Positions 1-39,350 of a stretch of 39,350 nucleotides of DNA are shown in pieces (positions within the stretch are counted from its first letter, which is position 1; each line of letters starts with the position of its first letter). The notes beneath the pieces were generated by a model. That model ran no database searches. It was not told the DNA's origin and was given only the letters and a program-made list of their open reading frames with translations. The DNA comes from a virus. The translations under genes and the position numbers were made by a program. The stretch is from positions 1 to 39,350 of the IMG/VR virus record IMGVR_UViG_3300021519_000021. One strand, written 5' to 3'.

Positions 1-65
1 ACACCATAGCTACTAGCGCCGGAGCGGGCGCTGCCGGTATGGTCATCATCGTTACATCACGTTGA
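1..65 (+). CDS. C-terminal fragment of a glycine-rich tail fibre (partial, cut by window edge)
   Basis: The frame that starts at base 3 is open from the left edge and stops with TGA at 63-65. It encodes about 20 residues ending in AGAGAAGMVIIVTSR. Glycine-rich phage tail fibres often end in this way: a Gly/Ala run, then a short beta strand. The last gene of the window (38029 onward) is a Gly-rich fibre with no end, so this is probably its C-terminus across a circular join. A direct join is out of frame; two missing bases (or 2 plus a multiple of 3) would restore it. Identity is inferred from a very short stretch. Confidence 0.45.
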   Translation, partial: TIATSAGAGAAGMVIIVTSR

Positions 66-130
66 TGGACACGTTCGTTGCGTTCATTGTCGGTGTTCTG
101 ATCGGTGCGATCTTCGGCGCGCTAATCTGA
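65..130 (+). CDS. 21-residue hydrophobic membrane peptide
   Basis: ATG at 65 overlaps the preceding TGA (TGATG), which suggests translational coupling. The 21 residues are almost all hydrophobic and contain the glycine spacing GVLIGAIFGALI, typical of a single packed membrane helix. It sits between the fibre end and the tail hub gene, close to the lysis genes. It could be a small holin-like or anti-holin peptide, or a chance frame. No function can be assigned. Confidence 0.35.
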   Translation: MDTFVAFIVGVLIGAIFGALI

Positions 131-134
131 CCGC
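123..134 (+). promoter_or_regulatory. Leaderless-type -10 element upstream of the tail hub gene
   Basis: TAATCT lies exactly 6 bases upstream of the ATG at 135, the same geometry as the six repeated early promoters. No convincing -35 is visible. If active, transcription would start on or next to the start codon. Confidence 0.35.
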
Positions 135-1289
135 ATGACCGAATACCGATACCTGACCGCAGATTTACTGTCGAACACGATCATCGGTGAACTACAACTC
201 ACAGGCGTGTCATGGAGCGAGGCGCTAAACAACCCCGGCGAGTTTCAAGGTCACCTCATGTTGTCTGACTCGCGCACCATCAACGTGATCGGCACCAAAT
301 ACGCAGGCGACCAGTTCACGTTGGATTACACCACAGAACCGGCACGCGTCGGACTGTATGTCGAACGTGACGGTGTGATTGTGTGGGGCGGCATTATTTG
401 GTCGCGGCAGTATGACTCGGGTTCGCAAACGATGGTGTTGACCGCACGCGAGTTTGAATCATATTTTGACCACAGGCGCATTGTGGACACCACCGTTTTT
501 GCTGCGGGCACCGATCAGTTCACACTCGTCAAAACGCTAGTGGATACTGCGGCTGTGTCGCCGGGCGGGAACATTGGTATCAGTACCGCAGCAATCGGCA
601 CCTGCGGGCAGGGCATCGCAAATGTGTTCCCTGTGTACGGGTACGAAAAACGGAACCTGATGGAAACGATACGCGAGTTGTCAAAACAGGACGCACCGTA
701 TGGTTTTGATTACACAGTGAACTGTGCGTATGACAGCACGTTTGCAATCACCCGGTCACTGAGTCTGTACTACCCGAGGAAGGGTGTCAGCTACACACCG
801 GGCAGCCAGTTTGTGCCGGTACTGGAGTTTCCCGGCAGCATCATGCGGTACTCATGGCCGGAAGATGGTAACTCGGTCACGAACCGTTTGTTTGGTTTCG
901 GACCGGGCAGCAACGATGGGCAGTACATCACAACGCAGTCAACGTCGGTGGCGGGTTACCCGCTATTAGAGGACGCTGTGTCGTTCTCTAACGTGCCCGA
1001 TCCTAATGTGGTGGACGCACTGACCAAGGCAGAACTTAACGCTCGCAATCAGCCCGTCACGGTGCTATCAGCGACTTGGTGCCCGACGACTGACCCGGTT
1101 ACCGGGGCATGGGTGTCACCGAACTTTGGTGAGTTTCAGACGGGTGACACCTTCCGCATACGCATCACTGACGCACGGTTCCCCGGCACGTTAGAAACAC
1201 AGTTACGACTTGCCAAGTTTGAAGTCGCTGTGGGCGATAACGGCACAGCCGAGTTTGTCACCGGGTCGTTCGTGGTCGCCACATACTAG
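135..1289 (+). CDS. Minor tail protein, hub/baseplate-like
   Basis: 384 residues, beta-rich, with no cysteine-rich or transmembrane segments. The order distal tail protein, fibre, this protein, small fibre, lysis (read across the presumed circular join) fits a siphovirus tail-tip hub, the family often annotated in actinophages as minor tail protein or Gp37-like. The N-terminal part (about 1-130) has alternating short strands such as TINVIGTKYAGDQFTLDY and VIVWGGIIWSRQYD, typical of hub domains. The central part carries a helical stretch (KRNLMETIRELSKQDAPYGF) seen in many hub proteins, where a joint-like helix precedes the second barrel. There is no Shine-Dalgarno sequence; a -10-like hexamer lies 6 bases upstream. 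The assignment rests on position and general sequence character. Confidence 0.65.
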   Translation: MTEYRYLTADLLSNTIIGELQLTGVSWSEALNNPGEFQGHLMLSDSRTINVIGTKYAGDQFTLDYTTEPARVGLYVERDGVIVWGGIIWSRQYDSGSQTMVLTAREFESYFDHRRIVDTTVFAAGTDQFTLVKTLVDTAAVSPGGNIGISTAAIGTCGQGIANVFPVYGYEKRNLMETIRELSKQDAPYGFDYTVNCAYDSTFAITRSLSLYYPRKGVSYTPGSQFVPVLEFPGSIMRYSWPEDGNSVTNRLFGFGPGSNDGQYITTQSTSVAGYPLLEDAVSFSNVPDPNVVDALTKAELNARNQPVTVLSATWCPTTDPVTGAWVSPNFGEFQTGDTFRIRITDARFPGTLETQLRLAKFEVAVGDNGTAEFVTGSFVVATY

Positions 1290-1298
1290 GATGCGCGC
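1287..1298 (+). promoter_or_regulatory. Leaderless-type -10 element upstream of small fibre gene
   Basis: TAGGAT at 1287-1292 ends 6 bases before the ATG at 1299 and overlaps the stop of the previous gene (TAG 1287-1289). The geometry matches the early leaderless promoters; no -35 match is seen. No Shine-Dalgarno sequence is visible. Confidence 0.35.
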
Positions 1299-1904
1299 AT
1301 GGGCATCCTTAACTCGGCACCGTCACTGAACAAGATCATCGGTGACCTACAGAACCGGGTATCGAATCTGGAACGATCGAAGCGTGGCACGGTGCCGGTC
1401 GTGTCGTCGGTGGCAGCGTTCCCGGCGCAACCACAGTCGGGCGACCTCATGTGCGATGCGTCCACCGGGTTCCTATATGTGTTTGTGTGGGATGGGGACA
1501 CGACACTGACCGCACCGGTCACATACACCGCCGGGTCACTCACTTTGACGGTGGCAGACCGCACGGGTTTCAAACCGGCACAGTCCATCAGAATCACGCT
1601 CGGTGTCGTGTCGTATTGGGCGGTGATTGCGTCGGCGCATGTGGCGGCGACGGGTGCCGGAACAATCTCGGTGTCGTTCCCAACGATCACGGTGCCGGGC
1701 GGGTGGACACCACCATCGAACCCGACCACGTTCACAACTGGAAGCACTGTGATCGGGTCATCATGGCGACAGATCGCGTGTGTGTCTGACCTCATCGCCA
1801 AAGGTGTGCTTGGTGCTGCGGCGGGTGCGGGCGGCAACTCGGCTGTCGGGTCGAACACTGGCGGTGTCGGGGAGATCATTGGTACTGGATACAAGGCACG
1901 CTGA
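1299..1904 (+). CDS. Small tail fibre or baseplate protein with N-terminal coiled coil
   Basis: 201 residues. Residues about 8-28 (LNKIIGDLQNRVSNLERSK) form a short heptad pattern that suits trimerisation. The middle is beta-rich with a Gly/Pro-rich loop, and the end is low-complexity Gly/Ala/Ser. Many actinophages carry such a protein between tail hub and endolysin, often in contact with the host surface. It starts 9 bases after the stop of the hub gene. The exact role is not recognisable. Confidence 0.5.
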   Translation: MGILNSAPSLNKIIGDLQNRVSNLERSKRGTVPVVSSVAAFPAQPQSGDLMCDASTGFLYVFVWDGDTTLTAPVTYTAGSLTLTVADRTGFKPAQSIRITLGVVSYWAVIASAHVAATGAGTISVSFPTITVPGGWTPPSNPTTFTTGSTVIGSSWRQIACVSDLIAKGVLGAAAGAGGNSAVGSNTGGVGEIIGTGYKAR

Positions 1905-1908
1905 TCGG

Positions 1909-1920
1909 TACACTGAATAC
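1909..1920 (+). promoter_or_regulatory. Leaderless-type promoter for the holin-like gene
   Basis: TACACT at 1909-1914 is followed by exactly 6 bases and the ATG at 1921. At the proper 17-bp distance upstream there is TGGATA (1886-1891), a 4 of 6 match to a TTGACA -35 box. The following reading frame starts ATGAACAAC, as do two of the repeated leaderless early genes. Confidence 0.4.
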
Positions 1921-2124
1921 ATGAACAACAGTCAGTCGCTGGATCAGACAGTCAAAGGTGCGGTTGTTGGTGTATTCACATGGGCGATGGTCAGATGGAA
2001 TGTTGACCCGGTGCTGATTGGCGCTGCGGGCACTGTGCTAATGGCGGTGTTGGCTGAGGTGTCGAAGCGTGTTGGTGTGCGTGGTGTGGCATCGTTTCTG
2101 GCGACTCCTGTTGAAACGGTGTGA
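1921..2124 (+). CDS. Holin-like membrane protein
   Basis: 67 residues with one or two hydrophobic helices (GAVVGVFTWAMVRW and PVLIGAAGTVLMAVLAEV), a short charged loop (SKRVGVRG) and no signal peptide. It lies 3 bases upstream of the endolysin start. Small size, hairpin-like hydrophobic profile and its place directly before the lysin make a holin the most likely role: a pore in the cytoplasmic membrane that lets the endolysin reach the wall. Holins share little sequence, so this is inferred from context. The ATG at 1921 is preferred because a longer upstream frame would run into the previous gene and because of the -10 element 6 bases before it. Confidence 0.55.
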   Translation: MNNSQSLDQTVKGAVVGVFTWAMVRWNVDPVLIGAAGTVLMAVLAEVSKRVGVRGVASFLATPVETV

Positions 2125-2127
2125 CCG

Positions 2128-3021
2128 GTGGCGACTCGCACCGACGGCATTGATGTCTCCCGGTATCAGGGCGCAGTGGACTGGAACGCTGTGCGTTCCG
2201 GCTGTGCAAACCCTGACATGGCGTTGGCCGCGTGGAAGGTCACACAGGGCACGCACACCGTAGACCCGACTGCGACAGCTAACCGGGCGGGCACAGCGCA
2301 AGCAAAGTTCCGTTGGCGTTTCGGGTATCACTGGTTGTCCGCAGGTGTTGACCCGGTGGCGCAGGCTGACTGGTTCTTGTCGCATTTCTGGCCGATGGCT
2401 GACGGCGAGGGTGTCATTTTGGACTGCGAAGAAAACGGCATTACGGTCGGGCAGGTCGTCGCATGGTGTGACCGGGTGGAAGCGGTGACCGGGCGACCCG
2501 TCGCGATCTACACCGGGGTTCATGTGGCGGGCGGTGCAATCTGGAACAGTGCTGCGATCTTTGGCAGCGGTCGTCGGATGCGGTGGGTTGCTGCGTATGT
2601 GTCGGAGATGGTCGTGCGTAAGGCGTGTGAACCATACGGTTTCGATGTGTGGCAGTGGTCGTCATCGGGCACGGTGCCGGGTGTGTCGGGTCGCTGCGAC
2701 GTTAACCAAATCGAACATCCAATCATGTGTAATCTTGCAACCGGCACGGTGGTTCCCTCGCCGCCGCTGCCACCCGCACCATCATCATCTGCGCTACTCG
2801 GCGCATCCACTCAAGGAGTCTCCATGCTGACCGTTGTTGCTTGTTCAGATAACAAAGCAGATCCGCAGCGTTGGGTGTGGAACGGCATCGTCAGGCACCA
2901 CATCACTGACGAAGCCGAGTACATGAACCTTGTTGAGTCGTCAATGCTGAACCCGAAGTTCACACTGGCGGCACCTAAGTGGATGACGTTGTTGCAACTC
3001 GCTGCCATTCCTCTTGTGTGA
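2128..3021 (+). CDS. Endolysin, glycoside hydrolase family 25 muramidase
   Basis: 297 residues, GTG start at 2128. The N-terminal domain (about 5-200) shows GH25 marks: GIDVSRYQGAVDW at the start (D9), FGYHWLS in the middle, the acidic pair DxE in VILDCEE (D99, E101) and a DVWQWSSSGTVPGV strand with DVNQI near the end. The family cleaves the beta-1,4 bond between N-acetylmuramic acid and N-acetylglucosamine. A Pro/Ser-rich linker (about 208-222) joins a 70-residue C-terminal part with several aromatic residues (RWVWNGIVRHHITDEAEY) that could bind the cell wall; this part is not recognised. It follows the holin-like gene and has no signal peptide, which fits holin-dependent export. Confidence 0.88.
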   Translation: MATRTDGIDVSRYQGAVDWNAVRSGCANPDMALAAWKVTQGTHTVDPTATANRAGTAQAKFRWRFGYHWLSAGVDPVAQADWFLSHFWPMADGEGVILDCEENGITVGQVVAWCDRVEAVTGRPVAIYTGVHVAGGAIWNSAAIFGSGRRMRWVAAYVSEMVVRKACEPYGFDVWQWSSSGTVPGVSGRCDVNQIEHPIMCNLATGTVVPSPPLPPAPSSSALLGASTQGVSMLTVVACSDNKADPQRWVWNGIVRHHITDEAEYMNLVESSMLNPKFTLAAPKWMTLLQLAAIPLV

Positions 3022-3323
3022 TGGACTGGCGCGCGTTTAATGATGCGGTAGCGATCACCACGATTGCAGGTGCGTCATCGTTCTTGGTGGCGACCGCTGA
3101 GACAGTGACGACTGACAGCACTAGCATGTTCAGTTCCCTCGGTGTGTTTGGTGCTGCGTTAGCGATCGCCTATTTCATGCTCAAACGTGGTGACCGTCGT
3201 GAAACCGATTTGATGCAGCACGCACGCGAAGATGCGATGGCGGCGCAGAAGTCTGTGACGCAGGCGTTGGCGATGGTGACCCGGTTACAGGCTGAGGTGG
3301 ACGAGTTGCGGCGCAGTCGCTAA
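3021..3323 (+). CDS. Membrane protein with C-terminal coiled coil, possible second holin or spanin-like
   Basis: 100 residues. The ATG at 3021 overlaps the endolysin stop (TGATG). Two hydrophobic stretches (about 8-24 and 38-54, LGVFGAALAIAYFMLKR) are followed by a charged helix, about 55-100, with heptad spacing (KSVTQALAMVTRLQAEVDELRRSR). A membrane anchor plus cytoplasmic coiled coil next to a lysin is common in actinophage lysis cassettes and may form a second holin or a regulator of lysis timing. The exact role is inferred. Confidence 0.5.
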   Translation: MDWRAFNDAVAITTIAGASSFLVATAETVTTDSTSMFSSLGVFGAALAIAYFMLKRGDRRETDLMQHAREDAMAAQKSVTQALAMVTRLQAEVDELRRSR

Positions 3324-3511
3324 TGATGCCCGACGACCTGTGTGGATGGTCTGTGCGGGAGTGGTTGCATGTTGACACTGAGGGTGTCGGGCGTGCGGTG
3401 GTGGTGCGTTTGCTGACAGATGACGGTGAGGTGTCGTTCTCGTTGCCGCCTGATGATGCGATCAGGTTTGCGGTGGATGTGTTGGCTGTGGCGGTGCCTG
3501 AACAGGTGTGA
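3323..3511 (+). CDS. Hypothetical small protein at the end of the lysis unit
   Basis: 62 residues; the ATG shares a base with the previous TAA (TAATG), so translation is likely coupled; a second ATG follows at 3326. Sequence is mixed alpha/beta with no motif recognised. Its coding strand is very rich in G and T, in sharp contrast to the C/A-rich gene that starts 55 bases later. It is the last gene before the first repeated early promoter. Confidence 0.6.
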   Translation: MMPDDLCGWSVREWLHVDTEGVGRAVVVRLLTDDGEVSFSLPPDDAIRFAVDVLAVAVPEQV

Positions 3512-3530
3512 AACTTTTGTGGGAATCTCC

Positions 3531-3565
3531 TAGACATCTGCTCTCACATCTGTTATGTTGTCTAC
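3531..3565 (+). promoter_or_regulatory. Repeated leaderless promoter, copy 1
   Basis: TAGACA (3531-3536) as -35, 17-bp spacer, TATGTT (3554-3559) as -10, then GTCTAC and the ATG at 3566. Spacing is ideal for a housekeeping sigma factor and puts the transcript start at the ATG, so the mRNA should be leaderless. The spacer ends in CTCACATCTGT, conserved in all copies but one mismatch. TAGACA and the downstream TGTCTA (3559-3564) form an inverted repeat that encloses the promoter. Confidence 0.85.
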
Positions 3566-3877
3566 ATGATCCAGACCGCCACCGCCACGACCACCAACGC
3601 AGCCTTTAAGGCAGCACGCGACACCTACTACGCTTCCTGCCGTGCCGCCCGCATCACCTGCGCCCGCACCATCGAAGCCGCCTCCGAGGTGTGCGCCGCC
3701 GCACGCGTTACCTACAGGGCAGCGTATGACAGCGCCACCGAGGCGACAGACATTAAGGATGCGCTGATTACCTACAACGCAGCCCGCGATGCTTACACCG
3801 CCGCCGCTGATGCCGCTCACGCAGTCAACGATGCTGCGATCGCCGCCGCCGAAGCTATCTACGCAGCTTTCGCCTGA
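3566..3877 (+). CDS. Alanine-rich helical small protein behind leaderless promoter 1
   Basis: 103 residues, about 40 percent alanine. The sequence repeats a unit like AARDTYYA / AARVTYRAAYDSA / NAARDAYTAAADAA, with small residues and a Tyr at regular spacing, so one or two long helices or a coiled coil are likely. It shares a 21-base identical stretch (3608-3628) and the motif KAARDTY with the protein at 10944-11159, so the two are paralogues. There is no ribosome binding site; the ATG is 6 bases after the -10. Function unknown. Being first in an early unit with its own strong promoter suggests high early expression. Confidence 0.7.
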   Translation: MIQTATATTTNAAFKAARDTYYASCRAARITCARTIEAASEVCAAARVTYRAAYDSATEATDIKDALITYNAARDAYTAAADAAHAVNDAAIAAAEAIYAAFA

Positions 3878-3881
3878 TTAC

Positions 3882-3899
3882 TAACCACCAACCACACAC
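3882..3899 (+). repeat. G-free intergenic 18-mer between first and second gene of the unit
   Basis: TAACCACCAACCACACAC is found here and, identical, at 12143-12160. A shorter version is at 6217-6228. In each case it lies between the leaderless first gene and a second gene with a purine-rich ribosome binding site (here GAGGA at 3901). It contains no G, so it should be unstructured RNA. Confidence 0.6.
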
Positions 3900-3915
3900 T
3901 GAGGAACCAACCACC

Positions 3916-4371
3916 ATGAACATTGACCACACCACCACGATCAGCCACATGAACGATAACGAAATCAATCTGCTCAACCGGGTTTGGCTTGCCGATGCGG
4001 ATGCCGCAGTCGCTGCCCGTGAAGCCCGAGAAGCCATGTATAGCGCCGACATCGCGTTATATACCGTCACGATCGTGCCCGGCAAGAAGCCCTCGGAGAT
4101 CGTCGCCGCAAGCGATGCGTACACCGCAGCCAAGTTCGCATCGGAACAGGCAGATGTGAAAGCACGCGACACCTACCGTTTCGCAGTGCAGTATCAGCAG
4201 GCACTGATCAAAATGACCGATCACCGTGCCGCCCGTAACGCTGCCGCTGAGGCACATAACGCAGCCGCACTCGCTTACGAATACTCCTTGAGCGATTACT
4301 ACAACATGGCTGACATGATTGACCGCACGACCCTGCGCAGCGCAGACGGCACGACAGTCGGTGCGGCATGA
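3916..4371 (+). CDS. Alanine-rich helical protein, second gene of unit 1
   Basis: 151 residues. The N-terminal 20 residues are polar (NIDHTTTISHMNDNEINLL); the rest is Ala/Glu/Arg-rich helix (DADAAVAAREAREAM, SDAYTAAKFASEQADVKARDTYRFA, HRAARNAAAEAHNAAALAYEY). The element KARDTYRFA resembles the repeat of the preceding protein. GAGGA at 3901-3905 is a plausible ribosome binding site. No known domain is recognised; a structural or DNA/protein-binding coiled-coil role is possible. Confidence 0.65.
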   Translation: MNIDHTTTISHMNDNEINLLNRVWLADADAAVAAREAREAMYSADIALYTVTIVPGKKPSEIVAASDAYTAAKFASEQADVKARDTYRFAVQYQQALIKMTDHRAARNAAAEAHNAAALAYEYSLSDYYNMADMIDRTTLRSADGTTVGAA

Positions 4372-4628
4372 GGCGCGGCGACTTCATCCTTGCCGTGTGC
4401 GCTGAGTGCGTACAGGTGACCGCTAATGGCACCGACGGCATGGATCTGACCGATGACCGCACCGCACAGATCACCGCAGGCACAGACGAAATGTCGGACG
4501 AGGGGTTCCACCTCATCGCAGTCGGTGAGGAACTAGGTTTCAGCCACAGCCCGTGCGACCTGTGCAGTCAGGCACACGCTGCGGGCGATCGTTTCACAGT
4601 ACTTGCGACATACAGGAAGCCACAATGA
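4368..4628 (+). CDS. Hypothetical protein with two CxxC pairs
   Basis: 86 residues, start overlapping the previous stop as ATGA. CAEC near residue 11 and CDLC near residue 64 (SPCDLCSQAH) could together bind one zinc ion. The middle is acidic and polar. Small zinc proteins of this sort are common in early regions of actinophages. No function recognised. Confidence 0.6.
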   Translation: MRRGDFILAVCAECVQVTANGTDGMDLTDDRTAQITAGTDEMSDEGFHLIAVGEELGFSHSPCDLCSQAHAAGDRFTVLATYRKPQ

Positions 4629-4993
4629 CACACCACACAATGACACTTGAGGAATGGCGGGCGCAGCAGACCGGGGCGACTCGCCCGGTCACTGATCCGT
4701 TCATGTCTACAGCGAAAGCCGAGCGGTCACGCAGTCTGTCTGCGATCGCGATTACCAGTAGCGCCGAGGACGACGCACTAGCAAAACTGGTTGCTGATCG
4801 GCAGCGACGCAAGACCGCAAACAGCACCGTGTCCACGGGTCGTGTGCGAGGCGAAATAGTCTGCGGCACACCCGAGGGCTACCGGGCGCATTATCGTGCC
4901 AAACAGACCTGTGTGGAGTGCACTGACGCGTTCCGAGCGCACATGCGGGCACTAGGTCTTGACGGTGACTCCACACGTTTGGTGCGTAAGTGA
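4625..4993 (+). CDS. Small protein with actinophage-type C..GY..H....C..C motif
   Basis: 122 residues, ATGA overlap with the preceding gene. Near residues 80-107 it carries CGTPEGYRAHYRAKQTCVEC, a cysteine/histidine pattern seen in many small actinobacteriophage proteins and likely a zinc finger. The first 75 residues are polar and low in complexity. It directly precedes the YqaJ nuclease gene, overlapping it by 4 bases. It may bind DNA or protein; this is inference. Confidence 0.6.
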   Translation: MTHHTMTLEEWRAQQTGATRPVTDPFMSTAKAERSRSLSAIAITSSAEDDALAKLVADRQRRKTANSTVSTGRVRGEIVCGTPEGYRAHYRAKQTCVECTDAFRAHMRALGLDGDSTRLVRK

Positions 4994-5928
4994 TGGGCAC
5001 GATTCTGAAACCGGAACACGGATCTGTTGAGTGGCTGCGTGTGCGACAGCGTGACACCGCCGGGCGGGTGCGTTTTGGTGCCAGTGAGGCACCGGTGTTG
5101 ATGGGTGTATCTAAGTTCTCAAACATGATTGATCTGGCGATCAACAAATGGACTGAGGCTACGGAACCAAACGAACCTAACGCTGCGATGGAACGCGGCA
5201 ACGTGCTGGAACCTGCGTTAGTGGATTACGCAGCGACACTCATGGGCTGCCCGGTGACGACACCGGCTGTGATGTATACCGCCGGGCGACTCATCGCGAC
5301 GCTTGACGGCATCACCGAGGCGACGCACCCTGACGACCCGGTGACGATCGTGGAAGCCAAGACGACCACATTCCACAGCAACGATGACCCGCTGCCGGTG
5401 GAGTATTACTGGCAGGGCATCGCACAGCTTGCGTGCGTGCCCGAGGCTGACCGGGTGTTGTTCGTCTGCTTAGATAAGCGGATGCGCCTCGGGCATTGGG
5501 TGTTGCTGCGCGACGAAAATGCAATCGCTGAGTTAGTGGCGCAGGCTGATGCGGTCGGGCGCAAACTGGATGCACGCGAGTTGCCGACCGATGTGGCACC
5601 GACCGAGGCGCAGGTTCGGTCGCTGTTCCCGCAGTCTGACGGCACGGTGGAGTTGCCGGTCGCTGCGGTGTCGGTGCTGGAGTTGTATCAGGCGGCACGG
5701 GCGACGCGTGAGGAAGCCGAGGCGGTAGAAAAAACGGCACGGGATCAGTTAGTGGCGATGCTTGGTGCGGCTGAGGTCGGCACGATCGCCGGGGAGCGTG
5801 TGGTGTCGTTCAAGTCTCGGAAGGGCACGGTGCGTGTGGACATGAAGTCGCTGGAGTTAGCGCACCCTGATTTGGTGGCTGCGTATCGGGTGCCGGGTGC
5901 GCCGGTGCGTGTTCTGAGATTTCTGTGA
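4990..5928 (+). CDS. YqaJ-family viral recombinase exonuclease
   Basis: 312 residues from a GTG at 4990 (ATG at 4993 is an equally good start, one residue shorter). The PD-(D/E)xK nuclease core is visible: RFGASEAPVLMG (about 28-39), RGNVLEPALVDY with E74, LIATLDGI with D106, IVEAKTT with E122 and K124, then YYWQGIAQLA with Q142. YqaJ/lambda-exonuclease enzymes degrade one strand of double-stranded DNA ends and leave a 3-prime tail for an annealing protein. An ERF annealing protein follows at 6238 and SSB at 7711, so a complete two-component recombination system is present. The C-terminal 90 residues are helical and look like a partner-binding part. Confidence 0.88.
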   Translation: MMGTILKPEHGSVEWLRVRQRDTAGRVRFGASEAPVLMGVSKFSNMIDLAINKWTEATEPNEPNAAMERGNVLEPALVDYAATLMGCPVTTPAVMYTAGRLIATLDGITEATHPDDPVTIVEAKTTTFHSNDDPLPVEYYWQGIAQLACVPEADRVLFVCLDKRMRLGHWVLLRDENAIAELVAQADAVGRKLDARELPTDVAPTEAQVRSLFPQSDGTVELPVAAVSVLELYQAARATREEAEAVEKTARDQLVAMLGAAEVGTIAGERVVSFKSRKGTVRVDMKSLELAHPDLVAAYRVPGAPVRVLRFL

Positions 5929-5945
5929 TTTGTTTCGTTTACTTG

Positions 5946-5980
5946 TAGACAGTCACCCTCACATCTGTTATGTTGTCTAC
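5946..5980 (+). promoter_or_regulatory. Repeated leaderless promoter, copy 2
   Basis: TAGACA (5946-5951), 17-bp spacer ending CTCACATCTGT, TATGTT (5969-5974), GTCTAC, ATG at 5981. The TAGACA/TGTCTA inverted repeat is intact. The flank is CTTG rather than the CTCC of the other copies. Confidence 0.85.
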
Positions 5981-6205
5981 ATGACACAGACACCAACCAC
6001 AGCCACCACCGCCGCACTCGCCGCACTCAAAGCCGACCGCACCAAGCGTGGCGATGCCGCCCGCAAAGCACTCAAGCAGATCAGCACCGACCTTTTCGCA
6101 GCGGTCGGGTGCGAGTTCAGCACTTTCGCAGACATCGCTGAGGAAGCCTGCGCCGCCGCAGGCATGGCACCTATCACCGTCAACATGATGCTGAACTTCG
6201 TCTAA
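5981..6205 (+). CDS. Small helical protein behind leaderless promoter 2
   Basis: 74 residues. Starts MTQT, like the gene at 11819. Ala/Thr-rich N-terminus, then a basic helix (KADRTKRGDAARKALKQI) and a C-terminal segment (FADIAEEACAAAGMAPITVNMML) with the shape of a helix-turn-helix, though not convincing. A longer frame from 5930 exists, but it would translate the promoter itself. It is the first gene of the unit that makes the ERF annealing protein, SSB and replication initiator. Function unknown. Confidence 0.65.
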   Translation: MTQTPTTATTAALAALKADRTKRGDAARKALKQISTDLFAAVGCEFSTFADIAEEACAAAGMAPITVNMMLNFV

Positions 6206-6216
6206 CCAAAATGATT

Positions 6217-6228
6217 ACCAACCACACA
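6217..6228 (+). repeat. C/A-rich intergenic element, short version
   Basis: ACCAACCACACA matches the core of the 18-mer at 3882 and 12143 and is followed at once by the GGAGAG ribosome binding site of the next gene. Confidence 0.45.
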
Positions 6229-6237
6229 GGAGAGAAA

Positions 6238-6915
6238 ATGAGCAACCAGATATACGCACTGATGTCGTCCGTAATGGGCGACGTAGGTGCAGTCCGCAAG
6301 AACGAGAAGAACGCCGCACAGGGCTTCAACTTCCGTGGCATTGACTCGGTGGTGAACGCAGTGTCACCGGCATTACGCAAACACGGTGTGATCGTGTTCC
6401 CGTCGTTGGTGTCGTGTGAGCAGACCACCGTCGAAGTCGGCGCACGCAACACCAAGATGGGACACTGCCGAGTTGTAGTGACCTACACATTTGCCGCACC
6501 CGATGGCAGCACCGTCGCTGCCACCGTCGCAGCCGAATCTATGGACTCGGGCGACAAGGCGACAGCTAAGGCAATGAGCGTTGCGTTCCGCACTGCACTA
6601 CTGCAAACACTGTGCCTGCCGACCGATGAGGTCGATCCCGACCACGATGTGTTTGAGCGGTCAGCACCTGCCACCGCAGTGCGTCGCACAGTCACCGCAG
6701 ACACCGCTGTGAAGCCCGCACAGGCGACCGGCACTAGCGGGCTGACTAAGACTCAACAAGTGTGGGTTCTGAAGCAGGTAGCGAACCGAGGCGAGTCGGA
6801 CGCAATGTCCGTTCTTTCTCGCATTATTGGGCGACCTATCGCAGCGTTTGAGGGTCTAAACGTAACCGAAGCCCGCGTTGTTCTCGCCGCACTGAGTGAG
6901 CCGGTGCCAGAATGA
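6238..6915 (+). CDS. erf: ERF-family single-strand annealing protein
   Basis: 225 residues. The N-terminal 140 residues fit the ERF superfamily: QIYALMSSVMGDVGAVRKN, then GFNFRGIDSVVNAVSPALRKHGV, a beta hairpin region and DKATAKAMSVAFRTALLQTLCLPT. These proteins form rings or filaments on single-stranded DNA and anneal complementary strands; the YqaJ exonuclease at 4990 is the natural partner. The C-terminal part (about 155-225) is a linker and a small helical domain. AGGAGAG just upstream is a good ribosome binding site; the ATG at 6238 is preferred over the one at 6211, which precedes the ribosome binding site. Confidence 0.88.
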   Translation: MSNQIYALMSSVMGDVGAVRKNEKNAAQGFNFRGIDSVVNAVSPALRKHGVIVFPSLVSCEQTTVEVGARNTKMGHCRVVVTYTFAAPDGSTVAATVAAESMDSGDKATAKAMSVAFRTALLQTLCLPTDEVDPDHDVFERSAPATAVRRTVTADTAVKPAQATGTSGLTKTQQVWVLKQVANRGESDAMSVLSRIIGRPIAAFEGLNVTEARVVLAALSEPVPE

Positions 6916-7214
6916 AACTCACCTACTCAAAGCATCGGCTGAACTTTCATTCGGACGACCCGTTGGTGGTTCATTCGTGGTGCGCTAAGACACGCGCCCG
7001 GATGCTTCGGTTTCACGGTTCCTGCGAGTTCAGCGCAGTCACTGTGATCGGTCACGGGCAGTGGATCACGGAAGCGTACGTCAAGATGCGGCGCGCCGGA
7101 ATCTTGCCGGACGACGCTCGCGACATGATCTGCAAGATTGTTTGTGCGGGCAACCTTGGTCGTGGCGAAAGCGGTTTGCGTTCTGTGCCGTCACGGGAAG
7201 CGGTGACAGCATGA
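6912..7214 (+). CDS. Hypothetical protein between ERF and a winged-helix protein
   Basis: 100 residues, ATGA overlap with the ERF gene. Contains three well-spaced cysteines (SWCAKTRARML, HGSCEFSAV, DMICKIVCAG), no known motif. Its tight coupling to recombination genes suggests a role in replication or recombination, but nothing in the sequence proves it. Confidence 0.6.
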   Translation: MKLTYSKHRLNFHSDDPLVVHSWCAKTRARMLRFHGSCEFSAVTVIGHGQWITEAYVKMRRAGILPDDARDMICKIVCAGNLGRGESGLRSVPSREAVTA

Positions 7215-7714
7215 GCGGCGCATACCCTGACGGCACAGGCGGGTGGAGCGGTGCTGACACATCACGCGATCGTGCTGAACACGAACGTGACACAGGCAAA
7301 CTGTCGCAGCGCCTTGTGTTGATCTTGCACGCGCTTGACATTGCCGGTGCGAGAGGTGCGACATGGAAGGAACTAGCAGACCTCACCGGGTGGCATCACG
7401 GGCGGGTGTCGTCGGCGCTGACCAATCTGCACAAACAGGGCTTGGTGTTCACGCTCAAGACGCGACGCAACCACTGTCACCCGTACGTCCACGGCGCGTG
7501 GCTGTACGACTGGTCACCGGGCGCTGTGAACTTGCAACCGACAGCGAACAAGAACGCACCGTTGCTAAAAGAGTTGGAAGCGGTCGCCGCCGCCGCCGAA
7601 GAACTACTGAACGAAATCGAAGTCAGCCGAGGTGCGTGGATCATCAACGATGACCGCATCGAAACACTGCACGACGCACTGAACAATCTCACTACAGCAA
7701 GGAACACGAAATGA
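7211..7714 (+). CDS. Winged-helix DNA-binding protein
   Basis: 167 residues, ATGA overlap at both ends. Residues about 30-95 fit a winged helix: LSQRLVLILHALDIAGARGAT, KELADLTGWHHGRVSSALTNLHKQGLVFT and a basic wing (LKTRRNHCHPYVHGAWLYDW). GWHHGRVSSALTNLHKQG is the likely recognition helix region of a MarR-like or replication-type fold. The C-terminal part is an acidic helix (LLKELEAVAAAAEELLNEIEV). It lies between ERF and SSB, so it may act in replication or regulate this unit. Confidence 0.65.
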   Translation: MSGAYPDGTGGWSGADTSRDRAEHERDTGKLSQRLVLILHALDIAGARGATWKELADLTGWHHGRVSSALTNLHKQGLVFTLKTRRNHCHPYVHGAWLYDWSPGAVNLQPTANKNAPLLKELEAVAAAAEELLNEIEVSRGAWIINDDRIETLHDALNNLTTARNTK

Positions 7715-8028
7715 ACAACATCACAGTCTGCGGCAACATCGGTGAGCCGACACTACGTTTCACCAAGACCGGCAAGGCGGTGCTGTCGTTCGGTCTGGCG
7801 ACGACCCGCAAGATCAACGATGAGGAACGCACCGTGTGGCACAACGTCACATGTTGGGACACACTCGCTGAGAATCTGGCGGCTGTCATCGGTAAGGGCG
7901 ACCGCCTGCTTGTCACCGGGCGCATCGAAACCGAGCAGTACACAGACAAGGAAGGTGCCAAACGCACCGCTGTCAACCTGATCGCTGACGAAGCAGGTGT
8001 GTCTATGCGATGGGTGAAGGACAGGTAG
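7711..8028 (+). CDS. ssb: Single-stranded DNA-binding protein
   Basis: 105 residues, ATGA overlap with the previous gene. The OB fold is typical of bacterial SSB: NNITVCGNIGEPTLRFTKTGKAVLSFGLAT, VWHNVTCWDTLAENLA, GDRLLVTGRIETEQYTDKEG. It ends right after the fold and lacks the long linker and the acidic C-terminal tip that recruits host repair proteins, so it should coat DNA without the usual protein contacts. It protects single strands during replication and ERF annealing. Confidence 0.92.
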   Translation: MNNITVCGNIGEPTLRFTKTGKAVLSFGLATTRKINDEERTVWHNVTCWDTLAENLAAVIGKGDRLLVTGRIETEQYTDKEGAKRTAVNLIADEAGVSMRWVKDR

Positions 8029-8038
8029 CATCGCACGC
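8026..8038 (+). promoter_or_regulatory. Leaderless-type -10 element upstream of whiB-like gene
   Basis: TAGCAT (8026-8031, overlapping the SSB stop TAG) is followed by 7 bases and the ATG at 8039. No Shine-Dalgarno sequence is present and no good -35 is seen. WhiB would gain its own internal start of transcription. Confidence 0.35.
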
Positions 8039-8272
8039 ATGTCTGACAGATGGCGTGATCGTGCCGAGTGTCGCGGTCACCCGGTCGGATGGTGGTTCCC
8101 GACGAATGCGGATTATGCGTGGGCGAAGGTGCTGTGCGACCGGTGCCCGGTGCGTCTTGACTGCCTGATTGATTCGGTCAGTCACGACGCTGACGATTAC
8201 GGCATGTTTGGTGGGCTGACACCCGGCGAACGATGGGTGTGGAAAAACCATTACCGGAAGGAACAGCGATGA
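8039..8272 (+). CDS. whiB: WhiB-family iron-sulfur transcription regulator
   Basis: 77 residues. Four conserved cysteines bind a 4Fe-4S cluster: C11, C33, C36 and C42 (LCDRCPVRLDC). The turn motif is GMFGG (55-59), where the family usually has GVWGG or GIWGG; TPGER follows as expected. The basic C-terminus (KNHYRKEQR) is the DNA-contacting tail. WhiB proteins occur only in actinobacteria and their phages and bind region 4 of the main sigma factor, changing promoter choice at the -35 side. The nearly invariant spacers of the repeated early promoters are possible targets, which is inference. Confidence 0.9.
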   Translation: MSDRWRDRAECRGHPVGWWFPTNADYAWAKVLCDRCPVRLDCLIDSVSHDADDYGMFGGLTPGERWVWKNHYRKEQR

Positions 8273-8727
8273 CCGACACCGTAGGACCAACCAAGGGTGA
8301 CTGCGGCTGCGGCTGCGGCATGTTCGGCACCATCACTGGCGACCGGCATGTGCGCGGCTGCGGGTGCGCTAAGTGCCGAGGCGGTCGGAACAGGCGAAAA
8401 GGTCTGACGAAACAGCGCGAGGCACGCAAGGCGTTAGGTGTCGCACCGTCACACAAGTTCGGTGACGCTAATGAGGAGAACTGGAACGACCCGATCTTTG
8501 CCAACGAGGTGAAGGCGGGCGCACAGATCAGCCCGGCGGTGACTGCGTGGACTCGCATCGAACATCAGGTGCTGTCTAATCAGACAGCTATCGGGTCGAT
8601 ACGCAAGCCGTGCCGGGCGGTGCTGATGCCTGACGGGTGGGGCAAGGAAGGGCTAGTGATGGTGCGGCTGTCTACATGGACAGACTTGGTGCGACCTGCG
8701 CTGGAGGACTACTACAGAATCGAATGA
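8269..8727 (+). CDS. Cysteine-rich protein with possible nuclease fold
   Basis: 152 residues, ATGA overlap with whiB. N-terminal cysteine cluster CGCGCG and GCGCAKCRGG, probably a zinc site, then a basic helix (RRKGLTKQREARKAL). The central stretch GDANEENWNDPIFANEVKAGAQ contains an acid-x-Lys element (EVK) after an E, reminiscent of small PD-(D/E)xK or resolvase-like enzymes, followed by RAVLMPDGWGKEGLVMVRLS. Placed between SSB/WhiB and the replication initiator, a Holliday junction resolvase or replication-linked nuclease is plausible, but the nuclease call is tentative. Confidence 0.5.
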   Translation: MTDTVGPTKGDCGCGCGMFGTITGDRHVRGCGCAKCRGGRNRRKGLTKQREARKALGVAPSHKFGDANEENWNDPIFANEVKAGAQISPAVTAWTRIEHQVLSNQTAIGSIRKPCRAVLMPDGWGKEGLVMVRLSTWTDLVRPALEDYYRIE

Positions 8728-8736
8728 GGGAGACAG

Positions 8737-9597
8737 ATGGGCAAGCAAGGGCTGTGGGTGAAACTGTCGGTCGGGTATTTTGATGACGACCGGGTGATGG
8801 AAGCGGGCACCGAGGCAGAACTTCTATTTGTGCGTGGGCTTGCGTGGGGTAAGCGTGACAACACCGGCACGATCACCCGAGGCGCGATGGTGCGGCTTGG
8901 GGTAGGGCTGAGTGACCCGCTAGAGGCTGCCAGAACGCTGTGTGCGCTGCGACTGTGGTGCGAGGTGGAGAACGGTTACCGGGTGACCGCATGGGACGAT
9001 TGGCAGGTCGTCAGTGATCGTGTGGTGAAACAGTCGGCTGCGGGTAAACGGGCGGCGCACACCCGCTGGCACAAGACCACACCGGTCGCCGGATGCGATC
9101 TATGCGATTCCGATGCGATTCGTATGCGACCCGTATGCGATGACGATGCGATTCGTATGCGACCCGCAATGCAAGAGAAAGAGAAAGAGAAAGATATAAA
9201 GAAAGAGAACTTGCCCATCGCAGGCGATGCGGCGAGTGCATTCGCACAGTTCTGGCATGTCTGGCCGAAACGCATCGGTAAGGGCGCAGCCGAGAAAGCA
9301 CACCGGCGGGCAGTGGCGAAGGTTGGCGCTGATCGTGTGCTGACCGGCGCACAGGCTGTCGCTGATCGGTGGCTGACAATGCCGCCCGGCGATCGCCAGT
9401 TTGTGCCATATCCCGAGCGATGGCTGAACGCCGGGCAGTGGGATGATGAGTTAGACACACCCTCGGGCGCGCCGTTTGATAACCTGACGGGTGTACGGGT
9501 CACGGTGCCTGAGTGCGACCTGTGTGACAGCACCGGGTGGCGCGAGGTCGGTGACCGCATCGTGGAGCCGTGCGACTGTCGAAAGGTGGAAGCGTGA
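8737..9597 (+). CDS. Replication initiator (lambda O-like organisation) with C-terminal zinc motif
   Basis: 286 residues. The N-terminal part (about 1-115) is a winged-helix DNA-binding module of the replisome-organiser type (LWVKLSVGYFDDDRVMEAG, ELLFVRGLAWGKR, EARTL-like helices). Residues about 120-158 are a repetitive linker (DAIRMRP twice, then a Lys/Glu run) because the DNA here holds the iteron array at 9093-9210. The second part has the replication-protein signature FWHVWPKRIGKGAAEKAHRRAV and YPERWLNAGQWDDE. The end has CDLCDSTGW and CDC, a likely zinc site. No polymerase, primase or helicase gene is seen, so this protein probably loads the host helicase. Confidence 0.75.
   Translation: MGKQGLWVKLSVGYFDDDRVMEAGTEAELLFVRGLAWGKRDNTGTITRGAMVRLGVGLSDPLEAARTLCALRLWCEVENGYRVTAWDDWQVVSDRVVKQSAAGKRAAHTRWHKTTPVAGCDLCDSDAIRMRPVCDDDAIRMRPAMQEKEKEKDIKKENLPIAGDAASAFAQFWHVWPKRIGKGAAEKAHRRAVAKVGADRVLTGAQAVADRWLTMPPGDRQFVPYPERWLNAGQWDDELDTPSGAPFDNLTGVRVTVPECDLCDSTGWREVGDRIVEPCDCRKVEA
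9093..9210 (+). other. Predicted replication origin: 11-bp phased iterons plus purine-rich unwinding stretch
   Basis: Seven copies of ATGCGA start at 9093, 9102, 9113, 9124, 9135, 9146 and 9157; the last six are exactly 11 bp apart, about one helical turn. A 23-bp segment is identical at 9111-9133 and 9144-9166. Directly after it, 9174-9210 is a run of A and G with a TATAAA island, the most A/T-rich stretch nearby. Iterons inside the initiator gene, followed by an easily melted stretch, copy the lambda ori/O arrangement. Function is inferred from this pattern. Confidence 0.7.
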
Positions 9598-9755
9598 TAG
9601 TGATGGAAACCTACTGTGTGGCACTCGCCGCACTCATGTTCGTTGTGTCGTTGCTTGGTCTGCCCTCGGCAGATATGGCAGCCCGCACCGCCTCGGTCAT
9701 ACAGATCGCGTTCGGCATCGGTCTGATCGGTGTTGTGATGATGGCGTTCCGATGA
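9594..9755 (+). CDS. Small membrane protein with two helices
   Basis: 53 residues from GTG at 9594 (GTGA overlap with the initiator stop; GAAAGGTGGA upstream serves as ribosome binding site). Two hydrophobic segments, TYCVALAALMFVVSLLGL and VIQIAFGIGLIGVVMMAF, flank a short polar loop. A small hairpin membrane protein; role unknown. Confidence 0.6.
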   Translation: MIVMETYCVALAALMFVVSLLGLPSADMAARTASVIQIAFGIGLIGVVMMAFR

Positions 9756-10021
9756 TCGTGGAGCAAATCATGTGGGCAGACCATGTGGAACCGGCAAACA
9801 CCGGGAACGTGTGGTGGTCACCCGACGATCTGGAACAGGTTGTAGGACCGATCACCGTGACCTCGGTCGGATGGGTAGTGAAAGAAACAGATGACTGGTT
9901 GCTGATCGTGTCGCAGATGTCGGCAGACGGGTGGACAAATCAGCCGCTAGTCATCATCAAGTCATGTGTACTGAACCGCACACATCTGTGCGTCAATCAA
10001 TCAACGAAGGAGATGCCATGA
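9752..10021 (+). CDS. Hypothetical protein, WW-rich
   Basis: 89 residues, ATGA overlaps at both ends, so it belongs to the coupled unit. Tryptophan-rich with beta character (GNVWWSPDDLEQVVG, VTSVGWVVKETDDWLLIVSQM). No family recognised. It directly precedes the XRE regulator. Confidence 0.6.
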   Translation: MIVEQIMWADHVEPANTGNVWWSPDDLEQVVGPITVTSVGWVVKETDDWLLIVSQMSADGWTNQPLVIIKSCVLNRTHLCVNQSTKEMP

Positions 10022-10230
10022 GCATCAGCGACAACATCAGAAAAGCCCGCACCGGTGCCGGTCTGTCACAGGAACAAGCAGCCATCGCTGTCGGTGTCGG
10101 TGTTCAGACGATCTACTCATGGGAGGCAGGTATCAGGCAGCCCAACTACCTGAACGCGCTACGACTAGAGCGCGTTTACGGTGTGTCACACACCGAGTTT
10201 CTGCGTTCCCTGACACCGGTGGCACAGTGA
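10018..10230 (+). CDS. XRE/Cro-family helix-turn-helix regulator
   Basis: 70 residues. A complete HTH_3 domain: NIRKARTGAGLSQEQAAIAVGVGVQTIYSWEAGIRQPNYLNALRLERVYGVS, with the turn at GVGVQTIYSWEAG. GAAGGAG at 10005-10011 is a strong ribosome binding site. It is in the middle of a unit rather than divergent from another gene, so it is more like a Cro-type early switch than a lysogeny repressor; no integrase is present. The inverted TAGACA/TGTCTA arms around four of the repeated promoters are a possible operator, which is inference. Confidence 0.85.
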   Translation: MSISDNIRKARTGAGLSQEQAAIAVGVGVQTIYSWEAGIRQPNYLNALRLERVYGVSHTEFLRSLTPVAQ

Positions 10231-10607
10231 AGGTCGCCGCTCTAGTGGTGTCAGGTCTGCTGTCACTCGGTCAGTGCGGCGCACGCATACCCGAGGCGAT
10301 GCCCGGTGTCGAACACTGCGCTGCGCTGATGCCGGTGGCGGTCGCCGCAGGGTGGCCGACGGCTGAGTTGAAGAAACTGTCGCGGGTGATCTGGCGTGAG
10401 TCGCGCTGCGACCCGGCTGCGTATAACGGAACAGGACCGGATGACAGCTATGGGCTAGTCCAGATCAACTTGAAAGGGTATCTGTGGCGCGGTCGGGCGG
10501 TGCTGTGTGGGCTGACCGAGCGGGCTGACCTGTTTGATCCGGCGACGAATCTGCGGTGTGCGTTGGTGCTGTGGCAGCGGTCGGGTTGGTCGCCGTGGCG
10601 CATGTGA
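10227..10607 (+). CDS. Secreted lytic transglycosylase-like (SLT/lysozyme fold) protein
   Basis: 126 residues from GTG at 10227 (GTGA overlap). The N-terminus (VAALVVSGLLSLGQCG) looks like a signal peptide, with a cysteine at 17 but an imperfect lipobox. The enzyme core shows VIWRESRCDPAAYN with E58 as the likely catalytic acid, DDSYGLVQINLKG (72-84) and the closing NLRCALVLWQRSGWSPW. This is the transglycosylase/lysozyme-like pattern, acting on peptidoglycan glycan strands. It lies in the early region, far from the lysis genes, so wall changes early in infection, exclusion of other phages or a later role in lysis are all possible. Confidence 0.75.
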   Translation: MKVAALVVSGLLSLGQCGARIPEAMPGVEHCAALMPVAVAAGWPTAELKKLSRVIWRESRCDPAAYNGTGPDDSYGLVQINLKGYLWRGRAVLCGLTERADLFDPATNLRCALVLWQRSGWSPWRM

Positions 10608-10627
10608 AAAGAAATCTGGATTACTCC

Positions 10628-10662
10628 TAGACAGTCACCCTCACATATGTTATGTTCACTAC
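10628..10662 (+). promoter_or_regulatory. Repeated leaderless promoter, copy 3
   Basis: TAGACA (10628-10633), 17-bp spacer with CTCACATATGT (one change), TATGTT (10651-10656), CACTAC, ATG at 10663. The downstream TGTCTA arm is lost here (TCACTA). The 25 bases 10609-10633 are identical to 13367-13391. Confidence 0.85.
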
Positions 10663-10947
10663 ATGAACAACACAGCAACCACAGCCAAGTCCACCTATCA
10701 GAATGCGGTCTACAGCTCCATCTACTATGTCGCCCGCCCGATCTATGGCACAATGGCGCACAGCGGATATGTGCAAACAGTTACTTACGACGACGGTTAC
10801 ACCAACAAGAACGTTGGAACGTTCTGCTCAGTCACAGTCCAGTACAACCCGAGCAAGTCACCTGCGATGCCGCTTGACGAAGTCGCTGCGATCATCACCT
10901 GCCCAAAGTGCATCAAGCGCACCGCTAATAGGTTGGGGGTGAAGTGA
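10663..10947 (+). CDS. Hypothetical protein behind leaderless promoter 3
   Basis: 94 residues, begins MNNT and ends with a CPKC motif (IITCPKCIKRTANRLG) that, with C near residue 56, might bind a metal. Tyr/Thr-rich beta-like middle. The longer upstream frame from 10534 would translate the promoter and is rejected. No family recognised. Confidence 0.65.
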   Translation: MNNTATTAKSTYQNAVYSSIYYVARPIYGTMAHSGYVQTVTYDDGYTNKNVGTFCSVTVQYNPSKSPAMPLDEVAAIITCPKCIKRTANRLGVK

Positions 10948-11159
10948 TGAGCAAGACCTACACCACCGACACCACTGCAGTCGCCGCAGCGGAAGCCGCA
11001 CTGACCGCAGCCCTCGCCGCCGCTGATGCCGCCTACCACACCGCCCGTGACGCATACAAGGCAGCACGCGACACCTACAGCGCCGCAGTCGCCGCCGCCT
11101 ACGATCAGTGCAGCGCCGCAGTCGCCGCCGCCATCTTCAGCACCGAGGTGACACAGTGA
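10944..11159 (+). CDS. Alanine-rich helical small protein, paralogue of 3566-3877
   Basis: 71 residues from GTG at 10944 (GTGA overlap) or 70 from ATG at 10947, with a GGGGGTGAAG ribosome binding site. About half alanine, with the repeating unit AYHTARDAYKAARDTYSAAVAAAY; it shares 21 identical bases (11058-11078) with the protein at 3566. A long amphipathic helix is expected. Function unknown. Confidence 0.65.
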   Translation: MMSKTYTTDTTAVAAAEAALTAALAAADAAYHTARDAYKAARDTYSAAVAAAYDQCSAAVAAAIFSTEVTQ

Positions 11160-11410
11160 GCGGATCATTGAGGCGCAACGAGTGGACACGCACCGCACCC
11201 GGTCTGTGGACATCAAACGAGGACGACACCGTGCAGGTCGCCACAGCCTGCGAGTGCCGCTACACCGGCTGCGCCGGTCGGTGGCAGGTGCTGTGCGACC
11301 GTCTGCCGTACAGCGTGCAAGGCACGCTCATGTTCCGCACACGCGCCGAAGCCATCGCTGAGGCAGCACAGTGGATTCACAGTGGCGGCATTGGCGGTGT
11401 GTGGAAATGA
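11156..11410 (+). CDS. Hypothetical cysteine-containing small protein
   Basis: 84 residues from GTG at 11156 (GTGA overlap). The stretch CECRYTGCAGRWQVLCDRL has four cysteines; the rest (TLMFRTRAEAIAEAAQWIHSGGIG) is a helix. Could be a small metal-binding protein. No family recognised. Confidence 0.55.
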   Translation: MSGSLRRNEWTRTAPGLWTSNEDDTVQVATACECRYTGCAGRWQVLCDRLPYSVQGTLMFRTRAEAIAEAAQWIHSGGIGGVWK

Positions 11411-11589
11411 GTCTTTACACCGCCGCACTCGCCGCCCGGTCTGCCGCACTCGCCGCAGGTTTGGCAGTCAACACACAGGCACGCAGTGGCGACGCAGGGC
11501 TTGCCGAGTGGAGCGCTGCCGCTGCCGCATACGAAGCCGCTTGCGCCGAGGTCGAAGCCATTGAAGCCGCAATGGAGCGTGCGCTGTGA
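11407..11589 (+). CDS. Alanine-rich small helical protein
   Basis: 60 residues, ATGA overlap. Nearly half alanine: YTAALAARSAALAAG, then AEWSAAAAAYEAACAEVEAIEAAME. Resembles the other Ala-rich early proteins in composition, but not clearly in repeat. Function unknown. Confidence 0.55.
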   Translation: MSLYTAALAARSAALAAGLAVNTQARSGDAGLAEWSAAAAAYEAACAEVEAIEAAMERAL

Positions 11590-11759
11590 TTGTCCGTAAC
11601 CCGGCACGGTGGCTGCGCCGCAAACGCCAGTTCCTCGCAGTGTTCGCTGCGGTGTTCCTGACTCACATGAGCGCGCTAGAGGATCAGCCGCCGCATTGGG
11701 GTTTGATAGCGCTCTACACCTGCGGGCTGTGGGCGATGGCGTTCCGAGTCGCTGACTGA
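11586..11759 (+). CDS. Small membrane protein with basic N-terminus
   Basis: 57 residues from GTG at 11586 (GTGA overlap). A basic start (RNPARWLRRKRQ) is followed by hydrophobic helix FLAVFAAVFLTHMSAL, a polar loop with DQPPHW and a second helix GLIALYTCGLWAMAF. Positive-inside rule puts both ends in the cytoplasm. Last gene of the unit before promoter copy 4. Function unknown. Confidence 0.55.
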   Translation: MIVRNPARWLRRKRQFLAVFAAVFLTHMSALEDQPPHWGLIALYTCGLWAMAFRVAD

Positions 11760-11783
11760 TTTCTAGTTTGTTTGAGTTACTCC

Positions 11784-11818
11784 TAGACATCTGCTCTCAC
11801 ATCTGTTATGTTGTCTAC
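11784..11818 (+). promoter_or_regulatory. Repeated leaderless promoter, copy 4
   Basis: TAGACA (11784-11789), 17-bp spacer identical to copy 1, TATGTT (11807-11812), GTCTAC, ATG at 11819. Inverted repeat arms intact. Confidence 0.85.
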
Positions 11819-12145
11819 ATGACACAGACCACACACCGCATCACCGCCGCCGAATGCTTCGTGATTATGACCGCCAACAACCACTACTTGTCGCAAGACC
11901 CTAACCACATCCCCAACTGGGACGATGAGGAAGATTATTCGACCGGGTACATGTTCGACCGCATCGGTCGCTACGCAGTCACATTCCCCACAGTCGCCGC
12001 CGCCCGCCAGTTTATTCGCGACTGGAACATGGACACCCGCAAGGTCACCGTCGCCCGGCGCGCCGCACAGGTCGCACTCACCGAAGCAGGTCGCACCGCA
12101 GTCGCTGACCGTCGCGCCGCCCGCAACGCAGACCGCAAGTTCTAA
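11819..12145 (+). CDS. Hypothetical protein behind leaderless promoter 4
   Basis: 108 residues, begins MTQTTHRITAAECFVIMTAN. The centre is acidic and aromatic (HIPNWDDEEDYSTGYMFDRIGRYAV); the C-terminal 35 residues are a basic Arg/Ala helix (VTVARRAAQVALTEAG, VADRRAARNADRKF). The basic helix could bind nucleic acid. No family recognised. It precedes the DUF932 gene and may act with it. Confidence 0.65.
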   Translation: MTQTTHRITAAECFVIMTANNHYLSQDPNHIPNWDDEEDYSTGYMFDRIGRYAVTFPTVAAARQFIRDWNMDTRKVTVARRAAQVALTEAGRTAVADRRAARNADRKF

Positions 12146-12160
12146 CCACCAACCACACAC
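12143..12160 (+). repeat. G-free intergenic 18-mer, second identical copy
   Basis: Identical to 3882-3899 and again between the leaderless first gene and an SD-led second gene (GAAGGA at 12162-12167). It begins with the stop codon of the first gene. Confidence 0.6.
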
Positions 12161-12175
12161 AGAAGGAAACCTGAC

Positions 12176-13177
12176 ATGAGCAAAGAAACACTGGAATGGC
12201 TGAACACCAACGTGCTAGTCGGCATGACCGACAAACGCGGCAACGCATGGCACCACCGCCGCAGCGCACAGGGTGACGAAGCAAACCACTACACAGGCGC
12301 AATCCCGATCGAAGATGTGCGCCGCCGCCTGTTTGACTGGAAGGCAGTGGAGATGCCGATGTTCTTCCAGACACCGCTCGGCATGATGCCAGTCGAAGGA
12401 CGCAAAGCCATCGTGCGCGATGACACCTACGCAGTGCTTGGTGTGCCCTCGGCACGATACGCACCGCACCAATACGATGAATGGTTGCTGTCGTCAGTCG
12501 CCAATCTGCTGGACGATGACCTCATCATCGGGTCAGCCGGTCTGTTGCGAGGCGGTGCGGTCGCATGGGTGCAAGTCGAAATGCCCGAAAACCTGCGCGC
12601 CGGTGACGTTGAGTTTCGCCCAAACCTGTTGGCGACAACATCGTTCGATGGCAGCATTGCCTCCACATTTAAGCGCACAGCGACGATCGTGGTTTGCGAC
12701 AACACCCGACACGCAGCCCTGAACGAAACCGGTCAGGCATGGTCAGTGAAGCACACCGCACACAGCGCGCTGCGAGTCGCTGAGGCACGCACCGCCACCA
12801 ACATCATCTTCGACCTCGGCAAAACCTTCCAAGCCGAAATCGAAGCCATGCTTGCGGTCAGGGTCACTGACCAACAGTTCACCCGGTGGGTGGATTTAAT
12901 GGAGCCGCTCGGTGACGATGAGTCCAAGGCACGCACCACACGCACTAAGAACACCCGGCAGGTTTTGCAGGAGATGTGGACGGGTGATGCTCGGGTGACA
13001 CCGTGGAAGAACACCGGGTTCGGTGTCATGCAAGTCGCTAACACATTCCGGCAGCACCTGCGCCCGACTCGCGGCAACACCCTGACGGTGGAGCGCACAA
13101 TGATGGAGTCGCTACAGGGTTCCGGCGCTGATGCCGATGCTGATGCCGCCCGTTTGTTGATGGCGGTGGCAGGGTGA
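12176..13177 (+). CDS. DUF932 phage/plasmid-like protein
   Basis: 333 residues, with the family's usual length and features: N-terminal GNAWHHRR, then YAVLGVPSARYAPHQYDEWLLSSVANLL, GSAGLLRGGAVAWVQVEMPE, LLATTSFDGSIASTFKRTATIVVCDNTRHAAL and a C-terminal helical part with MQVANTFRQHL. DUF932 proteins are frequent in actinobacterial phages and plasmids; their biochemical role is unknown. GAAGGA at 12162 and ATG at 12176 give a good start. The end (GADADADAARLL) is low-complexity. Confidence 0.85.
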   Translation: MSKETLEWLNTNVLVGMTDKRGNAWHHRRSAQGDEANHYTGAIPIEDVRRRLFDWKAVEMPMFFQTPLGMMPVEGRKAIVRDDTYAVLGVPSARYAPHQYDEWLLSSVANLLDDDLIIGSAGLLRGGAVAWVQVEMPENLRAGDVEFRPNLLATTSFDGSIASTFKRTATIVVCDNTRHAALNETGQAWSVKHTAHSALRVAEARTATNIIFDLGKTFQAEIEAMLAVRVTDQQFTRWVDLMEPLGDDESKARTTRTKNTRQVLQEMWTGDARVTPWKNTGFGVMQVANTFRQHLRPTRGNTLTVERTMMESLQGSGADADADAARLLMAVAG

Positions 13178-13368
13178 CCGATGGGACACCGATGACGGTG
13201 TGGCGGTGTCGTGCGTGTGGGCGCACGACTACCGCTGCGGTCTGCCTGAGTGTGGCGCATTTTGCTGCGCCGACTTGCACGAACCCGGTGCACTGGCATC
13301 AGGCGATGGATGCGGTGCGTACGCAGCAACCGGACGGGTCGTGGGAGCCAAGTTATGGGCGGCGCTAA
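13174..13368 (+). CDS. Small zinc-finger-like protein
   Basis: 64 residues from GTG at 13174 (GTGA overlap with DUF932). CRACG near the start, followed by VCLSVAH and PTCTNPVHWH, gives a CxxC plus C/H pattern fit for zinc. Function unknown. Confidence 0.55.
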   Translation: MTDGTPMTVWRCRACGRTTTAAVCLSVAHFAAPTCTNPVHWHQAMDAVRTQQPDGSWEPSYGRR

Positions 13369-13385
13369 GAAATCTGGATTACTCC

Positions 13386-13420
13386 TAGACACTGGCTCTC
13401 ACATCTGTTATGTTCACTAC
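13386..13420 (+). promoter_or_regulatory. Repeated leaderless promoter, copy 5
   Basis: TAGACA (13386-13391), 17-bp spacer ending CTCACATCTGT, TATGTT (13409-13414), CACTAC, ATG at 13421. Like copy 3 it lacks the TGTCTA arm and drives a gene that starts MNN. Confidence 0.85.
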
Positions 13421-13948
13421 ATGAACAACAACCACATCATCCCAACCACCCGCCCACAGAACGCAGGTCGCAATTCCTGCACTGCGATTCGCCCACGCGA
13501 CTTCAGCGCCGAGGACATGGTGACACTCCCCGGCACCCGGTCACGCCACGAACAGCCGCACCGCTGGACTCGCCCGGTACTTGATGCCGTGGTCGAAGCC
13601 GTCGCCGGTAACACCGTCAGCATCACCGTAGACACCAACACAGGTCACACGATCTGCGGTGTGCAACTCATCGGCACAAACCTCGGTCGCGGCATTACGT
13701 CGAATCACTCACTGGTCATCCGTATCTGGCACGACGAAAACTGCACGGAGCCTTTGACCTTGGCTGACGGTCGCATTCGTGCCGCTTGCCCGACCGGGTG
13801 TCGCGGTTACCACGACACTGACTACCCGATCAACGCCATCGGTGAGATCTTCCCCGATCCGACGGTGATCTTGGAAGGCGCAAAGTGGAAGGCGCTAGAC
13901 ATCCTCCGAGCCAAGAACCGTGCGATCTGTGAGGCGGCGACAGCCTGA
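13421..13948 (+). CDS. Hypothetical protein behind leaderless promoter 5
   Basis: 175 residues; mixed alpha/beta with a cysteine pair region (ENCTEPL, AACPTGCRGYHD). A single-gene unit: it has its own promoter and is followed by an intrinsic terminator at 13968. No family recognised. The longer frame from 13250 runs through the promoter and is rejected. Confidence 0.65.
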   Translation: MNNNHIIPTTRPQNAGRNSCTAIRPRDFSAEDMVTLPGTRSRHEQPHRWTRPVLDAVVEAVAGNTVSITVDTNTGHTICGVQLIGTNLGRGITSNHSLVIRIWHDENCTEPLTLADGRIRAACPTGCRGYHDTDYPINAIGEIFPDPTVILEGAKWKALDILRAKNRAICEAATA

Positions 13949-13967
13949 CCGTCACAGCCCTCGGCTG

Positions 13968-14008
13968 ACTTGTGCCCGCTGCCGATGGTGGCGGGCACAA
14001 GTGTTTTT
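13968..14008 (+). terminator. Intrinsic terminator after the unit-5 gene
   Basis: A perfect 12-bp stem (ACTTGTGCCCGC at 13968-13979 with its complement at 13991-14002) and an 11-base loop, followed by GTTTTT. It separates unit 5 from promoter copy 6. Confidence 0.88.
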
Positions 14009-14029
14009 CAGATAGTTAGCGAATGCTCC

Positions 14030-14064
14030 TAGACAGTCACCCTCACATCTGTTATGTTGTCTAC
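14030..14064 (+). promoter_or_regulatory. Repeated leaderless promoter, copy 6
   Basis: TAGACA (14030-14035), 17-bp spacer identical to copy 2, TATGTT (14053-14058), GTCTAC, ATG at 14065. Inverted repeat arms intact. Confidence 0.85.
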
Positions 14065-14211
14065 ATGAGCAACCACACAGACACCGCACTGACCATCCTG
14101 ATGGAAGCGATGGCAACCACCCGCCGCCAGTCATGCCCGACCGCCACCAACGATGAAATCGCTGACAGCATCAAGGCATCACTCATTCGCATGATGACCG
14201 AGGCAAAGTGA
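14065..14211 (+). CDS. Small hypothetical protein behind leaderless promoter 6
   Basis: 48 residues, helical (TALTILMEAMATTRR, DEIADSIKASLIRMM). No ribosome binding site; ATG 6 bases after the -10. Coupled to the next gene by an ATGA overlap. Function unknown. Confidence 0.65.
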   Translation: MSNHTDTALTILMEAMATTRRQSCPTATNDEIADSIKASLIRMMTEAK

Positions 14212-14696
14212 TGACATACGCAACACTGACACCGCTGACCACAGCAACCGGCGATCGTCGCTACGCATCGCCCGGCTGTACCTCACAGGGCGACTCAAAG
14301 CCCGTGTTCATCTGCGAGTGCGGCAAGCCCGTCGTATGGGTTAAGTCGAAGCGCACAGACAAGAACTACATCGCCAACGTGTTTGCCGGTGCGATGGGCG
14401 CACTGCACTACCGGGGCGCATCAGTACATGACCGTGACACCTGCGCCAGTGACCGTGCCGCCAAGGTCGCAGCCAAAGACCCGCAGACAATCGCACGGGT
14501 CGCAGCACTGTTTGAGATTGCAGTCGCCGCAGGCGAAGCGCTCACCGCCGCCGCCGCTGCGTGGAACGCTTACGATGCCGCATGGATTCCCGGCACCGAG
14601 TATGACGACAGCTTTGATCGTGCGATGTGCAAAGCACGCGAGGTTGTCACCGCCACCGGTGCCGAGTATCACGCAGCCCTGACTGCTGCCGGGTGA
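14208..14696 (+). CDS. Hypothetical protein with cysteine motif and Ala-rich C-terminal helix
   Basis: 162 residues. The N-terminal half has GCTSQGD and FICECGKPVVWVK, then a C near 84 (RDTCASDRA), which suggests a metal site of unfinished zinc-ribbon type. The C-terminal half is Ala-rich helix (VAALFEIAVAAGEALTAAAAAWNAYDAAW and later AREVVTATGAEYHAAL). It ends unit 6 and is followed by a terminator. Function unknown. Confidence 0.6.
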   Translation: MMTYATLTPLTTATGDRRYASPGCTSQGDSKPVFICECGKPVVWVKSKRTDKNYIANVFAGAMGALHYRGASVHDRDTCASDRAAKVAAKDPQTIARVAALFEIAVAAGEALTAAAAAWNAYDAAWIPGTEYDDSFDRAMCKAREVVTATGAEYHAALTAAG

Positions 14697-14718
14697 CCGG
14701 CGCTGCGCCTCACACGAT

Positions 14719-14756
14719 CTGCCCGCTGCCTAACGGTGGCGGGCAGTTCTATTTTT
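14719..14756 (+). terminator. Intrinsic terminator at the end of the early region
   Basis: An 8-bp perfect stem CTGCCCGC (14719-14726) with GCGGGCAG (14739-14746), 12-base loop, followed by TTCTATTTTT. It closes the early region before the modification/packaging unit. Confidence 0.8.
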
Positions 14757-14843
14757 CACCACACACCCGACCGACGACCTGCCGCCAACCACAACCACAG
14801 ATCGCCAGTCGGGGATGCGTCGCAAGCGTATCGCTCATGTGTC

Positions 14844-14856
14844 TAGACTTCGACAC
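14844..14856 (+). promoter_or_regulatory. Leaderless-type -10 element before the modification island
   Basis: TAGACT (14844-14849), 7 bases, ATG at 14857. No Shine-Dalgarno sequence and no clear -35. As it follows a terminator, some promoter is needed here, and this is the best candidate for the start of the long late unit. Confidence 0.45.
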
Positions 14857-15471
14857 ATGACCGATGGGAAACTGAAAACCGAATACATCACCCTGACCAA
14901 ACTGACACCACACCCTCGCAACGTGCGGCAAGGCGACGTAGGTGCAATCAGCCAATCACTCACCGAACACGGGCAGTACCGCCCAATCGTTGTCCAGCGT
15001 TCCACCGGGCACATCGTCGCCGGGAACCACACCTATCGCGCCGCATCCGCACTCGGCTGGAAACAAGTCGCAGTTACCTATCTGGACATCACTGATGATG
15101 AGGCACTGCGCATCCTCCTAGTTGACAACCGCACTAACGACCTCGCCGCCTACGATGACGCAGCCTTAACCGATCTACTCACAGCCCTCGCAGCCACTGA
15201 ACAAGCACTCACCGGCACCGGGTTTGATGGCGACGACCTTGACGACCTACTGTTCAAAACCACCGCCAACGCAGGCAACCTGATGGCAGGGCTATCAGCA
15301 CCCGAGCGACGCGATCAGTGGGAGAGCCTTGACGCACGCACCATGATCCTGACGTTCACCAAAGACGATCACAAAACGATGTCTGACATGATGACCGCAC
15401 TACGCAAACGCATGGAAGTTGAAAGCAACTCGGCGCTAGTCGAAATCTTGGTTAGGAATGCCAGTGCGTGA
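14857..15471 (+). CDS. ParB-like (ParB/sulfiredoxin N-terminal domain) protein
   Basis: 204 residues from ATG 14857; a longer frame from 14815 would read through the likely promoter. The ParB-N fold is clear: LTPHPRNVRQGDVGAISQSL, then GQYRPIVVQRSTGHIVAGNHTYRAA (ParB box at about 55-63), and AVTYLDITDDEALRILLVDNR. There is no parA partner and no KorB-type HTH, so plasmid partition is unlikely. ParB-like domains of this kind often lie next to DNA-modifying enzymes in phages; members bind nucleotides and can be DNA-targeting or nicking. It overlaps the dioxygenase gene by 14 bases, so they are co-translated. Confidence 0.82.
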   Translation: MTDGKLKTEYITLTKLTPHPRNVRQGDVGAISQSLTEHGQYRPIVVQRSTGHIVAGNHTYRAASALGWKQVAVTYLDITDDEALRILLVDNRTNDLAAYDDAALTDLLTALAATEQALTGTGFDGDDLDDLLFKTTANAGNLMAGLSAPERRDQWESLDARTMILTFTKDDHKTMSDMMTALRKRMEVESNSALVEILVRNASA

Positions 15472-16276
15472 CATACTCGTTGACCGGGTGGCATGGGAAC
15501 GCACCGACCGCCACCAATCACCGCCGCAGCTACCCGGCGACCCTGAAGCCGTCAAACTCATTGACCGGGCGACCGGGCAAACCATCGCAGTGCAGTATCT
15601 GCTCGGTGACCTGTTCCAAAAAGAACGCACACTTCTGTCACGATGGCTCCGACTGAAAGTTCACTACCCGGCAGCCGGTGTCGGTAACTCGGCGGCGCGC
15701 GCCTCGGGCATGAACTACCCTTCCACCGTGTTCGGGTACACCGAATCAAAACCTCTCCGCAGCAGATGGTCATGTTCCGCAGCACATTTCGGGTCGCATT
15801 ACCCTGAACCAAGCCGCCTACTGACCGACATGACCGCCACGTTCTGGGACATCACCAAACAACACTTCCCCGAACAAACCGAGTACCACGAAACCGAGGT
15901 ACGCAGCCGGGTGTTGCCAAACTGGCTGATTGACAACCAACCGTGGACTAGCGGCATCATCAACAACACCGCCGCACTGCCCTACCACAAAGACTCGGGC
16001 AACATCGGCGGCACACTGTCAGCGATGCTGTGCATCCGTAAAGGGATCGACGGTGGCGCACTACACCTGCCCGAATACGACTACACCTTTGCCATACCTG
16101 ACGGGTCGCTCACAATCTTCGACGGGCAAGCCGCATGGCACGGTGTCACACCACTGATCCAACACAAAAACGGATACCGCTTCACACTCGTTTGGTACGC
16201 GAAATCAGGCATGTGCAAATGTCTTGCGCCTGCCGATGAGATACGACGCGCACAACGACGCGCAACACCTGAGTGA
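15458..16276 (+). CDS. TET/JBP-family 2-oxoglutarate/Fe(II) dioxygenase, predicted DNA base hydroxylase
   Basis: 272 residues. The C-terminal double-stranded beta-helix has all signature residues: ALPYHKDSGN (H177, D179 as iron ligands), GTLSAMLCIRKGIDGGALHLPEYDYTF-type core, FDGQAAWHGVTPL (H228, third iron ligand) and GYRFTLVWY (R241, for 2-oxoglutarate). The HxD-GG-L-PE-F-HG-TP-R order matches TET/JBP enzymes, which oxidise the methyl group of 5-methylcytosine or thymine in DNA. The N-terminal 150 residues include a cysteine/histidine-poor helical region. Partners are the ParB-like gene (14-base overlap) and a kinase 4 bases downstream. Without a visible cytosine methyltransferase, thymine or host-made 5-methylcytosine is the likely substrate. 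Confidence 0.82.
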   Translation: MPVRDILVDRVAWERTDRHQSPPQLPGDPEAVKLIDRATGQTIAVQYLLGDLFQKERTLLSRWLRLKVHYPAAGVGNSAARASGMNYPSTVFGYTESKPLRSRWSCSAAHFGSHYPEPSRLLTDMTATFWDITKQHFPEQTEYHETEVRSRVLPNWLIDNQPWTSGIINNTAALPYHKDSGNIGGTLSAMLCIRKGIDGGALHLPEYDYTFAIPDGSLTIFDGQAAWHGVTPLIQHKNGYRFTLVWYAKSGMCKCLAPADEIRRAQRRATPE

Positions 16277-16280
16277 CCGC

Positions 16281-16814
16281 ATGGCACACCTTGCGTACAT
16301 CATCGGTATCCCCGGCGCAGGCAAATCCACACTCACCGCCGCCACACTCCAACACCTCACACCCGCCACCCGCACCACACCCTTCGCACACACCGTGTAC
16401 CGCGACACCACCGGCAACATCATCGCCGCACAGCCCGGCGCACCACACCACACATTCCCCGGCACCGACCGACTCTCAATGGGAATACAACCACACGCAC
16501 TTAACTGGCTGAACACACAGCCCGCACCCGTCATCCTCGCAGAAGGCGACCGACTCGGGAACCTCAAGTTCCTCACCGCAGCACACACCGCCGGGCACAC
16601 CGTCACCGTCATCCACCTCATCACACCGCCAGACACCGCTACCGCCCGGCGCGCCACCCGCACCACACAACCACACGAAACATGGGTTACCGGCAGACAC
16701 ACCAAGATCCGCAACATCGTCACCCGATGGGCGCACGACCTCATCACACTTGACGGCACCGCACCGCCCGACCACAACGCAGCCACCCTGCGCGCCTATC
16801 TAAGAATCGGATAA
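16281..16814 (+). CDS. P-loop kinase, predicted to act in DNA base modification
   Basis: 177 residues from ATG 16281, 4 bases after the dioxygenase stop. Walker A is GIPGAGKST (9-17), at the very N-terminus, as in small nucleotide/polynucleotide kinases. VILAEGDRLG (about 83-92) would hold the second acidic/substrate site, VTVIHLITPPD gives a core strand, and an Arg-rich lid follows (ATARRATRTTQPHETW). In phages with hypermodified thymidine, P-loop kinases phosphorylate 5-hydroxymethyluracil in DNA; a kinase right behind a TET/JBP enzyme fits this logic. A longer frame starts at 16224 inside the dioxygenase gene but is less likely. The wobble positions are extremely C-rich. Confidence 0.7.
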   Translation: MAHLAYIIGIPGAGKSTLTAATLQHLTPATRTTPFAHTVYRDTTGNIIAAQPGAPHHTFPGTDRLSMGIQPHALNWLNTQPAPVILAEGDRLGNLKFLTAAHTAGHTVTVIHLITPPDTATARRATRTTQPHETWVTGRHTKIRNIVTRWAHDLITLDGTAPPDHNAATLRAYLRIG

Positions 16815-16817
16815 CAC

Positions 16818-17255
16818 ATGGCAGCTAGAAGATCACCTAACGCAGACAAGCCCGAGGTCATTGACCGAGAACGTCAGGTCGTAGAACTTAAGCGCGCCGG
16901 GGCGACCTATGACGACTGCGCACGCATCGTCGGATACGCGACACCACAGGGCGCATATCTGGCATTCCAGCGGGCACTGAAACGCACCCTGATCGCCGCA
17001 GGCACCGAGGAACTGAGGGAGATCGAACTAGACCGCCTTGACCGTCTCCAGCGTGGTGTGTGGTCTGCCGCCGCCTCGGGTGATGTTCAGGCAATCAACA
17101 CTGTGCTGCGTATCATGGACAGGCGTGCGCGTTACCTCGGGCTTGACGCACCGGTGACAGCACACCTCACTGTGGAACAGGTAGACACATCCAGTGTGGA
17201 TGCCGAGGTGCTGCGCCTCGTTGCCTTACTGTCACCGCCCACAGCGACCGCATAG
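16818..17255 (+). CDS. Terminase small subunit-like DNA-binding protein
   Basis: 145 residues. N-terminal HTH region ERQVVELKRAGATYDDCARIVGYATPQGAYLAFQRAL (about 18-55), then a long helix (GTEELREIELDRLDRLQRGVWSAA) and ATP-independent oligomerisation-type helices (GDVQAINTVLRIMDRRARYLGLD). Size and its place 52 bases before the large subunit fit TerS, which recognises the packaging site and stimulates the large subunit. It starts 3 bases after the kinase stop, so packaging and modification genes share a transcript. Confidence 0.75.
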   Translation: MAARRSPNADKPEVIDRERQVVELKRAGATYDDCARIVGYATPQGAYLAFQRALKRTLIAAGTEELREIELDRLDRLQRGVWSAAASGDVQAINTVLRIMDRRARYLGLDAPVTAHLTVEQVDTSSVDAEVLRLVALLSPPTATA

Positions 17256-17307
17256 GTGTCTATGCTGCGTTCTAAGGCACGCAACAACCACAGACGGGCA
17301 ATCACGC

Positions 17308-18630
17308 ATGGGAACACTAGAAACACAGGTGGCAGCCGCCCGAGTGCGCTGGACACACCAACTCGCACGACCTGAACAACTCGCACCCGCAGGCGACTGG
17401 ATCACATGGCTGTATCAGGCAGGGCGCGGCGCAGGCAAGACCCGCACCGCAGCCGAGTGGCTCGCGTGGCAGGCAATCACACAGGCGAACACCCGGTGGG
17501 CGATCGTCGCACCAACCTACGGCGATGCGCGCGACACCTGTGTGGAAGGTGAGTCAGGCATTCTGACAGTGCTGCGCCGCTATCAGATGTTGCGGGAACG
17601 TAACCCGTGGAACCGGTCTATCGGTGAAATCAGCCTGCGGAACGGGTCACGCATCAAACTGTTCTCGGGTGATGAGCCAGAACGCTTCCGAGGCGCACAG
17701 CATCACGGCGCATGGGTGGACGAACTCGGTGCGTTCCGCTATGAAGATGCGTGGGATCAACTCCAGTTCGGTCTGCGCCTCGGTGATGACCCGCGCACCA
17801 TCGTCACGACCACACCACGACCTCGCCCGCTACTGCGCCGCCTTGCCGCCCGCAAGGACGGGTCAGTCATCATTACGCGTGGCACCACGTTTGATAACCG
17901 GGCGAACCTCGCACCGACCGCACTGGCTGAGTTGTTGGCACGCTATGACGGCACACGCATCGGCAGACAGGAACTGTACGGTGAGTTATTAGAGGACGTT
18001 GAGGGTGCACTGTGGACACTGGCAAACATCGAAACACACAGGTTATCCACACCGCCCGCACAGATCGTGCGCACCGTCGTCGCTGTAGACCCGGCAGTGA
18101 CCGACACCGGCGACGAAACCGGCATCATCGTCGCCGCACGCGATCGGCAGCAACACGGATACGTCATCGCTGACTACTCGGTGCGTGGCACACCTGACGC
18201 ATGGGCGCGCCGGGTCGTTGACGCATACGACACCCACAGCGCCGATGCGATAGTTGTTGAGGTCAATCAGGGCGGGCAGATGATCGCCAGTGTGCTGCGC
18301 ACGGTCAGACCTAACCTTCCAATCCGTGAGGTGCGCGCCAGTAAAGGCAAACAGGTGCGTGCGGAACCGATCAGCGCCATGTACGAACAAGGGCGAATCC
18401 ACCACATCGGCACACACGACGAACTCGAAACGCAGCTAACCACATGGACACCTGACCTGCCGAAGTCGCCAGACCGTCTTGATGCGCTTGTGTGGGCGTT
18501 CACTGACCTGTTGCAGCACTCAGGCGCAGAAACCTATCTGCAAGGTCTGGCACGATTCTGTAGCTGCGGGTTCCCTAACCGTCAGGCAGAAAGCGTGTGC
18601 GTGTCGTGTGGTGTCAAACTCGCTGCGTGA
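17308..18630 (+). CDS. terL: Terminase large subunit with unusual C-terminal zinc ribbon
   Basis: 440 residues from ATG 17308; an upstream frame to 17194 overlaps the small subunit and is not used. ATPase part: Walker A AGRGAGKT (38-45), AIVAPTYGDARD, Walker B GAWVDEL (D138, E139), IVTTTPRP coupling motif. Nuclease part: VAVDPAVTDTGDETG (D261), IVVEVNQGG (E319) and DRLDALVWAFTDL (D392), the three acidic residues of the RNase H-like metal site. The last 25 residues hold CSC and CVSC (C418, C420, C431, C434), a small zinc ribbon not usual for TerL. The protein pumps DNA into the procapsid at the portal and cuts it. Confidence 0.93.
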   Translation: MGTLETQVAAARVRWTHQLARPEQLAPAGDWITWLYQAGRGAGKTRTAAEWLAWQAITQANTRWAIVAPTYGDARDTCVEGESGILTVLRRYQMLRERNPWNRSIGEISLRNGSRIKLFSGDEPERFRGAQHHGAWVDELGAFRYEDAWDQLQFGLRLGDDPRTIVTTTPRPRPLLRRLAARKDGSVIITRGTTFDNRANLAPTALAELLARYDGTRIGRQELYGELLEDVEGALWTLANIETHRLSTPPAQIVRTVVAVDPAVTDTGDETGIIVAARDRQQHGYVIADYSVRGTPDAWARRVVDAYDTHSADAIVVEVNQGGQMIASVLRTVRPNLPIREVRASKGKQVRAEPISAMYEQGRIHHIGTHDELETQLTTWTPDLPKSPDRLDALVWAFTDLLQHSGAETYLQGLARFCSCGFPNRQAESVCVSCGVKLAA

Positions 18631-18642
18631 TACGGTTCACAC
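18631..18642 (+). promoter_or_regulatory. Leaderless-type -10 element after terL
   Basis: TACGGT (18631-18636) right after the terL stop, 6 bases, ATG at 18643. No ribosome binding site is visible. Geometry only; no -35 found. Confidence 0.35.
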
Positions 18643-19017
18643 ATGGCTGATTCGTTAAACCTCGGCGCACCGCAAGTAGACCTGTGGGGCGATGCGGGCA
18701 GTGACATTGACTTCACCGTGACGCTCACGACTGCGCTTGGTGTGGCTATCAACCTGACCGGGTACAGCGCCACTTGCATCATCAAGTTCGGATACGCGGA
18801 ACCGACCGCCGCCATTTCCATTTCGTCATCGGGCGCAGCACCATCAACCATCACGATCACACCGCTCACTGGGAAGATCGCAGTGCACATAGACCACACC
18901 AACACAGCAACCCTCACAGCGCCTCGCAGCTATGTGTATGACCTGACCATAACTAACGGCACCGTTACACAGCGAAAACTGTTCGGCAATCTAAACGTGC
19001 GCCCGCAAGCGGGTTGA
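18643..19017 (+). CDS. Ig-like beta-sandwich virion protein
   Basis: 124 residues. Beta-rich with the pattern AGSDIDFTVTLTTALGVAINLTGYSATCIIKF, typical of the N-terminal domain of phage fibres and baseplate proteins (BppU-like), and a matching C-terminal part (PRSYVYDLTITNGTVTQRKLFGNLNV). It opens a cassette of small structural genes between terminase and portal. Likely part of a head fibre or decoration complex; inferred from fold and context. Confidence 0.55.
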   Translation: MADSLNLGAPQVDLWGDAGSDIDFTVTLTTALGVAINLTGYSATCIIKFGYAEPTAAISISSSGAAPSTITITPLTGKIAVHIDHTNTATLTAPRSYVYDLTITNGTVTQRKLFGNLNVRPQAG

Positions 19018-19020
19018 CCT

Positions 19021-19599
19021 ATGGCTGACACCATCGTGTTCGCCTCAACACAGATGATCGTCACATTGGCGACCGGCACGACCACAGCAACGATCGCAGC
19101 GACACCGACGACACTGACACTCGCAGCCGCACCGACCGACCTGACTGTTGCTGCGACCACTAACGCAGTCACACTCGCCGCCACACCGCAACTCATCACC
19201 GTCGCCGCTGTAGGCGACCAAGGTCCACCCGGTCCATCAGGCAGCACCGACTTCACCGCCATCGCCGCACAGGCACTTGGCGGGCAGCGTGTCTGCATCA
19301 TCAACACGTTCGGGCAAGCCGACTACGCATCGAACACGACTGCTTCGCACAAATGGTTAGCGGTCGCTATATCGGTTGGCGCAGCCTCGTTAGGTGCCAC
19401 CGTGACGTTACGCACCACAGGTCTGTTGACTGAGCCATCGTGGGCGTGGACAGCGGGCGCACCTGTGTACCTGTCAACCACTGGTCTGCTCACACAGACT
19501 GCGCCAGTGTCTCCGGCTTTCTTGCGGATCATCGGTGTGGCAACATCAGCGACAACAATCTTCATTCAGCCACAACCGGCAATCGCACTCATCGCATAA
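19021..19599 (+). CDS. Fibre-like protein with Thr/Ala repeats and short collagen-like turn
   Basis: 192 residues. The first 60 residues are a Thr/Ala/Val repeat (TIAATPTTLTLAAAPTDLTVAATTNAVTLAATPQLITVAA) with a period of about 9-10, which suits a beta-helical shaft. GDQGPPGPSGS (about 63-73) is a minimal collagen-like triplet stretch. The C-terminal 110 residues resemble the next protein (YLSTTGLLTQTAPV, IGVATSATTIFIQPQP) and so form a shared knob domain. Likely trimeric head or tail fibre. Confidence 0.6.
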   Translation: MADTIVFASTQMIVTLATGTTTATIAATPTTLTLAAAPTDLTVAATTNAVTLAATPQLITVAAVGDQGPPGPSGSTDFTAIAAQALGGQRVCIINTFGQADYASNTTASHKWLAVAISVGAASLGATVTLRTTGLLTEPSWAWTAGAPVYLSTTGLLTQTAPVSPAFLRIIGVATSATTIFIQPQPAIALIA

Positions 19600-19608
19600 G
19601 GAGCAAAC

Positions 19609-20106
19609 ATGGCGGGCAACAAGTACGTCTCAAACAACGCAGGCACCCTCACCGAAGTCGCAGGCAACAACACCGCTGCGACCGCCAACGAGATCGTGGC
19701 GTTAGACGCAACCGGCAGAATCAACAACGCACAAATGCCAGTTGGTATCGGCGCTGACACACAAGCTGTCACGACTTCGGAAGCGCTTGCTGCGGGCGAC
19801 TATGTAAACATCTTCAACAGCACAGGCGCAAAAGTTCGCAAGGCCGACGCAACGGTGGCGGGCAAGGAAGCGCACGGCTTCGTTTTGTCTGCGTTCCTCA
19901 TTAGCACGACTGCAACGGTTTACTTTGAGGGAACCAACACAGCCGTGACCGGCGCAACCGCAGGTGTTGTTTATCTGTCTACGACCGCAGGGCTTGGCAC
20001 AGCGACCGCACCGACCGGCACAGGCAACGTGGCGCAGCGCATCGGTTTTGCGACTAGCGCCACGACAGTGAACTTTCAGTCACAGCCACCTGTGGTTCTT
20101 GCATGA
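19609..20106 (+). CDS. Decoration/fibre protein, paralogue of the previous C-terminal domain
   Basis: 165 residues with AAGGAG ribosome binding site. N-terminus AGNKYVSNNAGTLTEVAGNN and ATGRINNAQMPVGIGADTQ are common in phage decoration or fibre heads. The end (VYLSTTAGLGTATAPTGTGN, RIGFATSATTVNFQSQPP) aligns with the end of 19021-19599, so the two genes share a duplicated domain similar to capsid-decoration (DUF2190-like) proteins. Confidence 0.55.
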   Translation: MAGNKYVSNNAGTLTEVAGNNTAATANEIVALDATGRINNAQMPVGIGADTQAVTTSEALAAGDYVNIFNSTGAKVRKADATVAGKEAHGFVLSAFLISTTATVYFEGTNTAVTGATAGVVYLSTTAGLGTATAPTGTGNVAQRIGFATSATTVNFQSQPPVVLA

Positions 20107-20459
20107 CGAAACTGCTCACCATCGCTTCCGGTGTCATCACCGAAGTGGACATCCCGACAGGTGGCGGTGGCGGTTCGGTTTCGTTTGTCACGGTGCCGTT
20201 CACCGATGGTGACACCTATCGGCGCGTAACGATCGCAAACACATCGGTGACTGCAACATCAAAGATCATTGTGAGCGTGCAACGACCTGACATTGCGACC
20301 GACGCAGCCGACCTCGGGTTCGTCTACTTCGCAAATGTTGTCAACCGGACAGCAGGTGTATCGTTCGACGTAACGATCGTCTGCTCAGATTGGGGTCTTG
20401 ACGATGCCACCGAATCACCACCAAACGAAACCATCACCCTTTGTTACATGATCGGATAA
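20103..20459 (+). CDS. Small beta-rich virion protein
   Basis: 118 residues, ATGA overlap with the previous gene. LLTIASGVITEVDIPTGGGGGS at the N-terminus, then Ig-like strands (YRRVTIANTSVTATSKIIVSVQRP, FDVTIVCSDWGL). Many phage fibre-tip proteins look like this. Function inferred from context only. Confidence 0.5.
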   Translation: MTKLLTIASGVITEVDIPTGGGGGSVSFVTVPFTDGDTYRRVTIANTSVTATSKIIVSVQRPDIATDAADLGFVYFANVVNRTAGVSFDVTIVCSDWGLDDATESPPNETITLCYMIG

Positions 20460-20462
20460 CAC

Positions 20463-21218
20463 ATGCCACAGCTATTCGGCAAAGCCAATCGCGCACAGCC
20501 AACATCTGTCGCTGACGGCGCACAGGTACAGGTTCGCACAACCGGTTACGGTGAGGTAGTCACGACACAGTTAGGCGACAACCACAGTGCGCTTGCAGAT
20601 GAGGGTTCCTACTTCAAGTCTGTCGGCTTCACTACGAACCCCGGCACGCCTGTCGCTAACGCTGCCGCACCGGGCGCATCGTACGTTGCGACCACACCGC
20701 AGTTCATCATGTACAACAACGGTGCAGCAGGCGGCAAACGCATATTCATGGATTACATCAGAATCTATTTGAGCGCGTCTACAGCGTCCACCGCCGCCGC
20801 AGGTGTCGGTTCTGCGGTCATTATTGAACCGGGCGTGAACAGGCGCAGCGGCGCTACCGGCACCGAGTACGTTGGGACAAACGTCAACACCGACTCGGGC
20901 AACGCACCAAACTGCAAACTGTACTGGAGCACAGGAACAGTGTTGACAGCGACAGCACTGGTATCACCTCGCATCGTTTCACGGCATCAGTTCAAGACAA
21001 TGGCGACACCGGCAGGCACCGCGGGCGATGTGTTCTCTATGGACTTTGGTGAGCACATGAGCGGTGCAGCACCTCTAGCCGCAGGCACCGTCGCGCAAGT
21101 GTTTCCTGCAAGCGTCGGTCCTGTAGCGGTCGGCGGTGGCGCATCACTCTTGTTCTACCTGTGGGGCTTCACAGCGATCCCGTCGTACGAATGGGAGATC
21201 GCATGGTGGGAACGCTGA
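20463..21218 (+). CDS. Virion protein, first of a tandem duplicated pair
   Basis: 251 residues. It shares its plan with the next protein: an N-terminal TTGYGEVVTTQLGDNHSALADEGSYF, a middle KRIFMDYIRIYLS, a SMDFGEHMSG element and a C-terminal EWEIAWWER. Beta-rich, no enzyme motif. Probably a capsid-surface or fibre-head protein. The duplication is old, as only blocks are conserved. Confidence 0.6.
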   Translation: MPQLFGKANRAQPTSVADGAQVQVRTTGYGEVVTTQLGDNHSALADEGSYFKSVGFTTNPGTPVANAAAPGASYVATTPQFIMYNNGAAGGKRIFMDYIRIYLSASTASTAAAGVGSAVIIEPGVNRRSGATGTEYVGTNVNTDSGNAPNCKLYWSTGTVLTATALVSPRIVSRHQFKTMATPAGTAGDVFSMDFGEHMSGAAPLAAGTVAQVFPASVGPVAVGGGASLLFYLWGFTAIPSYEWEIAWWER

Positions 21219-21219
21219 C

Positions 21220-21993
21220 ATGCCACAAGGAACAAACGCTTACGCTGCGTCACTGCCATCGTTAGCAACTGACGGCACTACGATCAAGCAAGCGACTACA
21301 GGCTTTGGTGATCTTCGCACCACACAGCTAATGGACTCGCACTCGGCACTTGTCGAAGCTGGTTGCTATTACCGGGTGTGTACTGACCCTGCGACTACAT
21401 CACCGGGCAACGCATCAGTCGCGCTATACACAAGCGCTGCGCACGCAGTGTTCTTGACGATTCATAACAGGTCGGCTGTGGAACCGAAACGCATCTTCCT
21501 TGACTACATCAAGTTCTTCGTGACTGGCGGCACCGCTGCCGCTACCTCAGGCGGCATGTCGTACGACATCTCCACCTATTGGTCAGACCGCTATTCGTCA
21601 AGTTCAACAGCCGCACAGGTACTGTCACCCGTCAACGCCAACACAGACTTCGGCAATAACTCGGCAGCGGTCATGCGCGCAGGCACCCTAGCGTTACTTG
21701 GCACAACCGGCATCGGTGCGCCTGTACTTGCGCGTGGCTCATGGAAACGCAACGCAGTCGGCACAGCGTTCATCGGTCCTATCGTCGGAGATATTTACAT
21801 CATCGACTTTGGTGAGCACGCAGCACAGCCGGGCAACATGGGGTACACGACTACACCTGCACAATACGTTTCATCTGTAAGCCCGATCATGTTGCGCCCG
21901 CAAGAGTTCATGTCGTTGCAGTACGGGTACACGAACACTGTGACCACATCGGCGCTGACGATGGCTGTCGAAATAGGTTGGTGGGAGCGCTAA
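21220..21993 (+). CDS. Virion protein, second of the tandem pair
   Basis: 257 residues, ATG at 21220 one base after the previous stop; the upstream start at 21136 would overlap the previous gene. Shared blocks with its neighbour: TTGFGDLRTTQLMDSHSALVEAGCYY, KRIFLDYIKFFVTGG, IIDFGEHAAQPG and VEIGWWER at the end. Function as for the neighbour. Confidence 0.6.
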   Translation: MPQGTNAYAASLPSLATDGTTIKQATTGFGDLRTTQLMDSHSALVEAGCYYRVCTDPATTSPGNASVALYTSAAHAVFLTIHNRSAVEPKRIFLDYIKFFVTGGTAAATSGGMSYDISTYWSDRYSSSSTAAQVLSPVNANTDFGNNSAAVMRAGTLALLGTTGIGAPVLARGSWKRNAVGTAFIGPIVGDIYIIDFGEHAAQPGNMGYTTTPAQYVSSVSPIMLRPQEFMSLQYGYTNTVTTSALTMAVEIGWWER

Positions 21994-22553
21994 TGGGTGT
22001 TGGTTCACAGAACTGGTATCCGGCAGGCGCATCAGCGATCGACGTTGACGCAGCAACCCTTGGCATTGTGTATCTGCCTTATGCGTACGACATGTTGATG
22101 ATCCAGTACAACATCGTGGGATACGCAGTTGCTGACACTGCCGGGTTCATCTTCAACGGTGACATACCGTTGCCACCGTTCTTTGTGGGCATGTATGGCG
22201 ACCGGCACTTGCATGTCGCTGTAGGTGTAACGACGCTGACTAACTCACAGACACTTGACGGTGCGATTGTGCGTGTGTCAGGGCTGACGACTGTGCAAGA
22301 GCAAACAGGTGTTGCGTATGTGTCCGCAAAGTACAACTCAAATGCAGCGCAATCAATGACGATCCTGAACACGACCGCATCAGGGTCAGTGAGTGTTGCT
22401 GCGCCTGTAAGCCTGTTAGGGAACGGCATTTATTTGTCAACAATCAACAATGCGGGCGGCGCTGACATCACCGAGATCGAAATGAAAACTGCGGGCGGCA
22501 ACAACATGCTCGCCGGTTCCGGTTTTGCAGTGTTCGGGTTCAACGCAATATGA
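21993..22553 (+). CDS. Virion protein, first of a second duplicated pair
   Basis: 186 residues; ATG at 21993 shares a base with the preceding TAA. Begins GVGSQNWYPAGASAIDV and ends FAVFGFNAI, both found in the next protein. Strand-rich middle with a hydrophobic TSP-like region (LMIQYNIVGYAVADTAGFIFNG). Likely another fibre or decoration subunit. Confidence 0.55.
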   Translation: MGVGSQNWYPAGASAIDVDAATLGIVYLPYAYDMLMIQYNIVGYAVADTAGFIFNGDIPLPPFFVGMYGDRHLHVAVGVTTLTNSQTLDGAIVRVSGLTTVQEQTGVAYVSAKYNSNAAQSMTILNTTASGSVSVAAPVSLLGNGIYLSTINNAGGADITEIEMKTAGGNNMLAGSGFAVFGFNAI

Positions 22554-23071
22554 CTGTTGGCTCAACTAACTGGTATCCGGTTGGCGCGCAACAGATTACT
22601 AATACCACCACAACCGGGGTCATTGACATCCCCTACTACGACAACTTGATGGTGATGTGGTCGTGCATCTTCACGCCAACAGCAGACGTACCGATCTTGT
22701 TGTTCAATCGTGATTCGTTGAACACACCATGTTGGTGGCGTGTGCTGTCTAGCACAAGCGGTTCGACGACCCTGACGAACACACAGTTCTTAGGCGACCT
22801 TGCGGTGCGTATGGGCGGCTTCAACGGAGTCAACTCGCGATGGTCGGGTGTCACGATGATTAGCAACGTTACGAACTCTGTCGGTGAGCGACCCATGTCG
22901 TCGCGTGCAATGATTGGTACGGTTAGCGGTGGCTCAACATTGCACATTGGGTCAGGTGCGCGTGTTGGTGTCGGTCAACCCATCTACAGCGTGACACTGC
23001 GCGGCAACGCTTTCAACACGTTTGCGACTGACGGTGCCAGACTTGCTGTGTTCGGCTCAAACATCATCTGA
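22550..23071 (+). CDS. Virion protein, second of the second duplicated pair
   Basis: 173 residues, ATGA overlap. TVGSTNWYPVGAQQI at the start and LAVFGSNII at the end match the preceding protein; the middle has diverged. It closes the terminase-portal cassette. Confidence 0.55.
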   Translation: MTVGSTNWYPVGAQQITNTTTTGVIDIPYYDNLMVMWSCIFTPTADVPILLFNRDSLNTPCWWRVLSSTSGSTTLTNTQFLGDLAVRMGGFNGVNSRWSGVTMISNVTNSVGERPMSSRAMIGTVSGGSTLHIGSGARVGVGQPIYSVTLRGNAFNTFATDGARLAVFGSNII

Positions 23072-23126
23072 TTCGCACGAATGATAGTTTGACCGCACCG
23101 CATAGCAACGAAAGGTTGACAGGCGC

Positions 23127-26100
23127 ATGGGCATCAGATCAAGACTCGCGAAAGCGTTAGCGTTACCACCGGGCGCAACCGCTTTGACAGAACAACAGGT
23201 CGCCGGGCTAACACCGCAGACCGCTAACTCATCAAACATGGCGACACCGCTACCACGCGAATCAACCGATGCGACAGTGCCGTTCGCACCTGCGATGCCG
23301 TTGTACCCGTCGCTTATCAACACACCACGCGCTGACGGGCGCGCTGAGCCTCGCAAGTCTGAGTTCCCTGTCGCATGGAACATCCAGATTCTTGAGCAAC
23401 GCAACGTCCCGTTTCGTGTGTTGCGCGAGGTCGCTGACGGTGCTGACATCATCCGCAAGTGCGTTGAGGTCGTCAAGGCCACTGTGGCGGGCATGGTGTG
23501 GGATATCAGTATCAACGAGGACGCGATTGCCCGTGTGATGACTGAGCAGAACATCACGAACACTGCCGCTGCGAAACAGGTGCGTGACCAGTACCAAACA
23601 GAGATCACCGCAGCAAAAGACTTTTGGCGGTCACCTGATCGCATGAACGGCATGTCGTTTCAGGAGTGGCTGATGATGCTGCTGGAAGAAGTGATGGTCG
23701 TTGACGCGTTGACGATCTACCCGAACCGTACCGCTGACAGCAAGAATCTGCACTCACTGGAGATCCTTGACGGCACCACGATCAAGCCGTTGTTGAACGC
23801 ACGCGGGTCGCGCCCGCTGCCACCACACCCGGCATTCCAGCAAATACTGTGGGGCTTCCCTCGCGGCGAGTTCACCGCAGCACCTGACGCAGATGGTGAG
23901 TTCACAGCGGACGATTTGGTGTATGCGCCGAGGGTGCGCCGACCGTTTACTCCATATGGTTTATCTCCTGTGGAGCGGTGTCTGCCACTGGTAGACCTCT
24001 ACATGAAACGCCTCCAGTGGTTCCGCACCGAGTTCACCGATGGTGCCATACCCGACATGATGATGAAGTCGGATATGGAGTTCGGCAACAACCCTGAGTT
24101 ACTGCGCGGATACGAACAAGTATTCAACGATGCGCTCGGTGGCAGCATGGAACAGCGCCGCCGGATGCGCCTGTTACCTAACGGTTTTGACCCGGTGTTT
24201 TCACCGTCATCTGACAGCAAATTTAACAGTGATTTTGATGACTTTATTGTGAAGTCAATCTGCGGTCATTTTGGTGTGCTGCCCACACAGATCGGTTTCA
24301 CACCGAAAGCCGGTCTTGGTGGTGCAGGGCATCAGGCAGGCGAGGCGGCGAGTGCTGAAACGCTCGGGCTGCGCCCGATCATCACATGGGTGTCAGACCT
24401 ACTCAATCAGCTATCACACCGTTTCGTTGGGATGCCGCAAGACCTACAGTTTGTGTTCTCCGACGGCACCGAGAATGACGAAATGGCGCAAGCCACACGC
24501 CGCCAGACCGAAATATTCAGCGGGCAGAAAACGTGGAATGAGATTAGGTCGGAAGCCGGTCTGCCACTGTTCGACTTCCCCGAGGCTGACGCACCGATCA
24601 TTGTGTCAGGCGCGACGATCGTGCCGCTGTCAGGCACGTTTGAGCAGGTCGCTGTGGACGCTGCGTTACAAGACACCGACGCACCTGACGCGACCGTGGC
24701 TGACACCGAAACGTCAGATGAGGCAGCGTTAGAACTCGCAAAGTTTGTGAAATGGGCGCGCACTGAGAAATCAAGACCGTTCCATTTTGCTGCGGTGCCG
24801 CACTCGGTCGCTGAGTCGCTGAACGCACTGGTACAGGTTGACTCTGAAGCGGCGCGTGACTATGCGATGAGTCTGCGAAAGGCGGGTGATGCTCGCCCAA
24901 AAGTGCGAGGGGGACGCGAACCGTTCCCGGCGAATCATCCGGCACGGGCAGTGTCAGACCGTCTGAACGAGATCTATACGGAGAAACTTTTTTCGCTTGG
25001 AAACGTTGACGCACACAGGCTAGTCACTGACTGGCTGTCATCGTCTGACAACGACGCTGCCGCATGGTTGCGCGCTAAGGAGACCACCGTGTTTCGCCCC
25101 GGTCTGAAACAGGTGCTGAACGACCTGTACGCAGAATCTGCGTGGATGGGTGACCGTGCGGCTGCCGCACTGGTTGCGGGCGCTAGAGAGCGAATGAAGG
25201 CGGTATCAGCGACCGTGGACTGGGATGGGTGGACACCGGGCGACCCGGCAAAAGCGGCTGTGTTGCTTGGCACCTATGGCACGGGTTCCGGTCTGCGTGA
25301 CCTACTCGCACAGTCGAACGTGACCATCGCAGGCATTACCGGCACCCGACTTGATCTGATCGGCACGATCCTGTCGGATGCGATGGGGCGCGGTCAGGGT
25401 GTAACCGGCACAGCGAAAGAGATTGCTGATGCAATGAACACGATCGTCACCGAGTCGGTGGAACGCATCAACGGAACCGCCATGTCGCGTGAGCGCGCCG
25501 AAATGATTGCGCACACCGAGATGACCCGTGCGGGTAACGCTGCCGCCACCGACCATTACCGGTCGCAGGGTGTGTCCGAGGTGGAATGGCAAACATCAAA
25601 CGACGCAGGTGTGTGTGAGGAATGTTCGGGTCACGAAGCCGACTCACCGTTCCCGATGGACTCGGCACCGCAGCCACCCGAACACCCGTGGTGCGGCTGC
25701 CAGTTGCTGCCGGTCGCGTTTGATAACGATGACACATTCCAGTATTCGCCTGAAGAAGAAGCCGAAATGGCGGCGATGGATCAGGCGGCTGCCGATCACC
25801 CGAACGTGGAACCTGACTCACCCGAGGCACACGCCAACGTGTCAGACCAACCGGAACTTGCAACCGCATCCGAAGTAGCTGAACTAGCAAAAGACGGTTG
25901 GGTCGAAGGGCGTTGGGAACGTGCCGATCTGGAGGCACACAAACAAGGGTTGCGCGACGAATGGAACCTACGCAACCCGCCACCACAACCTTCGACCTAC
26001 CCTAACGTGACACAGTTCCGGTTAGACAAACATCAAGCACTTCTCAACAAGTTCGAAGCAACACTGAAACGAATCAAAGGTATCTACGACAATGGGTCGT

Positions 26101-26708
26101 TGCGTGTCACCGATCAGTTTGGACTCAAACCGGCAAGAATGGAAGAAGCGTTACGCAACATTGACTTAGCTCGCAAAGTGTCCGAAGCGTCTGCTTCGGG
26201 TGCTGTCGATGTCAAGATTATGATGGACTCCGACTTCAATGTGAAGGGCAAAGGCGCATCCGGTTTGTGTTGGCAGACCTCAAAAGCCGATGGGGTTTCA
26301 AGAGTGTGGGTGCGCGGCAAAGATTACAACGGGCAAAGCATCGCGCAAACATACAAAGCGGAACCGGGTTCACGAACCTTCGACACGATTCAACATCACT
26401 ACTCAAACAACATTGAAACCACACCGCTGAGTGAACATGTGATGGTTCACGAATACGGACATGCAGTTGATCGCGCCCCGATTGATTCGCAAATGTTTAC
26501 TGATCGGCAAGACCTGTTTGATAAGTACAAAGGCACGGAAGTAGGGCGAAACAGGTACGTCGATTCGCAACTGCCATCAGGTTATGCTGCGACAAGCCCG
26601 GCTGAAGCGTATGCGGAATCGTTCGCACAATGGACTGTGACTCGCGGCATGACTTCTAACGCTGTGGTGCAAGAGTACGCACGAACGTTCGGATGGAGGA
26701 AACCGTGA
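23127..26708 (+). CDS. Portal protein fused to MuF head-morphogenesis domain and C-terminal zinc metallopeptidase
   Basis: 1193 residues, far above the 400-550 usual for portals. Residues about 60-490 are a portal (RPFTPYGLSPVERCLPLVDLYMKRLQW, DDFIVKSICGHFGVLPTQIGFTP, KTWNEIRSEAGLP). Residues about 700-860 are a MuF/SPP1 gp7-like domain (ERAEMIAHTEMTRAGNAAATDHY, GVCEECSGHEADSPFP, EHPWCGCQLLPV). Residues about 900-1193 hold a separate module ending with VHEYGHAVD, an HExxH zinc site (1108-1112), and a likely glutamate ligand in PAEAYAESFAQW (E1160 or E1164). The DNA of this last module is more A-rich than its surroundings, which hints at later acquisition. Portal forms the DNA gate; MuF tails often carry enzymes delivered with the DNA. 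Confidence 0.82.
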   Translation: MGIRSRLAKALALPPGATALTEQQVAGLTPQTANSSNMATPLPRESTDATVPFAPAMPLYPSLINTPRADGRAEPRKSEFPVAWNIQILEQRNVPFRVLREVADGADIIRKCVEVVKATVAGMVWDISINEDAIARVMTEQNITNTAAAKQVRDQYQTEITAAKDFWRSPDRMNGMSFQEWLMMLLEEVMVVDALTIYPNRTADSKNLHSLEILDGTTIKPLLNARGSRPLPPHPAFQQILWGFPRGEFTAAPDADGEFTADDLVYAPRVRRPFTPYGLSPVERCLPLVDLYMKRLQWFRTEFTDGAIPDMMMKSDMEFGNNPELLRGYEQVFNDALGGSMEQRRRMRLLPNGFDPVFSPSSDSKFNSDFDDFIVKSICGHFGVLPTQIGFTPKAGLGGAGHQAGEAASAETLGLRPIITWVSDLLNQLSHRFVGMPQDLQFVFSDGTENDEMAQATRRQTEIFSGQKTWNEIRSEAGLPLFDFPEADAPIIVSGATIVPLSGTFEQVAVDAALQDTDAPDATVADTETSDEAALELAKFVKWARTEKSRPFHFAAVPHSVAESLNALVQVDSEAARDYAMSLRKAGDARPKVRGGREPFPANHPARAVSDRLNEIYTEKLFSLGNVDAHRLVTDWLSSSDNDAAAWLRAKETTVFRPGLKQVLNDLYAESAWMGDRAAAALVAGARERMKAVSATVDWDGWTPGDPAKAAVLLGTYGTGSGLRDLLAQSNVTIAGITGTRLDLIGTILSDAMGRGQGVTGTAKEIADAMNTIVTESVERINGTAMSRERAEMIAHTEMTRAGNAAATDHYRSQGVSEVEWQTSNDAGVCEECSGHEADSPFPMDSAPQPPEHPWCGCQLLPVAFDNDDTFQYSPEEEAEMAAMDQAAADHPNVEPDSPEAHANVSDQPELATASEVAELAKDGWVEGRWERADLEAHKQGLRDEWNLRNPPPQPSTYPNVTQFRLDKHQALLNKFEATLKRIKGIYDNGSLRVTDQFGLKPARMEEALRNIDLARKVSEASASGAVDVKIMMDSDFNVKGKGASGLCWQTSKADGVSRVWVRGKDYNGQSIAQTYKAEPGSRTFDTIQHHYSNNIETTPLSEHVMVHEYGHAVDRAPIDSQMFTDRQDLFDKYKGTEVGRNRYVDSQLPSGYAATSPAEAYAESFAQWTVTRGMTSNAVVQEYARTFGWRKP

Positions 26709-27316
26709 TTCTGATTGTCGATGATTGGAAGAATGGTCCGCAAACTGTTGAAGTTACCGTTGCGGATATGACCGATGATGATCTTGTTGGCATGTCGTTA
26801 GCGGGTGATGTTGCAGCGACAGCGGAGTTAGACAAACGGGCTACGGCTGAGGCCATCGCAACAATGCGAGCTAATGGTTACACGCGGGCGCAAGCGGTTG
26901 CGGCTGCGGAACATGACCATCCGACCAAAGCGGTAACGGCTGACATGACGAAGGTGCGACGCAACGCTATCGACACTGCGCTTGCCGCACTCGCTGAGGT
27001 GCCCGAGGTGGAACCGGGGCGCATCGCTGTGCCGTGGCCGATCGCCGCACGGGTGCCGGTGCCGACCGCTGATTGGGCTGACGCAACATTAGACACCTAT
27101 CAGATCGAACAACTCTGCGCGACACAATCCACACTTAAAGTGGACAACATCATCTGGCATCTAGAACACCTCGGGACTGCCGATGTCGGGCGCAACGCGC
27201 ACCCAAACATCACACTGACCGACGGCGAATCACGCATCCATGACGGGCACCACCGGCTTGCGGCGCTGTGGTTGCTCGGTGTCGTGTTCGCTAACTGTTG
27301 GACACTGGCGGTATAG
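26705..27316 (+). CDS. Protein with C-terminal ParB-like domain, coupled to the portal-MuF-peptidase gene
   Basis: 203 residues from GTG 26705, which overlaps the previous stop (GTGA) and has GGAGGA 4 bases upstream; the ATG at 26693 is possible but leaves no ribosome binding site. N-terminal 70 residues are acidic and helical (VTVADMTDDDLVGMSLAGDVAATAEL). The second half has a ParB-N-like plan: TYQIEQLCATQSTLKVDNIIWHLEHLG, then ITLTDGESRIHDGHHRLAALWLLGV, where DGHHRLAA stands for the ParB box. Such domains also occur in MuF-linked toxin sets. It could guard against the peptidase, be injected with it, or join head assembly. Confidence 0.6.
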   Translation: MILIVDDWKNGPQTVEVTVADMTDDDLVGMSLAGDVAATAELDKRATAEAIATMRANGYTRAQAVAAAEHDHPTKAVTADMTKVRRNAIDTALAALAEVPEVEPGRIAVPWPIAARVPVPTADWADATLDTYQIEQLCATQSTLKVDNIIWHLEHLGTADVGRNAHPNITLTDGESRIHDGHHRLAALWLLGVVFANCWTLAV

Positions 27317-27662
27317 GCGCACCGGTGCCCTGCCCTGTGTACCCTGCCGTCCGCATGTGATCGTTCAGCGACTCACCACACTCGGCGCAGGTGACTTCTG
27401 CGAGGTAACGATTAAAGGTGCGGGTGTCTTTCTGTGTGGTCACGCGCAGTCCCCAACCATCGGGTGCGTGGGCGCTGATCCAGTCTTGCATGACGGTTTT
27501 GGCGATTGCGCCGGGCGCATGGTCGGTTGCGTGCAACTCGGGTGCGTAGACACGCAGCAAACGCAGCGACTGTGATGACCTGATGTTCATGCCGTGGTCA
27601 ATCAGAACAATAATGGTGTCCCCGTCAACGACTCGTTCTGTGCGCGCTTGGTAGTCGTACAT
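27291..27662 (-). CDS. Staphylococcal nuclease-like (thermonuclease) protein
   Basis: 123 residues, the only convincing minus-strand gene. SNase fold motifs: ERVVDGDTIIVLID (D13, D15), SLRLLRVYAPEL (R34, E42) and TRTFNRYLAEV (R85), equivalent to Asp21, Arg35, Glu43 and Arg87 of the staphylococcal enzyme. It therefore keeps the full catalytic set for calcium-dependent cleavage of DNA or RNA. No signal peptide is seen, so it acts inside the cell or virion. It converges on the preceding gene with a 26-base overlap and has its own promoter. A lone reversed gene in the late block has the look of a moron. Confidence 0.82.
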   Translation of the reverse strand: MYDYQARTERVVDGDTIIVLIDHGMNIRSSQSLRLLRVYAPELHATDHAPGAIAKTVMQDWISAHAPDGWGLRVTTQKDTRTFNRYLAEVTCAECGESLNDHMRTAGYTGQGTGAPIPPVSNS

Positions 27663-27675
27663 GGTGCGGATGATA
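27663..27675 (-). promoter_or_regulatory. Leaderless-type -10 element for the minus-strand nuclease
   Basis: On the minus strand TATCAT (27670-27675) is followed by 7 bases and the ATG at 27662. No ribosome binding site is present. The nuclease thus has an independent leaderless start, against the late transcription direction. Confidence 0.45.
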
Positions 27676-27732
27676 GCGCTAGTTGCATGACCTTGCAGCG
27701 CCGGTCATACTTAGGGAAACGAAGGAGTTCTG

Positions 27733-28005
27733 ATGATCGTTGGTTCTGCCGTAGTAGGTACTAACTCAATCGCGTTAGTTCACAAATGTGTCACACCCGC
27801 AGGCGTGGACGTGGTGTTGTGCACGACGGGCGCTGTCGGTGACGCGCACTTTGGCAACGCCGACGTTCAAGCCGCTGGTCCATTCGGGTTCCATATGGCG
27901 GTAGGCGTGGACGCGCTCACTGTGTCGTTGCCGTTTGGCGAAGCGCTATACGTCACCACATCTGCCGCATCGACAACGCTGCGCTACGCTGTGATTGGCA
28001 AATAA
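27733..28005 (+). CDS. Small beta-rich head protein
   Basis: 90 residues with a strong GAAGGAG ribosome binding site at 27721-27727. Gly/Ala/Val-rich strands (GSAVVGTNSIALVHKCV, FGEALYVTTSAASTTLRYAVIG) resemble small capsid-decoration proteins. It lies directly before the protease and overlaps it at TAATG. Role inferred from context. Confidence 0.5.
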   Translation: MIVGSAVVGTNSIALVHKCVTPAGVDVVLCTTGAVGDAHFGNADVQAAGPFGFHMAVGVDALTVSLPFGEALYVTTSAASTTLRYAVIGK

Positions 28006-29054
28006 TGAGCAACACCAACATCTTTGCCCGCATCATCAAGCAAGACAAGCAGCCAGACGGCACGCTCATTGTCACCGGCATCGCCACCGATAACAGTATT
28101 GACTCCGACGATCAGATTTGTGATCCCACATGGCTCAAGACTGCAATGCCTGACTGGTTCAGATGGGGCAACATTCGTGAGCAACACAGCAACATCGCAG
28201 CGGGTGTCGCTACCGAATATGAAACTAAAGGTAACGAACACTGGATCACTGCCAAAGTTGTTGACCCTGCCAGTGTGAAGAAGGTTGAGTCGGGTGTCCT
28301 TAAGGGTTTCTCCATCGGTATCCGTGGTCCGCGAGTTGTGAAAGATAACAAAGCGGCGGGCGGTCGTATCGTTGACGGCGAGATTGTGGAAGTATCACTC
28401 GTTGACAGACCTGCGAACCCGATCTGCACGCTTGCGCTTGCGAAGTCGGTGGATGGTGTGGTCACCGCTGTTGAAGAACTGAACGAGAAAGCGATGGATA
28501 ACATGACCGAAGAAACCGGCGAAGAATCGACCGAGATGACCAACGAAGAAACAGTCGGCGAAATGACCGAAGACAACGCTGCGCCAGTCGCCAAGTCGGA
28601 GATGACCGACGACGGCGCATCACCCGTCGCTAAGGCACCCGCTGAGGAATCGTCACAGGCGATCGGTGAGGAATCATCACAGGCACTCGGTGAGGAATCG
28701 TCACGCGAGGGCGGTGTTGCCGGTGTCGCTGGCAAATCCACCGATGACCGTCTTACAAAGATCGAAGAAATGCTGACCATGTTGTGCGACAAGGCATTGG
28801 AGATCGGGAAGGCGGTGGCACGACCCGACATCGAAAAGTCAATCACTGAGGTGACTGAGCGGATGACGGTGTTAGAGAAAGCCGCTTCGACCGGTGGACC
28901 TGTCCGCATGGCAGTCGGAACACCACCGGCAGCACTCAACGAAAACATCACTCGCGCACAGAGCTACCGCGCCAAAGCGATGACCACTACTGATCCCCGT
29001 ATTGCGCAGGGCTATTTGTCACTGGCACACGACCTCGAAACTCTCACCGCCTAG
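28005..29054 (+). CDS. HK97-type prohead protease fused to scaffold-like C-terminus
   Basis: 349 residues. The first 150 residues fit the S78 prohead protease: GIATDNSIDSDDQICDPTWL, IREQHSNIAAGVAT with H61, VLKGFSIGIRGPRV with S103 and EIVEVSLVDRPANPICTLA. The protease matures the capsid by cutting scaffold and capsid N-terminal parts, then itself. The rest (about 150-349) is acidic, low in complexity and then helical (LTKIEEMLTMLCDKALEIG), which is expected of a scaffold, so one gene provides both. A three-copy octapeptide repeat lies at 28644-28715. The major capsid gene follows. Confidence 0.88.
   Translation: MSNTNIFARIIKQDKQPDGTLIVTGIATDNSIDSDDQICDPTWLKTAMPDWFRWGNIREQHSNIAAGVATEYETKGNEHWITAKVVDPASVKKVESGVLKGFSIGIRGPRVVKDNKAAGGRIVDGEIVEVSLVDRPANPICTLALAKSVDGVVTAVEELNEKAMDNMTEETGEESTEMTNEETVGEMTEDNAAPVAKSEMTDDGASPVAKAPAEESSQAIGEESSQALGEESSREGGVAGVAGKSTDDRLTKIEEMLTMLCDKALEIGKAVARPDIEKSITEVTERMTVLEKAASTGGPVRMAVGTPPAALNENITRAQSYRAKAMTTTDPRIAQGYLSLAHDLETLTA
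28644..28715 (+). repeat. Three tandem 24-bp repeats within the protease-scaffold gene
   Basis: Three in-frame 24-base units (28644, 28668, 28692) encode EESSQAIG, EESSQALG and EESSREGG. They lie in the flexible acidic linker between protease and scaffold, so copy number may vary without loss of function. Confidence 0.85.
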
Positions 29055-29069
29055 AAAGGGCAAACGATC

Positions 29070-30680
29070 ATGGCTAACAACTCTGCCGAAATGTTCGGCA
29101 CTAACGACCCGAAGGAACTGGCGCTCCGCACCGATGCCTTCAACGAAGCAATCAGCAAGTCTCTCCAGTCGGCTGACATGGCGCAGGCAACACCAAACAC
29201 CAACAAGTCGTTCGGTCTTGACCCTGTGTCGATCGGCAATCAGATCGCCGCACAGCGCGAGATTCTGAAAGACATCACGGTTGGCTCAACTGTGTCCGGT
29301 GGTATCTACACCGCTGGTTCACCAATCGGTTCGGGCATTGTCCCGTTCGACTTGGAGGCACCCGCCAAGTACCTCGCACCACGCCCAACGCCACTGCGTA
29401 ACAAGATGCCACGACTCAAGGGTTCCGGCACTTCGCACCGTTACAAGCGCATCACCGCAATCACTGGTTCCGGTACAGGTCAGGGTGACATCCATCCCGG
29501 TCTGTCAGAGATCACGCAAAACAACTTTGCACCTGCAGGCGCATCACAATCGTTGTACTACGCACGCGGCTCCAAGATCGCCTACACCGGTGACGACAAG
29601 ATCGTCCCTTACTACCAGTTCGGTCTTTCAGACTCGGTGTCATGGGCAGCACAGTACGCCGGTCAAGGCTTCCAAGACATCCGCTCACTGTCGGCACAGT
29701 CGTTGCTTTACTCGTCCATGCTGATGGAAGAGAAGATGATGCTCATGGGCCGCGGTGCAACTGGCGGCGGTTTCGTTGGCGCACTCACCGCACCAACGAT
29801 CACGCTGTCTGCCCGTGCCGCTACCACTGGCGAAACTGGTTTCGCTTCGACAGGAACCCTGTATGTGGCGGCAACCGCTGACGCAGGTTCGTTCGGTCAG
29901 AGCGCTGCTTCAGCGATCGTGTCGCAGGCTTGGACAGCCGGTCAGGTCATCGTTGCAACAGTGTCGGTGCCATCGGTCGGCGCGCTTGGATACCGTTTCT
30001 ACAGCGGCACTGTGAGCGGTCTCACGACACAGTTCTACAACGGTCGTTCGGGCAGCAACACGTTCGTGATTAGCGGACCTGCTCTCACAAGCGGCGCGGT
30101 TGCCACGGCTGTTGATACCTCATCGTACGCTCAGGGTTATGACGGCATCATGGCAATCGTGACCGGTGCGGACTCGGGTTACCGCAAGGTTCTTAACTCA
30201 ACGTTCTCGGGCACCTCGCCGGGCGCTGAGTTCCAGACCTGTTTCAGCGCACTGTATGACGCAGTGAAGGCTGACCCTGACGAAATTCTGTTTAACGGTG
30301 CAGACCGCAAGCAGATCAGCGAGTTGCTGAAGAATAACTCCAGCACGAACTACCGCCTCACACTCCAGCAGGACGAGGTTGGCAACGCTGTCATCGGCAG
30401 TGTCATCACCGCAATCCAGAACGAGGTGACCGGCAAGGTCGTCCCGATGACGGTGCATCCGTGGATGCCACAGGGCAACACTGCGGTGCTGTCGTATCAG
30501 TTGCCGATTCCTGATTCGCAGGTGTCGAACGTGTGGACTTCGGTCAACGTGCAGGACTACACCGGCATCAACTGGCCGGTCACTCAGTTTGAGTACGAAA
30601 CCTCCAGCTACTGGTACGGAACATTCCTGTGCTACGCACCGGCATGGAACGGGTCAATCACCGGCATCACTGCCGCTTGA
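29070..30680 (+). CDS. Major capsid protein with inserted domain
   Basis: 536 residues, long for an HK97-fold capsid. AAAGGG upstream is its ribosome binding site. N-terminal helix (ELALRTDAFNEAISKSLQ), then SGGIYTAGSPIGSGIVPFDLEAPAKYLAPRPTPLRNKMP as expected for the N-arm/E-loop region, a helical part (YAGQGFQDIRSLSAQSLLYSSMLMEEKMML, spine-helix-like) and a C-terminal LPIPDSQVSNVWTSVNVQDYTGINWPV. Residues about 235-375 are a Ser/Thr/Gly-rich beta stretch that looks like a surface insertion. Codons are more C-rich than in neighbours, fitting high expression. A strong RNA stem follows at 30689. Confidence 0.85.
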   Translation: MANNSAEMFGTNDPKELALRTDAFNEAISKSLQSADMAQATPNTNKSFGLDPVSIGNQIAAQREILKDITVGSTVSGGIYTAGSPIGSGIVPFDLEAPAKYLAPRPTPLRNKMPRLKGSGTSHRYKRITAITGSGTGQGDIHPGLSEITQNNFAPAGASQSLYYARGSKIAYTGDDKIVPYYQFGLSDSVSWAAQYAGQGFQDIRSLSAQSLLYSSMLMEEKMMLMGRGATGGGFVGALTAPTITLSARAATTGETGFASTGTLYVAATADAGSFGQSAASAIVSQAWTAGQVIVATVSVPSVGALGYRFYSGTVSGLTTQFYNGRSGSNTFVISGPALTSGAVATAVDTSSYAQGYDGIMAIVTGADSGYRKVLNSTFSGTSPGAEFQTCFSALYDAVKADPDEILFNGADRKQISELLKNNSSTNYRLTLQQDEVGNAVIGSVITAIQNEVTGKVVPMTVHPWMPQGNTAVLSYQLPIPDSQVSNVWTSVNVQDYTGINWPVTQFEYETSSYWYGTFLCYAPAWNGSITGITAA

Positions 30681-30688
30681 TAACAATC

Positions 30689-30732
30689 GTGTGCGGTCGG
30701 GCGGGACACCCATCTGTCGCCCGACCGCACAC
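30689..30732 (+). terminator. Strong hairpin after the major capsid gene, no U-tract
   Basis: Perfect 15-bp GC-rich stem (GTGTGCGGTCGGGCG at 30689-30703, complement at 30718-30732) with a 14-base loop. There is no run of T after it, so it may be a U-less actinobacterial terminator, a partial attenuator, or a stabiliser of the capsid mRNA 3-prime end. Confidence 0.65.
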
Positions 30733-30750
30733 ACTTGATGGGGAGTACAA

Positions 30751-31029
30751 ATGAAACGATTACTACCGCCCGACAAGGCGGTTCTGGAGACTGGCGTGCC
30801 ACGCGCTAACGGTGGCGAAACTGTTTACAGGCAGCACCGTGACGGCACCATCCATGTTGCTGATGCTGATGTGCGGGCGCTCAAACAGGCGGGCTACACA
30901 ACACCGTCTGCGGGCGGTTTCGCCCGGTCGCATGGGTGGCGTTGCGATGACTGCGGGTTCCACGGTTACTTCCGCAAATGTGGTCGCTGTAAGGGCGAGA
31001 ACACGCGCCGAGGCGATGCTGTAAGTTAG
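30751..31029 (+). CDS. Small protein with C-terminal zinc ribbon, between capsid and connector genes
   Basis: 92 residues, with GGGGAG upstream as ribosome binding site. The C-terminal third has CDDCGFHGYFRKCGRCKG, a CxxC...CxxC zinc ribbon. The N-terminal part (VYRQHRDGTIHVADADVRALKQAGY) resembles a small head-linked domain. Possible role in head completion; not certain. Confidence 0.6.
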   Translation: MKRLLPPDKAVLETGVPRANGGETVYRQHRDGTIHVADADVRALKQAGYTTPSAGGFARSHGWRCDDCGFHGYFRKCGRCKGENTRRGDAVS

Positions 31030-31045
31030 GTGAAAAGGAGATGAC

Positions 31046-31930
31046 ATGGCGCAGAAACTGACAACACTTTCACCGCTTTTCTCCACACCATATTTGACCG
31101 TTGCCGAGTACAAACAGGCACCGACCGGTGTTGATGTGGATGACTTTGTGGGCGGTGGTTCCATTGGTCTGAACGATCAGGAACTGACCAACGTGATTGC
31201 CCGTGCGTCATCGTGGATGGATGCACACTGCGGGCAGGTGTTGGGCGCTACACAGGACACCGAGTCGTTCCGTGCACGCACCTCGCGTGACGGGTTTCTG
31301 CGGGTGCACCCGAGGTACTGGCCGATCATTAGTGTTGTGTCTGCGTCGTTTGGTGGCAGCCCGTCGCTGATGAGCGCGTTGGATGTGTCTACCGCATGGC
31401 TTGAGCCGATGGCGGTGGTGTTCTCGCTGTCGTATGGTTCATCGTTCAGCGGGCAGTTACAGTTCTCGCGTGTGATGAGTTTGACGCAGGAACAGTTTGT
31501 CACGATGACATATGTGAACGGGTACGCGAACACTGTGCTGACCGCACCGATGTTGGCGGCTGCGACCACGATGACGGTTAGCGACACGACCGGGTTTCAG
31601 CCGGGCATGTCGTTCCGAGTGTATGACGGCACAAACAGCGAGTTGCTGAAAGTGTCATCCACCTATGTGCCCGCCACCGGTGCGGGCGCTGTAACGCTGT
31701 CTGCGGGCTGCGCATACGCACATGCGGCATCGGTATCAATTTCGGCTTTGCCGCCCGCTGTGAAGCAAGCAGCTATCTCTATGGTGAACGTGATCCTGAA
31801 GTCACGCGGTAACAGTGCGCTAGTGATGGGCGGGCTGACACCCGGTCAGATACAGACGAACAACCCTGCGGTCGCTAACGATTACGAAATGGCGTGTTCG
31901 TTACTGGCACCGTATCGACGGATTCGCTGA
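31046..31930 (+). CDS. Head-tail connector (adaptor) protein with inserted beta domain
   Basis: 294 residues with AAGGAG ribosome binding site. Helical start and end fit gp6/gp15-type adaptors (LTVAEYKQAPTG, ELTNVIARASSWMDAHCGQVL, PAVKQAAISMVNVILKSRG, EMACSLLAPYRRIR). The middle (about 110-230) is a long beta-rich insertion including TTMTVSDTTGFQPGMSFRVYD. Position after the capsid gene agrees. It closes the head and docks to the portal. Confidence 0.7.
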   Translation: MAQKLTTLSPLFSTPYLTVAEYKQAPTGVDVDDFVGGGSIGLNDQELTNVIARASSWMDAHCGQVLGATQDTESFRARTSRDGFLRVHPRYWPIISVVSASFGGSPSLMSALDVSTAWLEPMAVVFSLSYGSSFSGQLQFSRVMSLTQEQFVTMTYVNGYANTVLTAPMLAAATTMTVSDTTGFQPGMSFRVYDGTNSELLKVSSTYVPATGAGAVTLSAGCAYAHAASVSISALPPAVKQAAISMVNVILKSRGNSALVMGGLTPGQIQTNNPAVANDYEMACSLLAPYRRIR

Positions 31931-32418
31931 TGTCACGCGCCACAGTACGCGCTGCGGTCGCCGCCTACTTTGCGCCACCGGTCGTCACCGGGCTGAACAA
32001 AGTGTTCTCGGCAGCACCTAAGCGCATCGAAGGAACTTGGTTTCGTTACGGGCAGCCCGGCGGCACATGGTCGGGTGCGGTCGGTGTCATCAACATTATT
32101 TCCGAGTCGGAAGAACGCATCGCCATCGGTGGCGAAACGAGCGGAAAAAAGTGGGTTCATTACACAGTCGAAATGCAACTCTTTCAGCACTCGGTACGCA
32201 CACACAGTGAGGATGCAATGACCGACTTTGATGCCCTCGTTGATGGCTTCAAAGATGCGCTGCGGGCAGGTCGCAGATTAGATGATTACCCTGTGATATT
32301 TGAGGCAGGCGAACGCGAGTTGGTGGGCGAGTATGGTGAGCCAAAAGTTTTGGCAGACGGCGCAACCGAAATATGGGGCGCAGTACGTTTTGAGGTATCG
32401 GAGGTTTTGACAGCATGA
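31930..32418 (+). CDS. Head-tail joining / tail completion protein
   Basis: 162 residues from ATG 31930 (TGATG overlap). Mixed fold: RATVRAAVAAYFAPP, KKWVHYTVEMQLFQH, MTDFDALVDGFKDALRAG, WGAVRFEVSEVLTA. This strand-helix-strand layout at this locus fits tail terminator proteins, which cap the tail tube and join it to the head. Confidence 0.6.
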   Translation: MSRATVRAAVAAYFAPPVVTGLNKVFSAAPKRIEGTWFRYGQPGGTWSGAVGVINIISESEERIAIGGETSGKKWVHYTVEMQLFQHSVRTHSEDAMTDFDALVDGFKDALRAGRRLDDYPVIFEAGERELVGEYGEPKVLADGATEIWGAVRFEVSEVLTA

Positions 32419-32567
32419 AGATCACAGTGACTGACGAACGAGTGTTTCCCACACTTGGCATCATCGCGCAGCCGGGCGACACGGTGGAAGTGCCCGACAC
32501 GGATGTTGTAGTGTCAAAGAAAACGAACGCAAAGGAAGTGATCGCTGATGGCACTGCCACGGTCTAG
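32415..32567 (+). CDS. Small hypothetical protein before the major tail protein
   Basis: 50 residues, ATGA overlap with the previous gene and a 20-base overlap with the tail protein gene. Beta-like (KITVTDERVFPTLG, GDTVEVPDTDVVVSKK) with a SH3-like feel. Similar small genes lie here in other siphoviruses. Function unknown. Confidence 0.5.
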   Translation: MKITVTDERVFPTLGIIAQPGDTVEVPDTDVVVSKKTNAKEVIADGTATV

Positions 32568-33543
32568 GTCTTATTTGGGAATCGCAAAAGAAACGCGCCC
32601 GGCTGCCGGTGCTGCGCCGACCGCTGTCGCCGCCACCGACTTCATTCCGTATACGTCGATTACGCCTGCGGACAACATCCAGTATTTGGATGACAAAGGC
32701 GTGCGCGGTTCGATGACCGACCTGTACGGTTTGGTGCAAGGCAACATCTATTCCGAGTTTGAGTTCGCTGGGGATGTGTTCGCTGACACCATCGGTTACC
32801 CGTTGGCGGGTGTGCTTGGCGATGTGGTGACCACAGGTGCGTCGGCACCGTTCTCGCACGCAATCAGCACACTGAACTCACAGACCACGAACGGTCAACC
32901 GACCACGTTCACGCTGTCTGATTACTACGGTTTGGGTGCCGCTACGACACGCCAGTTTGCCGGTGTGCAGTTCCAGTCTGTTGACCTCAAGTTCACCGCT
33001 GACGCATTGCTGACCTACAGCGCAAAAGCGCTCGGGTATCAGTCGGCAACCGCAGCAAACCCGACACCATCGTTCTCCACGCTCACTCCGATCCCGTCGT
33101 GGGTCGGTGCGGTGACACTCAACGCGGCTTCGTCAATCTTGGTTGCCGAAGGTAACTGCACGATCGAACGTCCGGTCACACCGATCTTCACCGTGGACAA
33201 CAACCAAAGGCCGTATCAGTTGTTCGCTGGCGCTGTGTCGGCTTCGGGCGCGCTGAACCTTGTCTTTGAGACTGACACGCAGTTGCTGTTGTTCCTCAAC
33301 AACACGCAACCGAACCTTGTGGTGGACTTCTCGCAGGGAACTGGCGCAGCGCTGACGCAAGTGAAGATCAACATGACGAAGGCTGCGATCACTGTTGGCG
33401 CGATCAAGCGCGACAAGGACTATGTGGAACTGGCGCTGACGTACCGGGCGATCGCTAACACAACTGATGCGGGTGCGTCGGCTGGTTACTCACCGATCAA
33501 GGTGACGTTGCAGAACGCCAAGCCAAGCGCCACTTACGCCTAA
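32548..33543 (+). CDS. Major tail (tube) protein
   Basis: 331 residues, with AAAGGAAG about 10 bases before the ATG. Beta-rich; features include SYLGIAKETRPAAGAAPTAVAA at the start, NIYSEFEFAGDVFADTIGYPL, VQFQSVDLKFTADALLTYSAKALG and KDYVELALTYRAIANTTD near the end, in line with actinophage tail tube proteins. It polymerises around the tape measure. The tail chaperone pair follows. Confidence 0.8.
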   Translation: MALPRSRSYLGIAKETRPAAGAAPTAVAATDFIPYTSITPADNIQYLDDKGVRGSMTDLYGLVQGNIYSEFEFAGDVFADTIGYPLAGVLGDVVTTGASAPFSHAISTLNSQTTNGQPTTFTLSDYYGLGAATTRQFAGVQFQSVDLKFTADALLTYSAKALGYQSATAANPTPSFSTLTPIPSWVGAVTLNAASSILVAEGNCTIERPVTPIFTVDNNQRPYQLFAGAVSASGALNLVFETDTQLLLFLNNTQPNLVVDFSQGTGAALTQVKINMTKAAITVGAIKRDKDYVELALTYRAIANTTDAGASAGYSPIKVTLQNAKPSATYA

Positions 33544-33574
33544 CCGAAACGAAAAAAACGAAAGATGGGATGAT

Positions 33575-33955
33575 ATGAAACGCGAGAACGTAACAGGCGG
33601 CTGGGTTGATTATCGTGAACCCGAGGACACACCCGAGCGGTTGCGTCGCAGGGTCACCACGATGGCAGGCAAAGCGGCGGGCATCGCACAGCGCATGGGT
33701 GGCGACTCGCTGCCCGACGGTCAGGTTGCCGAAATCGCCACAGACGACATGCAGTTTCTGCTGGAGTTCAATGATGCGGTAGCTATGTGTTTAGTCATGG
33801 GTTGGTCATTCGATGCGCCTGTGACCGCAGACGGTTTGCTTGATGTGCCCGCTGCCGCCTATGACGAAATCATCCGTCATGGGCAGGCACTCGTTGTGCG
33901 TTTGTTGCCCAACTTTTCGATCGACCCTGACCCAAAAGTCCCTACCGCGAACTGA
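33575..33955 (+). CDS. Tail assembly chaperone, zero-frame product (G-like)
   Basis: 126 residues. Acidic and helical (TPERLRRRVTTMAGKAAG, DDMQFLLEFNDAVAMCLVMGW). Its place between major tail protein and tape measure gene and the slippery site 18 bases before its stop make it the G-type chaperone that keeps the tape measure protein soluble. Confidence 0.75.
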   Translation: MKRENVTGGWVDYREPEDTPERLRRRVTTMAGKAAGIAQRMGGDSLPDGQVAEIATDDMQFLLEFNDAVAMCLVMGWSFDAPVTADGLLDVPAAAYDEIIRHGQALVVRLLPNFSIDPDPKVPTAN

Positions 33956-34158
33956 AACGCATCGGTGACGGTTTGCGGGGAATGTCCGACGAACGGTTCC
34001 CGGTGCGACCCGAGTTTCGTGACTACCGACTAGCAAAAACGTTTGGCTGGACACGGCAGCAAATTGATGAACAACCTGCGGTGTGGTTGGATTGGTTGCT
34101 GATGATTGACGGCAAAGTTCGTGAGGTAGAAGCGAATGCAGGTAACGGCGAATATTGA
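33575..34158 (+). CDS. Tail assembly chaperone -1 frameshift fusion (GT-like)
   Basis: A -1 shift at 33937 joins the first 121 residues to 73 residues in the other frame. Those continue SPYRELKRIGDG, then FPVRPEFRDYRLAKTFGWTRQQI and end at the TGA at 34156-34158. The -1 frame has no stop between the slip site and this end. Lambda-type phages make such a GT fusion in small amounts, where T binds the tail tube protein. The ATG at 33982 is poor as an independent start, so the fusion is the better reading. Confidence 0.7.
33931..33937 (+). other. Slippery heptamer for programmed -1 frameshift
   Basis: C CCA AAA in the correct register (zero-frame codons CCA at 33932 and AAA at 33935), the X XXY YYZ form, followed by G. 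It lies 15 bases before the zero-frame TGA. Confidence 0.72.
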
Positions 34159-34594
34159 CGATGGCGGGTGGAGCAAACGGTTTGCTGCGTTTGCCGCTCG
34201 CGATCTTGACACCGCTGTGAGGCGTGCCGTCAAAGAGGTCGCGTTTCAGGGCAAAAAAGAAGTTACCGGGCGCGAGGGTTTGTCAAAATATCCGCGTCAT
34301 AAGGCGGGCACAGTTACGTCATCGCCACCGAGTGAGCCACCGGCGCAGATGAGCACAGCGCTGAAAAAGTCGGTGAAGGATGAACCTGCGGTGCGTGTCG
34401 GGTTTGGTTCCTATACCGCATCGGTGATGACTGCGATGGAGTATGCGCGCGCACAGGAGTTTGGTATTCCCGGCAGGCTGCCTGCCCGCCCGTTTATGCA
34501 ACCTGCGTATGACAGAATGATTGCGGGCGGTAATGCGCAGCGCATCTTCGATAGCAGGATGATGGAAGAACTGGACAAACTTCGTGGCAAGTAA
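34136..34594 (+). CDS. HK97 gp10-like neck/tail protein
   Basis: 152 residues; ATG 34136 overlaps the frameshift product by 23 bases. Features of the gp10-like family: SKRFAAFAARDLDTAVRRAVKEVAFQGKKEV, then GTVTSSPPSEPPAQMSTALKKSV, YARAQEFGIPGRLPARPFMQPAYDRM. This family is usually encoded before the tail tube gene; here it follows the chaperones, which is uncommon. Confidence 0.68.
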   Translation: MQVTANIDDGGWSKRFAAFAARDLDTAVRRAVKEVAFQGKKEVTGREGLSKYPRHKAGTVTSSPPSEPPAQMSTALKKSVKDEPAVRVGFGSYTASVMTAMEYARAQEFGIPGRLPARPFMQPAYDRMIAGGNAQRIFDSRMMEELDKLRGK

Positions 34595-37163
34595 CACACC
34601 GATCAGGATCACGTTCGCCGGTAACGCTACAGGTCTGCTACAAGCGGCTGAGAGCGCGCAGAAGTCGTTGGCGGGTGTAACCACTGGAACCAAGCATATG
34701 GCGCAGCAGACGGCGGCTGCGTCGGCGCACACGGTCGCTGCGAGTTCGTCTGCCAGTCAGGGTCTGGCGAACATGGCTGCGAGTGTGCAGAAGTTCTGGA
34801 ATGACTCGGCAAAGGCGACGTTGCACGCGTCGCAGCAAACGGCAGGTGCGTCGAAGCAGACGGTCGCTGCGTGGCATCAGACGGTCGGTGCGAGTTCTGC
34901 TGTCGGTCAGGGTTTCACAAACATGGCGGGCAAGGTGCAGCAGTCGTCTGCGAGTGTGCAGAAGTCTGCAACGGGCATCGCTAAAGGTGCAAAAGATATG
35001 TCTGCGGCGACACTCGCTGCGGGTGTTGCTGCCGGGCAGGTGTTCGCTGACATGGCGAAGAAGGCGTTGTCATGGGCAAAGGAATCTTTGGGTGCGTTTT
35101 CGTCACTGGCGGGTGAAGTACGCAAAATGAAAAGTCTGCTCGGTGGCACCGCTGAGGATATGTCGAAACTGCGTTTTGCTGCCGATGAGGTAGGCGTGTC
35201 ATCTGATGCGGTGACTCGAAGCATGGCAATCATGGCGACACATTTGCAGAAGAACGATGATGCTGCCAAACGGTTAGGTCTTTCGATGACTGACGCGCAG
35301 GGCAGAATGAAAACGTCGCCTGAAATACTTGGTGAGGTTTCCGACAAGTTAAACAGTATGGGCAACGGTTTGCAGCGCACGGCAGCCGCTAAAGAGTTGT
35401 TCGGAAAAGGTTTTGCCGAGATGAACCCGCTACTGGCGCAGGGTTCCGCAGGCATGAAAAAGTTCGGTGAGGAAGCCGAGAAGATGGGTTTGGTGCTGTC
35501 ACAAAAAGACTTGGACGCATCAAAGAAAATGAAACTGGCGTTCAAAGAAATGCACGCGTCAATCGAAGGTATCTATGTTTCCATAGGTCGCAACCTTGTG
35601 CCGGTGATGTTATTGATGGCGACCACCGCAAAGGATGTTGTGATGTGGTTCCGTAAGACATGGACGGAAGGCGGTGCGCTTTCGACTGTGCTGAAAGTGG
35701 TGGCGGGCGCGTTTGCTGTGGTGGTTGCTGGCATGGTGGTTTACATGGCAGTAACGAAAGCGGTTGCTGCGGTCACGTTGATTGCTGAGAAAGCGCAAGC
35801 AATCTTGAACGGCACTATGGAACTGTCACCGACAGGGCTGATCGTGGCAGGCATCTTGTTGCTGATCGCCGCGTTCATCTACCTTGTCAAAACTTTCAAG
35901 CCGGTCGGTGACGCTGTGATCTTGGTCGGCAAGATCATCGGCACAGTCATCGGGTGGGGCATCAGCATCGCGTTGAAAGGCATCAAACTATTCATTGATG
36001 GTCTGTCGTCAATGATGGACGCAGGGCTTGCGGTCGTTGCAGGATTCGCAAAAGTGGCCGACGCGATCGGCGGGTTCTTCGGGTTCGACACAGGTCTTGC
36101 GGGCAAAGTCGAATCGGTGCGAAACGGATTGCGTGATATCACCGGGGCGATCGACACAACGCTCAACTCATGGGCTGACACTGCCAAAGATAAGGGCGGC
36201 GAAGTCGGTGAGAAACTGGCAAAAGGTTTGGTTGATGCAATCAAGAACCTGAAAATGCCGACACTCGGCGGCAAGACACCAAACACTGACCTACCTACAG
36301 TGAATCCACCTGATGCGGGTGGCGGTGGCGGTGGCGGTAAGGCTGAGGCGACCGTGGATGCGATCGCACAGCGCAAACAGATGATCCTTGACTTCTTCAC
36401 AAATCTCATCGGTGCGAGTCGTGACGCGTTAAACGCAATCAGGTCAGCGGCTGTGGATGCTCGCAAACGCATGGATGAAATGGCAAAAGGGATACAGGAT
36501 TCACTGGCGGGTGCGTTCTCTATTTCGGCACTCACTGACTCATCGTTTGCACAGTATTTGGGTGTTGATGCGTTGCTTGCTGCGTTCCGAAAGAAACTGG
36601 CTGCGATGCGGTCGTTCGTTGCAAACGTGAAAAAACTGCGTGACCTCGGTTTGCCAGTAGAAATGTTGCAGGACATTGTGAGTGCGGGTGTGGAAGGTGG
36701 TGCTGCGGCGGCGCAGCTAATCGTGAACAACCCGTCAAGCATTAAAGACTTGCAGGCGTTACAGATCGAAATGACCGGGGCGACCGCTGAGGCGGGCGCG
36801 ACTATTTCGCAGGCGGTGATGGGTTCGCAGGTGTCGGCGCTGACCGCACAGGCGCAGTCTGCGCAGACACAGTTTGCCGGGTATCTGTATCAGGGTGCGT
36901 CGCTCGGGTATCAGCCGACTGCCGCTGATCTGTCTGCCGGTGGTACAAACATTTCTAATGAGGTCAACATTGATGTGTCCACGAACGCTGACCCGGCTGA
37001 GATCGCAGCGGCGGTCGCGTGGGCACTCAAGACCGGGCAGACGTTGGGCATGGGTTCGGCGGCTGCGATTCCTGCGCCGCCTGCGCCACCGATCACAGCG
37101 GGCAAGAAAAACACCAAGCTGGCACCGAAGGCGACTTCTTCTTTCGATCTGAACAGGATTTGA
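34584..37163 (+). CDS. Tail tape measure protein
   Basis: 859 residues from GTG 34584. The N-terminal part has related helical repeats (QTAAASAHTVAASSSASQGL, QTAGASKQTVAAWHQTVGAS, then NMAASVQKF / NMAGKVQQS). It continues with the Phage_tail_TP901-like core (SLAGEVRKMKSLLGGTAEDMSKLRFAADEVG), two or three hydrophobic segments at about 370-460, and a Gly-rich spacer near 575. At roughly 0.15 nm per residue it predicts a tail of about 130 nm. It sets tail length and helps DNA entry through the membrane. Confidence 0.9.
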   Translation: MASNTPIRITFAGNATGLLQAAESAQKSLAGVTTGTKHMAQQTAAASAHTVAASSSASQGLANMAASVQKFWNDSAKATLHASQQTAGASKQTVAAWHQTVGASSAVGQGFTNMAGKVQQSSASVQKSATGIAKGAKDMSAATLAAGVAAGQVFADMAKKALSWAKESLGAFSSLAGEVRKMKSLLGGTAEDMSKLRFAADEVGVSSDAVTRSMAIMATHLQKNDDAAKRLGLSMTDAQGRMKTSPEILGEVSDKLNSMGNGLQRTAAAKELFGKGFAEMNPLLAQGSAGMKKFGEEAEKMGLVLSQKDLDASKKMKLAFKEMHASIEGIYVSIGRNLVPVMLLMATTAKDVVMWFRKTWTEGGALSTVLKVVAGAFAVVVAGMVVYMAVTKAVAAVTLIAEKAQAILNGTMELSPTGLIVAGILLLIAAFIYLVKTFKPVGDAVILVGKIIGTVIGWGISIALKGIKLFIDGLSSMMDAGLAVVAGFAKVADAIGGFFGFDTGLAGKVESVRNGLRDITGAIDTTLNSWADTAKDKGGEVGEKLAKGLVDAIKNLKMPTLGGKTPNTDLPTVNPPDAGGGGGGGKAEATVDAIAQRKQMILDFFTNLIGASRDALNAIRSAAVDARKRMDEMAKGIQDSLAGAFSISALTDSSFAQYLGVDALLAAFRKKLAAMRSFVANVKKLRDLGLPVEMLQDIVSAGVEGGAAAAQLIVNNPSSIKDLQALQIEMTGATAEAGATISQAVMGSQVSALTAQAQSAQTQFAGYLYQGASLGYQPTAADLSAGGTNISNEVNIDVSTNADPAEIAAAVAWALKTGQTLGMGSAAAIPAPPAPPITAGKKNTKLAPKATSSFDLNRI

Positions 37164-37164
37164 C

Positions 37165-38019
37165 ATGGCATCACCATCGGTCGCATACGGGTTCAGTTTT
37201 AACGGGTGGTTGTTCGGTGGTGCCGGGCAGGGTGTGCAGGTGCTGTCTATCGACGGGCTTGAGGACATTCCGTCGCTACGCACACAGGATGAGGGTCGCG
37301 GGTACTCGGACGGTATGTGGACAGGTTCTGACGCGCTCAATAATCGGGCGATCACGATGACGTTGCAGATCATGTCTGATGCGAACGCACCCATGTCCAC
37401 CTATCTGACACAACTCAAGACCTACTTGATTTCGCAGACCACTGGCACAGGTGTGTTGCAGATGTTTCTGCCGGGTCGTGGTGTGCAGCGAGTCAACGCC
37501 CGTGTGCGTCGCCGCACCATACGCATAGATCCCGAATACACCTACGGGCGCGCTACAGCGGTCGTGGAGTTCTTCTGCCCTGATCCACGGATCTACAATG
37601 ACACGCAGACCACAGGCACGATGCTTGCCGCCTCGGGTGGTTCTCGCACCTACCCTCGCACATATAACCTCGCGTACTCGGGCGGCGCTGTCGGGTTATC
37701 GGTGACCCTGACTAACGCCGGGAACTATGAAACTTGGCCGGTGTTCACACTGTCGGGTGCGTGCGTCGCACCACAGATCACGAACATTACGACCGGGCAG
37801 GTGTTGACGTTCCCTGCGGTCACGATTGTGGACACCGATGTGATGGTGGTGAACACTGATCTGCGGGCGGTGCTGATGAACGGTGCAGCGGCACGCAATC
37901 TGTTAGGGAACGCCTCACAGTGGTTTTCGCTGCCCGCAGGTGTGCCCACAACGTTATTGCTGAGTGTTGCAGGCGGGTCACCGACCTGTGTGGTCAGCTA
38001 TCGTGACGCAAGTATTTAA
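37165..38019 (+). CDS. Distal tail protein (Dit-like)
   Basis: 284 residues, 1 base after the tape measure stop. N-terminal part is Dit-like: YGFSFNGWLFGGAGQGVQVLSIDGLEDIPSLRTQDEGRG, RAITMTLQIM, TTGTGVLQMFLPGRGVQRVNARVRRR, VVEFFCPDPRIYN. A C-terminal beta sandwich (VTLTNAGNYETWPVFTLSG) follows. It forms the ring that links tube to tail tip. No carbohydrate-binding motif is certain. Confidence 0.82.
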   Translation: MASPSVAYGFSFNGWLFGGAGQGVQVLSIDGLEDIPSLRTQDEGRGYSDGMWTGSDALNNRAITMTLQIMSDANAPMSTYLTQLKTYLISQTTGTGVLQMFLPGRGVQRVNARVRRRTIRIDPEYTYGRATAVVEFFCPDPRIYNDTQTTGTMLAASGGSRTYPRTYNLAYSGGAVGLSVTLTNAGNYETWPVFTLSGACVAPQITNITTGQVLTFPAVTIVDTDVMVVNTDLRAVLMNGAAARNLLGNASQWFSLPAGVPTTLLLSVAGGSPTCVVSYRDASI

Positions 38020-38028
38020 GGAGCAATC

Positions 38029-39350
38029 ATGGCATTCACATTTTCACAGCCTGCGTACTCGCAGACCGGTAGCTATACCGCACAGCAAGACCGACTTTTC
38101 ATCAAAGCGGCGACACAGACCGCAGGTGTGCGCGTACTCGGCGCACCGTCTGCCGGTCTGGCTGTGGGTGACCTTAACGTGCGTTCTACCGGTGCCGGTA
38201 ACGCATCGGTGACGGTCGCTGCGGGCGAAGTAGTCGTCGCCGGGGCAACCGGATTTGGTAACTATTTCGGGGTTAACGATGCCGCTCTAACGGTCGGTCC
38301 GCTTACTGCGTGCCCGACTAATACGCGCATTGATTTGATTGTGGTGCGTGTTGTGGATGCGGGTGGCACACCGGTGATTTCGTGCCAGATTCTGACGGGC
38401 ACTCCTGCGGTCACACCGGTTGCGCCGGTGCCGACCGTTAATAGTACGACGACCGAGTTGGCAATTGCGTCGATCGCTATTCCTAACGCTTTCACTACCG
38501 GGTCAACGATTGGTGCGGGCACGATTACCGACCTGCGCCCGAAAGGTTTTCTGCCGAATCTTGGTGCGGTGTCTAACTCTGCGACCGTGATCCCGTCACC
38601 GGCTGAGGGTCAGTTGATCTTCAACACGACGACAAAAATGATTCAGGTTTACAACGGTACTTCGTGGGTTCCGAACAACGGTGTGATGGTGTTCGGAACG
38701 ACAGCGTTGCGTGACACTGCGATCCCGTCGCCCGTGAACGGCATGTTCGCTTACACAACCGACACCGGCACGTTCTGGGTTTACAACGGCACAACGTGGA
38801 CCGTGCCTGATAGCGATGTGCAAGTGTTTACAACTGTTGGTACAGCAACTTGGACTCGTCCGCTGTGGGCAACCGCAGGCAACGCAGTTATCTCAGGTGT
38901 TGTAATCGCAGGCGGCGGTGGTGGCGGTGGTGGTCGTATGGACGCATCTGCAACAAACCGACCCGGCGGTGGCGGCGGCGGTGCCGGTGCGCGTGTTGTG
39001 TTCTCCATGCGCGCAAGTGACTTTTCATCGTCAGAAACAATCACAGTTGGCGCAGCAGGTACGGCAGGCACAACAGGCACAACAGTCGCAGCAGATGGCG
39101 GCGCAGGCGGTGCCGGTGGCAACTCATCAATCGGCACGCGTGTTGCTGCGCGTGGCGGTCGTGGCGGTTCCGGTGGCGCAGCCGCCAGTGTGCTGTTCAC
39201 AAAAGGTGGAACGTCGGGCGACGGATCGCAAGCCACATTTGTCAACGTGTCATCGGGCGTGACGACAGCTTCATTGGGTGCGGGCGGTTACGGCGGCATC
39301 GGTGGCGGCGGTCAGATCGGCGGCACTCTTGCTGCTGGACCGGGTGGCGG
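38029..39350 (+). CDS. Glycine-rich tail fibre, 3-prime end cut by window edge
   Basis: At least 440 residues, AAGGAG ribosome binding site. N-terminal 170 residues resemble phage minor tail proteins (SQPAYSQTGSYTAQQDRLF, VTVAAGEVVVAGATG, TRIDLIVVRVVDAGG). Two similar blocks follow (MIQVYNGTSWVPNNG and FWVYNGTTWTVPDSD), then a VFTTVGTATWTRPLW start of a terminal Gly-rich domain (VIAGGGGGGGGR, RPGGGGGGAGARVVF, and more) as in receptor-binding fibres such as those with polyglycine-helix tips. The gene is open at the edge; bases 1-65 probably hold its end. Confidence 0.78.
   Translation, partial: MAFTFSQPAYSQTGSYTAQQDRLFIKAATQTAGVRVLGAPSAGLAVGDLNVRSTGAGNASVTVAAGEVVVAGATGFGNYFGVNDAALTVGPLTACPTNTRIDLIVVRVVDAGGTPVISCQILTGTPAVTPVAPVPTVNSTTTELAIASIAIPNAFTTGSTIGAGTITDLRPKGFLPNLGAVSNSATVIPSPAEGQLIFNTTTKMIQVYNGTSWVPNNGVMVFGTTALRDTAIPSPVNGMFAYTTDTGTFWVYNGTTWTVPDSDVQVFTTVGTATWTRPLWATAGNAVISGVVIAGGGGGGGGRMDASATNRPGGGGGGAGARVVFSMRASDFSSSETITVGAAGTAGTTGTTVAADGGAGGAGGNSSIGTRVAARGGRGGSGGAAASVLFTKGGTSGDGSQATFVNVSSGVTTASLGAGGYGGIGGGGQIGGTLAAGPGG

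Follow-up and report, generated by a model that had tools for sequence, protein, structure and literature searches.

The virus genome studied here carries six near-identical copies of an element in which a predicted promoter runs directly into a start codon, and comparison with a close relative shows that the copies have diverged in concert and that the genes behind most of them have been replaced. The window is the whole virus record IMGVR_UViG_3300021519_000021 (39,350 bases). We think it fairly probable that the six elements are concertedly evolving leaderless promoter/start cassettes which head exchangeable early genes, the units being called early from their gene content only.

Six copies of one promoter-start element

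A pattern search over the whole window returned TAGACA, 17 bases, TATGTT, 6 bases and ATG in six exact copies, all on the plus strand (Table 1), while the same pattern occurred zero times in 100 shuffles. A looser search of the window, at up to three mismatches, returned the same six and no seventh copy. The layout and coordinates given in the initial annotation were thus reproduced exactly, as was its observation that the end of the spacer is conserved in five copies with one mismatch in the sixth: the tract CTCACATCTGT is exact in five of the six and reads CTCACATATGT in the copy at 10628. The inverted repeat of TAGACA and TGTCTA described for four copies is also there, with TGTCTA at 3531, 5946, 11784 and 14030, and TTCACTA stands in its place at 10628 and 13386. 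Repeat finding on the six copies gave a repeat unit of about 86 nt, from about -52 to about +34 around the ATG, which extends into the gene.

Table 1. Features of the window discussed in the text
Feature	Position	Strand	Remarks
Element A	3531..3568	+	ATG 3566, 103-aa Ala-rich gene
A/C-rich first codons, gene A	3569..3601	+	similar tracts after 5981, 10663, 11819, 13421 and 14065; A+C 0.76-0.91
YqaJ-like exonuclease	4993..5928	+	possible recombination partner of ERF
Element B	5946..5983	+	ATG 5981, 74-aa gene; unit continues with ERF, SSB, WhiB, replication initiation-like and XRE genes
ERF-family single-strand annealing protein	6238..6915	+	unit B
SSB	7711	+	unit B
WhiB-like protein	8039..8272	+	leaderless candidate itself (TAGCAT-7-ATG); regulator candidate
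Replication initiation-like protein	8737	+	unit B
XRE/HTH_3 protein	10018..10230	+	unit B; regulator candidate
Element C	10628..10665	+	spacer CTCACATATGT, discriminator CACTAC; ATG 10663, 94-aa gene
Element D	11784..11821	+	ATG 11819, 108-aa gene, then DUF932 protein (12176)
Element E	13386..13423	+	discriminator CACTAC; ATG 13421, 175-aa gene
Terminator T1	13968..14002	+	separates gene 13421 from element F; 16-bp stem and T run; MFE z = -6.0 (13960-14010)
Element F	14030..14067	+	ATG 14065, 48-aa gene, then 161-aa gene
Terminator T2	14719..14746	+	closes cassette F
Other leaderless-spaced starts	135, 1299, 1921, 8039 (WhiB), 14857 (ParB-like), 18643	+	among the starts counted outside the six elements
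Divergent segments at elements	3535-4420, 5988-6235, 10657-11002, 11685-12169, 13934-14781		
Divergent segment away from elements	16256-16882		

The elements resemble leaderless extended -10 promoters

All six copies score as sigma-70-like promoters with an extended -10 (TGN, with the TG one base ahead of the second hexamer), and the -35 TAGACA and the -10 TATGTT are imperfect hexamers. Each copy should be an extended -10 sigma-A-type promoter (TGTTATGTT) with the predicted start on the A of the ATG, which is the seventh base past the -10 hexamer and so lies at the expected transcription start. Each of the six ATGs is in frame with its gene (lengths in Table 1). No Shine-Dalgarno sequence was found ahead of any of the six element ATGs, and Shine-Dalgarno-like motifs stand ahead of the second genes in several units, at 3916 (TGAGGAAC), 6238 (CAGGAGAG) and 12176 (AGAAGGAA). 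The elements have the form of actinobacterial leaderless promoters, that is, TANNNT about 6-9 nt before the start codon and no Shine-Dalgarno sequence. The extended -10, the position of the ATG and the absence of a Shine-Dalgarno sequence together argue for the proposal in the initial annotation that these are promoters with a leaderless layout.

In M. tuberculosis, TANNNT -10 hexamers lie ahead of most transcription starts with a purine preferred as the first base, TGNTANNNT is the most active promoter class, and of the genes whose primary start has been mapped, 26% are leaderless (PMC3898074). Since TGNTANNNT is already the strongest class there, the special sigma factor or WhiB complex that had been suggested for the elements is not needed (PMC3898074). 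The TGT at the conserved end of the spacer is explained by the extended -10, but a trans-acting factor may still read the elements, because the tract as a whole has remained fixed while the -10 and the discriminator changed (see below).

When the six elements are excluded, ATGs that have TANNNT 6-7 nt before them and open a reading frame of at least 40 codons number eight on the coding strand and two on the other strand. From these strand counts, leaderless starts seem to be common in the phage, and the special feature of the elements seems to be that they form a six-copy family. The host is probably an actinobacterium, because a WhiB-like gene is present and the named phages with a relative of the DUF932 protein nearly all infect actinobacteria.

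Concerted change of the elements in a close relative

One close relative was found in IMG/VR, contig IMGVR_UViG_3300036985_002398 (L279; 16,090 bases, about 90% DNA identity where alignable), and it has five element copies, at sites A to E. In all five, TAGACA, six bases and CTCACATCTGT are followed by TAGTGTT, then by CATTAC (four copies) or CACGC (one copy), and by the ATG. The -10 region and the discriminator are altered jointly in all five copies with the layout preserved: the -35/-10 spacing is still 17, the new -10 TAGTGT fits TANNNT, and the ATG lies 7 bases (once 6) past it. The tract CTCACATCTGT is unaltered in 10 of the 11 copies over the two phages.

Element copies are more alike within a genome (identity 0.89 within the window and 0.87 within L279) than are copies at the same site between the phages (0.82, and 0.81 for different sites), while the upstream flank (-300 to -61) shows the opposite, its identity being 0.87 in same-site and 0.55 in different-site comparisons. 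As read from these two genomes, the pattern is one of concerted evolution. Gene conversion and selection for a common reader would both fit such a change, equally so by this comparison.

It is unlikely, in our judgement, that the elements are operators through which one phage regulator (XRE, WhiB or another) controls the six units, with CTCACATCTGT and/or TAGACA/TGTCTA as the site. The constancy of CTCACATCTGT next to a changed -10 and discriminator would suit an operator, and WhiB, XRE and MarR-like genes, any of which might supply the regulator, lie in unit B; inverted repeats over the -35 and -10 are also known from the ESAS promoters compared below. However, the TGT end of the tract is accounted for by the extended -10, and WhiB and XRE are 99% and 94% identical between the window phage and L279 although the -10 and discriminator have changed, so that a diverging regulator of this type is not what reads these positions at least. 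The TGTCTA arm, taken in the initial annotation as the mark of one regulator, occurs in four of the six window copies and in none of the five L279 copies, and the inverted repeat was discarded as a conserved operator on this count. The same comparison probably turns around the proposal that two copies had lost the downstream arm. Acquisition of the arm in the lineage of the window is the likelier event, because the arm-less window copies with CACTAC resemble the CATTAC form of the relative.

The six bases after TAGACA exist in three variants (TCTGCY, GTYACY and CYGGCT), all found in both phages and mostly at different sites, which indicates that the copies predate the split of the two phages and were shuffled, and not homogenised over their full length. 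We consider it quite improbable that the repeats were duplicated and kept alike by recombination alone, with an ordinary resemblance to promoters and no function as exchange sites. Such a history would account for the greater likeness of copies within a genome, and the phage does encode ERF and YqaJ, but the spacing of 17 and the position of the ATG were preserved through an insertion in the -10 region, each copy lies at the start of a reading frame, and the persistence of the three spacer types in both phages speaks for old copies without homogenisation of the whole unit.

Genes behind most shared elements are replaced between the two phages

At four of the five shared sites (A, B, C and D), the two phages have first genes that are unrelated beyond the shared start, and the neighbouring genes are mostly 85-100% identical. 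At site E, the 175-aa gene (13421) is the only first gene retained in L279, with 87% identity. At sites B and C the shared start covers about 7-11 codons; it reads MTQTPTTATTA in gene 5981 of the window and MTQTPTTNMTA in gene 2556 of L279 at site B, and has the pattern MNNTxTT at site C (MNNTATT in gene 10663 and MNNTPTT in gene 7457 of L279). A start of the form MxNHTDTA is common to gene 14065 of the window and gene 8654 of L279, which are at different sites. The 16.6 kb compared contain six divergent segments of more than 200 bp, and five of these coincide with an element (Table 1). The comparison, made with one close relative in the form of a 16-kb contig, suggests that the genes behind the elements are usually exchanged between phages while the promoter and the first codons stay.

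Searches of Pfam and PHROG gave no family for the swapped proteins. Small genes that diverge quickly could look as if they had been replaced, yet the homology ends sharply past the first codons.

At site F a whole cassette differs. Cassette F consists of element F with genes 14065 and 14211 and is flanked by two strong terminators, T1 and T2. L279 is without it and has a single terminator there, the left half of which is that of T1 and the right half that of T2, with the outer stem unpaired. This hybrid terminator would be the scar expected of recombination between T1 and T2, and by this scar cassette F appears to behave like a moron, lost or gained as a unit. The morons of lambdoid phages are cassettes of promoter, genes and terminator that are present or absent between conserved genes. 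Cassette F likewise has its own predicted promoter and terminator, lies between conserved genes and is missing from the close relative; unlike the promoter of a lambdoid moron, its promoter belongs to a six-member set shared with core early units.

A/C-rich first codons

The first 33 nt (about 11 codons) after the ATG have a mean A+C of 0.83 behind the six elements and of 0.84 behind the five elements of the relative, compared with 0.545 (sd 0.117, maximum 0.76) in the same 33 nt of 51 further window genes (P = 4e-5 versus element genes). The predicted RNA structure of the first 50 nt has -4.7 kcal/mol in the element genes and -10.4 kcal/mol in the others (P = 0.001); both P values overstate the case, because the eleven A/C-rich starts do not count as independent cases, several of them sharing sequence. 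Gene 13421, which is conserved in the relative, has a start sequence unlike the other copies, yet the highest A+C (0.91).

CA repeats downstream of the start codon boost the translation of leaderless mRNA (PMC9031893), and we infer that the A/C-rich first codons of the element genes may enhance translation. A general tie between leaderless spacing and A/C-rich starts was considered among the distant relatives and found to be weak, as their leaderless-spaced ATGs overall have only a slight excess of A+C (0.551 versus 0.523). The A/C feature therefore belongs to the repeated elements and is no general rule.

Proposed mechanism

We propose that a single start cassette, specific to the phage, is present here in six copies. 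In each copy, the extended -10 sigma-A-type promoter would set the start of transcription on the A of the ATG, and the A/C-rich, weakly structured first codons fused to it would suit the entry of ribosomes on leaderless mRNA. Soon after infection, the RNA polymerase of the host would transcribe from every one of these promoters, so that the six units would be co-expressed. Since promoter, start codon and first codons would move jointly, any frame joined behind them would be expressed, and the elements would serve as sockets where a unit's leading gene or genes swap between related phages. Within a genome, gene conversion, selection for a common reader, or both would keep the copies alike, with ERF and YqaJ of the phage as plausible agents of recombination between short repeats.

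More tentatively, such a promoter with a leaderless ATG and a translation-enhancing tag might be a portable module in a general strategy of phages, with lineages changing all of their modules jointly. If true, an imported frame would be expressed strongly and early without a promoter or ribosome-binding site of its own. Comparison with the close relative separates the retained parts, namely promoter spacing, extended -10, ATG and first codons, from the part that is swapped, the gene. The elements also give a direct route to a list of unknown early genes that possibly act against the host, and whether leaderless starts aid the import of genes by phages becomes testable.

Distribution and comparison with known systems

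A search for the motif in other phages, as proposed with the initial annotation, found the element in L279 and in no other viral contig. Scans with exact 15-base patterns matched 76 viral and 115 bacterial stretches, by chance only and with no shared spacer. BLAST of the element against 50,697 phage records gave weak chance matches only, and 397 sampled genomes of the phylum to which an Actinomarina genome belongs yielded no copy of the element, with one chance match at two mismatches. No direct nucleotide relatives were found among named phages. A distant relative (L200/L201/L313; terminase 69% identity) has an element of its own in two copies, CTGACAATCTGNGGTTATAGT-6-ATG, in the leaderless layout and followed by A/C-rich codons (ATGGAAAACA...) with A+C of 0.85 and 0.82. 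This two-copy element in L200/L201 hints that the portable module may not be unique. A likeness of its spacer to that of the window element (ACATCTG and ACAATCTG) was out of register.

Among known systems, the ESAS of cluster K mycobacteriophages come closest in working, and to our knowledge the role of ESAS and SAS has been unclear since 2011. An analogy to the start-associated repeats of mycobacteriophages had been drawn from the outset, and it is supported: the current reading of the cluster K ESAS is that they are SigA-like promoters which occur repeatedly and carry an inverted repeat (PMC11373665). In a K4 phage, the start codon is where 3 of 7 ESAS right arms end (PMC12699233), so that leaderless or near-leaderless repeated promoters may exist there too. 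Like the elements, ESAS are several near-identical promoters of SigA-like type that stand among non-structural genes, and the gene behind each is small and often unrelated; the ESAS consensus varies by subcluster, and the inverted-repeat arms lie over the -35 and the -10/+1. The elements in turn have repeated SigA-like -35 and -10 hexamers, spaced within the 17-18 bp of ESAS, before non-structural genes. On the other hand, ESAS usually stand ahead of a leader that contains the 13-bp SAS/ribosome-binding motif, and their arms measure 15-17 bp, while the present elements are without SAS or leader and have a 6-bp arm in only 4 of 11 copies. Indeed, SAS (GGGATAGGAGCCC, 3-9 bp before the start codon in ESAS) had no match in the window at up to two mismatches, and the imperfect 17-bp inverted repeats of ESAS, for which the ESAS in Anaya and Kratio served as comparison, are not present. 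It is thus highly improbable that the elements are cluster K-type ESAS in a new phage group: the shared layout, with a repeated SigA-like promoter before variable small genes and a consensus varying by phage (PMC3203893, PMC11373665), would agree with this, but the missing SAS, the short arm and the missing leader set the elements apart.

The leaderless TGNTANNNT promoters of mycobacteria and other actinobacteria are alike in having an extended -10 and a start at the first base of the start codon, but they are not known as near-identical copies that share first codons. In T4-like phages, early promoters precede many novel ORFs (PMC1524935), and PeSL cassettes, as described through PMC4503421, mediate gene shuffling. 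The likeness lies in a conserved, many-copy early promoter before novel ORFs and in a location at sites of gene shuffling, which here is seen in the divergent segments at the elements and in the hybrid terminator. T1 and element F form a terminator-promoter composite like that of T4 PeSL. PeSL are many-copy composites of this kind, while element F is the only one of the six directly behind a strong terminator; the leaderless starts, the sequence and the host also differ. Taken together, the elements appear to work like cluster K ESAS and T4 PeSL cassettes and to belong to neither. T4 and cluster K already provide examples of phage promoters that recur before small genes of variable content, and the present elements represent a simpler form, without a ribosome-binding motif.

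Comparison of the close relative L279 with the window at the site of cassette F (element F with genes 14065 and 14211) showed that L279 has one hybrid terminator, with its left half from T1 and its right half from T2, the terminators flanking the cassette in the window. We infer that the hybrid terminator is a scar left by recombination between T1 and T2.

At the start of the ParB-like gene, a leaderless-spaced TAGACT is enclosed by an inverted repeat (TGTGTC/GACACA), and both are kept in L279. In the region next to this gene there is a borderline match to Tet_JBP, a 2-oxoglutarate oxygenase domain; it scores 34.8 bits and falls slightly short of the cut-off. The product of this region is possibly a base modification enzyme.

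Window genes 3566, 3916, 10947, 11407 and 14211, some of which lie behind the elements, encode small proteins that are rich in Ala and contain recurring segments resembling AARDTY. Tandem repeats are found in the replication initiation-like gene, where the array may represent iterons or an origin, and, in frame, in gene 28005.

Positions of the features
Feature	Position	Sequence
Cassette F site	window 13968-14746	
Hybrid terminator	L279 10640-10700	
ParB-like gene start	window 14830-14860	TGTGTCTAGACTTCGACACATG
Tet_JBP match	window 15458-16276	
11-bp tandem array	window 9101-9166	TATGCGATTCG / TATGCGACCCG
24-nt tandem repeats	window 28633-28716	AGGCxxTCGGTGAGGAATC
Two-copy promoter	L200 7652 and 9088	CTGACAATCTGNGGTTATAGT-6-ATGGAAAACA

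A distant relative (L200/L201/L313; 69% terminase identity) has its own repeated leaderless promoter, in two copies, followed by A/C-rich first codons.
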